From positions 1 through 64,000 of the forward strand of contig JAODTK010000965.1 of the NCBI GenBank assembly GCA_026419785.1: DNA of 64,000 nt, written 5' to 3'. Made by a program: the position numbers and the translations under genes. The notes under the pieces were generated by a model. That model was not told where the DNA came from, did no database searches, and saw only the letters and a program-made list of their open reading frames with translations. This DNA is from Sclerodactyla briareus. Taxonomy: Eukaryota > Echinodermata > Holothuroidea > Dendrochirotida > Sclerodactylidae. Below, piece by piece: positions 1 through 64,000 of the stretch (positions are counted from its first letter, which is position 1; each line of letters begins with the position of its first letter).

Positions 1-830
1 AGGGGGGGGGCTTAAACTCCTCAAAATGTATGGCTTACTTACTGGGTTCCATGCCTGTTATGCTTGAAATAGGGGTACTCCGTGCACTGCTCACTAGGTA
101 CCATTCCGGCCGGTCCACCCTAGGTCCGAAAATACACACGAGTTTTGAGAGAGAAGAGAATGGTTAGTAGAAACACAAATACTCCCATTGAATGGGAACA
201 TATCAGAGAGGTGAAGTGCGACAAACAGGTTATCGACAGTACCCCAGAGATGCACGGAGGTGCAAACCCTATACTAAAATCATTGATGAAACATTTGGTT
301 TGTCCAATATCTCTGCCATGCTTTTTAAACCACTTCGATTGTCCGGCGGCATACATGTTTGCATTTATTCCGGTGGGACAGGGATCGTACGTGAATTTTT
401 GGTCAGAGTTTGGCTCCATTGCAAGAACTTTAATTACTCTTTTTGGACCTGATTATATTCCGCTTTTGACTGTTCGTTGTCAGCACCGCTCTTTGACAGA
501 CTTCCCAGAAACATTAGCTGACGTTTGGTAAACTGACCTTGGCCGTATGAAATACGTTACCTGTTGTGTTAAGTTGTGAACGTGTCTGTCTGCTCATCGT
601 ACCCATGGGTGTAGCCACATCTGGCTGTCCACCAAGGGTGTAGTTCCCTCCTACATACTATGTCCGCAATGTGGCAACTCGCCGTCGTTCGACAATCCCC
701 CGTTGTTGCTTGCTGCGTTGGTTTGTCCAGCTACACTTGTAGCTCCTTCGGTGCTGCCGTTTGAATCGATCTACTCTGGTAGTTGAAATATTCCTGCAAA
801 ACAACTAATACCACATAAGAGAAAACCGTT
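1..830. repeat. Copy 1 of a 1.14-kb tandem duplication
   Basis: This stretch is repeated, diverged, about 1,140 bases downstream. Shared landmarks in the same order are GGGGTACTCCGTGC near 73, AACTCCCATT-like sequence near 181, GATGCACGGAGG near 248, and CATACTATGTCCGC near 653. An open frame of 128 codons runs over 145-531, but the matching part of copy 2 has many stops, so I do not treat it as a gene. The left edge is cut by the window start. Confidence 0.75.
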
Positions 831-1139
831 CTTCGTTCATGTGATACCTAAATTATTGTTACAAACTTAGTATGCCATTGTTGACTCGAGACAATCAGTT
901 TGGTACATAATCATTTCCCATTTCCGGCATTCTGGAGGGAATCGTGCAATCTGCTTGGGAACAGATGCAATTTGTATATAATTCGGTCATATAAATAAAT
1001 GCTTTTGCCTATGAAGACAGAGCCCTTCGTGCGTTGTTGATTGGATATTGTTTAAATTCTGAGACAACTGGAGTACAGTACTGTTAGGAGGTCAAGCCAG
1101 GAGACGTTGGTGGTCTTTATGAGCAGGGGTTGCTCTGTG

Positions 1140-1965
1140 GGGAGTGGGTGGGGGGGGTGCATTAACTCTCCCCACATGTAATAACTCACTGGGGTTCCAT
1201 TCATGTTATGATTGACATTAGGGGTACTCCGTGCCACTGCTCACAGGTAACCGTTCCGGCCCCATACCTGTTACGACATACAAACGATGTTGAGAGGAAG
1301 AGAAATGTTAGTAAAACAAAATAACTCCCATTTGATGGAAACATCAGAGATCGAGTGCACAAACAAAGGTTGATCGAAACGGTGCCTACAGATGCACGGA
1401 GGCTTCGCCTATACTAATCATTAAATGGGACATTTGTCTGGGCGATAATCTCATGCTCATGCGTTTTTGGAAGCACTTTAGAATGCCCGGAGGCAATACA
1501 ATGTTGCAGTCAGGTTGTGATTAATTTCCACGAGTTTCCCCTTGCAAAATGTTTAAAGCGCTGGTGACCTGGGTTCATATTCACTACGACTGTTCGTTCA
1601 GCAAAGCTATTTGAACAAGACTCCCAGAGACACTAGGCAATGTTGTAAACTGAACACAAACTGGCGTATGTAAATACGTGACCTGTTTTGTTGAAGTTGT
1701 GAACGTCTTGTCCTGTTCGTCCATTCGCATGGTGAAGCCACATCGTGCTGTACAGCCAAGGATGTAAATTCCCTCCTCCATACTATGTCCGCGATGGGCA
1801 CCGCCACCCCTCTTCCTTCCCCCCCCCCCCCCCCCCCCCCGCGTTGCTTCCCGCATTGCTTTGTGCTCTCCACGGTGTAGTTCCGTCTGTGCAGTCCGGT
1901 TTGATCCATCCTCTCTCGTGAGGTGTGAAATTTCTGCAAAAACTGAAAAACCGTGATGAAAACTA
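1140..1965. repeat. Copy 2 of a 1.14-kb tandem duplication
   Basis: This is collinear with bases 1-830, at an offset of about 1,140, with many small indels. It holds a C run of about 20 bases near 1818-1840 where copy 1 has mixed sequence (about 680-705). Frames open in copy 1 are closed here, which argues that the unit is non-coding. The 310 bases between the copies show nothing recognisable. Confidence 0.75.
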
Positions 1966-2389
1966 TTCTCGTTTAAATGGTTTCTAGTGTAACAACAGTC
2001 TGATTAGAGAAGAATAGAGAAGAATAACTAGAGGAGATTACTGGAGAAGAATACTTGGCAAGTTTTAGTTGTTTGTCGAATAAGTAGTTCGCTATACATC
2101 TGTATTACAAGCCAACTTGCGTCTTGTTCTTTTAGGTCAGCCGGGATTTAACTCTACACTGACAGTATGTTTAATTATTAATGAACTTCTGTCCATATGT
2201 GGTTATATATTCTGCGGAAAGAAAAGAAAACAGGGGGTGAAGCAGCTGGTCTTGTTTTAAGCATGTACGACCTCACACACCAGTTTGTCGGAGACCATTA
2301 GTCTGGTGGTAGTGTTAGTGAAAAAGGGTCGGCGGACAAAATCCTCAAGAGAGCCATGGAGCCACAACCCCCAAGGAGACGAACACCCA

Positions 2390-4000
2390 GATACTTACGA
2401 ATTGCCCACGGTTTCTTGAAAAATAAATAAGACTGTTCTGAATGCATTCACACTCTTAGACAAAACAATATCTTCATGAAGGCTATTCCACTCATAATAA
2501 CTCTCTGGTAGAAGAAATCTTTCCGATTGTCCACTCTACAGCGTTTACCACGACCTTGAGGCAATGACCCCTATTGGGGGTAACGTTGGAAAACTCAAGA
2601 AATAGTGGAAGGAAAGGCCCTCGAATCCATGAACAATTTTTAAAGACTTGATCAAATCGCCTCAATCGTCTCAGCTTCCTCGAAGTTAGACCGAGACGCC
2701 TAATCTCTCCGTCGTACGTACATTCTAGACAGTGCATTAATCTAGGAAAATCCCGCTGATCGTTTTCAATACCCTGCTTGTCTTTCGGAATCTGGATTCG
2801 ATACTTGGAACAATACTCTCAGGTGAGGTCTCCCAGCTGCTTAAACAACATCTACAACAGTCTCTTTATCAAGCCAAGACGTCTATCAATCCAGAAATCC
2901 ATTACCTTTCCTCGCCGCTTCACGCACACTGCTTAGGTTTCAAAGAATAATAAAATGAACACCGATGCCCAAGAACCGATTCTTGTGGACCCCACTAGTG
3001 ACCTTTTGCCAAGGAAACGATCGCCCATTGATGACAACTCATTCCCTATTGAGAAGCCACTGACGAATCCACTCAAGAACATTCCATCTTAATGTCCAAA
3101 CTTTTTAATTTAAGCAAGAGAAGCCCTTAAGAACCTTGTCAAAAGCTTTTTGGAGTCTAGGAACAATTTTACCAACACCACGCCGTTGTCAACTGCACTA
3201 GTAACATCTTCCATAATTCTAAGAGATTTAGTCAAACACGAACCGATTTTTCCTGGAACCATGCTGAGGAACCCAGAATAAGACTATACTCATCGAAAAT
3301 CGACAATATGGTCCGAATGATGGATTTCAACACCTTTCAGACACACTAGTAAGACCCACGGCCTGCAATTACAAGGAAGAAACCGGTTGCCTTTCTTGAA
3401 ATCGGAGAAACAGTGCTCTCTCCCAATCATCCGAACAACTTCCTTCTTTGCAAGGTTTTTATTGAAAATCATTGCTAATTGAACAGACAAATGGTCGGCG
3501 AAAGATTTTCACACGATGGGTACTCCGTCCGCCAGGAGCTTTCCACCTGCAGTTTCTCCTTTATCACATCAGGCGGAAGGCCACATTCCAACAGTATTGT
3601 GAGGCACACTAACCACAAGGTTGAAATTATCCAAGTTTGCCTGAGTGAATACCGACGGAAAATATTTATTAAGAACGCAAGCCATCTCCTGACATCGTGT
3701 GTTTGTATTACCTAGTCGGACACTAATAGTGGACCCAATTCTGTCCTTCCCTTTCTCGCTTCCCTTAACCTAAGAGAAAAACGCCCGAAGATTGTCCTTC
3801 ATTGAAGGCACTCAGCCTCTCGAAATCGAGCTTAGCACCTTAGCACTGCTATGTACGTCACGTACATACTCATTCAACCGCCTGGAGACAACGCAGTATG
3901 AATCGAGGGAAAAACTCCGTCGAGGCAACTATTTGTTTACTACCCCACAATCACGATTGAAAAAAAAACGCAATGCATACACCCCTTCCCCTCTCTCCCG
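2390..4000 (-). mobile_element. CR1-like LINE reverse transcriptase, degenerate
   Basis: Read on the minus strand, this is the 3' part of a non-LTR retrotransposon ORF2. In order it shows: a linker with a diverged 'NKYFxSVFTQANLDNF' match (about 3.70-3.64 kb); 'LSVQLAMIFNKNLA' then 'FKKGNRFLPCNCRP' (RT fingers, about 3.49-3.36 kb); 'SLRIMEDVTSAVDNG' then a 'KAFDKV'-type block (about 3.22-3.13 kb); a diverged 'VTSGVPQGSVLGP' block (about 3.03-2.95 kb); and the typical CR1 C-terminal block 'EIRRLGLTSRKLRRLR' (about 2.70-2.65 kb). The frame shifts repeatedly and no intact active-site box was found, so this copy is dead. The clade call rests on remembered family consensus; Jockey-group relatives cannot be excluded. 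Confidence 0.8.
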
Positions 4001-4064
4001 CGGCGCCTTCAGCCAATACTCCACACGGTTCATTGCCTCAATCCGCAAACATTTGATTAATTAG

Positions 4065-6390
4065 ATACAGTACATAACTGTACATCAGGGAAAAAATAAC
4101 TCATTTTTACGCAGTATGACAAGTTGCTTAACTCGTTCAATACTGGTCAATGCACACCATTCCGGCAGTTTTTGGGATGAATGTGTGTATGATTCTTCTT
4201 CATCCAAACGTGTTTTTTGTATGCCATCCTCACGCGTTAAGTCGACTTTTTGTTAACATTATCAATATTCTAATCATCAGGTCAAATGCGAACGAATAAA
4301 CCACATCATTGGGCCAGTTACATTCACTGGTTTTTCATTTTAATTCAATGACCTGAATTAGCATCTGGTTTGCGAGGCGAGTGTATTCACCCCTACATGT
4401 AGATAAGTATTCATGATTTAGTGAATCGTCCTACTCAGCATCGGCCTAAATAATAACGTCAATTGATAATGATCGGCTACAGGTGCCATCAGGTATTGAT
4501 TCCATTTGACGCGCGGAAACAGCATTCTAGGTGACCCATAGTGAGTAACGAATTCTCTCAAAACACAATTTGCGGTTTGGCCCATCAGCTTGTCAGTAAC
4601 AATTACCTCCCATTAGTTTTTCTTTTCAATTCATCTGTACCTTTTCTCCTTTTTCGATCCCTCGCCTTAAGGAACTATGTAGTCATGTTGTATGCGTAGT
4701 CTGGTGTGTGCGTGCGTCATATTGCAACCAACCAACAAGTCAATTGCACAGTTACTAAATTCACTCCTATCACCCGCTATCTCCAGTTATATCCTCTGTG
4801 AAAAAAAAAACAATGCACGCCTCGACCTACCCCTTCGCCCCAAACGGGCATTTGACCGTTTCCGTTTTTCACTTATCAACCATATTAGGCGTTAACATAT
4901 CCGATTTGTGATCAGAAGAAGGAACTTGTTACTCACAATTACCACAAAATTTCATTTGGTGGCTGTCAAACTTATTCAACTAGCCTTCTGTGCCAAATAG
5001 GAGAAAGAAAAACAGTGCTTATTGGCAGCTCAGGAGTGGGAGAAGCTAACTCCAAGAACGGGAGTCCGAGGAAGAGAACAGGTGATCACGCTATACGTTT
5101 TCCCTCCCCGACACCACTCCATGAGTCTGCTAACCCTACTATTACCAGGAGGCGCATTAAACAAGAATTCACTACGTACAATTCCTTGCTATTTCTTTTG
5201 ATTATATCAAATTCCGTAACAAATGGAGACGGGGTTCAAGCACCTAAAATCTGAATATTTTATTCTAATCAGGGGGCAGTGCAGAATAATAAACTTACAC
5301 ACACCAACACGTCCGGAATGTGCTGTCAATTTGAGTTTTCAATTTTCAGTTCCCAGCCTTTGGTCATTAACTAATGGATATATACCTGTGCCTATAATCA
5401 TTGCTTTCCCAAAATGGTTTGGTTGGGGTTTCTATCTGCTTGCTGGTAATAACAATCACAATCTACCGGATATTATATGTTTATTCAAAAGCTTGGTTTT
5501 CCTCCAGGATGAAAACAATATTGACAAAAGTTGACAAAAGGCAATGTCCAATCCAGCCAAACATATGAGTGGGACAGTTGGGTCCCGTGGAGCCGAACAA
5601 TATTTCCTTTGCGTTATTCCTCGAGATTTTCAGTGCCAAGAATCAATGTCGAACATGAAATCTACCAGTGTTCAAGCTGTTTCACCCTCGCATAGGACCA
5701 CATCATTGCGATACGGCGTGTGATACAAGCGTTTCAGAAGGCCTACTCAGTTACTCGACGTATTGGTTTGTTGCAACACGATGAATGTGGTCGTTACGAG
5801 GACTGACCCAGATTTCATAGGTCCAAAGGGTCAACAGAATCACAAGTAGGCACTGATGTAGTTTTCACCGCGAACAAAATGCTCTATTACGCCAACCCTA
5901 ACATGTTTTGTTGCAATATAAAATATTTGAAATTTATCGGTGGTTTTAGAGGCTTGTTTTACCCTTTACAGAGGACATAGCTTGGGATAGCAAGTGAAGA
6001 TAGCAGTGTTCTAGTGCGTCAGTGCACTTGACTTATTTATTTGTTGCACAGACAAAGACTGCTCGTACAAAAATTCCATCAGAAGGTCAAATAAGTTCAA
6101 ACGAGGTCAAGTTGGTAACATATGTAATTCGCAAACAAAAGTTTCCATTACAACATTGCTCTTAAATGGTTCGTTGACAAGATATAGAAGGATTGACCCA
6201 TTGGTGACCGACCCAAAAAACAATAGGCATATGTGCAATCCATATATCTAATATGAACTCGAACTTGATAGACGACAAGGTTTTCGCACTTGGCCCTGTC
6301 GGACCTTGAATGACCTGAACTGGCACTGAAACCAAGGGTACTCCTCTCCTCACCCTCTCTTCATTAGCGTTCGTCAGATATCGTGCTGAC
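4065..6390. other. No recognisable feature
   Basis: AT-rich unique-looking sequence. The longest open frame (103 codons, plus strand, from 5223) has no recognisable motif, no clear splice signals and no copy elsewhere in the window. I see nothing supportable here. Confidence 0.6.
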
Positions 6391-6394
6391 AAGA

Positions 6395-6535
6395 GGTGTC
6401 GCGCGCTCGCGCACACATCACCCGCATACGCACATGAACACAGAAAGAACTGCATAGACTCCTCTTTGCAGCACGCACCCACAACCCGCACACGCACACA
6501 ACGCGCACACACTACACGCACACGCACAACTCAGA
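6395..6535. repeat. CA/CG-rich low-complexity tract
   Basis: Dense CACACG, CGCACA and CACGCACAC words, strongest at 6478-6530. The minus-strand open frame over it reads as Arg/Val/Cys-rich low complexity and is not a gene. Confidence 0.75.
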
Positions 6536-6539
6536 ACAC

Positions 6540-7344
6540 AGCACTACACAAAAGAGGGAATGATCAGAGGCACTAACTTATCTTAGGTGTGTTATATTTT
6601 GGGACGTTGACAGCAAGTTTTAAAGAGGCAGGAAGATTAAGACCCTTCGAGTTTGGTCAAACTTAGTTTGTTCACCAAAAAAATAAGTATGTCCGTATCC
6701 AAGCCTGAACGGAAGAAGGGTACAATGTTGACCGGACACATTGAACATTTCAAAATTCAAAAATCTCTTACCTACAAAGGAGATTGGCTAATGGGGGGGA
6801 GGGGGTAGTTGTTAGGGATATTTAATGTATTCATAAATTTTAGTCGATCAGGGATAAGGATAGTTTTTGCCTCTGTCAAGACATCGGAAAATAGGGAAGG
6901 ACTAGCGGATCGAAAGAACAGAATAAAAGTAGAACGGTGCATTGAAGATAGGTCGGTGAGATGATGCGCTTTTTGGAGAATCTTCGTGGAGCAATTTTAT
7001 GAGACCATGAATCTCGAATTGTACTGAGTTGGGCGACATATATAGTTCCCGCAAAACGCTGTCGCACTCCGCTAATATCTCATCGGAATTGTGGGTATTA
7101 TCAATTTTCAATAATTTCCAAATTTTCCATTAACCTACCTCTAAATCTACTTACGTCACTATGAATGAGTTGAAAAAATGTTTGGGATTCGGATCTAATA
7201 TATTAAACCTCGGAATTATCAAAATCCGGTTCAATCAGTTATACAATTCCTATTCCGGCCTTTTAAAAAAAGAGAACATAGAATAATGATATTGATAAAT
7301 GAATACCCTCGTTAATACCCTTTACAAACAACAATAACTTCACA
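6540..7344. other. No recognisable feature
   Basis: Mixed AT-rich sequence with short G runs. The two overlapping minus-strand open frames (63 and 69 codons) have no recognisable content. Confidence 0.5.
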
Positions 7345-7570
7345 TCAAAATTACAGCACTCGAATATTTTCTATCCCTTAGGTGAAAAAATGGTGATCAG
7401 TCCGCGAATTTCGAATTCTGACGTAAATACTAAAGACTAACTAACATCGTTTCACTTTCTTTTTTCCAATGTATTTTTTTGTACCGTCAAGTGCAATAGG
7501 ATATACTAACAGGTGGGTGTCTTCGTGTCTGGGAGGACAAGCAATGAAGGCTGAATGGAAAATTAATATG
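7345..7570 (+). repeat. Dispersed repeat, copy 1 (partner at 46.3 kb)
   Basis: It shares with 46285-46560, in the same orientation, AATTACAGCACTC, then ATGGTGATCAGTCCGCGAAT, then AATGAAGGCTGAA about 190 bases later. The middle is poorly conserved. Element ends and class are unknown. Confidence 0.6.
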
Positions 7571-9170
7571 TGAAGTTATCTCATTAATCGTATCTAGTAG
7601 GTGGACGCCATAAGAAGAGGTCCTATGTCAGCTTGCCTGGGCAGTTAGGTCGCCATCAAATGTTAAACGTGTGTGTGCAAAGCTCGAAATAATGCACTTA
7701 AAATCGTAGGGCTATCGGTATAGTTACTAATACGTATGAGATCTTTGTTCTTATCTCCATAATTCCAATATGGATAAAGTGACCATTATTATATGCATAC
7801 TGTCGATAATTTTTTTTAGTAGCGGTAATATGTTCCTAACACCATCTAGTGACACTGCCCTCATTGCTGTTTTGCGAAAAAAAAAAGGAATGTCTTCACG
7901 GAAAAATGATAGTTTGGACTCTAAATATATCAGTTCATAGTGATTGATGAAGTTGTCCTGCCCTTGATATAAGATCCATTACTATCTAGTTGTTCTTATT
8001 TTGTTACTGGTTCGGTTTTTATGCTCCCTCTCCCCCGCATCTCTTGTTATCGGATGAGTGAATTTGTGTAGGCCACTTTGATTCGAGTGAGAGGATGGAT
8101 GTGGGTATTATTTTGCTGTCAGGTATTTATGAGCCATTACACCTATAGGTTAGCTATGCCAATTCAATAACGACAGAGATTATCTTGATTTGCCTTAGTC
8201 CATTCATAGCCTGTACTAGATACATTGGTCGACTGGGTATAGTATTTGGTAGTCGGGGACTTGCATTACTACCGGGGGCGAAGCGAAGGTTAATGATTGG
8301 GGGGTGTAGAGATGTTTTGCCGACGGATCTGGCACTGGTGACTGATATGGGGAAGGGGTCTAAGGGGAGGGGGCGTCCCCCACCCCTCTGGGAAATTCCC
8401 GAATATTGAACGTCCTCAGAGCAATCTGGTGCATATTTTCATAAATTGCGCGTTCAGTAATTACTCGGCCCTGCTCACCACGTACGCGGCACCCTTTAAA
8501 TTTGGAACGCAATTTTTTTTTGCCCGTTCTAAACAATGCCCGATTTTCACTGCAGCTCGTGAATAATGAAGCAGCCCATCGATACTACTGCCGCGGAGCC
8601 GGGGCGCAAAAATTGTCCACTTCAATCATTTTAAAATGGTGCAATTGATCGGCAAGATTCGGCCATTTAGTACTTCGTCTTTCCACTTAGGCATTAGGGT
8701 ATCTCTAACCAATTTTAACTTATTCTGTGCCCACATTGGGTCTTTCGCTGCCTGAATTTTGATCTAAAAAGACCGGGGGGGGGGGCCACTATCTCTCGCC
8801 TTGTACTCTAATCTAGCCCGCATGATTTCCTCGCCTGAAACCACGGGTTCTTTGTTTCATCTGAGAAATTCTTTCTTAATTGTTTTTCAGCAAAATGGCT
8901 TGATTTTTTCAAGTATCTCTGGAATATAGGACCAGAAACAAATACTTTCAAAGAACCGTCAGTCTCATGGAAATAAAATGTCAAACGCTAACCGCCTTTA
9001 TATTCCCCTTTTCCGAATCTCCGAACAGACTCGATCACTCGTACAATTACACTGACGGCGAGGGGCCGTCACAATATATGTTTGCGGGCGTGCCATTCTC
9101 TTCTTGCCGAAGCTGAATAGGCCAATACTATGAATACCAAAAGTCGAAATATCCGATAATAAGTCTGTGG
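7571..9170. other. No gene seen
   Basis: Unique-looking sequence with scattered T, A and G runs (for example a G run near 8776). No coding, RNA or repeat structure that I can support. Confidence 0.5.
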
Positions 9171-9179
9171 CTTCCGTCG

Positions 9180-9386
9180 GTTTTTTTTTTTTTTCCTCTT
9201 CCCATTCCGTCTTCCCCTTCGCTCCCTTACTTCTCCTGTTCTTTCGCTTCCCCTCTTCTCCTTTTCTTTCCTCCTCTCCTCTTTCCTCGTCTCCTCTTTC
9301 CATCTTTCTCCTTTTTGCAGACAGAAACCGAAATGTGCGACGCACGAAATTTTGTTTGGGGTGTGACCCCCCCCCCCCCCCCCCCG
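9180..9386. repeat. Polypyrimidine tract plus long C run
   Basis: From about 9180 the plus strand is T12-like, then CTCTTCC/CTTTCC words to about 9310, then a C run of about 17-18 at 9368-9385. Open frames across it in both directions (Phe/Ser-rich or Lys/Arg/Glu-rich) are composition artefacts. Confidence 0.8.
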
Positions 9387-9538
9387 CCGCTCGCTACGGC
9401 CCTGATACCTACCATGGTTTTTAACATTGCCCACATCTTGACCTTGTGATCTGTGGGACAGTTATTTTCTGCACTAATCGAATCTTGATATATCCGTGCA
9501 GGCCACGGGAATATCCCATGTAGCCGGGGTATTCCATG

Positions 9539-10278
9539 CAGTGTGGCGCCAGGATTCCCGACGGGGTCCGAGTTCCCCGACTGGGGGTCCCAAGTTCCGG
9601 ACGCGGCTCACCCACCCCTAGGTCAACACCTTTGGATTATTTTGATGTTGTCATTTTTGAACATTTTTCTTGAAGAAAAAAAACGAAAAAATGAATACAC
9701 TGTGGAGGCCAATGTTTACTTCTAATAGCTCCCACGTCATCAGGTTGTACCCTTATTTAGTAGAATAGGGTCAGGTATTCCCTATAGTGCACGGAAATAC
9801 CCTGGGCAACTGCGTCGGGAAGAGCACAACCCACTCTACAAAGGCAAACATGGTAACGGGCAGAACGAGCATCCTCCCCAAAAGAATTTTAACTGAATCT
9901 CTTGCAGTGACAATTTCGAAGATTTCCATAAGGCTTGTGTATCCTATCTATTATATGCCACGATTGTATATTCTGTAGTAAGATGTTACGCTGATCTTAA
10001 ACAGATCGGAACTTTGGCAATATTTATAGAACGATATTAGGACGCGCAAAGCGCGACGAAAAATTTCAGCTTCAATATAGGAATTTTCACTATAAAGGTT
10101 TGGAAATATATACTGTCGGGCCGAAAAGCCCCCGTCGCGGTGTGGAACATTTTAGCGTACCCACCGGGCCTCCCCGACGAGATAGGAAAAAATCCCCAAC
10201 GGGGGGGGGGGGCCGGCTCCCCCGACGGGTGGGGGGCAATTGCCCCTGCCCCCCCCCCCCGCTGGTCGGGCACCCCTG
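9539..10278 (+). mobile_element. hAT-type non-autonomous transposon, copy A (empty site)
   Basis: Left terminus CAGTGTGGCGCC; right terminus reads CTGGTCGGGCACCCCTG, so its complement begins CAGGGGTGCCCGACCAG. Flanking 8-bp target duplications are ATTCCATG (9531-9538) and TATCCATG (10279-10286), as expected for hAT elements. No transposase frame is present at 740 bp. It contains a GC-rich inverted motif (CGCGC-aaa-GCGCG, 10043-10055) and long G and C runs near the right end. The same element occurs inverted at 54.5-56.9 kb. This copy lacks the nested 1.6-kb insertion found there, so it shows the pre-insertion sequence. Confidence 0.8.
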
Positions 10279-10346
10279 TATCCATGTAGCCAGGGGTATA
10301 TCCATGTAGCCAGGTATAAAACCATGCATCCAGGGCCATGCATTTA
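10279..10346. repeat. 20-bp minisatellite hosting the hAT element
   Basis: Three degenerate units of TATATCCATGTAGCCAGGGG lie here, and about 1.5 more units lie left of the transposon at 9509-9538. The transposon therefore inserted inside a pre-existing short tandem array and split it. Confidence 0.65.
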
Positions 10347-12180
10347 GTTGGGTAATTTTGCCCCACTCTCGTTAGGGGGGTGGAGGGCTCAAAGATCGTT
10401 GGAGCCATTTTGTGGACAGGGCAATCGATTTTACCTTCCAAGAGATTCAAATGGCTTACAAATGTCTTTATTCCCTCGTCCAATGACATAAATGCTAGCT
10501 AGTCGAAGATGCAGCTATCCAAATTCGTTGGAACAATGGAACCGCAACTCTCATTTGGCCAACGAGTATTGGGGATTGGCCCAACGTTTTTCCAGGGAAC
10601 GTGCTTCACCGCCCCTCCTGGTGACCTCCACTGGCCCAATATTCACATCCACGTTTCCGGAGGAAATCCTTTACAACTTCATTACACTCATTGCCCATAT
10701 GCATATACATATGTTACATTAAAATTAAAACAAATTGGATGAGCAACCAAATCTCATACATATGTTACTCTAACGGAAATTAATGCTACGACTAGAAATT
10801 ACAGAATGCATTTAACCCAAATGTCTTTGAAGTGGTTAATTCAGAATGAATAACCACACCTGTTAGACTTTGGATATTCACTGGAACACCTCTTGTCTCC
10901 CCGAATTGAACTGACACGGACTCGAAACAGGTTCTCCCGCAATTGGCTCGAAACTCGTCCCTTCTATTTGATACGATGACACAATCGCGAATAGGAAAAT
11001 TCACTAACTACGCAAACTCTATGGCCTATGTTTCTAGCCTAATTCGTCAACTGCTCAATGAATAATCAAGACATAGGTTGTGCTTTTATGTGACACGACG
11101 TAAGTCACATGCGCTGTAGTACTAATCGCGCCAAACTGGCTTGAACAAAAACACACACAGTGTTGTATTTGCGGTGCGAATCCAAACCCTGGAATGTCTC
11201 CGTTTTCACTTCGTTAACCAAATTCGGAAGCGGAACTAGTGGCGAACAAAGATGAAGACACGGTAACAAAGTATTCTGAATAATCCCGATTAGTCAGCCT
11301 CCGCGCTCTGTAATAAACCTGACAATGACTATTTTCACTCAATGGTGGCTACTACTATGTCCCAATCGAAGGTAATTAGTGTTATGAAATAATGCATGGA
11401 CCTTAGGCAGAAAGATGAGTTGACTTGTTCTTCTATATTCATGTTAAACCTATCACTTATCTATGGTCATCCCATTTCATATTCATCGACTCTTCTCTTT
11501 TTTTTTTTTGTTTTCTACTTCTAAGGCTTGGGATTCATAGATGACGTAGGGTCTCTGGGTGCTGGAGTGAAAAACACAATTTACGAGAACTAACGTTTGT
11601 TTCAGAAGAGAAAACACTGTAAGTGTATGCGAAAATACCATAAAAAAAAGGCCGGAGCTCATGCATATTGACGTTGCCTGGACTTTTTACGAAATATTCC
11701 ATAGAATTCATTCGCGGTGATACGAATCCGCATACGCATTGGTACATGTGCTTATTTCGCCTATTCAGCACTGGTTTGCCTCATTCATGAATTTGTGGCT
11801 TCTGTGGAACCAATATCTATCTTTGCAAACTAAATAGAACATATTCAAACACGAGCCCCCGCTAAGTTCACATACGCATACGCATCTATGGAATACTAGC
11901 CTAAGGGTGATATAGGAAGCAGTCCGTTGTTACTCGGGCAGTGGCGTAGTCACAGCATTTCAGTGCCATGGGGTGGTGTGGTGGGGGGGGGGGCGGTCCG
12001 AACTTGTGTGTGAAAACTATGTAGGCGGAACGCTCCTGTTGCAAGGTTTGCGTCATTTTTGCCCTGTGGGTTTCACAGATTGTAAAATATGGTACTTCCC
12101 GGCGTATTTTCTTCAATCGTCGGCGACCCTTCTCCCTCCCCCACCTGGATCCGCGCGCTGAAAGCACTCTTAAACTGTTG
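10347..12180. other. No firm gene
   Basis: Mostly AT-rich. One minus-strand open frame (about 10792-11004) holds a stretch of about 30 codons with a possible upstream AG acceptor and a GTGTGG donor, but nothing recognisable, so I leave it uncalled. Short T and G runs are at 11500 and 11985. Confidence 0.4.
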
Positions 12181-12183
12181 TGT

Positions 12184-12323
12184 AACTAGCACAATTATCT
12201 CGGTGTTGTGTAAGAAATTACACAATTATTGTGTATGATCTGCACAATTTGTGTAATTTTTTCACATAACCGCTACACAATGTTGTGTAATTCCGTACAC
12301 AACACCGGGATAGGTTGCTAGTT
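12184..12323. mobile_element. 140-bp foldback element with TGTGTAA words
   Basis: The left arm (12184-12212) starts AACTAGCA and ends CGGTGTTGTGTA. The right arm (12296-12323) is its reverse complement apart from a few central mismatches. The loop is packed with TTACACA/TGTGTAA words. The size and structure fit a foldback MITE. A looser TGTGTAA-rich block lies at 45.9-46.05 kb. Confidence 0.65.
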
Positions 12324-12734
12324 AGTGTTTGTGTAAATTCTACAACACCATTTTTCGAAGTAAAATTTTATTTTTCAGTAACGACTATAACGCATTTACA
12401 AACGGAAAGCACGTGAATATTGAGACACACTGATTGACTGAGGACCTGAGAGGCTGAAGTGCCATTTGTGTTTATTGTGTTATCTGTTATTGTGTTATCT
12501 ATTACTCAACTCAGATTACAAACAAGGCTACCTATTATTGTGAATCATCAGTTACCTGTTTCCGCGCTTCAGCTCCAATTTTGAACAGACGTTCTCACCT
12601 TTCTCACAACGGCATAGGCATGCGATGCCTACCCTCAGGCATAAGCAAAGGTGCTCTGCTACTAGGCACACCAAACTTCGTCCAATGAATAACTAATCAG
12701 AACCCAACAGGGTACACAACGCGCGCATTTTTGT

Positions 12735-13160
12735 GTGGGGGGGGGGACACTGATGTACAAGCAGCTGACAAAGGATTCTGTCCGGGATGATCCTAGCAAA
12801 GACTTTGCCAGATATTGAGAGATTGTAACTATCTATTTGCAGTCCCGGTACTGATCACGGTCATCCCTTTCCAGGTTGATTGGAACAGTTATTCCTCTTT
12901 TTCCAGTCAGCTGTGGTGACCAAAAAAAACCCAAGTTGGGGGCTCAAAAAGAGCAGTATAGATATCTACAGCAACTTCAGGGCAGCCTGGCCACCAGGTC
13001 AGAGCATCTCTGGATGTATGCCACGGACCCCAGGAGCTTTCCCAGCCCTTCAATTGCTAATTAAAAATACCTTACGAGTTCCTCGATAGTAGGCATGTCA
13101 TATATACAGCGTTCGGTCACAGTGGGTTGCAACACCATCCTTCTAAATTCCCGAGCTCGG
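12735..13160 (-). mobile_element. LINE reverse transcriptase fragment, RTE-like type
   Basis: On the minus strand a diverged 'PTIEELVRYFLISN', then 'GKAPGVRGIHPEML' and a Gly-Gly-rich stretch (about 13.08-12.97 kb), is followed by 'TADWKK'-like sequence (about 12.9 kb) and 'SISGKVFARIIPDRI' (about 12.82-12.76 kb). These are the successive N-terminal RT blocks of a common invertebrate LINE family ('GKAPG.DGI..EMLK', 'DW..G.I.P..K', 'VPGKV.A.I'). Frameshifts separate the blocks. It is truncated at both ends. Confidence 0.7.
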
Positions 13161-13221
13161 GCGCCCTCCTGCCTCATACAAATCCTCAAAATACCCAGCA
13201 TAAATGTGGTGGGGGTAAATC

Positions 13222-13238
13222 ATAAATAATAATATAAT

Positions 13239-13276
<38 letters not shown>

Positions 13277-13315
13277 TAAGATAAATAAGAATAATAATAA
13301 TGAATCTGGCCGTCG
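13222..13315. repeat. (AAT)n microsatellite
   Basis: Nearly pure AAT/ATA repeats. Two further AAT tracts (15.15-15.18 and 15.67-15.77 kb) directly follow LINE 3' ends, so this one may be the tail of a third, otherwise lost, LINE copy. Confidence 0.85.
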
Positions 13316-13319
13316 CATG

Positions 13320-15182
13320 AGTGACGATTAGAAGGCATATGATACTAGTCCATAATTACGTGGATACTAGAAACCATGAGGCATGCACGGGTCGATCCAG
13401 AAATATGCACCTGGGTCCGAGAATCCATGAGAAATTGGTCAACCGCCCTCACCTTCAGAGTGAAACATCTGGGAAGATCAATATCACGTGTGGGATCTTC
13501 CCAGGGGATGCTCTTATTCACCCCTCCTGTTCTGTGTCCCTCAACCCACTCAGCCACATATTCCGGAATTTCCATCCAGGGATAACAAACTGACTCCCGG
13601 GCAGAAGATCAACCACCTCCTCTACATTGGAGGACTTGAAGCTGTTACGCTAAGAATGAGAAGAGATAAGGCACTAATTAACACAGTGCGAATCTTCAAC
13701 ACCGACATCGGCATGAAGTTGGCCTAGACAAATGTGCAGACAAATCATTCACCAGGGGAAGGATCAAGATAACCGACGGTCTCCAACTAAATGTAGGCAA
13801 GATCAGAGAAGTCCAAGGACGAAGGGTACAAGTACCCTCGGTTCTCCAGAACAGAGAATATGCAAGAGGAAGTGAAGGCTGGGGCGACGAACACATACAG
13901 AAAACGATTACGGCAAATGCTGAAATCGAAATGAATGGCCAGACAAGTACAAGCCATCAACACATACGCCCTACCAGTCATTAATACCACGGCTGGGGTC
14001 ATCACTTGGACACGAACGAAACTGACAGAATGGACCGGAAGAACAAGAAAAATGCGCTCACATGTCGGAAGGTCTCCATCCCGAGCAGATGTACACAGAC
14101 TCTATTCCCCAGGAAATGCGGAGGACGGGTCTAAGAGAGGTCCGAGCATCAGTGAACATTGAGTGTGCAGCACACTCGAGAGACGTGTAAACGAAGAGGG
14201 ATAGTGACCCCCTGCTAGCCGCTGTGGCCAACTCAGATGGGAGTAGGACAGGACAAATAAACCCACCAACGACCAGGAAAAACTACCAAACACTTACTGG
14301 TTGCAAGAATACCGGGGTGAATGGCTGCAGAAACAAAGGACTGGTCAAGACTCAGAGAGGTGGAAGATGTGACGAATTATGATTTCGCTTACAGATGGAC
14401 CACATGCACAGGCTGAAGATTGAGACCGAAGCACTAATAACCGCTGCGCAGGACCAATGCCTCAACAACCAAGCACCATCGAGCCAGAATACTCGTACCT
14501 CCAATGCATTCAAAGTGAAGAATGTGCAATGAGGCAAATGAGACTGTAAGCCACTAACAACGGCATGTCAGAAATCGGGCCGGATCCATGAACCTGAAAA
14601 GGCATAATGACGTAGCCGCTGCCATTGCCACCAGAAAAATCTGCCGCACTACGACATACCACACAACAAGTTACGTAGCTTCACGAACCAAAGCCCAGGG
14701 GAAGAGAATGAGAGGAGTCAAATCCTTGGGATTTCGAAATAAGAACAGACAGGGTCATAACAGCCCAGAAGACCTGACCTGGTATCGTCGACAAAGAGAC
14801 TGAATATGCGACAATAGTAGATGTAGCAGTCCGTACGATACCAAATAGTCCGGAAGGAACGAGAAAAGTCGGCAAGTACCGGATCTGAAAACTCGAACTA
14901 CAGAGGGGATTGTGGACGTGAAAGCCAGAGTGGGACTTGTAGTGATCGGTGCACTAGGAGCTACCAAACCCAGAATTGAATCGACACATACTGAGCAACC
15001 TGGTAATCACGAAGTCGAAACCTTCTCATAAAGCCGCACTCATAGGGTACCCGCGCACATACTCCGACGAACACCTAGACCTCCCCGAATCCGGGGGGAT
15101 CGAGGTCAAGGAAGAAGAATAGATACACCAACCAAGAGAGTTGTGAGGAGAATGTAAATAATAATAAATAACTAATAATAAT
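13320..15182 (+). mobile_element. R4/Dong-like LINE, 5' truncated and degenerate
   Basis: Plus-strand order: RT core 'RNWSTAL', 'GIFPGDALIHP' (GIFQGDxLSPLLF block, about 13.50 kb), 'INHLLYIGGL' (YxDD box with both Asp replaced, about 13.61-13.64 kb), 'REYARG', 'VQAINTYALPVI' (13.94-13.98 kb), 'RADVHRLYSP' (14.09-14.12 kb), a Gly-Gly-Arg-Gly-Leu relic, a Cys/His-rich relic about 14.56-14.66 kb, and the C-terminal 'VKARVGLVVIGALGATKP' (14.92-14.97 kb). It ends in an AAT tail (15148-15182). The order matches LINEs with a C-terminal zinc knuckle and restriction-like endonuclease. Many frameshifts and the lost YxDD make it inactive. The exact clade is remembered, not computed. Confidence 0.8.
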
Positions 15183-15183
15183 T

Positions 15184-15768
15184 ATCATCTCCCTGGCTAA
15201 GAACCATCCGATGCGGTAATGGAGACGATGGAGAAGTGTTGTCGACTGCGACAATACGCCTGACAGGATCATAGCTGCGAGAAGACCCGACCTAATCGTC
15301 CTGGACAAACAGGAAAAAAACACACCACGATGATAGATGTTGCAGTCCCCAAACGATAAGAACTACAAGGACAAGGAACAAGAGAAAATAGAAAAACCAA
15401 GACCTGAGGCTTGAAACAGCGTCTGTGGAACACCAGAGCGGAAGTGGTCCCAGTGTGATGAGGGGTACCGTGGGCGGGTCAGCCACCAACCTGGAAAGCC
15501 CTTGATAAGATCCGGGAATTTTCCATGACACCAAACCAACAATTCAAGCAAGCGATCCGCGGAAGCGACCACATACTAGAAGGGTACTTGAGCTCCCAGA
15601 ATTCGGGTAGGATTTCCGAGGTCAAGGCCAGATGGAGGAAGTACAACTGAACGGAAGTGGTGGTTTGGAGAGAAGAATATAATAATAATAAAAAAAACCT
15701 AACTAAATTGCCCGAATATCAAATAATTAATAATAATTAATAAGAATAATAATAATAATAATAGTAAA
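15184..15768 (+). mobile_element. Second 3' end of the same LINE family
   Basis: Directly after the AAT tail of the previous copy, the C-terminal region repeats in diverged form: 'PDLIVLDKQEK', an Asp-Val-Ala-Val-Pro block, 'VWNTRAEVVPVV' (about 15.43 kb) and a final 'LELPEFG' (about 15.59 kb). It again ends in an AAT-rich tail (15668-15768). Only the last 600 bases are present. The head-to-tail position inside or next to an AAT tail suggests insertion at the older copy's tail. Confidence 0.75.
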
Positions 15769-15769
15769 A

Positions 15770-16620
15770 GTCTTGTGAAGCGCAGAATCCAGAAACATCT
15801 GATCAATGCGTGCCAGGGTAAAAGGAGGAAAAGTCCTGGAAGGTGCTAAACGATTGGAGAGAACGTAGGTTGAATGGTAGGCTGTTCCAGAGGAGTGATC
15901 CATTGCGAGAGATGGGCACGGTCTCCGTATGTCGAAGTTCGAGATCGTGGAACTTCCAGGAGATCATGTGGTATTGGGATTGAGACGGGCGAGATTGTGA
16001 CCTTTGCCGTAGGAGGGAGAGAGGTAGACATGTGTGCCGGTCTTAACGGCACAGAACGTGAGGCAGAGGATGTTATATTTGATTCAGTACGCACCCGGAT
16101 GGAGAGAGATTTTAAAATTGTTGTAATGTGATCTGATCCGAGCGAGTTTGTGACATTTCCTCGCAGCGGTATTCTGGAGACGCTGTGGGTCGGTTAATCG
16201 AGGATGAAGGAAGACCATGTAGTAGAGAGTAACTATAGTCGAGTCAGCTGGTTATACCGCTAAACAATATTGCTGTGGAATTATCCAGGTATTCCTCCAG
16301 CTGAATGATCTGCCGCAGTTGGAAGAGATTATGTTTTTTTTTTTACAATATGATCTGCACGCCATTGTAAGAGAGCTATCCAGGTCTTAGTCCCAGGTTA
16401 CGGATAATGACGTTTGTATGTTTCGTTACCAATTCTTAGATCGCATGGTGCGGGGGTTCGGAATCTGAGTAGGTGTTGTCGTTGGTAAAACTTGTCGTAT
16501 GAGGAAGATGGTTCTGCAAGAAAGGCCCCACATGTCTACATCACAAAAATAGCATTGTTGCCACTAATCAATCCCCCACAGACAATTCCCATAGTAATGG
16601 AAGTAGTTACTTTAAAGTCC
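15770..16620. other. Unassigned, possibly repeat-derived
   Basis: GC-richer than its surroundings, with one 85-codon plus-strand open frame (15874-16131) that I do not recognise. Its position in a LINE cluster and its composition suggest a diverged interspersed repeat, but there is no second copy in the window to prove it. Confidence 0.3.
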
Positions 16621-16639
16621 ATTATGACATACTCCTGAT

Positions 16640-17962
16640 TTTGTATTAACAGAATGTAACTCGCTTGTGTGGCGGGGGATCTCAGTTCGGCTTTTGACAC
16701 CATTGTTCATGACATTCTTCTTGAAAGCTCTCGATCTCAGGTTGGGATATCTTCCCAATTTTTGAGCTAGTTCACTTCATATCTTGAGAGAGCACACAGC
16801 AGTGATGGTGCAAAAGAAACTATCCAATACATTTTCAACTAACCTTGAGAGTACCCCAAGGACTTGCCTAGGACCAGTCCTTTTACCAATCGAGTTGCAC
16901 AAGTGATTCACATTATTGAACGTCATTTGCCGAATGCTCACGCCACGCCGATGACCACCACTTATACATTGGGCTGAAGCCTGGTTCAAGCGGAAGTGAG
17001 GGACTGTTATGAATCATCTGAGAAACTGTATTTCTGACAAACAGGGGAGGCTGTCCGATAAGTTAAAAAACAATGACAATAAACACTGAATTTACATTCT
17101 TGTAGGTCCTCGACATTTGCAGAATGTTAATATTCAGGGTGTTTATGTGGTCGATGCATCATAACGTCCGTCTACAAGAGTACGTAATCTAGGTTCATTT
17201 TCGATCGAACACTCTCATGACGCATGCAATATCAGGTGTGTAGCACCTTATTATCATCTCACAATATTGCTCGTATTGGTAATTATCTCACTAGTCGATT
17301 TGACTTTGCAATAGTTTATTGTATGGCTCTTCATCGTACTTAATTACAAGCTCCAGCGGATACGAATTCGGCTGCTAGACTAAGTCCTGTCGATTCATAA
17401 GTACGAGCATTACACTGGCTCCTATCCAGTTGCACTGGTTACCAGTTTAGCTCCGTATCCGTTTTTAAAAGTTTTGTTAATTTTGTTTTTATTAAAATTC
17501 TGCATTATGGCTCCTAATTATCTCGAGGATAACATCGAAGTTTGCCATAACAGTACCTATCGTTTCAGATCACAAGAGGTTACAATCTAATTTCCCTAGA
17601 TCAAGTGCACGTCGTTTGGTGGCCGTGCCTTCCTGTTTATGTCCTAGACTTTGGAAATTCCTTCGTTGCCGTTCGATCCGCAGCATAAGTGGATGGCTTT
17701 AAGAGAGACTTGAAAACGTAACCTTTCACCTCAGTTTTCGAGAGATGTTTTTCATATTTTGACCTTTGTATTTTTAATTTTGTTATTTCCTCAGCTTTTT
17801 AGGCTAGCTTGTATCGATGTAACCTCGTTTCGAAGTATTTCACCAATTTAACACAGCTTTTAAATATTTTAAATGTAAATTTGAATTTGATAGAAAAAAT
17901 ATGAGTTAATATAATCCGTTTCTCATGAAATAATGCAAAGTTGATTTGATTTGAATTGATTG
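16640..17962 (+). mobile_element. L2-like LINE 3' half, degenerate
   Basis: The plus strand reads 'DLSSAFDTIVHDILLE' from 16678 (RT motif with catalytic Asp), then a diverged 'VPQGLCLGPVLF' (about 16.85 kb). A long decayed middle follows, then 'LQRIRIRLLD'-type (QRVQNAAARL block, about 17.36 kb), a 'HWLPV' relic (about 17.44 kb), 'MAPNYLEDNI' (about 17.51 kb), and a 'GGRAFLFMSQTLEIPSLP' relic (about 17.62-17.67 kb). The 3' end carries a short TTGATTTGATTTGAATTGAT repeat (17941-17962), the kind of tail seen in L2-group elements. Frameshifts throughout. Confidence 0.75.
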
Positions 17963-20385
17963 TCCATCTTCAAGGTATTTCGAGCTACTGCTCTTTCTTT
18001 CTATTTCCCTACTGCTGTCATGATCAATATTTGCACGAATTTGGTACCTGGTTTCGATAAGCTGGCTGCGTAAGTTGTTATTTAGTGTACTTGAGATTTT
18101 TGATGGATTGCATCTAAGGATTTGGGAAAAAATCCCTGAAATTTCCTACATTGTTTTTTAAAATTTTCAGGGCATCTACAAATCGATAAACACCGCAAGT
18201 TGAATTTGTCAAGAATAAGTGAGCTGAAATGCATATAAATTAGGCAGCGCAGCGACATGCTTGAGTAATAACGCACCACTTAAAGTTCGAGAAATCCGAT
18301 GGCCTAAAATTGGAAATAAGGTACAAGAGTTATTTCAATTCAGCTATTATTTTTGTTCGAAGTTTGCTAATTAGCGTTGACATATCAGTAAAACGTTTTT
18401 TTTTTCTATAGGCTTGAGGATAGCCCTATTCCAGACAAGAATAACCGTCCGATGCGCAATATTTTCCAACGTTCGCATATTTGGCAATAACCTTCCTGGT
18501 ATTCAAGTGAATATAGCATTTCTAGTGTGTTGCTATGTGATCCCCCATATGACTTGTGGACTCTGGTTAATTACCTTAACGGGTTCAACTAAAGTTCACG
18601 TATCGGTATTTTTGCTTTACTTAGATATTCAGCCATGACCCCCTTTATAGTGTATTTGAATGCTGTAGTTATGCTACGTTCGTTATTGAACATGTATTTC
18701 AAAACGGTGTTTTCTGTATTTGCTCTATTTAATTTAGTTCTATATATTTACAACTCCCCCTAAACCAAATATTAGTTAGAGTGATAAATTGTTGTACTTG
18801 ATCTCCATTTTTCGGCTTTTTGAGCAATCTGCCTGCAGTACAGCCTATGAGCAACATCTGTTCATTTGTAACGTGTAGTTAAAATTATGGTTCCTTGTTC
18901 ACCATAAAAAAAAACGTTCATCGCCTGCTAATATACGTCTATTGAATGATTCATATGAGATATTGAAATCAATCATGGTAATTGTGTTGATGGTCTTTGC
19001 ATTCTATGTGAAGATAGAGACCTAGTATAAAATGCTATGCAATATTTATGTTACAAGTAGCTGGACCAATTTACAATTGTGTACAAGGATAAATTTCAAA
19101 TCAATATTCCTCACCTGGATCTGTGGTGTTGGGTAAGAGACGTAGACATTTTTGTGTGTGTGAATCAGATGGTTGCAGCAATATGACCTGCGGCCGTAAA
19201 AAAAACTGACTGGCACTTCAATTGCAAAGTGCAGTGGCCAGTTCTGTTCTAACACAATTCCCATTACAACCATAGAAATTAACGAAGCATGCCTCTTATC
19301 CTTGAGGGCGAATGAGGACTGATTTGTCAGTACATAACAATATGCTAACCTCCCTGAATACATGCACCGAATCTCAGGTACTTACTATATATTGAATTTT
19401 CGATCGCCATCTTGGTTATGCTCTTAGACCCATTTGATTACTCATTTAGATATCAATACTATAAATAATTCCTCATAACTAAAAACATGTATTTGGACAT
19501 CTGTTTTTACTCAAGCTAAACTGTCCAGAAATATATACATCATTGGATGCGCTATTTTCATCATTTTTGTGCGCCAATGTTGGTTTCATGTCATGAGAAG
19601 CTCGGTCACTTGATTGAATTTCATGTCCCTTGAAACATAGCCGAAAATGACTTACAAAAAATCGGTGTATTCCAAAAATACGCGACTGTTTGACTGTATA
19701 TGAATATGGTGGCTACCCATTCAAGTTTTCAACAAATCGATCTTGTTGGCTGCACTCCTACCAAGGCGGGTGTAGGGCCTGGGCAGAAAAAAATGCAATT
19801 CCGGACACAGAAGCTAGACCTAGATTGACCGTTTCTTCGGAACACTCCCACTCTGTAGTATCGGGCACATTCAACAAGGAAAATGGCGGAATGTGAATAA
19901 CGATAAAATAGAAAAGTGTGTTCCTGAAGTAACTGATCTTTTGGCAGTCATCAGAAACCCAGACGAAAGCACAGACGCGAATTACGCGGGAAGAACCACC
20001 CCCCGTAAGACTATTTCTGCCATACATTATATTAGCAGAAATTTGTTGCACTAATGTTAAGAACAAAGCAAACGAGGAGAAGGATGCTCCCGTCTAAACA
20101 ACAATTCGACCATGTGAACTTCTTAAGATCATTGGGCTTATTCCTAACTTATTCATATGTTGTCCCAGGTGTCCTGGGTATGCTACTGCAGTGCTAGAAT
20201 GAAACACAACTCAGGCTCTTTCATAGGAACATTATGATGGGCCTATAGTACTTTCCTCGCGATTTGAATAGATTCTATTACAAACAAGACTGAGCTATCA
20301 TCTGACCGGCCGTTTCAGTGTATGCTCGTGTATTGGTGAGGGGTTTTACATTGACATTATATAATATCTCGTTCTATATACACGC
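17963..20385. other. No recognisable feature
   Basis: AT-rich unique-looking DNA. Open frames of 65-105 codons on both strands show no motifs, codon pattern or flanking splice signals that I can defend. Confidence 0.5.
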
Positions 20386-20389
20386 TTTT

Positions 20390-20635
20390 CCACGCCGAAG
20401 ACAGGCTCAAAGCGAGCTTTACGGATATTACCACGGCCATTTAGTGACTTGTCACACCCGTTACTATATAGCACGCACCTCTCGCTTGTTCTCTCCGACG
20501 CACCATCCAGTACGTCGCTTCATCGTGTCCCCCGGGGGACGTCCCAATAGGGCTGCAACATACGGCGCTCGCTACTCTTTACAATTCACCTCACAAGGTA
20601 ACCAATTAACACGTGGGTGGCGCGACTGTTGACTG
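20390..20635 (+). repeat. SINE-like 'GCGCTTTACAGA' repeat, copy 1
   Basis: Collinear with 30695-31030: a CAAAGCG(A/C)GCTTTAC box, then GATATTACC, then a GTGACTYGTCACACCCG block, then CCCGGGGGAC with CAATAGGGC, and a CACAAGGTA-ACC end. This belongs to a widespread invertebrate interspersed repeat type known to me only by sequence memory. No A/B box was clearly found. Confidence 0.65.
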
Positions 20636-20884
20636 AATAAGGCTAGAAAGATAACTCTCGCAGCCGTTTAGGTAGTTCGTCTATGTCGGGTTTTTCTCTG
20701 CCTTCTCCTTGGTAATTCGAATTTCAAGAGTGAGAAAACTTGAACAGATTTAGGAGCATTTGACCTGATGTGCACTGGGAGTTAGAGTTGTACCGTAGTG
20801 AACGGATGGTGAAGTGAACAGGCGCACCGGCCCACTACACCCGCTCAGACACTACATACTACACACCGTTCGTATCTGTATGCG

Positions 20885-21100
20885 TCACCCCCCCCCCCCC
20901 AAAAAAAAACAACAGCAGGAAATCATGGGAAAGGAATGGGACGCAAATTGTTCATTGTGCGAGTACATGTGTCGAACGTGTTTGTGGTGAGATTTGGTAT
21001 GGACAAGGGCGGCGATCATGGGGGGGGGGGGGGGGGGGGGGGCGGCGTTCCGCAATATTTGGTTGGGGGACGCAATTTGCATTTGGTCCCCCCCCCCGGG
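20885..21100. repeat. C and G homopolymer cluster
   Basis: A C run (20887-20900), an A run, a G run of about 22 (21020-21042) and another C run (about 21091-21099) lie within 215 bases. Gly-rich or Pro-rich open frames here are artefacts. The G run could form quadruplex DNA. Confidence 0.75.
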
Positions 21101-21566
21101 TATCGTATTGGTCGGTAGTGTCCGACACATGATGTGGGCCTGTGCAAACACTGATGATGTTCCTTAACAAAAAATGCCTGACAAAAACTTCACTTTGGGA
21201 GGATTTCTGATATAATAGCATGAAAGAAGGGTTCTCCTTCAACCTATTCGTTTGCATAAGAATTTGTTTCGTTCATTGGACGTTGTTCGATGTCCTGATA
21301 GGGGAACCAGTTAGTTAAAATAAAAAAACAAACAACAAATCGCTATCTGAGTGCAAGGAGGTTGAGGCGACGGGGGTAAGTCTTACAACTGGCGGGGACT
21401 GTGATTTGTTTTCGGCAAATATCTGATGACGGATCAGTTGCCTCAATTAGGGTTTCCTGAGAAAGTTAAGCTGAGTTTGGCTCATTTTCACATCCCACTA
21501 CAATGGTAGTGTCGGTGAAATTTTGCTTGTTCACGATCGTGTCAGTTCCATCCCCGTTTGGGCTAG

Positions 21567-21839
21567 CGGTGGCGTACGCACGGGGAAGGGGGGGGGGTTG
21601 GGGTCAGAACCCCTTCCATGACCCGATTGATCAGTAAATTTTTAACACAAAACTGAGTTTTGCAGTTCAGAGAAGTTTTGGAGCAGTTATTTAGCAAATA
21701 TGGAAGCAGCAGTGTGCTAGGGCCAATAATTGTACTTATTGTCAATAGGGAGGATGAAGAACCATTATGAGGGCGCACTTCCTTAGGTTCCGACCTCGAA
21801 CCACCCTTCCCCAATGACAAATCTCTGCGTACGCTACTG
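21567..21839. mobile_element. 273-bp hAT MITE
   Basis: Terminal inverted repeats: left CGGTGGCGTACGCA, right TGCGTACGCTACTG, whose complement is CAGTAGCGTACGCA. Flanks read TGGGCTAG on the left and GTGCTAGG on the right, a probable target duplication of 7-8 bases with one mismatch. A G run sits just inside the left end, and GGGGTCAGAACCCCTTCC just after it matches the paired GGGG/CCCC pattern of the other hAT elements here. Confidence 0.7.
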
Positions 21840-22079
21840 GTGCTAGGAATCCACCGGTAGGCACGCGTGATGGAGTTGTTTGGGAAACACTCTTTTGACA
21901 TTTTTGTAAATAGTATCGACAATTCTTAATAAGGTTATTTCTTGACCCTTTCTCTTAATTTTGATCCAAAATGTCTTACCGGATTTTGGCTTCATTATCT
22001 CGCAGCACGAGCTCAAGGAGGAAATTTTGGAAAACCGCATTGGTGTTAATTTAATCCAGGACATTCCTCTTTATTTAAA

Positions 22080-23075
22080 TCTTATTTGCTACTGAAAGCT
22101 TTCCAACTTTATCAAGCCTATTACTACTCGATAGTATTATACTGAAGATACAAGCCCATACAATTGACAAGACACTACCTCCAGGCATAATACGTTTCTT
22201 TTTGCACAACTCCCTGTGAGATATACTTGATCAAGTTATTTCTTCCGGTTGATGCCTCTTCCCTTTCCTCTACAGTAATTCTCACTACCTTACTACCCCA
22301 TAACTTGACCGAGTCAATTGTATCACAAATGCTGTCCTCAGTGTAACGCTCCTCAGTCTAAACCTAGGTCAAGCTATTTCTCTTATGCCTGCTTCAGTTC
22401 CCTACAGTAACCACTGGAGGTAGACCATCAAGTTGCGTCTTCTCGCTCATTCCTGGACCCTTTTGCTAACACAGACTAATCCCTATAGACTTGATGCAAA
22501 GTCCACTTCCTCCTTAAAACCCCTGATGCTGTTTGTCTCCAAACTAGACTATAACATAATCATGTCATTTCTTCAGGCCACGTGCTGCTTCTCAGCCTGT
22601 ACGGGACAGCAGCTAACCCCTACACTTGCTCAATTACTTCCATTGTTGATACTTGCTACCCCGCCTATACAACTGATCAAGTCATTTCCGAGACTGCTTA
22701 CACATCTTAATGATATGTTTTCTATCACACATATGCTGTATTAAGTTGTCGCAGTGTCTGTACTTGATCATGTCTTTTTCGTTAGACATAGTGCTATCCC
22801 CACTACAAACCATTACCTTGGCCCAAGTTCATTTTATCATGACTACCGTTATCTAGCCTATACACTTTGAATCAAGTCATTTTCCTCCTGTCCTGATGCT
22901 ACTTCTCTTTGCTAGAGCTCACTCAGTTGATGATCAAGTCACCTTCATCATGCTTGATAGTGTACCCTGTCAAAGCTGGCCACAAGTCCCAAACAATAGA
23001 GTTGCCTTTCCCATGTCCACTTTGCGGCGCGGAACAACAAGATGAGACCAAGTCACCTTTCATCAGCAGTTTGTA
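22080..23075 (+). repeat. Degenerate minisatellite, about 65-bp unit
   Basis: The phrase TTGATCAAGTCATTTC and close variants recurs near 22229, 22300, 22369, 22427, 22490, 22556, 22675, 22764, 22870, 22933 and 23047. Most spacings are 55-70 bases, or about twice that where a unit has decayed. Between them are variants of CTGATGCTACTTCTC and CTATACACTTG. An open frame of about 100 codons inside (22433-22744) follows the repeat and is not taken as a gene. Confidence 0.7.
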
Positions 23076-23219
23076 TTTTCACATACTACTAGATTTTCTT
23101 ATGTTGTCTCTTCGTTCTCACTTGCCCAGGAGTATCCTCACCTCATCTTTTTGTACATGTTCAGATCCTGGGAGAAAATTGAAAAAAAAAAAAATAGCAG
23201 CACGTCACTCTCGCTCATA

Positions 23220-24435
23220 AGTTGAAAAAAGAGACCAACATGCCCCAATTCCTCACATGCTACATATCTCACAAATTGATCCTTTCTAGAAATTATGAAA
23301 AATTCATGGAATTCGCAAAATTAGCAATCAGAGAGGGACTGACGCCCAGTCACCTTCCAATGTTGCACCTGAGCGAAACGGTGATTCACAATGCGGAGGT
23401 TAGGTCTGTTTTATATTGTCCATGAACGAACATCATGCATGAGTATTTCAGGTTGTTGCACGATTGTCCTTTGGTTGCATACGAATAGACGGACATTGAC
23501 TTTCTAATTCAGTAGTTTGAGGCAAGGATTTTGACCAATCAAAAAAAACTTTAGCTACGAATTCCTGATTGCTTAAGAATTGCAAGAATTGACTGTTAGA
23601 ACTGAAAAGAACTGTTATCAGGAATCAGTTGAAAACTTCAGGAACTTATCACGATTCAACTAAAACCTGTTATTTAATAAATTTTCAGCAATTCTGAAGA
23701 ATCTTTGTGGAATATGAACATAAGTTATTGTCAATTCCACAGCTTTTGTATGCTCTGCTCTGCCTATCAAAGAATTAGACCATAAGTTCTCACTGGTGAG
23801 CAGTTTATGCTACACAGATCAATAGATTCCACGGTGTGATGTTAATTGTCAACCCTTTGTCAGAATTAATTAACCATTGCACCCTTATACACTGAAAAAT
23901 CCCCCACAGGATAGACAACAAAATGTGTTTCCTAAATACAATCTTAAAGAAGGACAAGGTAACGATCAATATGAGAGGGGAAGTTTACCGTCACAGAGAG
24001 CATAAATAAAGTAGGATAAAATTTTGACCTCAGAAACAACATTTCTGGTCAGAGGTCATATGATCAGCAACATCAACAGGACAATTTTCATGGATGTTTA
24101 TAAAAATGTATGTGAATGTAAACCAAATGCCGCTGATATAACTCAGATAAGACAGATAATATGCTCCGATCTCAATATATTATTTTTAGTTTGGGAACAA
24201 CTGCTCCAGGAGTTCTACACACTAATCATATCCATGATTATTGAACATGACCCCCCCCCCTCAAAAAAAAAAGAAGGATCCATCTGTCCTCTTTCTCTCA
24301 TTATTGGCATCCCACCTTAAGATCAGATGAAGTATAGGCAACACAATTGCACATCTATAAATTACGACTTTGAAATGTTAATCCTTGTGAACAACACAAA
24401 CTAATTAAAGAGCCACCGGTTTGTCCCAATTTACG
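23220..24435. other. No recognisable feature
   Basis: AT-rich sequence leading into the tandem array. It contains short C and A runs (24250-24271) and no supportable gene. Confidence 0.5.
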
Positions 24436-24439
24436 ACCG

Positions 24440-25885
24440 ATCAGAGAATAGCATGAAATGGGCAATTCTGGATCATATCAATCAAATCAGTCTCTTTGTG
24501 AGCTCGGTAGCATTCGATGTAATAATCACTGCCTCATTTCATGGAATATGTATGTGCTTCACCCTCCCTGTAATTATCAACAAAATGTTGTATTTGAGAT
24601 ATACCCACGGCGAACAGCTATCGGCTCCAAGGAAAATTCGCTAGGAGGATGGGATGGAGCACCAGTGGTGCAGAACTGATCACAGGCTCTGATTGACCAA
24701 TTGGTTGGTGAGTTGGTGTTTACTACTTGAAGTATTCAACATATTGTTTTTAAAAACGAAACAAAACTAGAGGTCTAAGAGGTTTAGTGATTCCTTGACT
24801 AATTTCTGATAAACTTTGGCCAGACACAAGGAAAAATAGGAAAAAACCAAAAAAAAAAAATTTTTGGGGGGGGGTTGCTCTTGATAAGGAAGCCATACAA
24901 CATAACATACAGACATAACATACAGCATCCTCATACCACTTATTCAATGCGTATCTGGTAATACTTGTTAAGGCAACGGCTGAATCCCAGGTTGGATGGC
25001 ATCCTCTACCCTTCAAGCGACCTCTTGGTCAGGGAATAGCATGAAATGGGCAAGCTAGATCATATCAATCGAATCAGTCTCTTTGTGAGCTCGGTAGCAT
25101 TCGATGTAATAATCACTGCCTCATTCCATTGGACATGTAGTGTGCGTTCACCCTCCCTGTAATTATCAACAAAATGTTGTATTTGAGATATACCCACGGC
25201 GAACAGCTATCGGGCTCCAACTGAAAAAATCGGCAGGAGTGAACTGGAGCACCAGTGGTGCAGAACTGATCACAGGCTCTGATTGACCAATTGGTTGGTG
25301 AGTTGGTGTTTACTACTTGAAGTTACTCAACATATTGTTTTTAAAAACGAAACAAAACTAGAGGTCTAAGAGGTTTAGTGATTCCTTGACTAATTTCTGA
25401 TAAACTTTGGCCAGACACAAGGAAAAATAGGAAAGTTGCTCTTAAAGGGCGGCCATACAAACATAACATGGTTGACATACATACATACACGCATACTCAT
25501 AACCACTTATTCAATGCGTATCTGGTAATACTTGTTAAGGCAACGGCTGAATCCCAGGTTGGATGGCATCCTCTACCCTTCAAGCGACCTCTTGGTCAGG
25601 GAATAGCATGAAATGGGCAATGCTAGATCAATCAATCGAATCAGTCTCTTTGTGAGCTCGGTAGCATTCGATGTAATAATCACTGCCTCATTTCATGGAA
25701 TATGTATGTGCTTCACCCTCCCTGTAATTATCATCAATTGTTGTATTTGAGATATACCCACGGCAACCGCAATTTGGCTTCAATGAAAATTGTCCATCAA
25801 GAGAAGGAGTGAACTGGAGCACCAGTGGTGCAGAACTGATCACAGGCTCTGAATGATCAAATAGTTGATTGGTGAGTTGGTGTCG
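24440..25885 (+). repeat. Tandem repeat, about 580-bp unit, 2.5 copies
   Basis: Units start at AGAGAATAGCATGAAATGGG (24443), then GGGAATAGCATGAAATGGG (25035) and again at 25605. The first two are about 587 and 570 bases. The third stops matching near 25885. Inside each is GAGCTCGGTAGCATTCGATG, then CACCAGTGGTGCAGAACTG, then (units 1 and 2) GAGGTCTAAGAGGTTTAGTG. Identity is high, so the duplication is recent. Unit 1 has a long A/G run near 24851-24876 absent from unit 2. Open frames in the units are short and not conserved between copies. Confidence 0.9.
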
Positions 25886-26114
25886 TACTATTATCCAAAA
25901 TGTCCAGAACACCCTGAAATCATTAGCTAGAGCTGGCCACTAATGTCAGTGGGATTTCAATCCCTATGAGAGTGAGCCTCCTCAAAACTTCTATTTCACA
26001 ACATAGAACACATAATTGTGATCGTGCAAATAAAATTGTGTTTTTCTCAAATAAAATCCCATCAGATTTTAAGTGCAGGGGCTGGAACTGATAATTGAGG
26101 TTATTCCATAATCA

Positions 26115-27583
26115 CACAGGCGGCGCAAGCGGGGGGGGGGGGGGGACGTGGGGGACGCGTCCCCCCCCAAAAAAAAAAAAATTGACCAGATGAAAATTAA
26201 CATCAACATCGACAATTAAACTATCATTTATCGATCTGCGGACAGATGAATATAGACAATAGATTATAACAGGCCTGAATGAATGTGAAACTAGTATCCT
26301 GTCTAAGTTCAACAAATGTTGCGGTATCGAACCGTGCTGCCTGGTTTGCGATATTCGCAGCTTGTAGCGAAATCGTAATCGAATAACCGCTGTTGTAGTC
26401 CAGGCAACAATATCGGCAACAACAGTGGGACATGAAAAGATGTGCCTTAGATTAAAAATAGACAAGTGATGCTTGCATTTTTGGTCAGCTTTATGATAGC
26501 ATGACGAAAATACCCAAATGACATGTCTGTGAATGACTTTATCATATACTATCTTGCAGTAATGGCTTTAGGTGTACGTACGTTTCAAATCAAAAAAAAA
26601 ACCACCAGACAGCATGCTCATGTATCAAACTGTATACTGTAAAACGAGGGCACAACCATAGGGGGGTCCGGGGGTCATGACCCCCAACTTTTGGGAAGGT
26701 CTGCATACATAATGATTTTTTTTACACACAAAATGTTTCTCATCACTGCTTCCAAACCCCCTCAAATTACTCTTGACCCAACCTTCAGACAGTGGCTTCG
26801 CTCGCCCTCGCTGTAAAATTGCTATAATTTGCTTACAGATACGTGCGATACAACAATACCATAATCTAAAGCTTTGATTCCCTTGTTTGTTAAAAAACAC
26901 TCCATCACCAAGTGAAAAAAGGTGGTACGTACGTTTCAAAGACACCAATTTGTCCCACTTTGGTGTATTTTAAACGTGCGTAATAATTTTCGACTAGTTG
27001 GTCAACTATTGTAGAATTCGAGGAAATCAAAGTGTTAAACATGTTAATCTTTCCAGTGTTTGGTTCTCCCACCTACGGGAGTCGACCTAAACCCCTAACA
27101 GACTGCAAGTCCGATACGCTAACCAGGTGACCACAGGGGGATGGCCAAACTGGGGGCGGGAAGGGGCTACCTGGGTGAGCATCATAATTACTCAGTCTCG
27201 ATCATGGCACTGGAAATTCATCGTAATGAGGAAGGAAGTCGATTTTCTCAGATGGGGTCGGGGGTGCAAAGGTGTGATATCCCTTTCCCCGGGCTCTCCC
27301 TCAGCGGGAATTTGCTGTCTCCAACCCATCCGATATGCATTATCAATCTTCATGCATACATTTCATTAATAACTACGATTTTGGGTGGCGACTGACCTCA
27401 GTTTTATGACTGGGTACCTATAGCTCACACGCTCAGAAGTGCCTCTTTTTCGGCATCTGACGCTTTGTAAAACCAAAATTTCCACGCCAACCAATGGTGG
27501 CGCTCCGCTTAGATAGGAATACACAACAATTCATCAAAATTGGTCTGCGTCTCCCCCTAAATTGTAGGCTTCCGCCGCCACTG
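26115..27583 (+). mobile_element. 1.47-kb hAT-type non-autonomous element, copy 1
   Basis: Left terminus CACAGGCGGCGCAAG; right terminus CTTCCGCCGCCACTG, whose complement CAGTGGCGGCGGAAG matches the left end. A perfect 8-bp target duplication CATAATCA flanks it (26107-26114 and 27584-27591). No transposase frame is present. Just inside the left end is a G run, then CCCCCCCC and an A run. Internal landmarks are GGGGTCATGACCCCCAACTT (26681-26700), a tRNA-like segment on the minus strand (27064-27141), and near the right end the GC inverted motif GCCAACC...GGTGGCGCTCCGC (27485-27510). A second copy at 55104-56683 is collinear. Confidence 0.9.
27064..27141 (-). other. tRNA-like segment inside the hAT element, copy 1
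   Basis: The minus strand begins TCCCCCTGTGGTC. It then shows an A-box-like TGGTTAGCGTATCGG, a candidate anticodon arm with loop CTTGCAG (anticodon TGC), and a B-box-like GGTCGACTCCC that lacks one T of GGTTCGA. It ends GTAGGTGGGA, which can pair with the 5' end apart from one mismatch. This is a decayed tRNA or tRNA-derived SINE head carried by the transposon. It recurs at the matching place in copy 2, so it belongs to the element. It is probably not a working tRNA. Confidence 0.6.
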
Positions 27584-27784
27584 CATAATCATGTATGTCC
27601 CTTCCTGGGTGTATGTTTCCTATAGAAAATTGTTGACTTGCTCTTCTTCCAATCATATGCCCCGTGTACTGTGTACATGTCAACGAGCACAAACAATAGA
27701 ATACATGAAGTAGGGGCTATTTTGCCCTACTTTCGTGCTAAATCCCCGACATCACATACGCAATTTAATCAGAATTGGTCTCGA

Positions 27785-28090
27785 GCCCCGTCACACGGTA
27801 ACGATAACTGTAACGATAAGGACAACGATAACAATGACGATGAGTTGGAGCAGTCATACTCTAATAGCTATGAACCCCTAAAATACAGCGGCTGGAACCT
27901 GAATAAGCTGTCACGTCGAACAAACTTTTTTTACTGATTATAGTCAACACTTTCATCGATTAAGTGAATTGCATAAATTATCGCCCCCGGATCGAAAATT
28001 GCGATTGAGGTAGTTATCGTTAACGTTCCTTTGTGACCTGCACTGTCGGGTTTGTATGTGTGCGTTATCGGTTTCAGTACTGTGACGGGG
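27785..28090. mobile_element. Possible 306-bp MITE with AACGATAA subterminal repeats
   Basis: The left end GCCCCGTCACA (27785-27795) is the exact complement of TGTGACGGGGC (28080-28090). Subterminal GTAACGATAAC on the left is repeated about four times and mirrored by GTTATCGTTAACGTTC on the right. No clear target duplication was found, so the ends are provisional. The 99-codon Asn/Asp-rich open frame over the left half is explained by the AACGATAA repeats. Confidence 0.45.
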
Positions 28091-28149
28091 CCGTCACGTG
28101 CTGCATAATCCCTCTAACGCCAGGCATGGTAAAGATAAACATACGCAAG

Positions 28150-28245
28150 CCACCCACAACACACCTCGCACACGCACACACACACACCCACACACGCGCG
28201 CACATACGCACGCACGCCCACACGCACGACCACAAGCACACCTAA
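28150..28245. repeat. (CA)n/CACACGCA microsatellite
   Basis: ACACACCTCGCACACGCACA... then CGCACG and CCCACACG words. The overlapping His/Thr-rich and Cys/Val/Arg-rich open frames are artefacts of the repeat. Confidence 0.85.
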
Positions 28246-30125
28246 AAATATATGGGGCGCATTTAACAAAAGTTGATGACAAAGTTTTCCCCGAACTTGG
28301 TCAAGCGAGAACCCGAAACATGATTTGAATGGTGTGGGTCCAGTGCGCTTAACAACAATACTTTCTCATACTTCTTATTTTTTACTGACTAAGTACGATA
28401 CTGTGGCTTAAGGAAGAAAGAAAACAAGTAATTTAATGAGACTCGAGTTCTCTAAACGATTAGCCCAGAGTGTGTTAAAACAGCTGATTTTATTGAACGA
28501 CACAATATTCTAGTCCGTAAGTCATCTAAAACAGGAAAGAGGAACGACAAAAAAAAGCAAGGGGCCGGGGGGGGGACCCCCCCCGATATGTTTTATTATT
28601 TATTTATTTGGTTCTCGGGGCAATATTATATTTCTCAACTTTAATTGAATTCTTTCTCATGTTTCACCTGATATTTGTGCTTTAGTAATTTCAAGATACG
28701 ATTACTCGCTGCTGAAATTATGTCTCAGTATTTACATAGAATTCTTGCTTTTTCAGTATTTTCTAAGTTTTAGCCTCAATTAATATCAATCGTTCAATAG
28801 GAGTTGTGCAGCCAATCAAGAAACTGTTTCCAGAATATCCTGAATGTCCCGTAGTCAAATCCGTGCATGTTCGGGGACAACCTCTGCAATGTTCGGTTCG
28901 GTCTGATCGTAGGTGATGATCACTCCTGGTGTCTAATTCAGTATCGGACGTCAGTACCCTGTTGGAGGCATGAAGGCACCACGTCACCATTCAGGCTCAC
29001 CCGTTGTTAAAGTCGTAGGAACCCGGGAGGTAACCCGCAGGTCGAATGACGGTGCGGCGCGGGTGGCGGTCTACCATATTGCATGTGCGGTTTGACGCCT
29101 CACGTCAACGAGGTACGTGCAGTCACGATGATTCCACCTGGAGCCTGACGGCCTGGTATAATGAAGTGAATGAATAATGAACGGTGGAATTAATGGAGGA
29201 ATACGCAATATAAGGCAACATATATGTTGATGTAGTTTCCTTGCCACTTTCTCCCGTCAGGACAGGATGGCAACAGGTAATTAGATTTTCGAATTCCTGA
29301 ATACGTGAGATCGCTGTAGAGTGTATAACATGAGTAAACTCACTGTTTTTTTAGACGTGTGGAACACGATGGATTTAGGACGGTACGTGACCAGCAGAAA
29401 GTATACAATTGCTAGGCAGAAGACATTACCTCTTTCGTGTGTTTGGGACCTGGCTGGTTGCCTGTTTTCGGAAGAGCAGGATGTGGGAAATCATCTCTTA
29501 TATATCTTGTCATGCCTGGTCACGTGACTGACACTGATTCCGAGAAACGTTTAGTCCGAATCGAGGATGGTCGACTCTTGTGGTCTTCGGTAGAATGGGA
29601 TTCCGGAAGCGCTGGGATAATCCACCTGTTAATGAACATCATATCTCACTGACAGATATCATACATTGTCATATTTGCTTATGTTTTATGCTGTTCCTAG
29701 TTTTTGTTGTTGTTGCTGGTTTCCTTCAAACGTTGATACATTCTCAATATGATTGAGATGGAGGAACCTTATCGTATATGAAGCCTGTATAATAAATATT
29801 GAAGAACATTAAGTCGACTCGTGAAGGGGGAGCATTGAATTGACTCCCATTCGTCTGAGGTAACAATGGCAAGGGCGAGGTAACTAAGGGTCTTTCACCC
29901 CGTAGCTAGCCCGATAATAAACAAGGCAATCGCCCCAGATCTCGCTGGTTGCGCGACCGTGTTTTTTTTTTTTTTTTTACAGACACCATGAAACAATTTC
30001 ACGGGATTCCATGGTTGCTTCGAGATTTTGGTATTAGCATTTAACATAAACAGCCAATAATCAGCGGACCAATTTCAAAGTCTGATTATTTGACCTGTCC
30101 ATCAAAGCTTCGTGGAAAAGTGTGA
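28246..30125. other. No firm gene
   Basis: Mostly unique-looking sequence. Short open frames around 28763-28990 and 29321-29652 have no recognised motif. A T run sits at 29961-29977. Confidence 0.45.
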
Positions 30126-30129
30126 CCTA

Positions 30130-30620
30130 AATTGCCGAAAATATGCAAATAGACAACACTCTATATTGATTCCAGTGACCAAGTTTCTAATTGAATAATA
30201 GGAGCATTAGTGGACCGCCAATTAATGTGTTTCATGGGAATCCAAGACTGGAATTTGCACGAATGAAGCAAATTAAGAACATCAAATAACCCCCAGTGAC
30301 TCAAATCTATGTTAAAGTTATTGGGACTTGGGATTTCAAAGGCAAACCATACCAAATATCAAGCTTTGCGAAAATCGAAGAAACTTTGAAAAATATGCAA
30401 TTGACACACTGATGGCCTCCAGTGAGCGCAAAAGAGTTTAAAATGTTGGGGGCTAGCACCATACCCACCAGGTCATGAAATCGGGCCAGCTTTGAAATTA
30501 GACTATAATAAATATGCAAATTAGATAGGTTGAATGACTCCAGTGACGAATCAAGGTTAAAACAGTTTCGGAACAAAAGGTAAAATAACCACCAGCGTTC
30601 AGTACAGTACAAGTCTTATG
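30130..30620 (+). repeat. Tandem units of about 120 bp with ATATGCAAATTAG
   Basis: AATATGCAAAT(T)AGA-type boxes recur near 30141, 30390 and 30508, with a diverged one near 30255, each followed 30-45 bases later by a CCAGTGA box. Spacing is about 115-130 bases. The same building plan returns at 32.1-32.8 and 41.7-42.8 kb. Confidence 0.6.
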
Positions 30621-30694
30621 ATGAAAATATACTACTAGACTACGTGTCATAACACTTATTATATTCAATATGTCACATCAAAATAATAATCATA

Positions 30695-31030
30695 ATAATG
30701 ATCTAGTGCTTATATAGCGTTCCAGTCAAAGGGGGGGGGGGGAAAAACTTGCTCAAAGCGCTTTACAGATATTACCCTGATCATCAGTGACTCGTCACAC
30801 CCGTATAGGATGCCGCCATTTTGGCTGGTTCGCTCCCGACGCACCATGTCAGTAGTCACTTCATTGGGTCCCGGGGGACTTCTCAATAGGGCAGCCACAT
30901 ACAACGATCACGACTCTTAAAGCACATCACAAGGTACCCATTTTTACCACGTGGTGCGTGGACAATTCAGGGACATGCCTGTTCCAACGCACTGCGGAAT
31001 GTCCCGGCTTAGTCAATGGGCTCAGGGAAT
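30695..31030 (+). repeat. SINE-like 'GCGCTTTACAGA' repeat, copy 2
   Basis: CTTATATAGCG, then after a G run CAAAGCGCTTTACAGATATT, GTGACTCGTCACACCCG, CCCGGGGGACTTCTCAATAG and CACAAGGTACCC. This is collinear with copy 1 at 20.4 kb and partly with copy 3 at 61.1 kb. A GGGACATGCCTGTTCC-type stretch follows. Confidence 0.7.
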
Positions 31031-31429
31031 CGCAATCAAGGTTTGGCAGTGCTAATACACAACATAATATGTCTTGGACCGCAACGATATTGAAACATTG
31101 GAATCAAAACAGTTAGTATAGGTTCCTCAGTAATAGGATAATAACACCCTGTAGTAATAACCCAACAATAGCTGGTTTTCCTGCCAAGGTTTTTCAGCTG
31201 ATTTAGCATTCCAATACTATTTCCCAAAAGCACCTGATCACTGTAGGCTATGTTCTGGGAGGGCAAACTGGTATCCCTTTGACCATTACTGCCTATGTAA
31301 ACTTCCACAGCAGGGGGGGGGGGGAGGGGGGGAGCCAACACAAAAAGCATTATTCCCTTGCTATTCAGTTCTGTTGTTAGGATGTAATAAAACATCTGAT
31401 GATTAGCCTTTTACTTCTTTTTAAACTAA

Positions 31430-31760
31430 CTTTTATGAATCGACAGTTTCCATCAAAAATCTCATCGACTATTGAGCTCAATGCCTCAACATTCAGCCAT
31501 ATGGTCATACGGTTTAGTTTGGAGGGTTGTTGCAGAAAATGCTATGATTTTGGACAGTTTTCTTTTTTCTATAAAGTGACCTTGAATGACTTGTGATGAC
31601 ATTAACGGGTTCGATGAAAATGTAACCTTCATGGATATGAATTATGTCCAAAATGTAAGCCATAATCCTACAGGGTCACTTAGAAGGTCGTTGCAAAAAT
31701 GTTTATTATTTGGCAGTGTTGTTTTAACCTAAAATGACCTTTGATTGACATGACGGGTTG
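31430..31760 (+). repeat. Two to three diverged units of about 130 bp
   Basis: GGTTGTTGCAGAAAATGC...TTTTGGACAGT (about 31525) recurs as GGTCGTTGCAAAAATGT...TTTGGCAGTG (about 31687). Each is followed by a TGACCTT(T)GA-type box and TGACATTAACGGGTT or a variant. The style matches the neighbouring ATGCAAATTAG arrays. Confidence 0.5.
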
Positions 31761-32089
31761 ATGCTTGCCTCGATGCTGATGCACCAGCACCCAAAGCAGT
31801 AGTAATTCGAAACACACGCCCTTGATTCACAAAAGGTTATTAAAATCGACCTTTGGCCCCTTGTAACTTGAAGACCAGGTCAGGTCGAAGCGGGAGTTGC
31901 TTTCGTCTAGTAGCACAAGAAGCCCCCTATCACATAGTGCCCGAAAATTGGCTGTTTTTTATTTCTTGCCCCGTACTCCTTTCCAATACTTGACCTTTGA
32001 CCTTTTTGGACCTCTCTGAGATGTTGTCTGATCCACTAAAACCCAAAATTACCAAAAATTTCTCTACCGCACCCTAATGGCCTCATTTT

Positions 32090-32790
32090 CATCGTTATTT
32101 GCCTAACAAACTAGCAAAAGTTGTGGTAATGCTATGCAAATTAATTCATATTAATGACCTTCAGTTGACCATGACACTGTTTTTCAAATTATCGGGATAG
32201 AAGTTTGTACCATCTCCATCTCCCCAAAGTTTCATGGATTTCCACCAACTTAAAAATCTGTATAAATTATGGCAATGGACTAGTTAAATGCGAATTAGTA
32301 ACTTCAAAAAACTGATCTTTGGTGACCTCACCTCTACTGTAAAATTTATCGGGACTACAGATAAACCATCTCCACCGAGTTTCGTCAAAATCCCACAAAC
32401 GTTTGAAAATCGCAGAAATTATGCAAATTAGGACTACCTAATTAGCCATATAATGCTGGGAATCTAATCAGTTCATCTACATTCCATAGTTGGTATATTT
32501 GCCGAACTGCATCACCAATGCCTAAACCGATCAAGAGATATCCTGCACACAAGCTTCCGTCCAATTTTCATTAATATGCAAATTTATGCAAATGAGTATG
32601 GTCTTTCGGGACGAAAAGTGGATGCTCATCGACAACTCTTCACCGTACACCTCCACAAAAAGGTTGTTCTGGCATGACAGCGTTCACGGCTGAGGAGATA
32701 TCAAATCGCACGTACGGAAGACAAACAGAAATACAGACCGGGGACACCACAAAATCAAAGTGATCACTATGTCTCTCCTTGAACAAAGTT
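32090..32790 (+). repeat. Tandem units of about 125 bp with ATGCAAATTA
   Basis: GCTATGCAAATTAATTC (32131), ATTATGGCAATGGAC (32266, decayed) and AATTATGCAAATTAGGAC (32416) start successive units that also contain a GTTTCATGGATTTCCAC-like box (about 32231, 32380). A different terminal segment ends in AGACAAACAGAAATACAGACCGGGG. Possibly one end of a larger interspersed element also present at 42 kb. Confidence 0.6.
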
Positions 32791-32853
32791 CAGGCGAGAC
32801 AAAAATGTCATCTTTTAATCGGCTCATATCCATTACACCTGAGAGAAAAATCC

Positions 32854-33174
32854 TCATTTGCATGACAGCCAAGATGTATTCACTAGAATAATTAGATCGT
32901 CGACAGATTCGCCTTCATTTAACCTGTATACTGATGAAACTCGTGCTGGAAGGAGCAGGCAGCGATCAAGAATGGGGAATCTTCGGCTCTCCGCTGATGC
33001 AATCATAAAGTCACGGATCGAGTTGCTCTTCCGCGACACTGGGACGATTAGACTGCTGAGGCAGGGGGTGGTCAAGGCGAAGCTCCGAGAAGGTCGCTTG
33101 TGCGCTACATGTCGGAAATAAATTTTATATAAGAAATGTGAGTGGATCGCTTGGAAAATTTCGTAACTCATCAA
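32854..33174. other. Open frames on both strands, unassigned
   Basis: A 106-codon minus-strand frame (from 33174) and an 87-codon plus-strand frame overlap almost exactly. Neither shows a recognised domain. If the minus-strand Ig-like gene to the right is real, the minus frame could be a downstream exon, but I found no convincing splice pair. Confidence 0.25.
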
Positions 33175-33396
33175 TCGCTAAGATGCCACTCCATGGAGTT
33201 ATATCACGTGATAGTAACTTTTTATTTCAAATTTATTTACTAATTACAGTATAAACAAGAATGAAAATAACACGACGTTACGCATCGAAAGACATACAAT
33301 GGCACAAAAGTCCCACATCAAATGGACTTATGAACTGCTGGGACCTAGAGATCAAAATAGATAGATATATGCAAGGATCCATCTGATAAAACCTAC

Positions 33397-33519
33397 CTTG
33401 GTTCATTCCGTTCCATCGTGACGTCACTGCCAGAGAAGCACCGGTAAAGCGAGTTATCACTTCCCATCTTCTCAGCGGACATTGTCACGTGACAGATATT
33501 GGAGTCAGAGAGGCTGATG
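33397..33519 (-). CDS. Ig-like exon 4 of the duplicated set
   Basis: Preceded by TACTAACCTCAG (a textbook branch point and acceptor) and followed by donor CCAAG|GTAGGT, leaving two bases. It reads 'ISLSDSNICHVTMSAEKM' and 'SDNSLYRCFSGSDVTMER'. It is near-identical over the shared core to the 34.7-kb exon, but the first 60 bases of that exon are missing. A hydrophobic minus-strand stretch at 33.9 kb ('GLGFLVLTIAAGLVSGGG') lies between the two exons. It could be a membrane segment or chance. Confidence 0.5.
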
Positions 33520-36500
33520 CTGAGGTTAGTAGTCCTGATTTGATTTGATTGCTACGTGTTCAAGAAGCCAATTTGACTCTCATCATGGAACCCGAACCGA
33601 TTGTTTTTTGATCGTGGGTGACACCGGGCGACAACAGCGCCTCTCTCGTCGTTTCTCGATAGTTTAGTGCTCAGATGATATCGAGGCAGGAGTGACCCCA
33701 AATCCCCCTGCTCCCGGGGCCCTAATTTTACGTCCCCATCCGACGGACGATCAGTGAACTCCAGGATCTGACCACTTTCTCAGAACCTGGAGGAGCGGAA
33801 TATGTTCGACGCGATGCTAACAGCCGACCGACGAGACCCATTGCAAGTGCCCCCGAAACAACCCCCCCCACTGACCAGCCCAGCTGCTATAGTCAGGACC
33901 AGGAACCCAAGACCAGGAACACGCCAGTCGAACTGCACGTACATCCACTTCTGGGAGAAACTCCCGGATTCTGGGTCGGGTGTCGGCCTGTAATTAGAAC
34001 CCGTGGCCTGTTGCATGCAAAGCGACCCACTGATACCATCTCTACTCAATCCTTAGCGGTCCTTCTAATATGTGACAACCAAGATAGGTCTTGTCATTTC
34101 TTCAGCGGGTTCGCTAGGATTGAAGAAAAATGTAATTGAGGACCGCGACCACCCTGTAACTCGTTGTCAGCATTTGACAACTCCATCACTTATGGCATGT
34201 TGATTCGTTCACTCATCTGACGTCAGTCCTGTGCATGCGCGGTGGATCAACCTACAGAACTACGCCGATATATAAATCAGATTTAACTTTTTACACTTGT
34301 CCATTCACTCGTTCTGGGGATTATGTTTCAGAATTTTCCACGAGTCGCCCTATCAATACTACGACTGTGTGCGCATAGAACATCGTGTTCCCTAGCTGTG
34401 GTCGAACACTGACATTGTCAATTTTGTCATTCTACTCAAGTAAAGGAGCTTCCGGGGCAGTTACCTGTCGTTACTGAAGTTCTGACGTTCTTGAACTGCA
34501 CATGAACTGCAATTTGCTCAAGTGAATAAACCATCCAAACGTGGCAAGGATTTTTTCTTATTCTACTTACTTATTCTTGGGCCTTCGTCTCAGCGTGACG
34601 TCACAGCCAGAGGAGCACCGATATAGCGAATGACCACTTTCCATCTCCTCGTAGCAGATGTTAGAGTCAGAGAGGCTAATTCTGAGCTGGGTTGCAGTCC
34701 TGTCTCTTCTGATCTGCGCAATTCGTGTAGGTCGTGTAATTCCCGAACAGGGCCACTGCAGGATACGATGGAAAAACAAAAATAATGTAAATAAAGACCA
34801 TACCCCTCGCATTCAGCATGATTTCATTTCAGTTTTATGATTTCACGTTTCACTGAACTATTTTAATACGCGGTTCTCACGGCCCTTATTCTGGTTGTGG
34901 AGCACTATATTGTTTCTCTATAGCAAAGGAGCAAACGGTAAAGTGGGTGGTCACTTGCATCTCCTCAAAGAATGTCAGGTAGTTTATGCCATAGTCACAA
35001 ATACTGATATATACCCTACTCTATCATAGCCACACTCATAGCGATAGCGAAGGAAGCAACGGTAGAGTGGTGGTCACTTGCAATCTCCTCCTTAAAGATG
35101 TGGCAATTATATCCCCACGACACTGGAAGTGTCCGGGATATTATGGTTTTGGGTGTGTTAGCCGACTCCGTCCCCAGGCTCTGCCGCCGCCGGAAACTTT
35201 AATGCGTTAGCGTAATAACTCTTTTACACTTCATCCGATTGATCTGAAACTTGGTACACATGTCCGCCCTAGTGAAATCTCGGATGAGTTCGAAAGTGGG
35301 CATCACTGCAATGCTGGTTGCCGCTAATTTGCATAATTTATGCGAAAATTTCAAGCAATTTGAGCGAAACTTGGTGAGTAGGGACTATAGTTGATCCCGA
35401 AAAAAGGGGGAGGTCATTTTCAAATGTTCACCGAAGTCAAATTTGCGGAATTTATGCGATTTTCAAACCTTGTCAGATTTGAAACGAAACTTGGTGGTTA
35501 GGGACTAGAGTTGATCCCGAAAAATGTGGAAGTTATTTAAGTGTCAGCGGACGCGGGGAAATTTTGAGAAATATTTTATGGGATTCTCTCAATAATTTGT
35601 CATGATTGAAATGAAAACTTTTGGTGGATGGATGAGCCATTGTTCCTCACAAGGTAGAAAGTCATTCAAAAGCCCATCGTGGGGTTACAACTTTGACATA
35701 ATTCATGTGCCTATTTACTTCCATGGATTACAACAAAACTTGGTGGATGAAGTTTATCTTGTTATTATTTGAATCACAGAGACTGTTGCTGAGAAATTCT
35801 ACTATCTACTATCAGCCACATCGTAACTGAAAAGATAAAAGAAGAGCAGAGAGAGAGAGAGGGGGGTGGGGGAGAGTGGGGTGGATAGAGTGAGGTGGAG
35901 TGATTGAGTTTGCATTCTATCAGCTACAATGATCACAGTCTGCGTGAATGTTGTTGGCGAGGCCAAATTATACTCAGTGGAACTCAGGGACTTGAGTGTC
36001 CAGTACCTACCACGTATCGAATTGACACACGGATCATACACAGTAACCAAACTCTTACGATTCACTCTTCCGACAATCAAGTTTGCTAGCTGAAACACTG
36101 ATACATGTTAGACACCAGTCATACGTGGCGCAATAAACAGACGAGATTTTTTATTCCTTATTACCCTTCGAACTATAGAATATCATGTTTAGTTTTCACA
36201 GCCGGAGTACGGTCCAAGATCCCAATTCTTTTGTGAAAAGTTATTTTGATGTACGTCTACAGCATTGATCTTTTCACCGACTGGAGTGGGGGAAGGGTGA
36301 TCAGGCATGCTCTGGGTGAACATTTTTCTTCCTCTCTACCCACCTATACTATTCCTTCTGGGGGCGAGTTCCCTGTTTGTCTCCACCGTAGCAACCTACA
36401 GATCTTCAGTGTTTCGGAATGATTGTTACGTAATTTACGATTGATCAATCCTCGTATCGCTTACATAAATGTAGTAAGTTCCAATATCTATTAATGCTAC

Positions 36501-37968
36501 ACCCCCGGTATACCGTTAACAGTCGAGTGTATTAAGTGTGATGTCTGACAACAGTGCACTGGTAGACAACTAATTCCAAAGTTTCGGATATTTTTCCTAA
36601 ATTTGAAAGGTAACTCTTTTGATAAAAGTTGGCGAAATAATACTTACAGTGTTTAGTCATCGGTCGTCTCATCTGTGACCGTCCACTAACCAGAGAGCAC
36701 CATTGAAGTGAGGGACCACTTCCGCTTCCTCTGCGGCATTGTCACGTGACAGATGTTGGAGTCAGAGAGACTGGCACTATCAGGTACACATTCTCATTCC
36801 GTCCGTTGCCGAGACTACGAGGTGTCGTATTGTCGAAGTTCTCGAGCAGTTCTGCTGGTGGAAAGGTTGGGAAAATATTAGGGCGGATGTAACCTCTAAG
36901 CTTGCATAGAATTTGCTTCCGCGATCGAAACGTTTAAATCTAGATAGCATACCAAAATGAATTATCGTCTTTGGATAGCTTCATCACTCTATCAGGAGGA
37001 TCCCCACGACATACTAAGTTTACAATCTCGATTGGACCTTGGCGCTGTTGAGGAGGGGTGTCAACCCAACGTTCACAGAGGTTCTTCCTAGAGTAAGTTG
37101 CTGTTGTTGGATGTTGTTGTTGTTGTTGTTGTTGATGATCATGCTGGTGTTGTTATTCAGTGATATAGGGACACTAACCATAAAATTCTCGACGAATCGC
37201 TCCTAGTACAAAAAAAAAAAGGAAAAAGCTCTCCTACACGATTCTAAGGGTTCCCATTAGCCATTGTAATGTTTACCTGGGTTGGACTCGAATCTCCTGG
37301 CCAGCACGATGACACATCTTACTGTCAGAGGTACACCGGTGTAACGTGCGATCGCCTCCAATCGCGGGTAGAACCTTTGACTGATGGTGGTGTGAGATAC
37401 TTCTTTCAGGTGGCACATTTTGCCCGATCTTATGCGATAGGCCCGATCGAAGGAGCCATAACTGCTCACTTTGCATACCATTTGTCTTGAACCTGGTGGA
37501 ATGAACATAGAGATGTTCAGTGGTGTCTGGAAATGATAATATTGTTATACTTTACTGCCGTATTTGTCTTGTAATCCCCAGTACCGCCTGTTTGCAGGGC
37601 GTAACTCACCGGTTCCCGAATTCCCACATGTCACGAAAGGTTGGCATTGGCAGAGCCAAAAAAAAATCGTGTCACAGAATGTTAAACACACAAATCTGAT
37701 AGACTCCTGAGAGTGTTGCCCTAACTATGTTTTCCTGAATCCCATTGATTAGTGTGTCTAACATTCTGTGACATAGCCATACTGCAGGTGATTGATTTCG
37801 CAGGGTATGGTACAAAACAGCTAACGCGCCTGATGGCAAAGTGAGCCCCACCCCCCCCCCCCATCCCGCCCCATCTTGTCGTAGGAACAGTCGCCAACAA
37901 CATAAAATGGGTCGTAATTTAGAGATCGTCTACAAGAATGTTCGCAGAGTTATCTCACCCCTCCCAAC

Positions 37969-38001
<33 letters not shown>

Positions 38002-40075
38002 GATGAATACCAGTGAGTTACGCCCTGATTGTATGTCTAGGCCAGCATATGGGTGGCTAAGATTAGTTTCTCGAGTCGACCATAACATAGACCTAGCAGC
38101 ATAAGCGTTAAATACAGCCATTTTTCGAACCCTATTTTCAACAAAAAAACGTATTAAGGATAGCCTGACGAAATACCATTGACGAATAAAACCAGAAAAA
38201 AACCAAAAGGCTTAGTGGTCCTTGACTGATCCGACTAGATCAAGCTAAGCATTGTCAACGTCACATCTCATCGATTCAGCAGGGGATTATGTAGTACACG
38301 CATTATACCAGGTATGAACTACATCAATGCAAATGAAGTTTTGTTACCAAGCTGGAGTTAGCCAAAATACCATTTTCCTCAATATCCCCACTCTCCTCCA
38401 AACTGGCCCCAGTCTACACCAAAATCATAGGGTCCCCCCACAAACTCCCTGAAGTACCCTCGAAGCTGCGCCAACCATGAGCTACGGGGCGTCTCGGCGC
38501 TTGGCCCTAACCCACCAGATCCCGTTCACACAATATATGTGCCGCAATAGAATCTCCGAATATTATTCTCGTTAGTGGCAATAGTTGGAACGCGCTTCCA
38601 ACAAAGTGTTCCGTAATTGGCTTTCCAATTGTATAGATTTTAATTGTGTTCTCTGTAGAACGGTTCCGGACATCCAGGGATTATAGTCGCACATCGAACC
38701 CTAGTCTCAATGCTCTGAACTTGAACATTGGCTTATTAAATTATATCAACCTTTTCTTTGCTGTTCAGTCCAATGTATCGCCATGACTGTCCCAGAGGAC
38801 GTGAGTGAATGCTGATACAGGTTTATCGCTGTTTCTTATATCCTAAGGCAGGCGCATCCCATACAATAAGATACGACGGCAACCGGGGTTTTTCCGAGGG
38901 TATGCTGTGTGCAAGTGCCAATGAAAATGCGTTATGTTGGGTCATTGGCAATTCTTGGAAGAAAGAACACAGTATTCATCACTGTCATCATTTCCATGCT
39001 ATCAGCAACACTGACTTCCTGAGAAAGATCCCCCTAGTAGTGTTCCACCTCATTCTGCAGATTCTGACGATTCGAAAAACATAATAAATTGGAGCTGGTA
39101 ATGATTTTCCCCTTACCCCCCCCCCCCCCGTCCCTCAGAAAATATTGCTCCTTCTGCTCACACCGATGATCATCCCCGAAGCTTTGAGGCATCATATGGA
39201 GTTCTTCGTACTGGTATAATCAGATCCGCAGCTCTAAGAGGAAATTTGAGTTTGGTTTCACTCTAAGTAGAACATTTCTATTTGACATAGCAAAACATGG
39301 GTTATCGAATGAGTCTATGTCGTTTCTCAATTGTATTATACCGTATCTGCACAAGATGAGGTTCATCAAAGGGGATACGTTGATACTGAACGTCACGTGT
39401 TCGGACAACGTTCCACGACAACTTGGTTTTCATACAGTCCTGTCATTACTGGCCTCTTACGAATGCGTGGATCTGTGCCCCGCAGTTAGCAATGAAAATA
39501 GCGGCGACTGCGTAGTTTGGGCAATAGTCCTCGTGAGGGTCTGTGTATACAAGATCCTACAATGTGCGTGGTGAGTCATGCTGTGCATATAGCCATGTGC
39601 CCTTGCTCTGTAGTGAACAGTGGCACAGCACTGACACTAGGCTTTCTACGAGTGATAATATTGGTATTGATAGAGCGTCTTTCATTGAGAGGCTTCACAT
39701 AATCACCGATCGTGGAAACCAAGTTGTTGCAATTTTCGACCCAATTATACTCCTCAGAGCCCCCAGTCTGTCAGGTATCAGTGGGGTGAGCACGGGAGAA
39801 AGCGTGACATGCCCGAGATACACCGGAATTTCTATGATCTCAACGATACCTTATCAAACTCACAATCGAGCCCCCAGCCTCCCTACTTGTTTACCCAAAC
39901 AACATTTAGACCGGACTACTTTACTCTACAAGTCGGTAGTGGGAAGCAATCACGTGTGTAGGCACTTTGCTGTCTAATTACCAAAGATTGCACGATTGAC
40001 GGAGGCAAACTTACCGAACAAGGTGAATGCCAGAATGAACAGTTTGGTCATGGGAGGTCGTTTTCCAGAAGCCAT
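33397..40075 (-). CDS. Candidate Ig-superfamily gene with duplicated exons
   Basis: This is a gene model by inference, running right to left. A first exon encodes a signal-peptide-like start (40075-40015). Ig-V-like and second Ig-like stretches lie at 39.83-39.22 kb. Related exons follow at 37.5, 36.8, 34.7 and 33.5 kb, with two partial copies at 35.0-35.1 and 34.9 kb. Exon 1 ends after one base of a codon, and the 37.5-kb exon is open throughout when entered with two bases. The donors at 37277, 34571 and 33397 all leave two bases of a codon. Such a layout would suit a secreted or surface protein made of Ig-like units. Several modules need indels to stay in frame, so it may be a pseudogene or carry sequence errors. 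The last exon was not found. Confidence 0.4.
34571..34755 (-). CDS. Ig-like exon 3 of the duplicated set
   Basis: Acceptor TCGTATCCTGCAG and donor AATAA|GTAAGT bound a 185-base exon open in one frame throughout. It holds 'RISLSDSNICYEEM' and 'ESGHSLYRCSSGCDVTLRRR'. ESGHSLYRC is comparable to the D-x-G-x-Y-x-C end of an Ig fold and to EQGHMAIC of the upstream V-like stretch. The donor leaves two bases, as in the related exons. This is the cleanest member of the series. Confidence 0.5.
34905..35110 (-). pseudogene. Two partial copies of the Ig-like module
   Basis: The minus strand has GAGGAGAT, then GCAAGTGACCACC, CTACCGTTGCTTCC (35090-35045). About 120 bases on it has GAGGAGATGCAAGTGACCACC and TTTACCGTTTGCTCC (34960-34924). 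Both match GAGGAGATGGAAAGTGGTCA...CGGTGCTCC of the 34.7-kb exon. The upstream half of the exon is missing from both and frameshifts are present, so these look like tandem exon fragments. Confidence 0.45.
35106..35785 (+). repeat. Interspersed array with 'ATTATGGTTTTGG' start, copy 1
   Basis: It begins with an inverted pair, TATATCCCC ... GGGATATTATGG. Units of about 120 bases follow, containing ACTTGGTG, GTTGATCCCGAAAAA, AATTTATGCGATTTTC and GTCAGATTTGAA boxes. The same start, 'GATCTGAAACTTGG' and 'GTCCGCCCTAGTGAAAT' occur at 62.2-63.1 kb. Family unknown. Confidence 0.7.
36648..36851 (-). pseudogene. Ig-like exon 2, frame disrupted
   Basis: Acceptor CCTTTCCACCAG and donor CACT|GTAAGT are intact, but no single frame is open. 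It shares TCTCTGACTCCAACATCTGT and CACGTGAC with the 33.5-kb exon. The segment from 'SLSDSNICHVTMP' onward is recognisable before the frame is lost. The region matching 'SLYRC' is altered by substitutions and small indels. Confidence 0.5.
37095..37142. repeat. (TTG)n microsatellite
   Basis: TTGTTG repeats with one ATG and GCT interruption; downstream GATGATCATGCTGGTG continues a diverged form. Confidence 0.8.
37277..37526 (-). CDS. Ig-like exon 1 of the duplicated set
   Basis: Minus-strand acceptor ATCATTTCCAG and donor CCCAG|GTAAAC bound a 250-base exon. Two frames are open through it. The one entered with two bases (matching exon 1 phase) contains 'GDRTLHRCTSDSKMCHRAGQ' and ends in the same phase as the other exons. 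The other frame reads 'GVPLTVRCVIVLARRF'. I prefer the first, because its phase and the Arg-Cys motif recur in the exons at 34.7 and 33.5 kb, where the alternative frame has stops. Confidence 0.5.
37972..38000. repeat. C run of about 28
   Basis: The longest homopolymer in the window, with a second C run of about 12 at 37851-37862. Length is likely to be uncertain in any read set. Confidence 0.85.
38120..39200. other. Intron-like sequence, nothing defined
   Basis: It lies between the candidate Ig-like exons. It contains a C run near 39117 and a 91-codon plus-strand open frame without motifs. No repeat partner elsewhere in the window. Confidence 0.4.
39220..39410 (-). CDS. Second Ig-like stretch
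   Basis: A minus-strand frame reads 'SEHVTFSINVSPLMNLILCRYG' in short, with one Cys, then 'NPCFAMSNRNVL' and 'KPNSNFLLEL'. The pattern of a beta-strand, then Cys, then a late hydrophobic strand recalls the alternative frame of the 37.5-kb exon. Splice sites were not identified. Low confidence; the similarity is weak and judged by eye. Confidence 0.25.
39579..39831 (-). CDS. Ig V-set-like stretch, one frameshift
   Basis: The minus strand reads 'EIPVYLGHVTLSPVLTP', then after a +1 shift 'EYNWVENCNNLV', 'ERRSINTNII' and finally 'FTTEQGHMAICTA'. The order strand B, core Trp, R-x-SI and E-x-G-H-x-x-I-C fits a V-set fold. The first expected Cys is replaced (Ser-Pro in its place). An upstream AG is present at 39.83 kb, but its pyrimidine tract is poor. 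The end is undefined. The plus-strand open frame of 144 codons over the same place lacks such motifs. Confidence 0.4.
40015..40075 (-). CDS. Candidate first exon: signal peptide
   Basis: The minus strand opens with ATG and reads MASGKRPPMTKLFILAFTLF plus one base, then GTAAGTTTGCC, a strong donor. A basic/polar start followed by a hydrophobic LFILAFTLF core is typical of a secretory leader. A second ATG at residue 9 would give a tighter leader. A TATTTATGGGG stretch about 50 bases upstream is a possible TATA box. A stop codon of another candidate exon lies only 100 bases upstream. Confidence 0.5.
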
Positions 40076-40175
40076 TTATAGTCCAGCAATCCAAGCTGAC
40101 AGCGAGGTAAACTCTCCCCATAAATATCCGCTTCCATTCCTTGCCGGTACGCCTACAGGTGCTTACTGGCAAGCT

Positions 40176-40666
40176 TTATGAGGTTTTTTTACTGTGCAGC
40201 GACACTGGGTTTAACTGGGCACCTTTGTTGTCCTCTTCGTGCTCTTCCAGGAAAGCCAGAATACGTTTCCACTCTTCACCTTTCCTCCTCGGTGAACCGT
40301 ATGTTTTGCTGATCTGGTTAATTTCGACTGATGTCCGTGATACACCATCTCCTGTTTTCATCGTAGCGTCCCGTTGGTTGGTCGGTCCTAGCCTCTGATT
40401 CAACCAGAATCTTGCGCATGGTCAGGGTGGTGTCTAGGTCAACCGTTTTCATATCTTGTTTCGGCCAATGCTTTTTTCTGGACCTTGATACCGCCTGTTG
40501 CTTGGTAGTGTTTACCCCGGACGAACACGTGGTAAGAGTGTGTCGGAGCGAGACGAATGCTACAGACGATTGGTCACGAGTGATGGCCGGTTCGTTCAGC
40601 CTTCCAAAGGATCCGAGGAAGATTCACTTGACGTCGTGTTGACATCAAGTGTACTATTGAAGAAGG
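40176..40666 (-). CDS. Candidate terminal exon, product unknown, two frameshifts
   Basis: Acceptor GTATTTTTTTTAG at 40667 is strong. The frame first reads a Ser/Asp-rich 'TTSSESSSDPLEG'. About 90 open codons then lie in the next frame ('SRSRKKHWPKQDMKTVDLDT', 'EARTDQPTGRYDENRRW'), and then 'INQISKTYGSPRRKGEEWKR' and 'ILAFLEEHEEDNKG' to a stop at 40176. The composition is charged, like a cytosolic tail. Two one-base shifts are needed to join the parts; without them the first frame ends after 22 codons. No family recognised. It could end the gene upstream of the Ig-like gene. Confidence 0.35.
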
Positions 40667-40699
40667 CTAAAAAAAATACTTATAATATCAGCTAAAGAG

Positions 40700-41735
40700 T
40701 ACCTCACTGATTGATTAAAATTAATCAGTGTAGTTCACCGGTGTACAAGCGGTGTAGTCATTCATAAGGAACCGATTAGCCCGCTTTTCCTATTACTCAC
40801 TTACATCCATTTCATGTATGTGTAAGTAACGCGTCCAAATACCTACTTAGGCATCAAGTAACACTTCCACAATTGACCTTCTCCTCTTGATAACGAAGAA
40901 GAGTCACATCACGTACAAAGATTTTCCAAACACTTTAGGTTTTCTCATTGTCCTTCCCATTGGTCACCCTCTTACGATAGCGTGAACATTTCGAGCTATA
41001 ATCACACCGCCCCCGGCTGCATACGTACGTGATTTTTTTTAACTTGTCAGTTATAGGGCAAAAACAAATAAACTGGCATTTCTGGTCATGCGAGATTTAG
41101 AATAGACTAGCTGGACATTATTCCTCACTTTTGCCTTAGCATAGGTTGGTGGATCCGTTCCATTCTAATTTCTTTCTTTCGACAATCATGTTTTCCCTCA
41201 ACCATTATGATAGGCAACATCTGCATCCCACAGGAGGACGCACAATGTTTCTCAACCCCTTCACCCTTCTCTTCCCTCTCGCTCATTGCCCGTGAGATTA
41301 ATCACACTAACCCCAGGTTGATGTATAGGAGTAACCTATATCATGCTCGTAGGCTCTTGTGAACTTTGTCTACATAATGCCGTACCTTAATCCTTAATGA
41401 TCGTGTTACCGGTCGCAGGGGCATGTGTAGCATTGTCCGTGTGAGAACTGACTACCAAGAAAGAGAGATTTCTCGTCGGAACAATTGAGATCCCGGGAAT
41501 CCGAAAAGGAGTGGTTGACACACGATAGCCGGCAACTTCATCAACCTTCATGAATGTCAATACAGGTTAAGCACTTCATGCTTTAAAACACAGCATCGAG
41601 AATGATCTCGCTTTCTATTCATATAACCGTTACCAGAAGAGAAGTGATCGCCACAAGTGTATCGCCCTATTGTGCGATCAAAAACGCATATTGACCAGAT
41701 TAATTAACTCTCATGTAAAAAAAAAAATTGGGAAT
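40700..41735. other. No recognisable feature
   Basis: AT-rich sequence with no motif-bearing open frame, repeat partner or splice-bounded exon that I can support. Confidence 0.5.
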
Positions 41736-41739
41736 TTTG

Positions 41740-42790
41740 CAATAAATTGCACATCGTCGCAGTGAATCCAACCTTTAAGTAGATCGACTTCGATATTACA
41801 ATCATCAAGCAACTGAGGTAGACCATATCCCACGTTTCATGAAAATCGGCTAACCTTATTGTTCCATGAATTAAGAAAATTAAAGTCTGAATTTTTGAAA
41901 TTTTTGAAAAGTGCTAATACGTTATATGAGATACCGTTGTCATTTCATGAACATCTTCCCCAATTTCATTCTAAAAATATCGCATGCCTTCCGAGATATG
42001 TCACTTTTATTGAAACAACAGGACGCTGCCATTTTGATGAGGATTGTGATATCACCTAACACTTGTCCCTGAGATACTTCGTTCTTTATTATCATTTGTG
42101 ATCAATAATTCAGAAGATATGTGCATATATTTGACCCAATTTTCTTTGCATTATACCCTTCAAGTGATTCAATATAAAAAATGTTCATTATTGTGCACAA
42201 TCATGTGAATGATAAGTGGGAAAAAAAGAAATACATAAGTGCCAGCTGGTAGGGGTTGTGTGACATCATAATTAGACTTGTTCACAGTCTCCGGCCATCA
42301 CCTGGAGGAAAAATGGCAGCGCCCGTCTCTTTGTTTCGAACGAACTGTGCAAATTGAACTTACTTAGTGGCATCATGTGACCCTGGTTAAATGCACATGA
42401 GTGGTTCATGTGAATCGGACAACAAACAACTATGATCATAGTTCACATTAAATGGCCTGCAATGACCCTCGACTCTACTGTTAAATTTCTTGAAATGAAA
42501 TCCATTGGAAATATTATAAAGTTATCAACTTATAACCTACTTAGCATGTTTGTAGTATCGGAATCAAACAGTCTATGTACGCTCTTAATTGCTCTATACA
42601 TTGGACTACATACCAACTATTCACGATCATGCGGACAAAGCTTTCGGGATAATTCTCAGTTTAATAGCAAATTTATGCAAATTGACCGATCGTTCGGGCT
42701 AACAATTTGGGCCGCACAAAAGTATTGACCATGCACTCCACCCACAATTTCAGCATCCAAGACAGGACGTTCACGTTTCGGGAGATGTCG
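41740..42790 (+). repeat. Diverged array of the ATGCAAATT type
   Basis: Units with TTTCATGAAAATCGG, GCAAATTTATGCAAATTGACC (about 42667) and a terminal segment GACGTTCACGTTTCGGGAGAT resemble 32.1-32.7 kb (AATATGCAAATTTATGCAAATGAG followed by a similar end). Repeat spacing is less regular. Three overlapping plus-strand open frames here have no known motif. Confidence 0.45.
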
Positions 42791-42923
42791 CGACAAGCGG
42801 GAAAGTGTTTCAGGGGACTATTTATTGACCTACCTCACTAGAGATTCTTGCCTGTCGCCATAGTTACTCTCTGGGATGAGGAGGAAAGAGCCAGGTCTGA
42901 TCCGGTCTTGGTCTGGTACCAGA

Positions 42924-43162
42924 GGCAGGTTAGGACTGGTGACCAGTCGGGCAGAAATCTGAGAATAATTGAAATCATGAATATGGGAAATTATTATATT
43001 ACAGTATGCCGAACGAATGTCATTCGTCGCCAGTTCTCAGACTGTACAAGGGCAGGTTCTGATGGCGACCAGTCGGGCAGAAATCTGAGAATAATTGAAA
43101 TCATGAATATGGGAAATTATGATATTACAGTATGACGAACGAATGGCATTCGTCGCAGTTCT
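42924..43162 (+). repeat. 127-bp direct duplication
   Basis: GACCAGTCGGGCAGAAATCTG followed by GAGAATAATTGAAATCATGA occurs at 42940 and again at 43067 with nearly perfect identity. Each copy ends in the inverted motif CGAACGAATG-N-CATTCGTCG. A 95-codon open frame (42848-43135) spans both, so its C-terminal half repeats itself, but there is no sign of a protein family. Confidence 0.85.
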
Positions 43163-43604
43163 CACTAATTGATTGACAAACTTAATCCAGACATGTTTTT
43201 ACTTTCGAACACCAAAATAAATTCCTCACACTGAACGTTCATCGATAACTGTGAGTGAAGACAAACGATTCTCTCAGTTTCATGCTGTAGTTCGAAGTGA
43301 ACCAATATCTAGTGGGTGATTGCCATAGAATCAAATGATCTCAGACAACACATTTATCTAACACAACTCACAAATGAAATCACGAAACCACCAGCTATAC
43401 TGCTAGGAACCAGTACGCATATGCGCCTAGAATTAAACCTAGTCTATGATCGCGCATGCAGACTTTGCCCTCGCCCATTATCATTTATGCACGAGACTTC
43501 AAGTTCCTGCAGACCTAAATCCATTATGGATATTCCAGATTCATGCGGTCCATTGTCACACTCCACTATCTAACCTTGTTTCGCTAGTATGTTAAATATA
43601 TTAC

Positions 43605-43743
43605 TTGGCTTGTCTTATCTGTAAGATAGATGTCCAGCAAAGCGTCTATTATCTCCTCTTTTACCGTCCTGAATAATTTAAGGTCAGACCTGAGGTCAAA
43701 AGACTGGGTCAAGTAGGGTGCGGCGATCTGATATAAGGTCAAC
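43605..43743 (-). CDS. Candidate internal exon, product unknown
   Basis: Minus-strand acceptor CCATCTCTTCCAG and donor CCAA|GTAATA bound 139 bases open in one frame: 'LTLYQIAAPYLTQSFDLRSD' then 'LKLFRTVKEEIIDALLDIY' and 'LTDKTSQ'. The regular alternation of hydrophobic and charged residues looks alpha-helical and coding. I do not recognise the family. It may belong with the 44.4-kb and 40.2-40.7-kb exons. Confidence 0.35.
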
Positions 43744-44385
43744 CTGGAAGAGATGGAATTTGACATTTATACACATTTATATTAGACCCCGTTATAGTAC
43801 CCCAAATTCCTTTACGTTTCCTGCTGCGATCGTAGTGTGTAATTGTTTGACATCGATGAGTATTACATCAAGATGAGCCATCGGGTATGGGGTATATGTT
43901 TGTGTCTTCAACTCATTCCTGACAACTGGTTACAAAGACCAATGCCTCCTAACCCGCTGGCACCTCGGGGTCGTCGAAAACAATTTCTTAACAAGCCTAT
44001 AAACATAGTAACAGGTTTTGTTTGCGAGGGAAATAACCTGAAACCTGTTCGAATTGCTTTCAGTTTGATTAGGAAATTATTGTTTCTGGTTTGTTTCTCC
44101 CTGCATCGCAGTATAATTGAACATTATTAATATTATTTTTTTTTTTTTTTTCATTCTAATTATGCCAGGTGGATGATTGAATCACGTAGTACTTATATAA
44201 GCAAATATAAAAGCAGCTACATGGTGGGCGAAAGCAATTACCAATGCAGTATAGTCAATCCAGTCTACCAGTCCACCCTACCTTACATTCATGATCCTGC
44301 TGTCGCGGTTTCATCTAAATATAAAACAATTGAGACACCAAGCAATGCATCATGTAATCGAATCATTACTCTTAGTTTTTCTCAC

Positions 44386-44560
44386 CAAATATTTTCCCAG
44401 AAGGACCGTTCTGGTTCCAGTCTGTTGTTGAAAACCATCTGGTTAATGAAATACATTGATGAAGAAGATAAATAGGTGTTTTAAGTATCCAGCACAAGAG
44501 CTTAGCATCTTTCTTCACTTGTCTACCAAGTGGTAATTTGTCAGCGTCCTGAATATTCTG
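44386..44560 (-). CDS. Candidate exon, product unknown
   Basis: The minus strand reads 'NRVQNIQDADKLPLGRQVKK', then 'DAKLLCWILKTPIYLLHQ' and 'NGPSGKIF' to donor TTTG|GTGAGA. The 'LLCWIL.TP' core faintly recalls the start of the core-1 beta-1,3-galactosyltransferase fold ('VLCWIMT.P'). The following Trp context does not match well and no DDD motif was found nearby, so I do not name it. Start unclear; an AG lies near 44.56 kb. Confidence 0.3.
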
Positions 44561-44619
44561 AACCCTATTACTAAGCCGATTTTCGAATACCTCATATTGA
44601 AACAGAAAGCTCATTTCCC

Positions 44620-46280
44620 TCTAGATCGCGCTGCAATAGTTTATCACTTCTTCACAGGTCAGTATGTTGCGTCAGCCAACGAAAATCTCATTCACATGTT
44701 TAAAAACCTGTCCTCTGTAAGCCGGGTTAATCTCGCCCACGTGTGGCCAGGTACCGTGGTGAACCAACCCGCAATTCACAAACACATCACATGCCAGGAA
44801 GTCAAATCCCTCTATTATTTATCCTGCCCTGTCCCTTTCATGTGTCACCCCCCTCTTCACCCCCATCCTCACATTCATCACATTCACAGAAATAACATCT
44901 AGCTCAGAAAGAAACACCACTATTTAGGCCTACGTGAAACAGGATGCAACATCCAAACAGCCAATCTGGTTCACAGGGAACCGAACTATTCTCTATTTGC
45001 CTCGACTGGTCCCGAAGTCCCCCTCCCAGGCAGACTAATGGCCACACTCTTTCCCCCAGGTGGGTCGGATTGGGTTAATCCAGGACTGATCCAGGTGGAT
45101 ACGGATACAGAGAGGGGTATTGAAGGAAGAGCATCGTAGGTCAGGGGCGGAGCAACATCTCGCATCGGAGAGGTTCAGGGTCTGATTGTGATTGCTTGTA
45201 TATTTGATTGAATTGAATTGGAACTGTTTTGAATAAGTATCAACACTACAATAGGTTGCTTCAAAGGAGGTGGCTTTTATGTGAACCGTAAAAATATTTT
45301 GTTTTTACTTTTTGACCGTGGTGGGCGGAAAGAGAGTAAGGTAAGGGGGTGTATTTGCGTGTCGTGAATATTTCCACACTTTACTGGTGACATCCAGTAC
45401 AATAAATCATGTGCGTGTGGAGTTGAGTGGATTGGTATGAGAAGGTGGGTGAGTCAAGTGAGTGACTGAATGAGGAAGTGAGTAAGGCTACATGTGGTTA
45501 AGGAACTTTTCGAAAACTTCGTAGTCGAAGCAGCAAAACTAATATTAAGAATTTAACTAATGATCGGGTCAAATCTGAGTTACTAGTGTATACATGGGTG
45601 TGAGTGAGTGACTAAGTGTGAGGAATACTGCCGTGACATTAGGCAGGGAGTGGGGGGGTGTTTTTTTACTGAAAAGTACACGCACATGCTAATGTAATAT
45701 ACAATAGATGATGTGAACCATTATACTATCAGTGAAACGTCAATTTTTATTCACCCCGGTGACCAATTATTGACAGAGCACCGTTTGATAGAATGTAACA
45801 TGAGTATTCAAATGGCAACTGTTCAAGTGTGATACAATTAGGTGAGTGGGGGGGGAGATTGTGTGGATTACTTGGAAATGGAACAATGAACACACAGCGG
45901 TACACACCTATGTAGAAAAATACACAGCACATGTGTACTCATCACGCGTTGTGTGGAAAATACATAATGGTTGTGTGAACCGGACATACACATGTGTCGT
46001 GTAATTTCACACAAGTTGTGCATGTGATTGACACACATCAGTTTGCACCCGGTGATGGTAACGGTACTTCACGCGCTTTATTTGCAGATGTGTGTACGCC
46101 GTGTCCCCATCATGCGGCGTTGGAGCTTGTACACCATGGACCTATAGAATCTCGTGGAGAGTTGGAAGGCAGAAACATTTGAAGCTTCTTGAAATTTCAT
46201 TCAGCCTTTGAAATATCCGAGGAAATAAGCATACATGATATCGAAATTAAATGCCATCTTTCGTTACCCCTCATCTACAA
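44620..46280. other. Mostly unique, one TGTGTAA-rich patch
   Basis: No gene supported. At 45890-46050 dense ACACA/TGTGT words with CACATGTGT inverted pairs recall the 12.2-kb foldback, though arms are not clear. A short G run is at 45849. Confidence 0.4.
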
Positions 46281-46284
46281 TGAG

Positions 46285-46560
46285 AATTCGAAATTACAGC
46301 ACTCAAATCATTTATATTTTGGAGGAAATGGTGATCAGTCCGCGAATTTCCGAAAAATGTATTTGTTCCGGCCACCAGGATCTATTCACGAAATTACGAA
46401 TTTGACCTAATACTAATTTTTCAGTTTCACAGATTTTTTTCTCAATTGTTCTCATATCAGACAATACAAGATTACTACACTAATGGGTAGCTTCCTGCGT
46501 TGAAAGGAGGACGTGTAATGAAGGCTGAAATGGAGCTTTAATTGATAACCAGAGATTGCA
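46285..46560 (+). repeat. Dispersed repeat, copy 2 (partner at 7.35 kb)
   Basis: AATTACAGCACTC, ATGGTGATCAGTCCGCGAAT and AATGAAGGCTGAA occur in the same order as at 7345-7570, about 220 bases from first to last. Confidence 0.6.
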
Positions 46561-46619
46561 ATGCTGAACACATAGGAAGGGAATCTGGTCATCACTGGCA
46601 TGGATAGTAGGCCTATGGG

Positions 46620-46716
46620 CCTCATACATACATACATCATACATACATACATACATACATACATACATACATACATCATACATACATACATACATACATA
46701 CATACATACATACATA
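46620..46716. repeat. (CATA)n microsatellite
   Basis: About 23 CATA units interrupted twice by CAT. The minus-strand Met-Tyr-Val-Cys open frames are artefacts of it. Confidence 0.95.
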
Positions 46717-46719
46717 ATG

Positions 46720-48120
46720 TGACCTACAGTACAGACCTCTTTTTACGACCTAATATTGCTCTGTCCTCTCTTGCCGCCTCACGGGAGATTTACGAAATAG
46801 AACTGACAATGAATGAAGCACCACTTACAAATGTACAAATGCAGGAAAATTAAGCTTAGCCAGTATTGGTGCTGCAACAGACCCATATGTTAGGTTCAAC
46901 TATTGTAATGTGCTGTAAGAGAGGGGAGTGTTTTTCTTGCAGACGCCAGACAGAAACAAATGGGACAGTAATCATCAGCAAAGATGGCCTTCTAACTGCC
47001 TTCCGAGATATAATATCCTCATACTCCCACACTATATAAAACGCCAGCATGCGAGACTGTCAGACTGTAAGGGCCTGACACACTATAACGTCTCATTATC
47101 GTTCTGCTGCACGATCTCTTTTTTTATTTTCAGCAGAGAAGGGGCTGCGTGAAAAAAAAGGTTTTTAGTAATGCCATCGCAATACCTCTCATCTGAAGTA
47201 AGCTGGAACGAAGATAACTAGAGAAATATGTGATGTATCAAAACATAGGGCACTATTCCATGGCATAGGAAGATTTGGCAAATAGCAAATCGGATACCTA
47301 TGGGCAATGGTAGAGTGTTTCAAGCCGTAATGATAAAGACATCGGCTTGTTTGGTATATACACCGAAGAATCAGACCATTACACGACATGCACGATATCG
47401 TTGTAGTGTGACGATGCCCTTAACTGGGGAGGAAGGGGTTACCAAGTCAACAAGTCAAAATGCCATATGTAAAACCCCCACCCGTGTTATTACGCGAACG
47501 GGGTGATTGCCGAGATTTTGGGGACGCGCAAAAAAAGATACGCGAATAGAGGGCGCGTTACCATGGCAAAGTATGCCTCAGTAACACAGGAATTACACGC
47601 GACGAGCTATCAAATTGGTTATTGCGCAATTTCATTGCAGTGGTATGAAAATCTTGGTGCGATCTTAATAAACCTTGGAACATTATTAAACTCCTAGTGG
47701 GCGTTCATCGACAAGCGATGACATAGAGGCCTAGTTAGTTATATGCAAATCTGCATTGAACTACAGGCGAAAGTGTTTTATTTTGCCCGGAGCTATGAGC
47801 AATGCCCTCTCCGTTGGGCCCATGGAGCATTATATTATATCGGGAGAGGCAACGCGTGCAATATATTGAAGCAATTTGAAAATGCCCCCGCACCCGGACT
47901 GGACACGCGATCACCTTCATGTGGGTTGAAGTGGTTGACCATCTACGGTATGCGCTACTCTACCGGGGACAAATTGCGGCGGAATTTTCCCTGGACACGG
48001 ACTGAAACGCGGATTACATTCTCGTGCGTTTAATTGTTTGATCAACTCTGGTCTGTGGTACTCTTTCGGGACATTTTCAGGTAGTGCGTCTGAAGACAAT
48101 GCAAAAATGCGCGTACTGCT
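46720..48120. other. No firm gene
   Basis: Open frames of 60-96 codons on both strands without recognisable motifs. GC-rich palindrome-like words (ACGCGAACGGGG, GGACGCGC) appear at 47490-47530. Confidence 0.4.
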
Positions 48121-48124
48121 ATTT

Positions 48125-48260
48125 TTTTAAACACACCCAGCGTCGTCAAGCATAAGGCCGTAGCGTTGGATTGACGGGGGCCTAGTTTTACACATCACAG
48201 TTCAGTCAGCATAAGCGTTAGCGGTTGGATTGCTGCCTAGGTTGGAGGCCCTAGCCCAGA
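48125..48260 (+). repeat. Two diverged direct copies of about 63 bp
   Basis: GTCAAGCATAAGGCCGTAGCG-TTGGATTG (48145) recurs as GTCAGCATAAGCGTTAGCGGTTGGATTG (48206), each followed by a GCCTAG box. Confidence 0.6.
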
Positions 48261-48349
48261 TTTAATTATAGCTCTCTGGCAGTCCGTGTGAAAAGCAGGA
48301 ATCTAATTAGGAAACGAATTGGTTCACATTCAATGGTCTATTTGCAAAT

Positions 48350-48610
48350 TTGAAGTATTCGGCAATCAATTTATGGTGCGACCACTTTTGAAAGTTGGGT
48401 GCGGCACATACTAAGGGTGGAAACCCCATAAAATACCATCGAAGATCGGCCAAAGACGCAACAATTTCGTGCAAACATGATTCAAAATTCAGGTGAAGAT
48501 AGTTTATATCCAAAGATTGCCTGGTTGATGGAATGTCCAAAAGTGTAGAATTTTCGCGCGCGCTTAGCGCGCAGTGCGGTTTTATTCTGTCACAAGTCTG
48601 GTCCATCAGA
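48350..48610 (-). repeat. Repeat with GCGCGC hairpin, minus copy
   Basis: It contains TTTTCGCGCGCGCTTAGCGC (48551-48570), a near-perfect GCGC inverted motif, beside AATTCAGGTGAAGATAG. The 51.2-52.4 kb units look like opposite-orientation relatives. Ends unknown. Confidence 0.4.
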
Positions 48611-49289
48611 AGTGTTCCTCCCATGCGCCTGTGGGCCGCAAAGAAGATAAAAAACGGGGCCGTAATCTGTGAGTAAAAAACTAAGGCCTATCTAAGTGAT
48701 AGTCAGAGAGTGGTCAAGTGCAATGTTCATCTTTTGGTCAACTTGATCCTGCAACTATCGCGCTTCGGGCGAACGTAGTGGTTGTGGCCATTATCCATTT
48801 TCATAGCTCCTTTCATGACCCGTACCTCACTTGCATCGTATTTCAGACTGTCACAGCACCCAACGCAAAACCTTGAAATTGATCCATAAAGCGATAAGTT
48901 TTTTGGAGATGTTACCCTAAAATAAAAATTTGTTATCAATTTTAAGGAGGCTGCTTGCTGTTCCAATAAAGCTTGGGAGTCTGCTTGCCTGCAATCTAGG
49001 GGGTCCTTCGAACATGAAAATTTTCGTGTACGCTTCGCGCCAACCTGTGGTGGCGCTCCGCTAATGTATACTCATCTTGTCCGTCCGCCCAACCGCCAAC
49101 ACAAATCGCGCCCTTGGGTATGGATGTGAAGAACGCGCTGTATAGGCGTGTATAGGCTCATAAAGGAATTATGAGGGAAATAGACTATTCCACGGATTTA
49201 TTCAGGTGATACGGCATTAATGCCGCATTGCTAAACATGATAATTGGGCCCATTCAATGCCTATTCAATGCCAATCAAAGTTCTTTATT

Positions 49290-49700
49290 CCAATGAACTT
49301 TGCCTCCATGACTGCATGACGCTTATATGGAATCCTATTTTAAGGCGGGGGAGAGGGAGTATCCTGGGTTGCCAGAGGATGAAAAGCGGGGGGCATAAAA
49401 ACTGTATGCAGTAATCAATAACTTCGAGTCGTGCGTCCGCTTTTTGGGTTGACTTGGGGAATTCATTTGAGTGACACACACTTGGTTCACTCCCTATCCT
49501 GACAACTACATGACTCACCCTTCTTGGATAGGGGGTTTTGTCTTTTGGGGACATTAAATTCAAAACGCGCGTTGCATTGTTTGTTAATTCCTTGTCATTT
49601 CTATCACGTATATACATATTCAATGTAGCTGAACCAATCGTATGTTGGGGGGGGTGGGGTGAGAGTATGCCTATGTTGTCCAAATTTCACTTCTCATTCG
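49290..49700. other. 132-codon minus-strand open frame, not assigned
   Basis: The frame runs 49683-49285 with no recognisable motif. It lies between repeat-type GC hairpins and has low-complexity Pro/His at its start. Probably chance. Confidence 0.2.
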
Positions 49701-50885
49701 AAATGTTTAGATTAAGCTCTATTTAGTATCCCGCTCGAGGACTAGCCTACTTCTGTAATCATTAGGTTTATTATTATTACTGGAGAAGAAACTTATAAAA
49801 AACATGAAAAACGATGCATATGGACAGGATGGTGGAGGGAGACCTACATATACCGACAGCAAATGTCGTAAATATCAGACAACTCCCCCCCTCGTTTGAT
49901 CTACTGTCATTGTAGGCTACGATGTCTCCTACTCGCGCCCCAATTCTCCCACAATCCTTAATCCCTTCTTCTCTCCTCCTTCTTCTCTTGACTAATTATG
50001 AATTATTGAATGATACATCGGAATTTACCAGAATTTCCCCAACCTAATCGCGAGGTATTCTCTCCACTTTATACCATTTCACGTTATGTGTCAAGATGGT
50101 TGTCCGACAATTCCGCAACAACCTAACCTAGATGTGATTTTTTCATGAACGCGTTCCTGTGCCGACGATAAGACTGATTGACCTGTTTGGCAGTCGTAAC
50201 CGCAGACGCGTGTACATCTCGTAAAATTGCAACCGACCGTCATGGAAGAAACCGGTGGATTACCTGCGTAGCACGTTGGAAAATTTACGAACACTAGTGT
50301 TACTGATCGGTGACATTTACGGAGTGGCTCACACCCCAATGTTGGTTTGAGCGAGTTCCTTGAATGCCCGGTCCTTTCGCAAGTGGTTGGTAATGACTAC
50401 GAATTTCGCGACTCGTGACGTTATTCGTCAGTTGTGAGGCATGTTTGTGAAGGTTATGGCTCTCGTGCCGTCTCCTACGCCCGCCGGGTCGGCAGTGTCA
50501 GATGAGGATCTGGCGGCCGGACAGCTCGTATCTCTTTATCTTGTCAGAACTTCGAATAGCAGTTGCAGCTAAGCTATTTAGACATTTGTGAAGTTGTGAA
50601 CCTCGATATGATGGCAACTAGACCAGTCCCGAGATCGCCACAGTGCAGGAGTGGTAGTGTATTGGTATGAGCCTACTTAGCTAGCCTAGTAAAATGGCCA
50701 AACACCTGATGCCTTATTCTTAGTCCCATCAATGCTATCCCAGGCGCGTACCGAGAGATTCTACTTGGGGTGGAGGGGGGGGGGGGGTAAGGGGTGTTGA
50801 GGTCGGCCAAGGGAAGTGCGCTTTCACATATGGCCCCCCTCTCTTCGAAATAAGTACAATTTATGGCCCCCTAAACACATTTCAT

Positions 50886-51145
50886 GGGCGTCGATCCGTT
50901 TTAAAAGTGGGGGGGGGGGGGGACACATCGTAATGCATGACCTCTAAGCGGAGCGCCACCATGGGTTGGCGCTACGCGTATCAGAAAATGTTACTTTCAG
51001 ACCTCCAGATCGCCGGAAACGTCACTTGCCAGACTCGATAGCACCCAGTGTGATTTGAGTGAGAGACAGATAAAAACAAAATCGTTGTGCATGCTAAGAT
51101 GATTTACTGCTACCAGCACTTGGTATTTTTTTATTAACTTTTTAC
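50886..51145 (+). repeat. Dispersed element with hAT-like left end, copy 1
   Basis: It starts ATGGGCGTCGATCCGTTTTA, then AAGTGGGGG and ACACAT, then CTAAGCGGAGCGCCACC...GGTTGGCGCTACGCG, TTTGAGTGAGAGACAGATAA, GTTGTGCATGC-AAGAT and CTTGGTATTTTT. The same order is present at 63627-63845. The first bases resemble the CAGGGGCGGCGGATC terminus of hAT elements. The right end was not found. Confidence 0.65.
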
Positions 51146-51199
51146 TCTGCTCGCTTGCTGGGATCCAGGGTCCTGCCAACGTCCCTGGTGGATCGAAAA

Positions 51200-52460
51200 G
51201 GAAGCCATAGGCGACGGGACCATTCCAATTGGTGAGCAGTAAATATCTGGCCGATTTTACAAGTCAGTCCATCGGAGATTACAGCGCGCGCGAAGCGCTC
51301 GGAATTTTTGGCATGTTTTCCCGGCGTTTTAATTGAAAAAGTTCCAAAATCCAGGCATTTTTTTCACTTTGCCTGTTTCCTTTCCACATTTTCCACGATT
51401 TTCACCCTGGAATTAGTGGATTTAAGACATTTCCAACGCGATTATTGTTCCTGTTTAGACAATATTGCATCAGTTCAACGATCATCAAATGAGGATATCA
51501 CTGTGAACCACTATAATAATGACCAGTTTCCACGGGTACACGTTCACAGTTACCAGTAAAATGGGGCAAACACTTACCCAGACTAAAAAAGGTTATGATT
51601 CATTGCATTTTATATGACAACTTATATCATACGATGCTGCGCGCGAGCATTCGCCCCCAAATCCATAATTTTTTATTTTTTTTTCTGTTCTCACTTTGCC
51701 CAAATTTTCTCCATTATTATCTCGCGAATTGGGGGTATTTTCGTTCGGTTTTCACGCTCAATTATCCTACAACCCGGCCCGACCCAGTCTCGCATATTAT
51801 GACTGATTTGTCTAAGATGTTCCTGTACGCAGGCCGTGATATACTTAGCCATCTTACTATATTGGCCATAGATTTACAATGTCACATAACTTGGGGTTGA
51901 AATGCCTGAAATAACTGTTTGCCAATAGAAAAAAATAAACATATACGGTGTATTTGCGCGGACTAATTCCAACCAAGGGCGCAGTCTTTGTGGGTCGTGA
52001 CCCCCAACTTTTGGAAGTCCTCCGTAAATATGTGTTTTCACTCTTGACCACCCTGGACCCTCACTTTCATCCAGGAGAATTGGCCCCACAGCAACGCCAA
52101 CACACCCCCACCCCACACCCCCCCTTGACGATTACCAAAGCCATGTGATGCCAGTCCAAGCTTGTTGAGCACATCAGTGAACAATTTGTCCCATCATGCG
52201 TAGCGACTGCAGAATAATAAATAAAGGGTGCTGATGAGTTGGCCTAGGCGTCAGGACCCTTCTGATTTTTGCAGGACATGTTTTGCCTAAACGACAAAAG
52301 CAGCCCCCTAGGGCGCGAACATTTTTGCATTACTTCGTGCGTTTGATTGAAAATTCAGGCCAGTCAGCAGACCTTTTGGGGCATTTCCTTCATTTGCCTT
52401 TTTCCTGTCCAGATTTTTCCCGAATTATTTCAATTTTGCCAAATTTTTTCATCTCATAAT
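51200..52460 (+). repeat. Three diverged units with GCGC hairpin head
   Basis: Heads CAGCGCGCGCGAAGCGCTCG (51283), CTGCGCGCGAGCATTCGC (about 51638) and GGGCGCGAACATTTTTGCAT (about 52312) are each followed by ATTTT-rich sequence with a TTTGCC-TTTTTCC/TCCA-type phrase. Between them, GGGTCGTGACCCCCAACTTT (51992) matches a landmark of the 26-kb hAT element. Open frames here are short. Confidence 0.45.
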
Positions 52461-53188
52461 AACTTTGCGCTCTTCGAAGGCTTACGCAATGTGGTAGTCT
52501 AACCCCCAGTCAAAGCATTTTTGGATTATTTTACAATTAGTAAATTGTGACAAACTATGTAGCCTAGTTACTCGGTCCAGACTGCCTGGGGTGTACTCCA
52601 ATTGATTTATTAGGTAACGGTATTCTCGCCTGCCGAATTCGTAGTGCCATGTGATTTCATGTGCAGAAGAAAGAAACTTAGAATCCGTCACTGCATATGA
52701 GGTCTAGATTTAGTTGCACTCTGTCGGCAGCAGTGACGTAGACAATCCTGACTCAGGCGAGGGCTACATTTATTAGGGCCCGTGAGAGGGGTCTCGGCAG
52801 TCAGGTGACCCGCCCTTTCAAAACGTGTTGGCTTTTAGGTGCAATTCATGCTCTAAAGTGTGATTTTTTTGGCTAAATCTGCTAACCCCAAGGGCAGTAA
52901 GTTCTCTTCTTTGGTTATTGGCCTGAATCCTCCCTTCCAATGGGACCACCTCAGTCAGTGTCATTGGGGTCTAGGGAAAAAGGCTGGAAGTCAACCGGTC
53001 CGCCCATTCTAGAGGAACCCAGGTTATAAATTTTTCTTTTGCCTCTACCGTTCTTTCGACGGAATTTTGACTGATATTACAAAGTTTGTTCGAATTTTGT
53101 TGCAACATGAGGTAGAAACACAAAAGTCGAGAGTCTATTTCGCACAGTTTCCTGGTTAGCATGATTTAAAAAAATCTTCTCATCTTTG

Positions 53189-53509
53189 CTAAAGAATTCT
53201 ACACACATAATATATCTCCTTTATATCCATACAATGTAGGAATATCTCAGACGCGCTAGCTCCCCATTGTTTGCTGTCTCGTTGCCTCTTTGTTTTTTTG
53301 TTAAAATTGAAGTGCATCGATATAAATTGTTCAATTGGAGTGCATCGGTCATCGAATGCCTTCAGCTGGCTGGAGATGCGATGTCTAGGAAGGCAATGTG
53401 TAAAATATAGTTCCCAAAATTCCAAAATTGCACTCAAATATTTTTCACGGAATCTCATACTATCGTGCACGTGGTCCACAGTACTGACAGCGAAACAACC
53501 ATCAGGATA
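53189..53509 (-). CDS. Candidate exon or small ORF, product unknown
   Basis: A minus-strand frame of about 106 codons follows acceptor CGTTCGTTTCAG. It begins 'YPDGCFAVSTVDHVHDSMRF' and continues 'LEFWELYFTHCLPRHR', 'QLKAFDDRCTPIEQF' and a basic 'NKKTKRQRDSK'. It has balanced composition, without repeats. No family recognised. It also has an ATG eight codons upstream of the acceptor, so it could be an intact small ORF. Confidence 0.25.
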   Translation of the reverse strand, partial: YPDGCFAVSTVDHVHDSMRFREKYLSAILEFWELYFTHCLPRHRISSQLKAFDDRCTPIEQFISMHFNFNKKTKRQRDSKQWGASASEIFLHCMDIKEIYYVCRIL

Positions 53510-53539
53510 CTGAAACGAACGAAGTTTTTGCATATTTCT

Positions 53540-54520
53540 CGGACATCGTCAAATCACAACGTCCAGACTTGAGATTGAGGATATTGGACAAATTTTTTGC
53601 TCAATCATCGCTTTTCGACAGAAAATCGGCATAGCTGACATTGTGGGTCCTTTATCCCACTTTGGCAGGTTTGTCTCCCTGAATTGTGCCTATTCTTTGC
53701 CCAGCGGTTGTTTCCTCGATCGCAAACTTTCTTTTAACGTCATAATGTGTTGGAGTCATCTGACTCCGCATCACGCCTCGTATCCTACGCCGCTTCGTGT
53801 ATAATCAATGGCCTTGTTATTGGAATTACCTTTGTTAAAATAAACAAATGTAATAGTCGTACTTATGTTTCTGATGAGAAACTTGCCATAAAAGCTTCAA
53901 TATCGCTAGAATATGCCTGCAAATGTTCATCGCTTACGACACTATAGAAATAACACCTTATAGTCGTCTACGCCGCAGCGCGCGGAAATGTGGACAACGG
54001 GTTCGGAATAAAGGTCACGTGGTCTTTGTGAAGCTCTTTCTCAATATTTTTCAGCCCCCGCCACTTACGGATACTACGTCAACGGACATGTACTTTCTCT
54101 TCATCGATGATCAAAAATGGGGGGGGGGCCTTGATATGATGTCCGCCCCCCACTTCGAAGTTGGGGGGGTGGACGTGTCTCCCTGTCCCCCCAGGAAGGA
54201 TTTCGACGCCCATGAATGATGCTGCAATATTTAATGAGAAACAGCTTCAAAACCTCTACTGAAACTCAAAACAAAAAATCAGTTTTTGTGTCAAAATTAT
54301 TGATCACTTGGGTCCGGGGGTTTATGACCCCCTCCCGAGGGTACGCCCCTGGCTAAGCATGCATAGCAATATCATAAGAAGTCGCATGGTCGTTTCAATT
54401 GTGTATGAAAAAAGAATGAGGAAGCATGGGAGGCCAGGGCTCAAGTTTATTGGTATTCTAACAGTCAGTATATAGTTCATTTTGAGGAATGAGTGGAGCC
54501 GCAAAATGAAAACATATCTA
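53540..54520. other. Repeat-like, no gene
   Basis: From 54109 paired G and C runs, then GGGTCCGGGGGTTTATGACC and GGTACGCCCCTG (54341-54352), look like the right part of another hAT-type element (expected end ...CCCCTG). I could not find its left end or target duplication. Confidence 0.35.
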
Positions 54521-55103
54521 ATCAGGGTGGCGCCAGCGGGAGGGGGGGGGGCGGTGGCGGGCCATGCCACCCCCCACGTCGGAAGCCCTGCTCCCCCCCC
54601 CCCCCGTCGGGGATTTTTTCCCATCTCGTCGGGGAGCCGAGTGGGTACGCTAAAAAGGACACACCCCGACGAGGGGCTTTTTGCCCCGCAGGATATATTT
54701 CCAAACTTCGTTATAGTGAAAATGCCCTATATGATTGAAGCTGAAAATTTTCGGCGCGCTTCGCGCGCCTCTATGAATAATGTCAATTTCCTCGCTCGAG
54801 TTTTAAGATCTCGTAATCATCTTCCTACAGACAGAACAATCGTGGATATATATAGGATACACAAGCCTTTATGGATATCTTCGAATGTCCCTGCAAGAGA
54901 TTAAGGTTCAATTCGTTTGGGGAGGATGCTCGTTCTGCTGCTAATCACTGTTTTGGCCTCTGTGTAGAGTGGTGTCTTTCACGACGCAAGTGCCCAGGTA
55001 TTATTTCCGTGCATTTTATTGGGAATACCTGACCCCCTTCTACTAAATAAGGGTCGTCTGATTTTGGGAGTGGGAAGCTATTGAAAGTACACATTGCTCT
55101 CTC

Positions 55104-56683
55104 CTAGGCGGCGCAAGCGGGGGAGGGGGGGGGGACGGGGGGGAAGCGTCCTCCCCCCCCCCTAAATTTTGAAGTGAGGGGGTGACCGTCCCCCCTAAAT
55201 TTTGACCAGATGACATTTGAAAATTAACACCAAAAAACCAATCCCTACACTTGCACTATCATTATAAACTGCGGACCTACTACATTAGACATAGATTATA
55301 GCAGGCCTAAATAAATGTGGGACTAGTATCCTTTTCTAGTTCCACAAATGTTTGCCGTATCGACCCGTTGCCGCCATGGGGTCTGCGGATATTCGCAGCT
55401 TGTAGCGAATCTGAATCGAATTGAACGCTGAATGTAAAAGCCACCCCTACTCCGGCAAAAAAGTGGGACATTTGAACGATGATTTAGGCCTTAGTTCACA
55501 ATAGAAAAGTTGATCTTGCAATTTTTTTCAGCTTTATGATTAACATGAAGAAATACCCCAAATCAAATGACAGTCTGTGAATTGACTTTATCATTTACTA
55601 ATCTTGCAGTAATGGGCTTTAGGTGTTAGTAATTTCAATAAAAAAAGAAAAAACGACACCAAAACAGCATGATTTAGTAGCAAACTGTATCCTGTCGAAA
55701 CAAGGGCGCACCATTAAGGGGTCCGGGGGGTCATACCCCCAACTTTTGGGAGGCCTCCATACCTAATGATTTTTTCAAGACACCAAAGTTTCTCAATCAC
55801 ATGCTTCTGATCCCCCCCCCCCCCCCAAATTGCTCTTGACCCCCCAAACTTTCAGACAGTGGCTGCGCTTTTTGCTGGTAACCATTTGCTATCAAATTTG
55901 GCTTATACCGATAATATTGCGATACAACACTAACATTTTGAACCTTGATCCTGTTTTGTTCGACCCTTCCTCAACCAAGTAAAAGGTTACGTACATTTCC
56001 AAGACACCAATTTGTCCCACTTTGGTGTCTTTTAAACGTACATAATAATTTTTCACTTTAGTGGTCAACTATTGTAAATTCGAGGGAGAAACAAAAAGTG
56101 TTTAAAACATTTATCTTTCCAGTGTTTGGTTAGTACCAGCCTAAGGGAGCGACCTAAACCCCTAACATCTGCAAGTCCGATCCGCTAACCACGTGACCAC
56201 AGTGCCGGGATGGCGCCAACCAAACTGGGGGCGGGGAAAGGGCTACCTGGGGGAGCATCATAATACCAGTCTCGAATCATGCCTGAAATTCACCGTTCGT
56301 AATGAGAAAGAAGTCACTTCTTAGAGGGGGAGGGGGGGGGGTGCGAATGTTGTAACATACCTTTCCCCTGGATCTCCCTCAGCGGGAATTTCCAAATTTT
56401 CGGGGCTGTCTCCAAAACCAGGATATGCATGATCCTTCTTCATACAGACATTTTATTAATAACTACAATTTGCAGACATGACCCCAGTTTGATAATGGGT
56501 AGATATAGCTCACAACGCTCAGGAAGCTGCGTTTTCCGGCCATCTGGGAGGTGTAAAACCCAAAATGTCCTGTACGATCCGCGCCAACCAATGGTGGCGC
56601 TCCGCCTTAGATGGTTAACACACAAAAACATCCAAAGTTTGGCTCTGCGATCCCCCCCTAAATTGTAGGCTCCGCCGCCACTG
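55104..56683 (+). mobile_element. hAT-type non-autonomous element, copy 2 (nested)
   Basis: Collinear with 26115-27583. Left terminus CTAGGCGGCGCAAG, right CTCCGCCGCCACTG. TGCTCTCC follows the right end (56684-56691) and TTGCTCTCTC precedes the left end, fitting an 8-bp duplication with a small indel. Copy A at 9.7 kb shows one uninterrupted GGAGGCCAATG at this position. It has the same G/C runs, GGGGTCATACCCCCAACTTT (55728-55747), the tRNA-like segment and the CCAATGGTGGCGCTCCGC motif. Slightly longer than copy 1. Confidence 0.9.
56130..56205 (-). other. tRNA-like segment inside the hAT element, copy 2
   Basis: The minus strand reads GTGGTCACGTGGTTAGCGG (A-box-like), ATCGGACTTGCAGATG, then GGTTTAGGTCGCTCCC (decayed B box). 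It is collinear with 27064-27141 but with a poorer acceptor stem, so it is not a functional tRNA. Confidence 0.55.
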
Positions 56684-56884
56684 TGCTCTCCACAATGTGT
56701 ATTCATTCTTTCTTTTCTCTTTTTCTTAAGAAAAATGTTCAAAAAAAGAAAAACTTCAAGAATGCAGGTTTTGACTTAGGGGGTTGAGTGAGCCTCGTCG
56801 GGGAACTTGGCCCCCCGGTCGGGGAACTCGGTACCCCCCCGTAGGGAAAATCCTGGCGCCACCACTGTATCCAATACAACATCT

Positions 56885-57515
56885 GTGGTATGTATGGGCT
56901 CTGTGTGTGGAACATATGCCTGGTTTTGTTAAGATTTCAAGAGTTCGTACACCCCCCCCAATACACTACACTGTTTTGTCCCTGGCATAATCGTGAATTT
57001 TCGCCTTCTGGTGTAACACGAGTTTCTATGGTAATTCGTCGCCCATGGTATATATTGCGGCAATCATCACATACACATGATCCGACTCCTCGCTTTTCTT
57101 CTCTCCTTCTACTTCCTATTCTCCCCAGGACCTGGAAGAGCGGCCATTCTTTCACTAACCCTTGTTGTTGACATTTTTTTGTCAGTGCCTATTCAACAAT
57201 ATTGAAACTCACTTTCGTTCGTTTCGGCGAAGCTTTCTCTAGTTACTCTCAGGACCAAGTTCTGTCTCGAACAGAGGAGCTAGGAATGCCGCTAATCTAC
57301 TAAAAACCAGGGTAGCGGTTCCGCGAAACGTAAAACAGCCGTGCAAGTGAAGGTTTTTGGGACAGGAACTTTATTAGCACGAGTTTTTCTGAGTATTCAT
57401 TATCGTTTCCCCCGACTATTTTGGAGCTTGGGCTGAATGCACAATGCTAACCAGTCATGGATGTGTACTTGATGTACTGTATTACTTAGTTTTCGGATCC
57501 AATTGTGAATTTTAA
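56885..57515. other. No recognisable feature
   Basis: Unique-looking sequence with a short C run at 56951. Open frames of 68-93 codons without motifs. Confidence 0.5.
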
Positions 57516-57520
57516 GAGAT

Positions 57521-57633
57521 GGGGTTAGGGTTAGTGTGGGTAAGGATTAGGTTTAGGTGCAATACCAGATAATACCAGATTACTCTGAATTGAAGGCGAC
57601 CCCTAACCCACCCCTAATCCCTAACACTAATAA
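57521..57633. mobile_element. Foldback with telomere-like arms
   Basis: Left arm GGGGTTAGGGTTAGTGTGGG (57521-57540) plus TAAGGATTAGG. The right arm CCCCTAACCCACCCCTAATC (57600-57619) plus CCTAACACTAA is roughly its reverse complement. The loop has two AATACCAGAT copies. TTAGGG-like words are few and imperfect, so this is a small foldback or interstitial telomeric relic, not a chromosome end. Confidence 0.55.
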
Positions 57634-57639
57634 CACATG

Positions 57640-60600
57640 GAATATAAATATGCAATCATACCAGAGCTTTATCCTACTGACTACTATCTTCCTCCTGTCC
57701 TCATCTTTTTATGCTTCTCTGATTTCAGTCCTAGCCCTACCTAGTCCTAGTTTAGCCTAGGCTAGGTTATTCTGAATATTTACACTAGAGGCAGTGGGGA
57801 GGATGGGGGGGGGGGGGGGGCTATGGTCCATGCAATGATTGGACGGAAGTTCTACTCGCTACAGTACTAGGCTACAATTCAATATCCGAGTGTCCATCCC
57901 GTATCCAGGTTATCCATATTTGTTCTGTTAGGGTGGGTACTCGCAGGGGGACACACATTTGTGCTGATACGTGGGGTTTGTTTATATGTTACATACTTTA
58001 GTCCATGTACCATACTGTATTTCACACTGATTTTCAGTGTGATTGTGGCCCATGAACCCTGCGCAGACGCTGCCTTCTCTCCTCCCATATTGTCCGACAT
58101 TAATGAGCAGGGGTGAGAATTCCTGCTCCGGTACCCTCATATCGTCCCCGCCGACTGACTGAGTGCAGCCACTTTTGTTAGAGTCGATACCAGCCAATCC
58201 GATTCCGAGTCAAAACCTAGTCCTCAGCATCCAGTCGACAAACTGGCATTTATAGAGGGAGTGAATCTAGGCCTAGTATTGGAATTTCAAATATCAAGTC
58301 ATTGGCGGTAGAATATTGGCATTTTCAAAACCTGTATGATAATTTTGCATAATCAGCCCATGAAAAATCATAAATGAGGTTTCCACACTTTCCTATTCAA
58401 GAGCTGAATGCTCATCATGAAAGTTCATAGCAATGGACTGGCCATGTAATGGCACTGAGGCTTGTATCAATGCCAACTAACAAAATAAAAACTAAACTCC
58501 ATATAACCCTATGTCAGTGGTTTATCTAAGGTGGGCAGTGCATGGTTGTGCGTTTTGCGCCACCAAAACTCAAAATCCATGCACTATAAAATAATTCATA
58601 AGCTGGGAATTCCACGCACTGGTTTCCATAACAGGCATAGCAAATTTTGCAACTGTTTTCAACCAGTCACGATTTGGTACGTCGGGCACGATGTAAGCCT
58701 ACTTCATATATGTGTGTCAGACAATCCGTACACTGACTGCAGGAGACACTTTCATCCTGACTGCAGGAAAGTTCAAGATGTCTGCCAGGACTCGATTTTA
58801 GATTTTTTTCTGGTTGTCCGTCGGACAACCAGTTGTTGCATTTTTTGTTGTCCGAAAGAGATAATGGTTGTCGGGCAAGTTACCAGGTTCATGATTGAGC
58901 GCTCTCTCTGTTTCTGCTGCTGTAATGTTGCCACGGCTTACCACGTTCCTGGAGGCTCTCAACGCGATAGGACCCCATCACCCTACCACAAACACCTGAC
59001 CGCATGCGCCCCATGTGACCTTCACAGATTTAACAGAAAATTAATTTTGCTCTCCTTTCATATTCATAGCCATTTGTTTATAGGCAAGGGTTTGCAGCCA
59101 CGCCTCTGAACACTTTTCGTTGCCGGTCTCTATCATACTTGGCTGGGCTTTCCTTCCTGCTTTTTTTTTTTTCTCTGTGGCTCCTTAAGAGAGCATGAGT
59201 AACCGCCCATGTTCAAAAGATAAAAGACCAAGTCTTGGTTTCAAATGTGGCGGGAGGGGATTCTCAGAAACTGATTAAGCAGTTCTTAGATGCCTTACAC
59301 CACCGAACATTGCACATTGCCAGTTGTTAAACATAGATGTCTTTGCCTGAAGAAGTTACAGCCCCTCCTCTTGGTCCAAGTTTGTCTCCTGACTCCCACT
59401 CTCCCAATCGAGGCATTGGAAACGTAGTGCACAAAACAATTTTACAAGTTTGTATTTAAGCAGTGGGTACCTGGGGGATAATCACCCATGCCCTAGTGAC
59501 CATTCCTGCTTCCATCCATAGCTCATGACTGGTCGCCGACATGGCAAATCCTCCACGCCACATTTTTTCTGGCCCATAGTGAACGGTTCTTCCAGGCAAA
59601 ATTGTATTTTGTGTGAATCAATGAGAAAACAAAATGATGATTTCAATGGCTCCCTATCCCACAACGTAGCCAGCAGTGGCCTAATCTACTGAACTTGCTA
59701 GGATTTTGTACACGGACCACATATAGCCTAGGCGAGATCAGAAAGTTATTATCGTTGAAGACAACCTTGCAAATAACAGGATTCAATCTTTTGTGAAATG
59801 TGTTTTGTATTAACTCATCTACATGCCTTTTTCATTATTGATGATTTTTAAATGTTTCCAATTGCAGATTTTAAACATTTATTTCACTGTGAATTTGGTC
59901 CCATTTCCCACATGGTTAACTAAGATGGTGTACAATACACTAGTCCCCACGAAATCATGTCATCGAACTTATCGATGTTTTGGGCTGCAAAAATAGTGAT
60001 TTCTCTCATGTTCTGCACTGTTACGATGTCTGACACACAATGCTATGAGGATGCATACATTGTGCTGAAGTACAGAGATCGTATGTTGAATTGAAACTAA
60101 AAAAGTGGTAGTGGTAGTCAGCGGACAACCACCACGTCAAAAACTGGTTGTCGTTCAGAATTTCAGTCGTCCGGACTATCGGACGACCGTAAAAATCGAG
60201 GCCTGGCTGCTGCAGAGTGCTGCAGCAACGCCCACATTCGAACTCTCTGGTATTCGTAGAGCGAACATATGTGCAAAGTTTGTGTCCCATTGGATGATTG
60301 CATAGAGAGAGTTCAAATCCCATTATGCATAAAACTCGGTCATGTATCATTGGTGACCTATGGTATAGGGCTCTACCCATAATCAGATCGGACATCGATC
60401 GGGCCGATATTAGCACAACCGGCCTAACAATCGGATCGGCAGAGCAATCCACTGATTTTACCAATTTTTGTGCCTGATAACTAAGCCTCCACACAGGCAC
60501 CATAACTGCATTGAACAGAATGCAAGTTTGCACAGTTGCAATACATGCCAGCTAGCACAAATTACTGTTGAACCCTAACAGCCCGCAGTGGTCAGAACTC

Positions 60601-60690
60601 CCCCTCTTCTATCTACTATTTTCTTACTAATCACAACAGTTCTGAAAAAATCATCTGGCCAATCAATAATTTTAAAGACCGAACCTTCTC
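57640..60690. other. No firm gene; one perfect palindrome
   Basis: It holds the two longest open frames of the window (192 codons plus, 58531-59109; 170 codons minus, 60021-60533). Neither has a recognisable domain and both are Cys/His-rich mixtures, as expected of chance frames. At 58810-58832 lies an 11-1-11 palindrome CTGGTTGTCCG-T-CGGACAACCAG. A looser GTCGTCCG...CGGACGAC pair is at 60166-60186. Confidence 0.5.
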
Positions 60691-60694
60691 AACT

Positions 60695-61065
60695 GTACTT
60701 ATCGATCATCGTCATCACTATACACGTGTAGTCTTCTGGAGGTATAATGCTACGATGATAGTGGTAAACAACATTACTACATTTTTGAGGCACACAAAAT
60801 GTAAATAATTCATAGCAGCACTGACTAGGCTTGTACTGAGTGGTGGAGGTAGAGCCAATGACCTCGCAATGATTTTTTTTGAGCACCTGAATATAATCAC
60901 TTAGTCAGCAGCACATGTGACAAAGTTTCAGCCGTCACGTGAAAAATGTGTAGCTTCAGCTCATAAACTGCTAGTAAAAAAACGAAAACTAGTGATCCGA
61001 GCTGCTCCCAATTAGCAAGTTTTCCTTTAGAAAACGTTCAGCTGATAGGTGATCAAATTGTTTAA
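60695..61065. other. No recognisable feature
   Basis: AT-rich sequence with no supportable gene or repeat. Confidence 0.5.
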
Positions 61066-61069
61066 ATCT

Positions 61070-61345
61070 GGTTTATATAGCGCTATCATTCACCGACTCT
61101 GGCAGTACCAAAGCGCTTTACAGAATACCTCTGATCATAGGAACCGGTAAGCCCTCCGACAATCCCGAGAGTCAGTGTGCTGCCATTATATGGCGCATGT
61201 TGTACTCAATTCCTCACAGGTCCCCAATTAGCCTGTGGGTGGGGCAATGGAGACGAAGTGTCCCTTGCCCCAAGGGCACTCCGGAAAGTCTGATCTGTCT
61301 ATGGGATCAACTCATAGTCCTTTTGATCTTGTGTCCTAAGCTCTA
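61070..61345 (+). repeat. SINE-like 'GCGCTTTACAGA' repeat, copy 3
   Basis: GGTTTATATAGCGCTATC, CAAAGCGCTTTACAGAATAC, then CAATTAGCCTGTGGGTGGGG, GGCAATGGAGACGAAGTGTC and CTTGCCCCAAGGGCACTCC. The first 45 bases match the 30.7-kb copy. The second half is a better preserved version of the invertebrate repeat type (…GGGCAATG…TTGCCCAAGGGCA…). Confidence 0.65.
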
Positions 61346-61349
61346 CCCG

Positions 61350-62215
61350 ACTGAGCAATCCCGATCTGTATCAAATTTGTTTAGAAGGGCTTACATCTGA
61401 AGGGTGTGGGGCTCATACTTCGTAAGAGTTTCTCAAAAAGATCAAACCATACAACGATACAATTGACCCAATGGACAAAACCCCCCCAACTGGTCCATAT
61501 ATGTATGCTAATAGTTCATATACCGTCCCATAATCGGATCAGAATGAACATCGGCCGAGTTGGAAAGGAGAACATCGGCCATCGGATCGGCATGGAAAAT
61601 TCATGTATGTAGAGTCACCCCTGACGATGGTACATCCAGTCAAGCAGCTGACTTCTACTGTACTACACAGAATAAATAGATAAATCTTGATTGTGGTTCA
61701 ACTATTAGCATTGACCAATGGTCAAATAATGGAGTGTTCAGGAAGTCAGGTCAGAGGCCCCAACTGGTCAAGTGACTCCTACTCCATGTGTTAGAATATT
61801 TGTGCAGCTTCTCTTACTACAGAATAGTTTTGGAGAATCATAAAAGTTGGTACTTTACCTTATTAAGCCTGTATTGGACTGAAGATACATATTATGTTAA
61901 AGATCCTTGAGTTATCTTTAAAACTTGTGCACATTTCCTACACTCAACTGGGTGCAATTGATAGGTTAAGCTTACTGTTTGGGCCAATGGCCACTCTGTT
62001 TCGTGTTGCTCTGGAAAATCTGGAGGGGAGAAAAATGGCATGCACAGGTGCATAGGAAGCTATATTCACCGATTACAAAAGTTGTGAATCTAAATGCTCA
62101 TGTTGAGTGGATAGGCAGCTTTAAAACACCGGAGAGACCATTTTCTGCCATCTGGCCAACCCATCGTGGCAAAATGTTCAGTAATCCAAGGTTTATGTAG
62201 CACCTAATCATGAAT
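61350..62215. other. No firm gene
   Basis: Short repeats ATCGGATC(A/G)G and CATCGGCC at 61535-61590 echo TCGGATCGG words at 60382-60440. Otherwise unique-looking; open frames show no motif. Confidence 0.4.
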
Positions 62216-62220
62216 CTCCT

Positions 62221-63090
62221 ATTATATCCCCAATTCGGGGATATTATGGTTTTGGCTTCGCCGTCTCGCCGCAGCAGTCCGCGTCCGCCGCAGCGTTCGC
62301 GTCGCCAGCCAGCGTTCGCGTCCGCCGCCCATGCGTTGCCGCGCGCGTTTCTTGTTAGCGGAAAGAACTCTCAAAACTTTGTCCATTGAGCCGGAACTGG
62401 CACAAATGTCCGCCTTAGTGAAATATCGGGGATGAGTCGAATGTGGGCGTCGCCACATGAACGGGGTCGGCTCATTTGCATAAATTTCCACGATTGGAAG
62501 ATTTCCTGTTAGAGCAATAACTCTTTAACGCTTTATCCGCTTGATCTGAAACTTGGAGCACTTGTCCGCCCTAGTGAAATCCGGATGGATGAGTTCGGAG
62601 TGGGCATCGCTGCAATGCTGGGGGCCGCCTTAATTTGACATATTTTTTGCGAAAATTCACAGTTGGATCGGATTGAACGAAAACTTGGGATGGGTAGGGA
62701 TATAGTTGATCCCGGAAAAATGTGAGGTCATGTCAAGGTCATCAAAGCTCAAATTTGTGATGACAAGGTATGCGATTTGCCAAACTTTGTCAGATTTGAA
62801 CGAAAAATTGGTGGGAAACGAACTATATAGGTGAATCCGAAAAATGTGGAAGTTATTTCAGTAATCGGACTATTCAAACTTGCAAAATTTATGTGATTTT
62901 CCAAACTTCAGATTTGAACGAACTTGGTGGATGGGGGCTACATTGTTCCCGAACAAAGTTAGAAGTCATTCAAAGCACATCATGTGTCAAATTAGCATAA
63001 TCATGTGCCTAATCAACCACCCAATGGATTACACAAAAACTTGGTGTGTGATGAAGTGGTCTTGGTTTTTGGGACCAAAATGGGGGGTCT
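62221..63090 (+). repeat. Interspersed array with 'ATTATGGTTTTGG' start, copy 2
   Basis: It begins TATATCCCCAATTCGGGGAT, then ATTATGGTTTTGGC. After a CG-rich stretch it has GATCTGAAACTTGG, GTCCGCCCTAGTGAAAT, GAGTGGGCATCGCTGCAATG, GTTGATCCCGGAAAAA and GTCAGATTTGAACG units, collinear with 35106-35785. This copy has an additional diverged first unit (62345-62510). Confidence 0.7.
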
Positions 63091-63626
63091 GTATGAGGTT
63101 GTTAGAGTACTTCTTCCGAATGATTGCTCAAAGTGGGGAATACACGTGGCGGTACCGCGAACACATGGTGTCTAGTTACATCTGTGATGATGTTACAGGA
63201 CGAAGTTGAACTGGTACAAGAAGTAAATGTATGTATAGAACCAATGCTGGAAATTGCCCGACAATGCACAATGGGTTGCTGACACAGGGTTGGTGTATGA
63301 GAAAGTTATGCCTGATTGATGAATTTCATTCGTAAGATGGAGCTTGAAAAGCATTGGTAACAGTATTCCTCAGAGAAAGTGCAGGTTTCTGTGTTAAAAT
63401 TGTAGTTTCTAAAGTGAGGTTGTCCCCACCCCAACACGTTCCATAGGTATGGCCAGTATATAATGATGAGGTAATAACAAAACATTGAGGTTTGGTGAAA
63501 TTAGCCCAATGAGAATTAGAGAGGAGAGAAAATCCTTAAATTATTGTTTGCTCCCATAACAGTTTACATAAAATGCATATATAGGCTAACTGCAAGATTG
63601 ACTATAATATAAATGCGTCAATGCAC

Positions 63627-63845
63627 CAGGGGCGGCGGATCGTTTTGAAAGTGGGGGGACACATCCATGCAAAGACCATCTAAGCGGAGCGCCACCAGCA
63701 GTTGGCCGCGAGCGCACCAAAAAATTTCTGATTTTCATAGCCACCCCCCAGACGTTTGATTTGAGTAAAGAAAGACAAAAAAGGTTGTCATTGGTGCATA
63801 CAAGATCATTTATTATCGAATATCACACATGGTATTTTTGTCTCG
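63627..63845 (+). repeat. Dispersed element with hAT-like left end, copy 2
   Basis: CAGGGGCGGCGGATCG start, AAGTGGGGGG, ACACATCC, CTAAGCGGAGCGCCACCAGC, TTTGAGTAAAGAAAGACAAA and ATGGTATTTTT occur in the order seen at 50886-51145. The element may run past the window end. Confidence 0.65.
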
Positions 63846-63904
63846 CCTGAATGAAATTTAGGAAGGGGACTTAGTGGTCCACTATGATGCGTTTGTTTGG
63901 GTGG

Positions 63905-63975
63905 TATGTGTGTGTGGCGTGTGTGCGTGTGTGTGTGTGTGTTGCGTGTTTGCGTGTGTAGTGTGGGTGTGTCAC
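63905..63975. repeat. (GT)n microsatellite
   Basis: GTGTGTG and GCGTGTG words with few interruptions; the final 25 bases of the window show nothing. Confidence 0.9.
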
Positions 63976-64000
63976 ACTTTCTTGTTGATCAGATATTCTT

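Follow-up and report, generated by a model that had tools for sequence, protein, structure and literature searches.

Ig-superfamily genes carry single-domain exons in tandem. The two cysteines of the Ig domain lie roughly 55–75 residues apart, and the exons that encode the domain are bounded by phase 1 introns. In secreted cysteine-rich orphan genes, a conserved signal exon is combined with variable inner exons. Coding genes can also become lncRNAs, as Xist did from Lnx3. In one published account, some lncRNAs are described as remnants of protein-coding genes (PMC5577775).

We analysed the first 64 kb of a contig of 629,205 bases (C959) from an animal assembly of about 319 Mb (319,486,128 bases in 3171 contigs); this whole stretch of 64,000 nucleotides is called the window. 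In our own comparison with the account just cited, and as far as that account takes it, the locus described here would resemble the fossil coding genes that became lncRNAs in consisting of coding-gene remnants with the splice sites kept and the frame lost; it differs in being known from two paralogous arms of one genome and from DNA alone. With Ig-superfamily tandem-exon genes it shares a leader exon and duplicated, phase-matched exons, but it has no Ig profile match above cut-off, its cysteine spacing is short, and in the favoured frame (frame A, defined below) its donors are phase 2 rather than phase 1. It is like the secreted cysteine-rich orphan genes in its conserved leader exon and more variable inner exons, although here the inner exons differ between the arms by frame-shifting indels, beyond codon changes. 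The features are as follows, where frame A is the frame in which the initial annotation read (L)Y/H-R-C.

40015–40075, minus strand: E1, leader exon, from ATG to a phase 1 donor (GT from 40014), with a hydrophobic LFILAFTLF core
37277–37526, minus strand: E2, donor GT from 37276; its copy of the core, at about 37311–37397, is weak and divergent
36648–36854, minus strand: E3, core 36690–36773, donor GT from 36647
35044–35090, minus strand: P1a, incomplete copy of the core, no convincing splice sites
34920–34966, minus strand: P1b, incomplete copy of the core, no convincing splice sites
34571–34755, minus strand: E4, core 34591–34686, acceptor AG ending 34756, donor GT from 34570
33533–34060, no strand assigned: stretch just 5' of E5, without a counterpart at the same place in the inverted arm
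33397–33519, minus strand: E5, core 33414–33524, donor GT from 33396 (6.2 bits)
33221–33344, minus strand: EL, last exon, acceptor AG ending 33345, stop at 33278–33280 in frame A
27730–47484, no strand assigned: discontinuous, collinear inverted blocks that match C959 159178–141494 (rows of more than 250 columns, E ≤ 1e-20)

Four minus-strand blocks with acceptors and donors had been proposed. Donors were found for all four (37276, 36647, 34570 and 33396 for E2 to E5), and the acceptor of E5 (AG ending 33520) is weak. The proposed leader-like first exon with GTAAGT was borne out, as 40015–40075 encodes the leader-like peptide MASGKRPPMTKLFILAFTLF and closes with G followed by GTAAGT. A V-set-like stretch reported upstream is probably one of the two open frames of E2, and no Pfam family matched it; these two are frame A and a second frame, which contains cysteines and has phase 1 limits at both ends. 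To this exon set we add the last exon EL (from 33344), which has a clear acceptor at 33345 and is separated from the E5 donor by an intron of 52 bases. Its frame A reads RSQQFISPFDVGLLCHCMSFDA and then a stop, and AATAAA occurs after the stop at 33232–33237 and 33221–33226. The conserved edge NAG(C/T)CTCTCTGA lies 120 bases from the donor in E5, 108 in E4 and 126 in E3, all multiples of 3. The stretch at 33533–34060 may be tRNA-SINE-like. A run of 30 C lies on the plus strand at 37970–37999, with more long C runs close by.

Donors were scored with a matrix of textbook frequencies, which gave 5.1 bits for E1, 3.8 for E2, 3.2 for E3, 4.1 for E4 and 6.2 for E5. On the minus strand of the window there are 3838 GT sites, four of which reach 6 bits (the E5 donor among them) and 36 of which reach 4. 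A common codon phase had been noted for three donors; the sharing holds, and in the (L)Y/H-R-C frame it extends to all four module donors, at phase 2. Module donors are phase 1 only in the frame next to frame A, where the second codon position would be the most variable. The strongest E4 acceptor (34756) allows no in-frame join of E2 to E4 in frame A.

The cores of E5 and E3 are 81.6% identical over 87 columns (blastn E 3e-16), and those of E5 and E4 are 72% identical over 111 columns (E 1e-14). Between E3 and E4, blastn found only 23 bases (E 0.001), yet their local score was reached by none of 500 shuffles. The core TCTCTGACTCCAACATCTG, earlier quoted for three blocks, occurs unchanged in E3, and E4 and E5 each depart from it by a single mismatch. 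E2 and both partial copies (35044–35090 and 34920–34966) outscored all 500 shuffles when compared with the E5 core. With the E3 core, equal scores were reached by 52 of 500 shuffles for E2, 330 for P1a and 19 for P1b; against the E4 core the counts were 5, 0 and 0. A profile built from E3, E4 and E5 picked up E2 at E 0.002, followed by a match at 0.075 that is within the locus (35767–35793) and then by matches at 1.9 or worse. When the window was cut into tiles and both strands were searched with the E5 core, the top non-self tiles held E4, E3, the partial copies and E2. The similarity among the E5, E3 and E4 cores, together with that of E2 and the partial copies to the E5 core, confirms that exons were duplicated locally.

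In the whole assembly the E5 core has at least four matches. All of those listed are on C959, the fourth on the opposite strand at 153478–153605, and for this reason the core is not an interspersed repeat. A protein search of the genome with E5 plus the last exon gave five matches at E ≤ 10, all of them within the two arms. The same search with E2 in frame A returned E2 itself and three matches on other contigs (E 0.94 to 7.4), and copy B, the counterpart in the second arm, was not among them.

This second arm is an inverted paralogue about 110 kb away on the same contig. Its blocks, at 159.2 to 141.5 kb, are inverted but collinear relative to those of the window from 27.7 to 47.5 kb and 69–85% identical to them, and the exons have the same order in both. 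Counterparts of E3, E4 and E5 follow one another in the same order in the other arm, and E1, E2 and EL can be aligned too; E1 has one other match, at C959:148621–148789, with 89% DNA identity. Because E1 to EL are partnered in order, we infer that the module array is older than the inverted duplication. The segment 27730–31971 matches C959 twice, at about 155–159.2 kb and at 163.4–167.6 kb (74–80% identity), which means that a part of the inverted arm is present twice. The region 22.2–25.9 kb matches 123.3–126.0 kb outside the collinear order and may be a separate repeat; it includes tandem units of about 590 bases at 24441–25883 that are 88% identical and match near C959:123.3–123.8 kb.

Other repeats in the window include a direct repeat of 1.5 kb (26118–27583 and 55106–56683, 75% identical) and an inverted repeat (9710–10265 and 54533–55096, 77%), both of the dispersed kind. 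A tandem pair of about 124 bases at 42916–43164 is 92% identical and contains one open frame that repeats RNLRIIEIMNMGNY. No RNA families were found within the window. Searches for relatives gave no match in phage DNA, and in viral contigs eight stretches fit a pattern with none confirmed. Neither COX1 nor bantam gave a match, and the control for bantam gave none either. Pfam searches gave no match above cut-off for 27.7–32.7 kb (six frames), 40.6–50.6 kb (three minus frames) or 10 of the 127 listed ORFs of the window; together with 33.0–40.6 kb, considered below, this was the Pfam coverage of the window. For three module peptides, NCBIfam gave a single match, whose 12 bits fall short of the cut-off of 225.

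We also compared the modules by codon position. With six module sequences pooled and columns with more than one gap excluded, base pairs differed in 183 of 590, 221 of 610 and 291 of 615 comparisons at the first, second and third positions of frame A. Between E5 and E4 of copy A, the arm in the window, there were 6, 8 and 17 differences in 39, 40 and 41 positions (one-sided p = 0.0052). A third-position excess was also seen between E3 of copy B and E5 of copy A (one-sided p = 0.0014) and between E3 of copy B and E4 of copy A (one-sided p = 0.0095); these three tests share sequences and are thus not independent, and six of the 15 pairs were tested singly. Alignments made within the window alone gave little excess for E5 and E3 (20, 19 and 23 differences in 50, 50 and 51) and 15, 16 and 24 in 46, 46 and 48 for E4 and E3. 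In 28 ungapped codons of E5 and E4, dN was 0.114 and dS was 0.446, for a dN/dS of 0.26. Between the arms, the third-position excess was not significant for the E5, E4 or E3 pairs (p = 0.37, 0.61 and 0.13, respectively). This pattern suggests that frame A was read as codons while the modules diverged from one another, and that little or none of this constraint was left once the arms had separated.

The initial annotation had suggested decay, possibly to a pseudogene, and what marks a decayed duplicated gene is present here: a homologous copy (the inverted paralogue), frame-shifting indels and stops in exons. The predicted exons differ between the arms by 25 indels, of which four are multiples of 3 and 21 are not (30 per aligned kb); outside the exons there are 194, with 21% multiples of 3 (33 per aligned kb). 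For the exon indel count and the identities of single exons, the start of EL was two bases off and E2 was limited to 37492–37277. Among the exons, conservation is highest in E1 and EL, and E2 is 61% identical compared with 72% for non-exon sequence far from junctions. Stops occur in all three frames in E3 of both arms and in E2 and E5 of copy B.

At the splice junctions the two copies agree more closely than in the background. In nine alignable junction windows a mean of 27.4 of 31 bases is identical, compared with a background of 22.7, and a mean this high came up in 5 of 20,000 sets placed at random and in 2 of 146 shifts of all windows together. The test covered nine of the ten junctions with limits at 33344 and 37526; the E2 acceptor, which is in an unaligned stretch, was left out beforehand. 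Donor GT is kept between the arms at five of five sites, and acceptor AG is aligned and kept at three of five. Both the acceptor (34756) and the donor (34570) of E4 are kept, and at the E3 acceptor one of two CAG is absent from the other arm and one is left. Several of the 15 best-conserved windows are far from junctions (38613, 40210, 34206, 35812 and others). Such islands of identity could also have come from gene conversion between the arms.

The locus had been proposed to be an Ig-type surface or secreted gene. No I-set, V-set or other Ig-family match was found at cut-off, and in the three minus-strand frames of 33.0–40.6 kb (with X at stops) no Pfam family matched at E ≤ 10. Ten exon-frame peptides gave no Pfam match above cut-off; among their weaker matches a single one bore an Ig name, CATSPERG_Ig-like, on E4 in frame A (12.9 bits, E 0.11, cut-off 27). 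As positive controls, the I-set profile had at least 31 matches in the genome and the V-set profile at least four, with none listed on C959. PDB searches gave best E values of 0.89 and 0.13. Structure models were of low confidence, with pLDDT of 51.0 for E2 in frame A and 55.9 for E4 from a 3-row alignment. The cysteines of the frame A modules are close together rather than far apart, at 17 residues from NIC to YRC in E5 and 12 in E4, and the four module donors are phase 2; the donor of E1 is phase 1. The Pfam scans, the placement of the listed I-set and V-set matches in the genome and the PDB searches speak against an Ig domain, and an Ig identity of the locus is not supported. Two outcomes had been named as counting against the proposal: the lack of both transcript support and an Ig-profile match, of which the profile half is what we found (no match above a cut-off), and a core that is an interspersed repeat, which we reject.

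The locus is probably a once-coding spliced gene, outside the Ig superfamily, in which a module array formed, was copied by an inverted duplication, and then lost its frame as its splice sites persisted. The protein gene, known in its assembly from these two places alone and probably secreted, would originally have begun with a leader exon and ended with a short last exon, and in between would have had duplicated short-exon modules that span about 40 residues and carry two or three cysteines. Its array would have formed under protein-level constraint in frame A, after which an inverted segmental duplication would have copied the locus onto the same contig. Frame-shifting indels and stops would then have led to decay of the frame in E2, E3 and E5 of copy B and in E3 of copy A, and meanwhile the splice junctions would have been better kept than their surroundings.

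It is unlikely, although copy A could still be coding, that copy A still works as a gene for a small secreted protein of about 200 aa that contains cysteines and evolves fast, with E3 skipped or a pseudo-exon and only copy B dead. An uninterrupted chain of 203 codons does run through E1, E2, E4 (from its inner acceptor), E5 and EL, E5 of copy A is open in frame A while that of copy B is interrupted by stops in every frame, and E1 and EL are the exons conserved best. This gene would, however, need the weak inner acceptor of E4 instead of the one that is identical in both arms, and the well-conserved donor of E3 would go unused. From the E1 ATG into EL, 11 of 144 exon chains of copy A are open (the longest 203 aa), none of them with E3 or the outer E4 acceptor (34756). 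With the start of EL set two bases off, 18 of 288 chains in the two off-frames were open too; openness is therefore weak evidence of coding and could have arisen by chance. It is very improbable that the locus is an Ig-superfamily gene with exon duplication that has diverged or decayed beyond the reach of profiles. The phase 1 donor of the leader exon, the second open frame of E2, with its cysteines and phase 1 at both limits, and the sub-threshold CATSPERG_Ig-like match on E4 (12.9 bits against 27) would fit such a gene, but the codon-like evolution is in the other frame, with phase 2 donors and close cysteines; profiles have no match above cut-off, the best PDB E is 0.13, and the I-set and V-set exons of the genome are listed on other contigs. 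Hardly credible is a non-coding interspersed or mobile element with chance splice-like sites. Similar cores do occur at several places, and an interspersed repeat with a 74% copy at 62508–63057 lies between the blocks (35206–35753), but such an element is largely refuted by the confinement of the listed core matches to C959, and junction conservation and the codon-position signal also argue against it.

A more far-reaching form of the favoured once-coding gene, which we consider doubtful, is that a former secreted-protein gene with a tandem exon module of its own making lost its frame and that both of its inverted copies are still maintained for a spliced RNA, with selection now on splicing and not on protein. 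Together, these data confirm the exon duplication, date it before the inverted duplication and remove the immune-receptor reading of this locus. If the junctions have been kept while the codons have not, the two arms would be a natural comparison for the conversion of a protein gene to an RNA gene.
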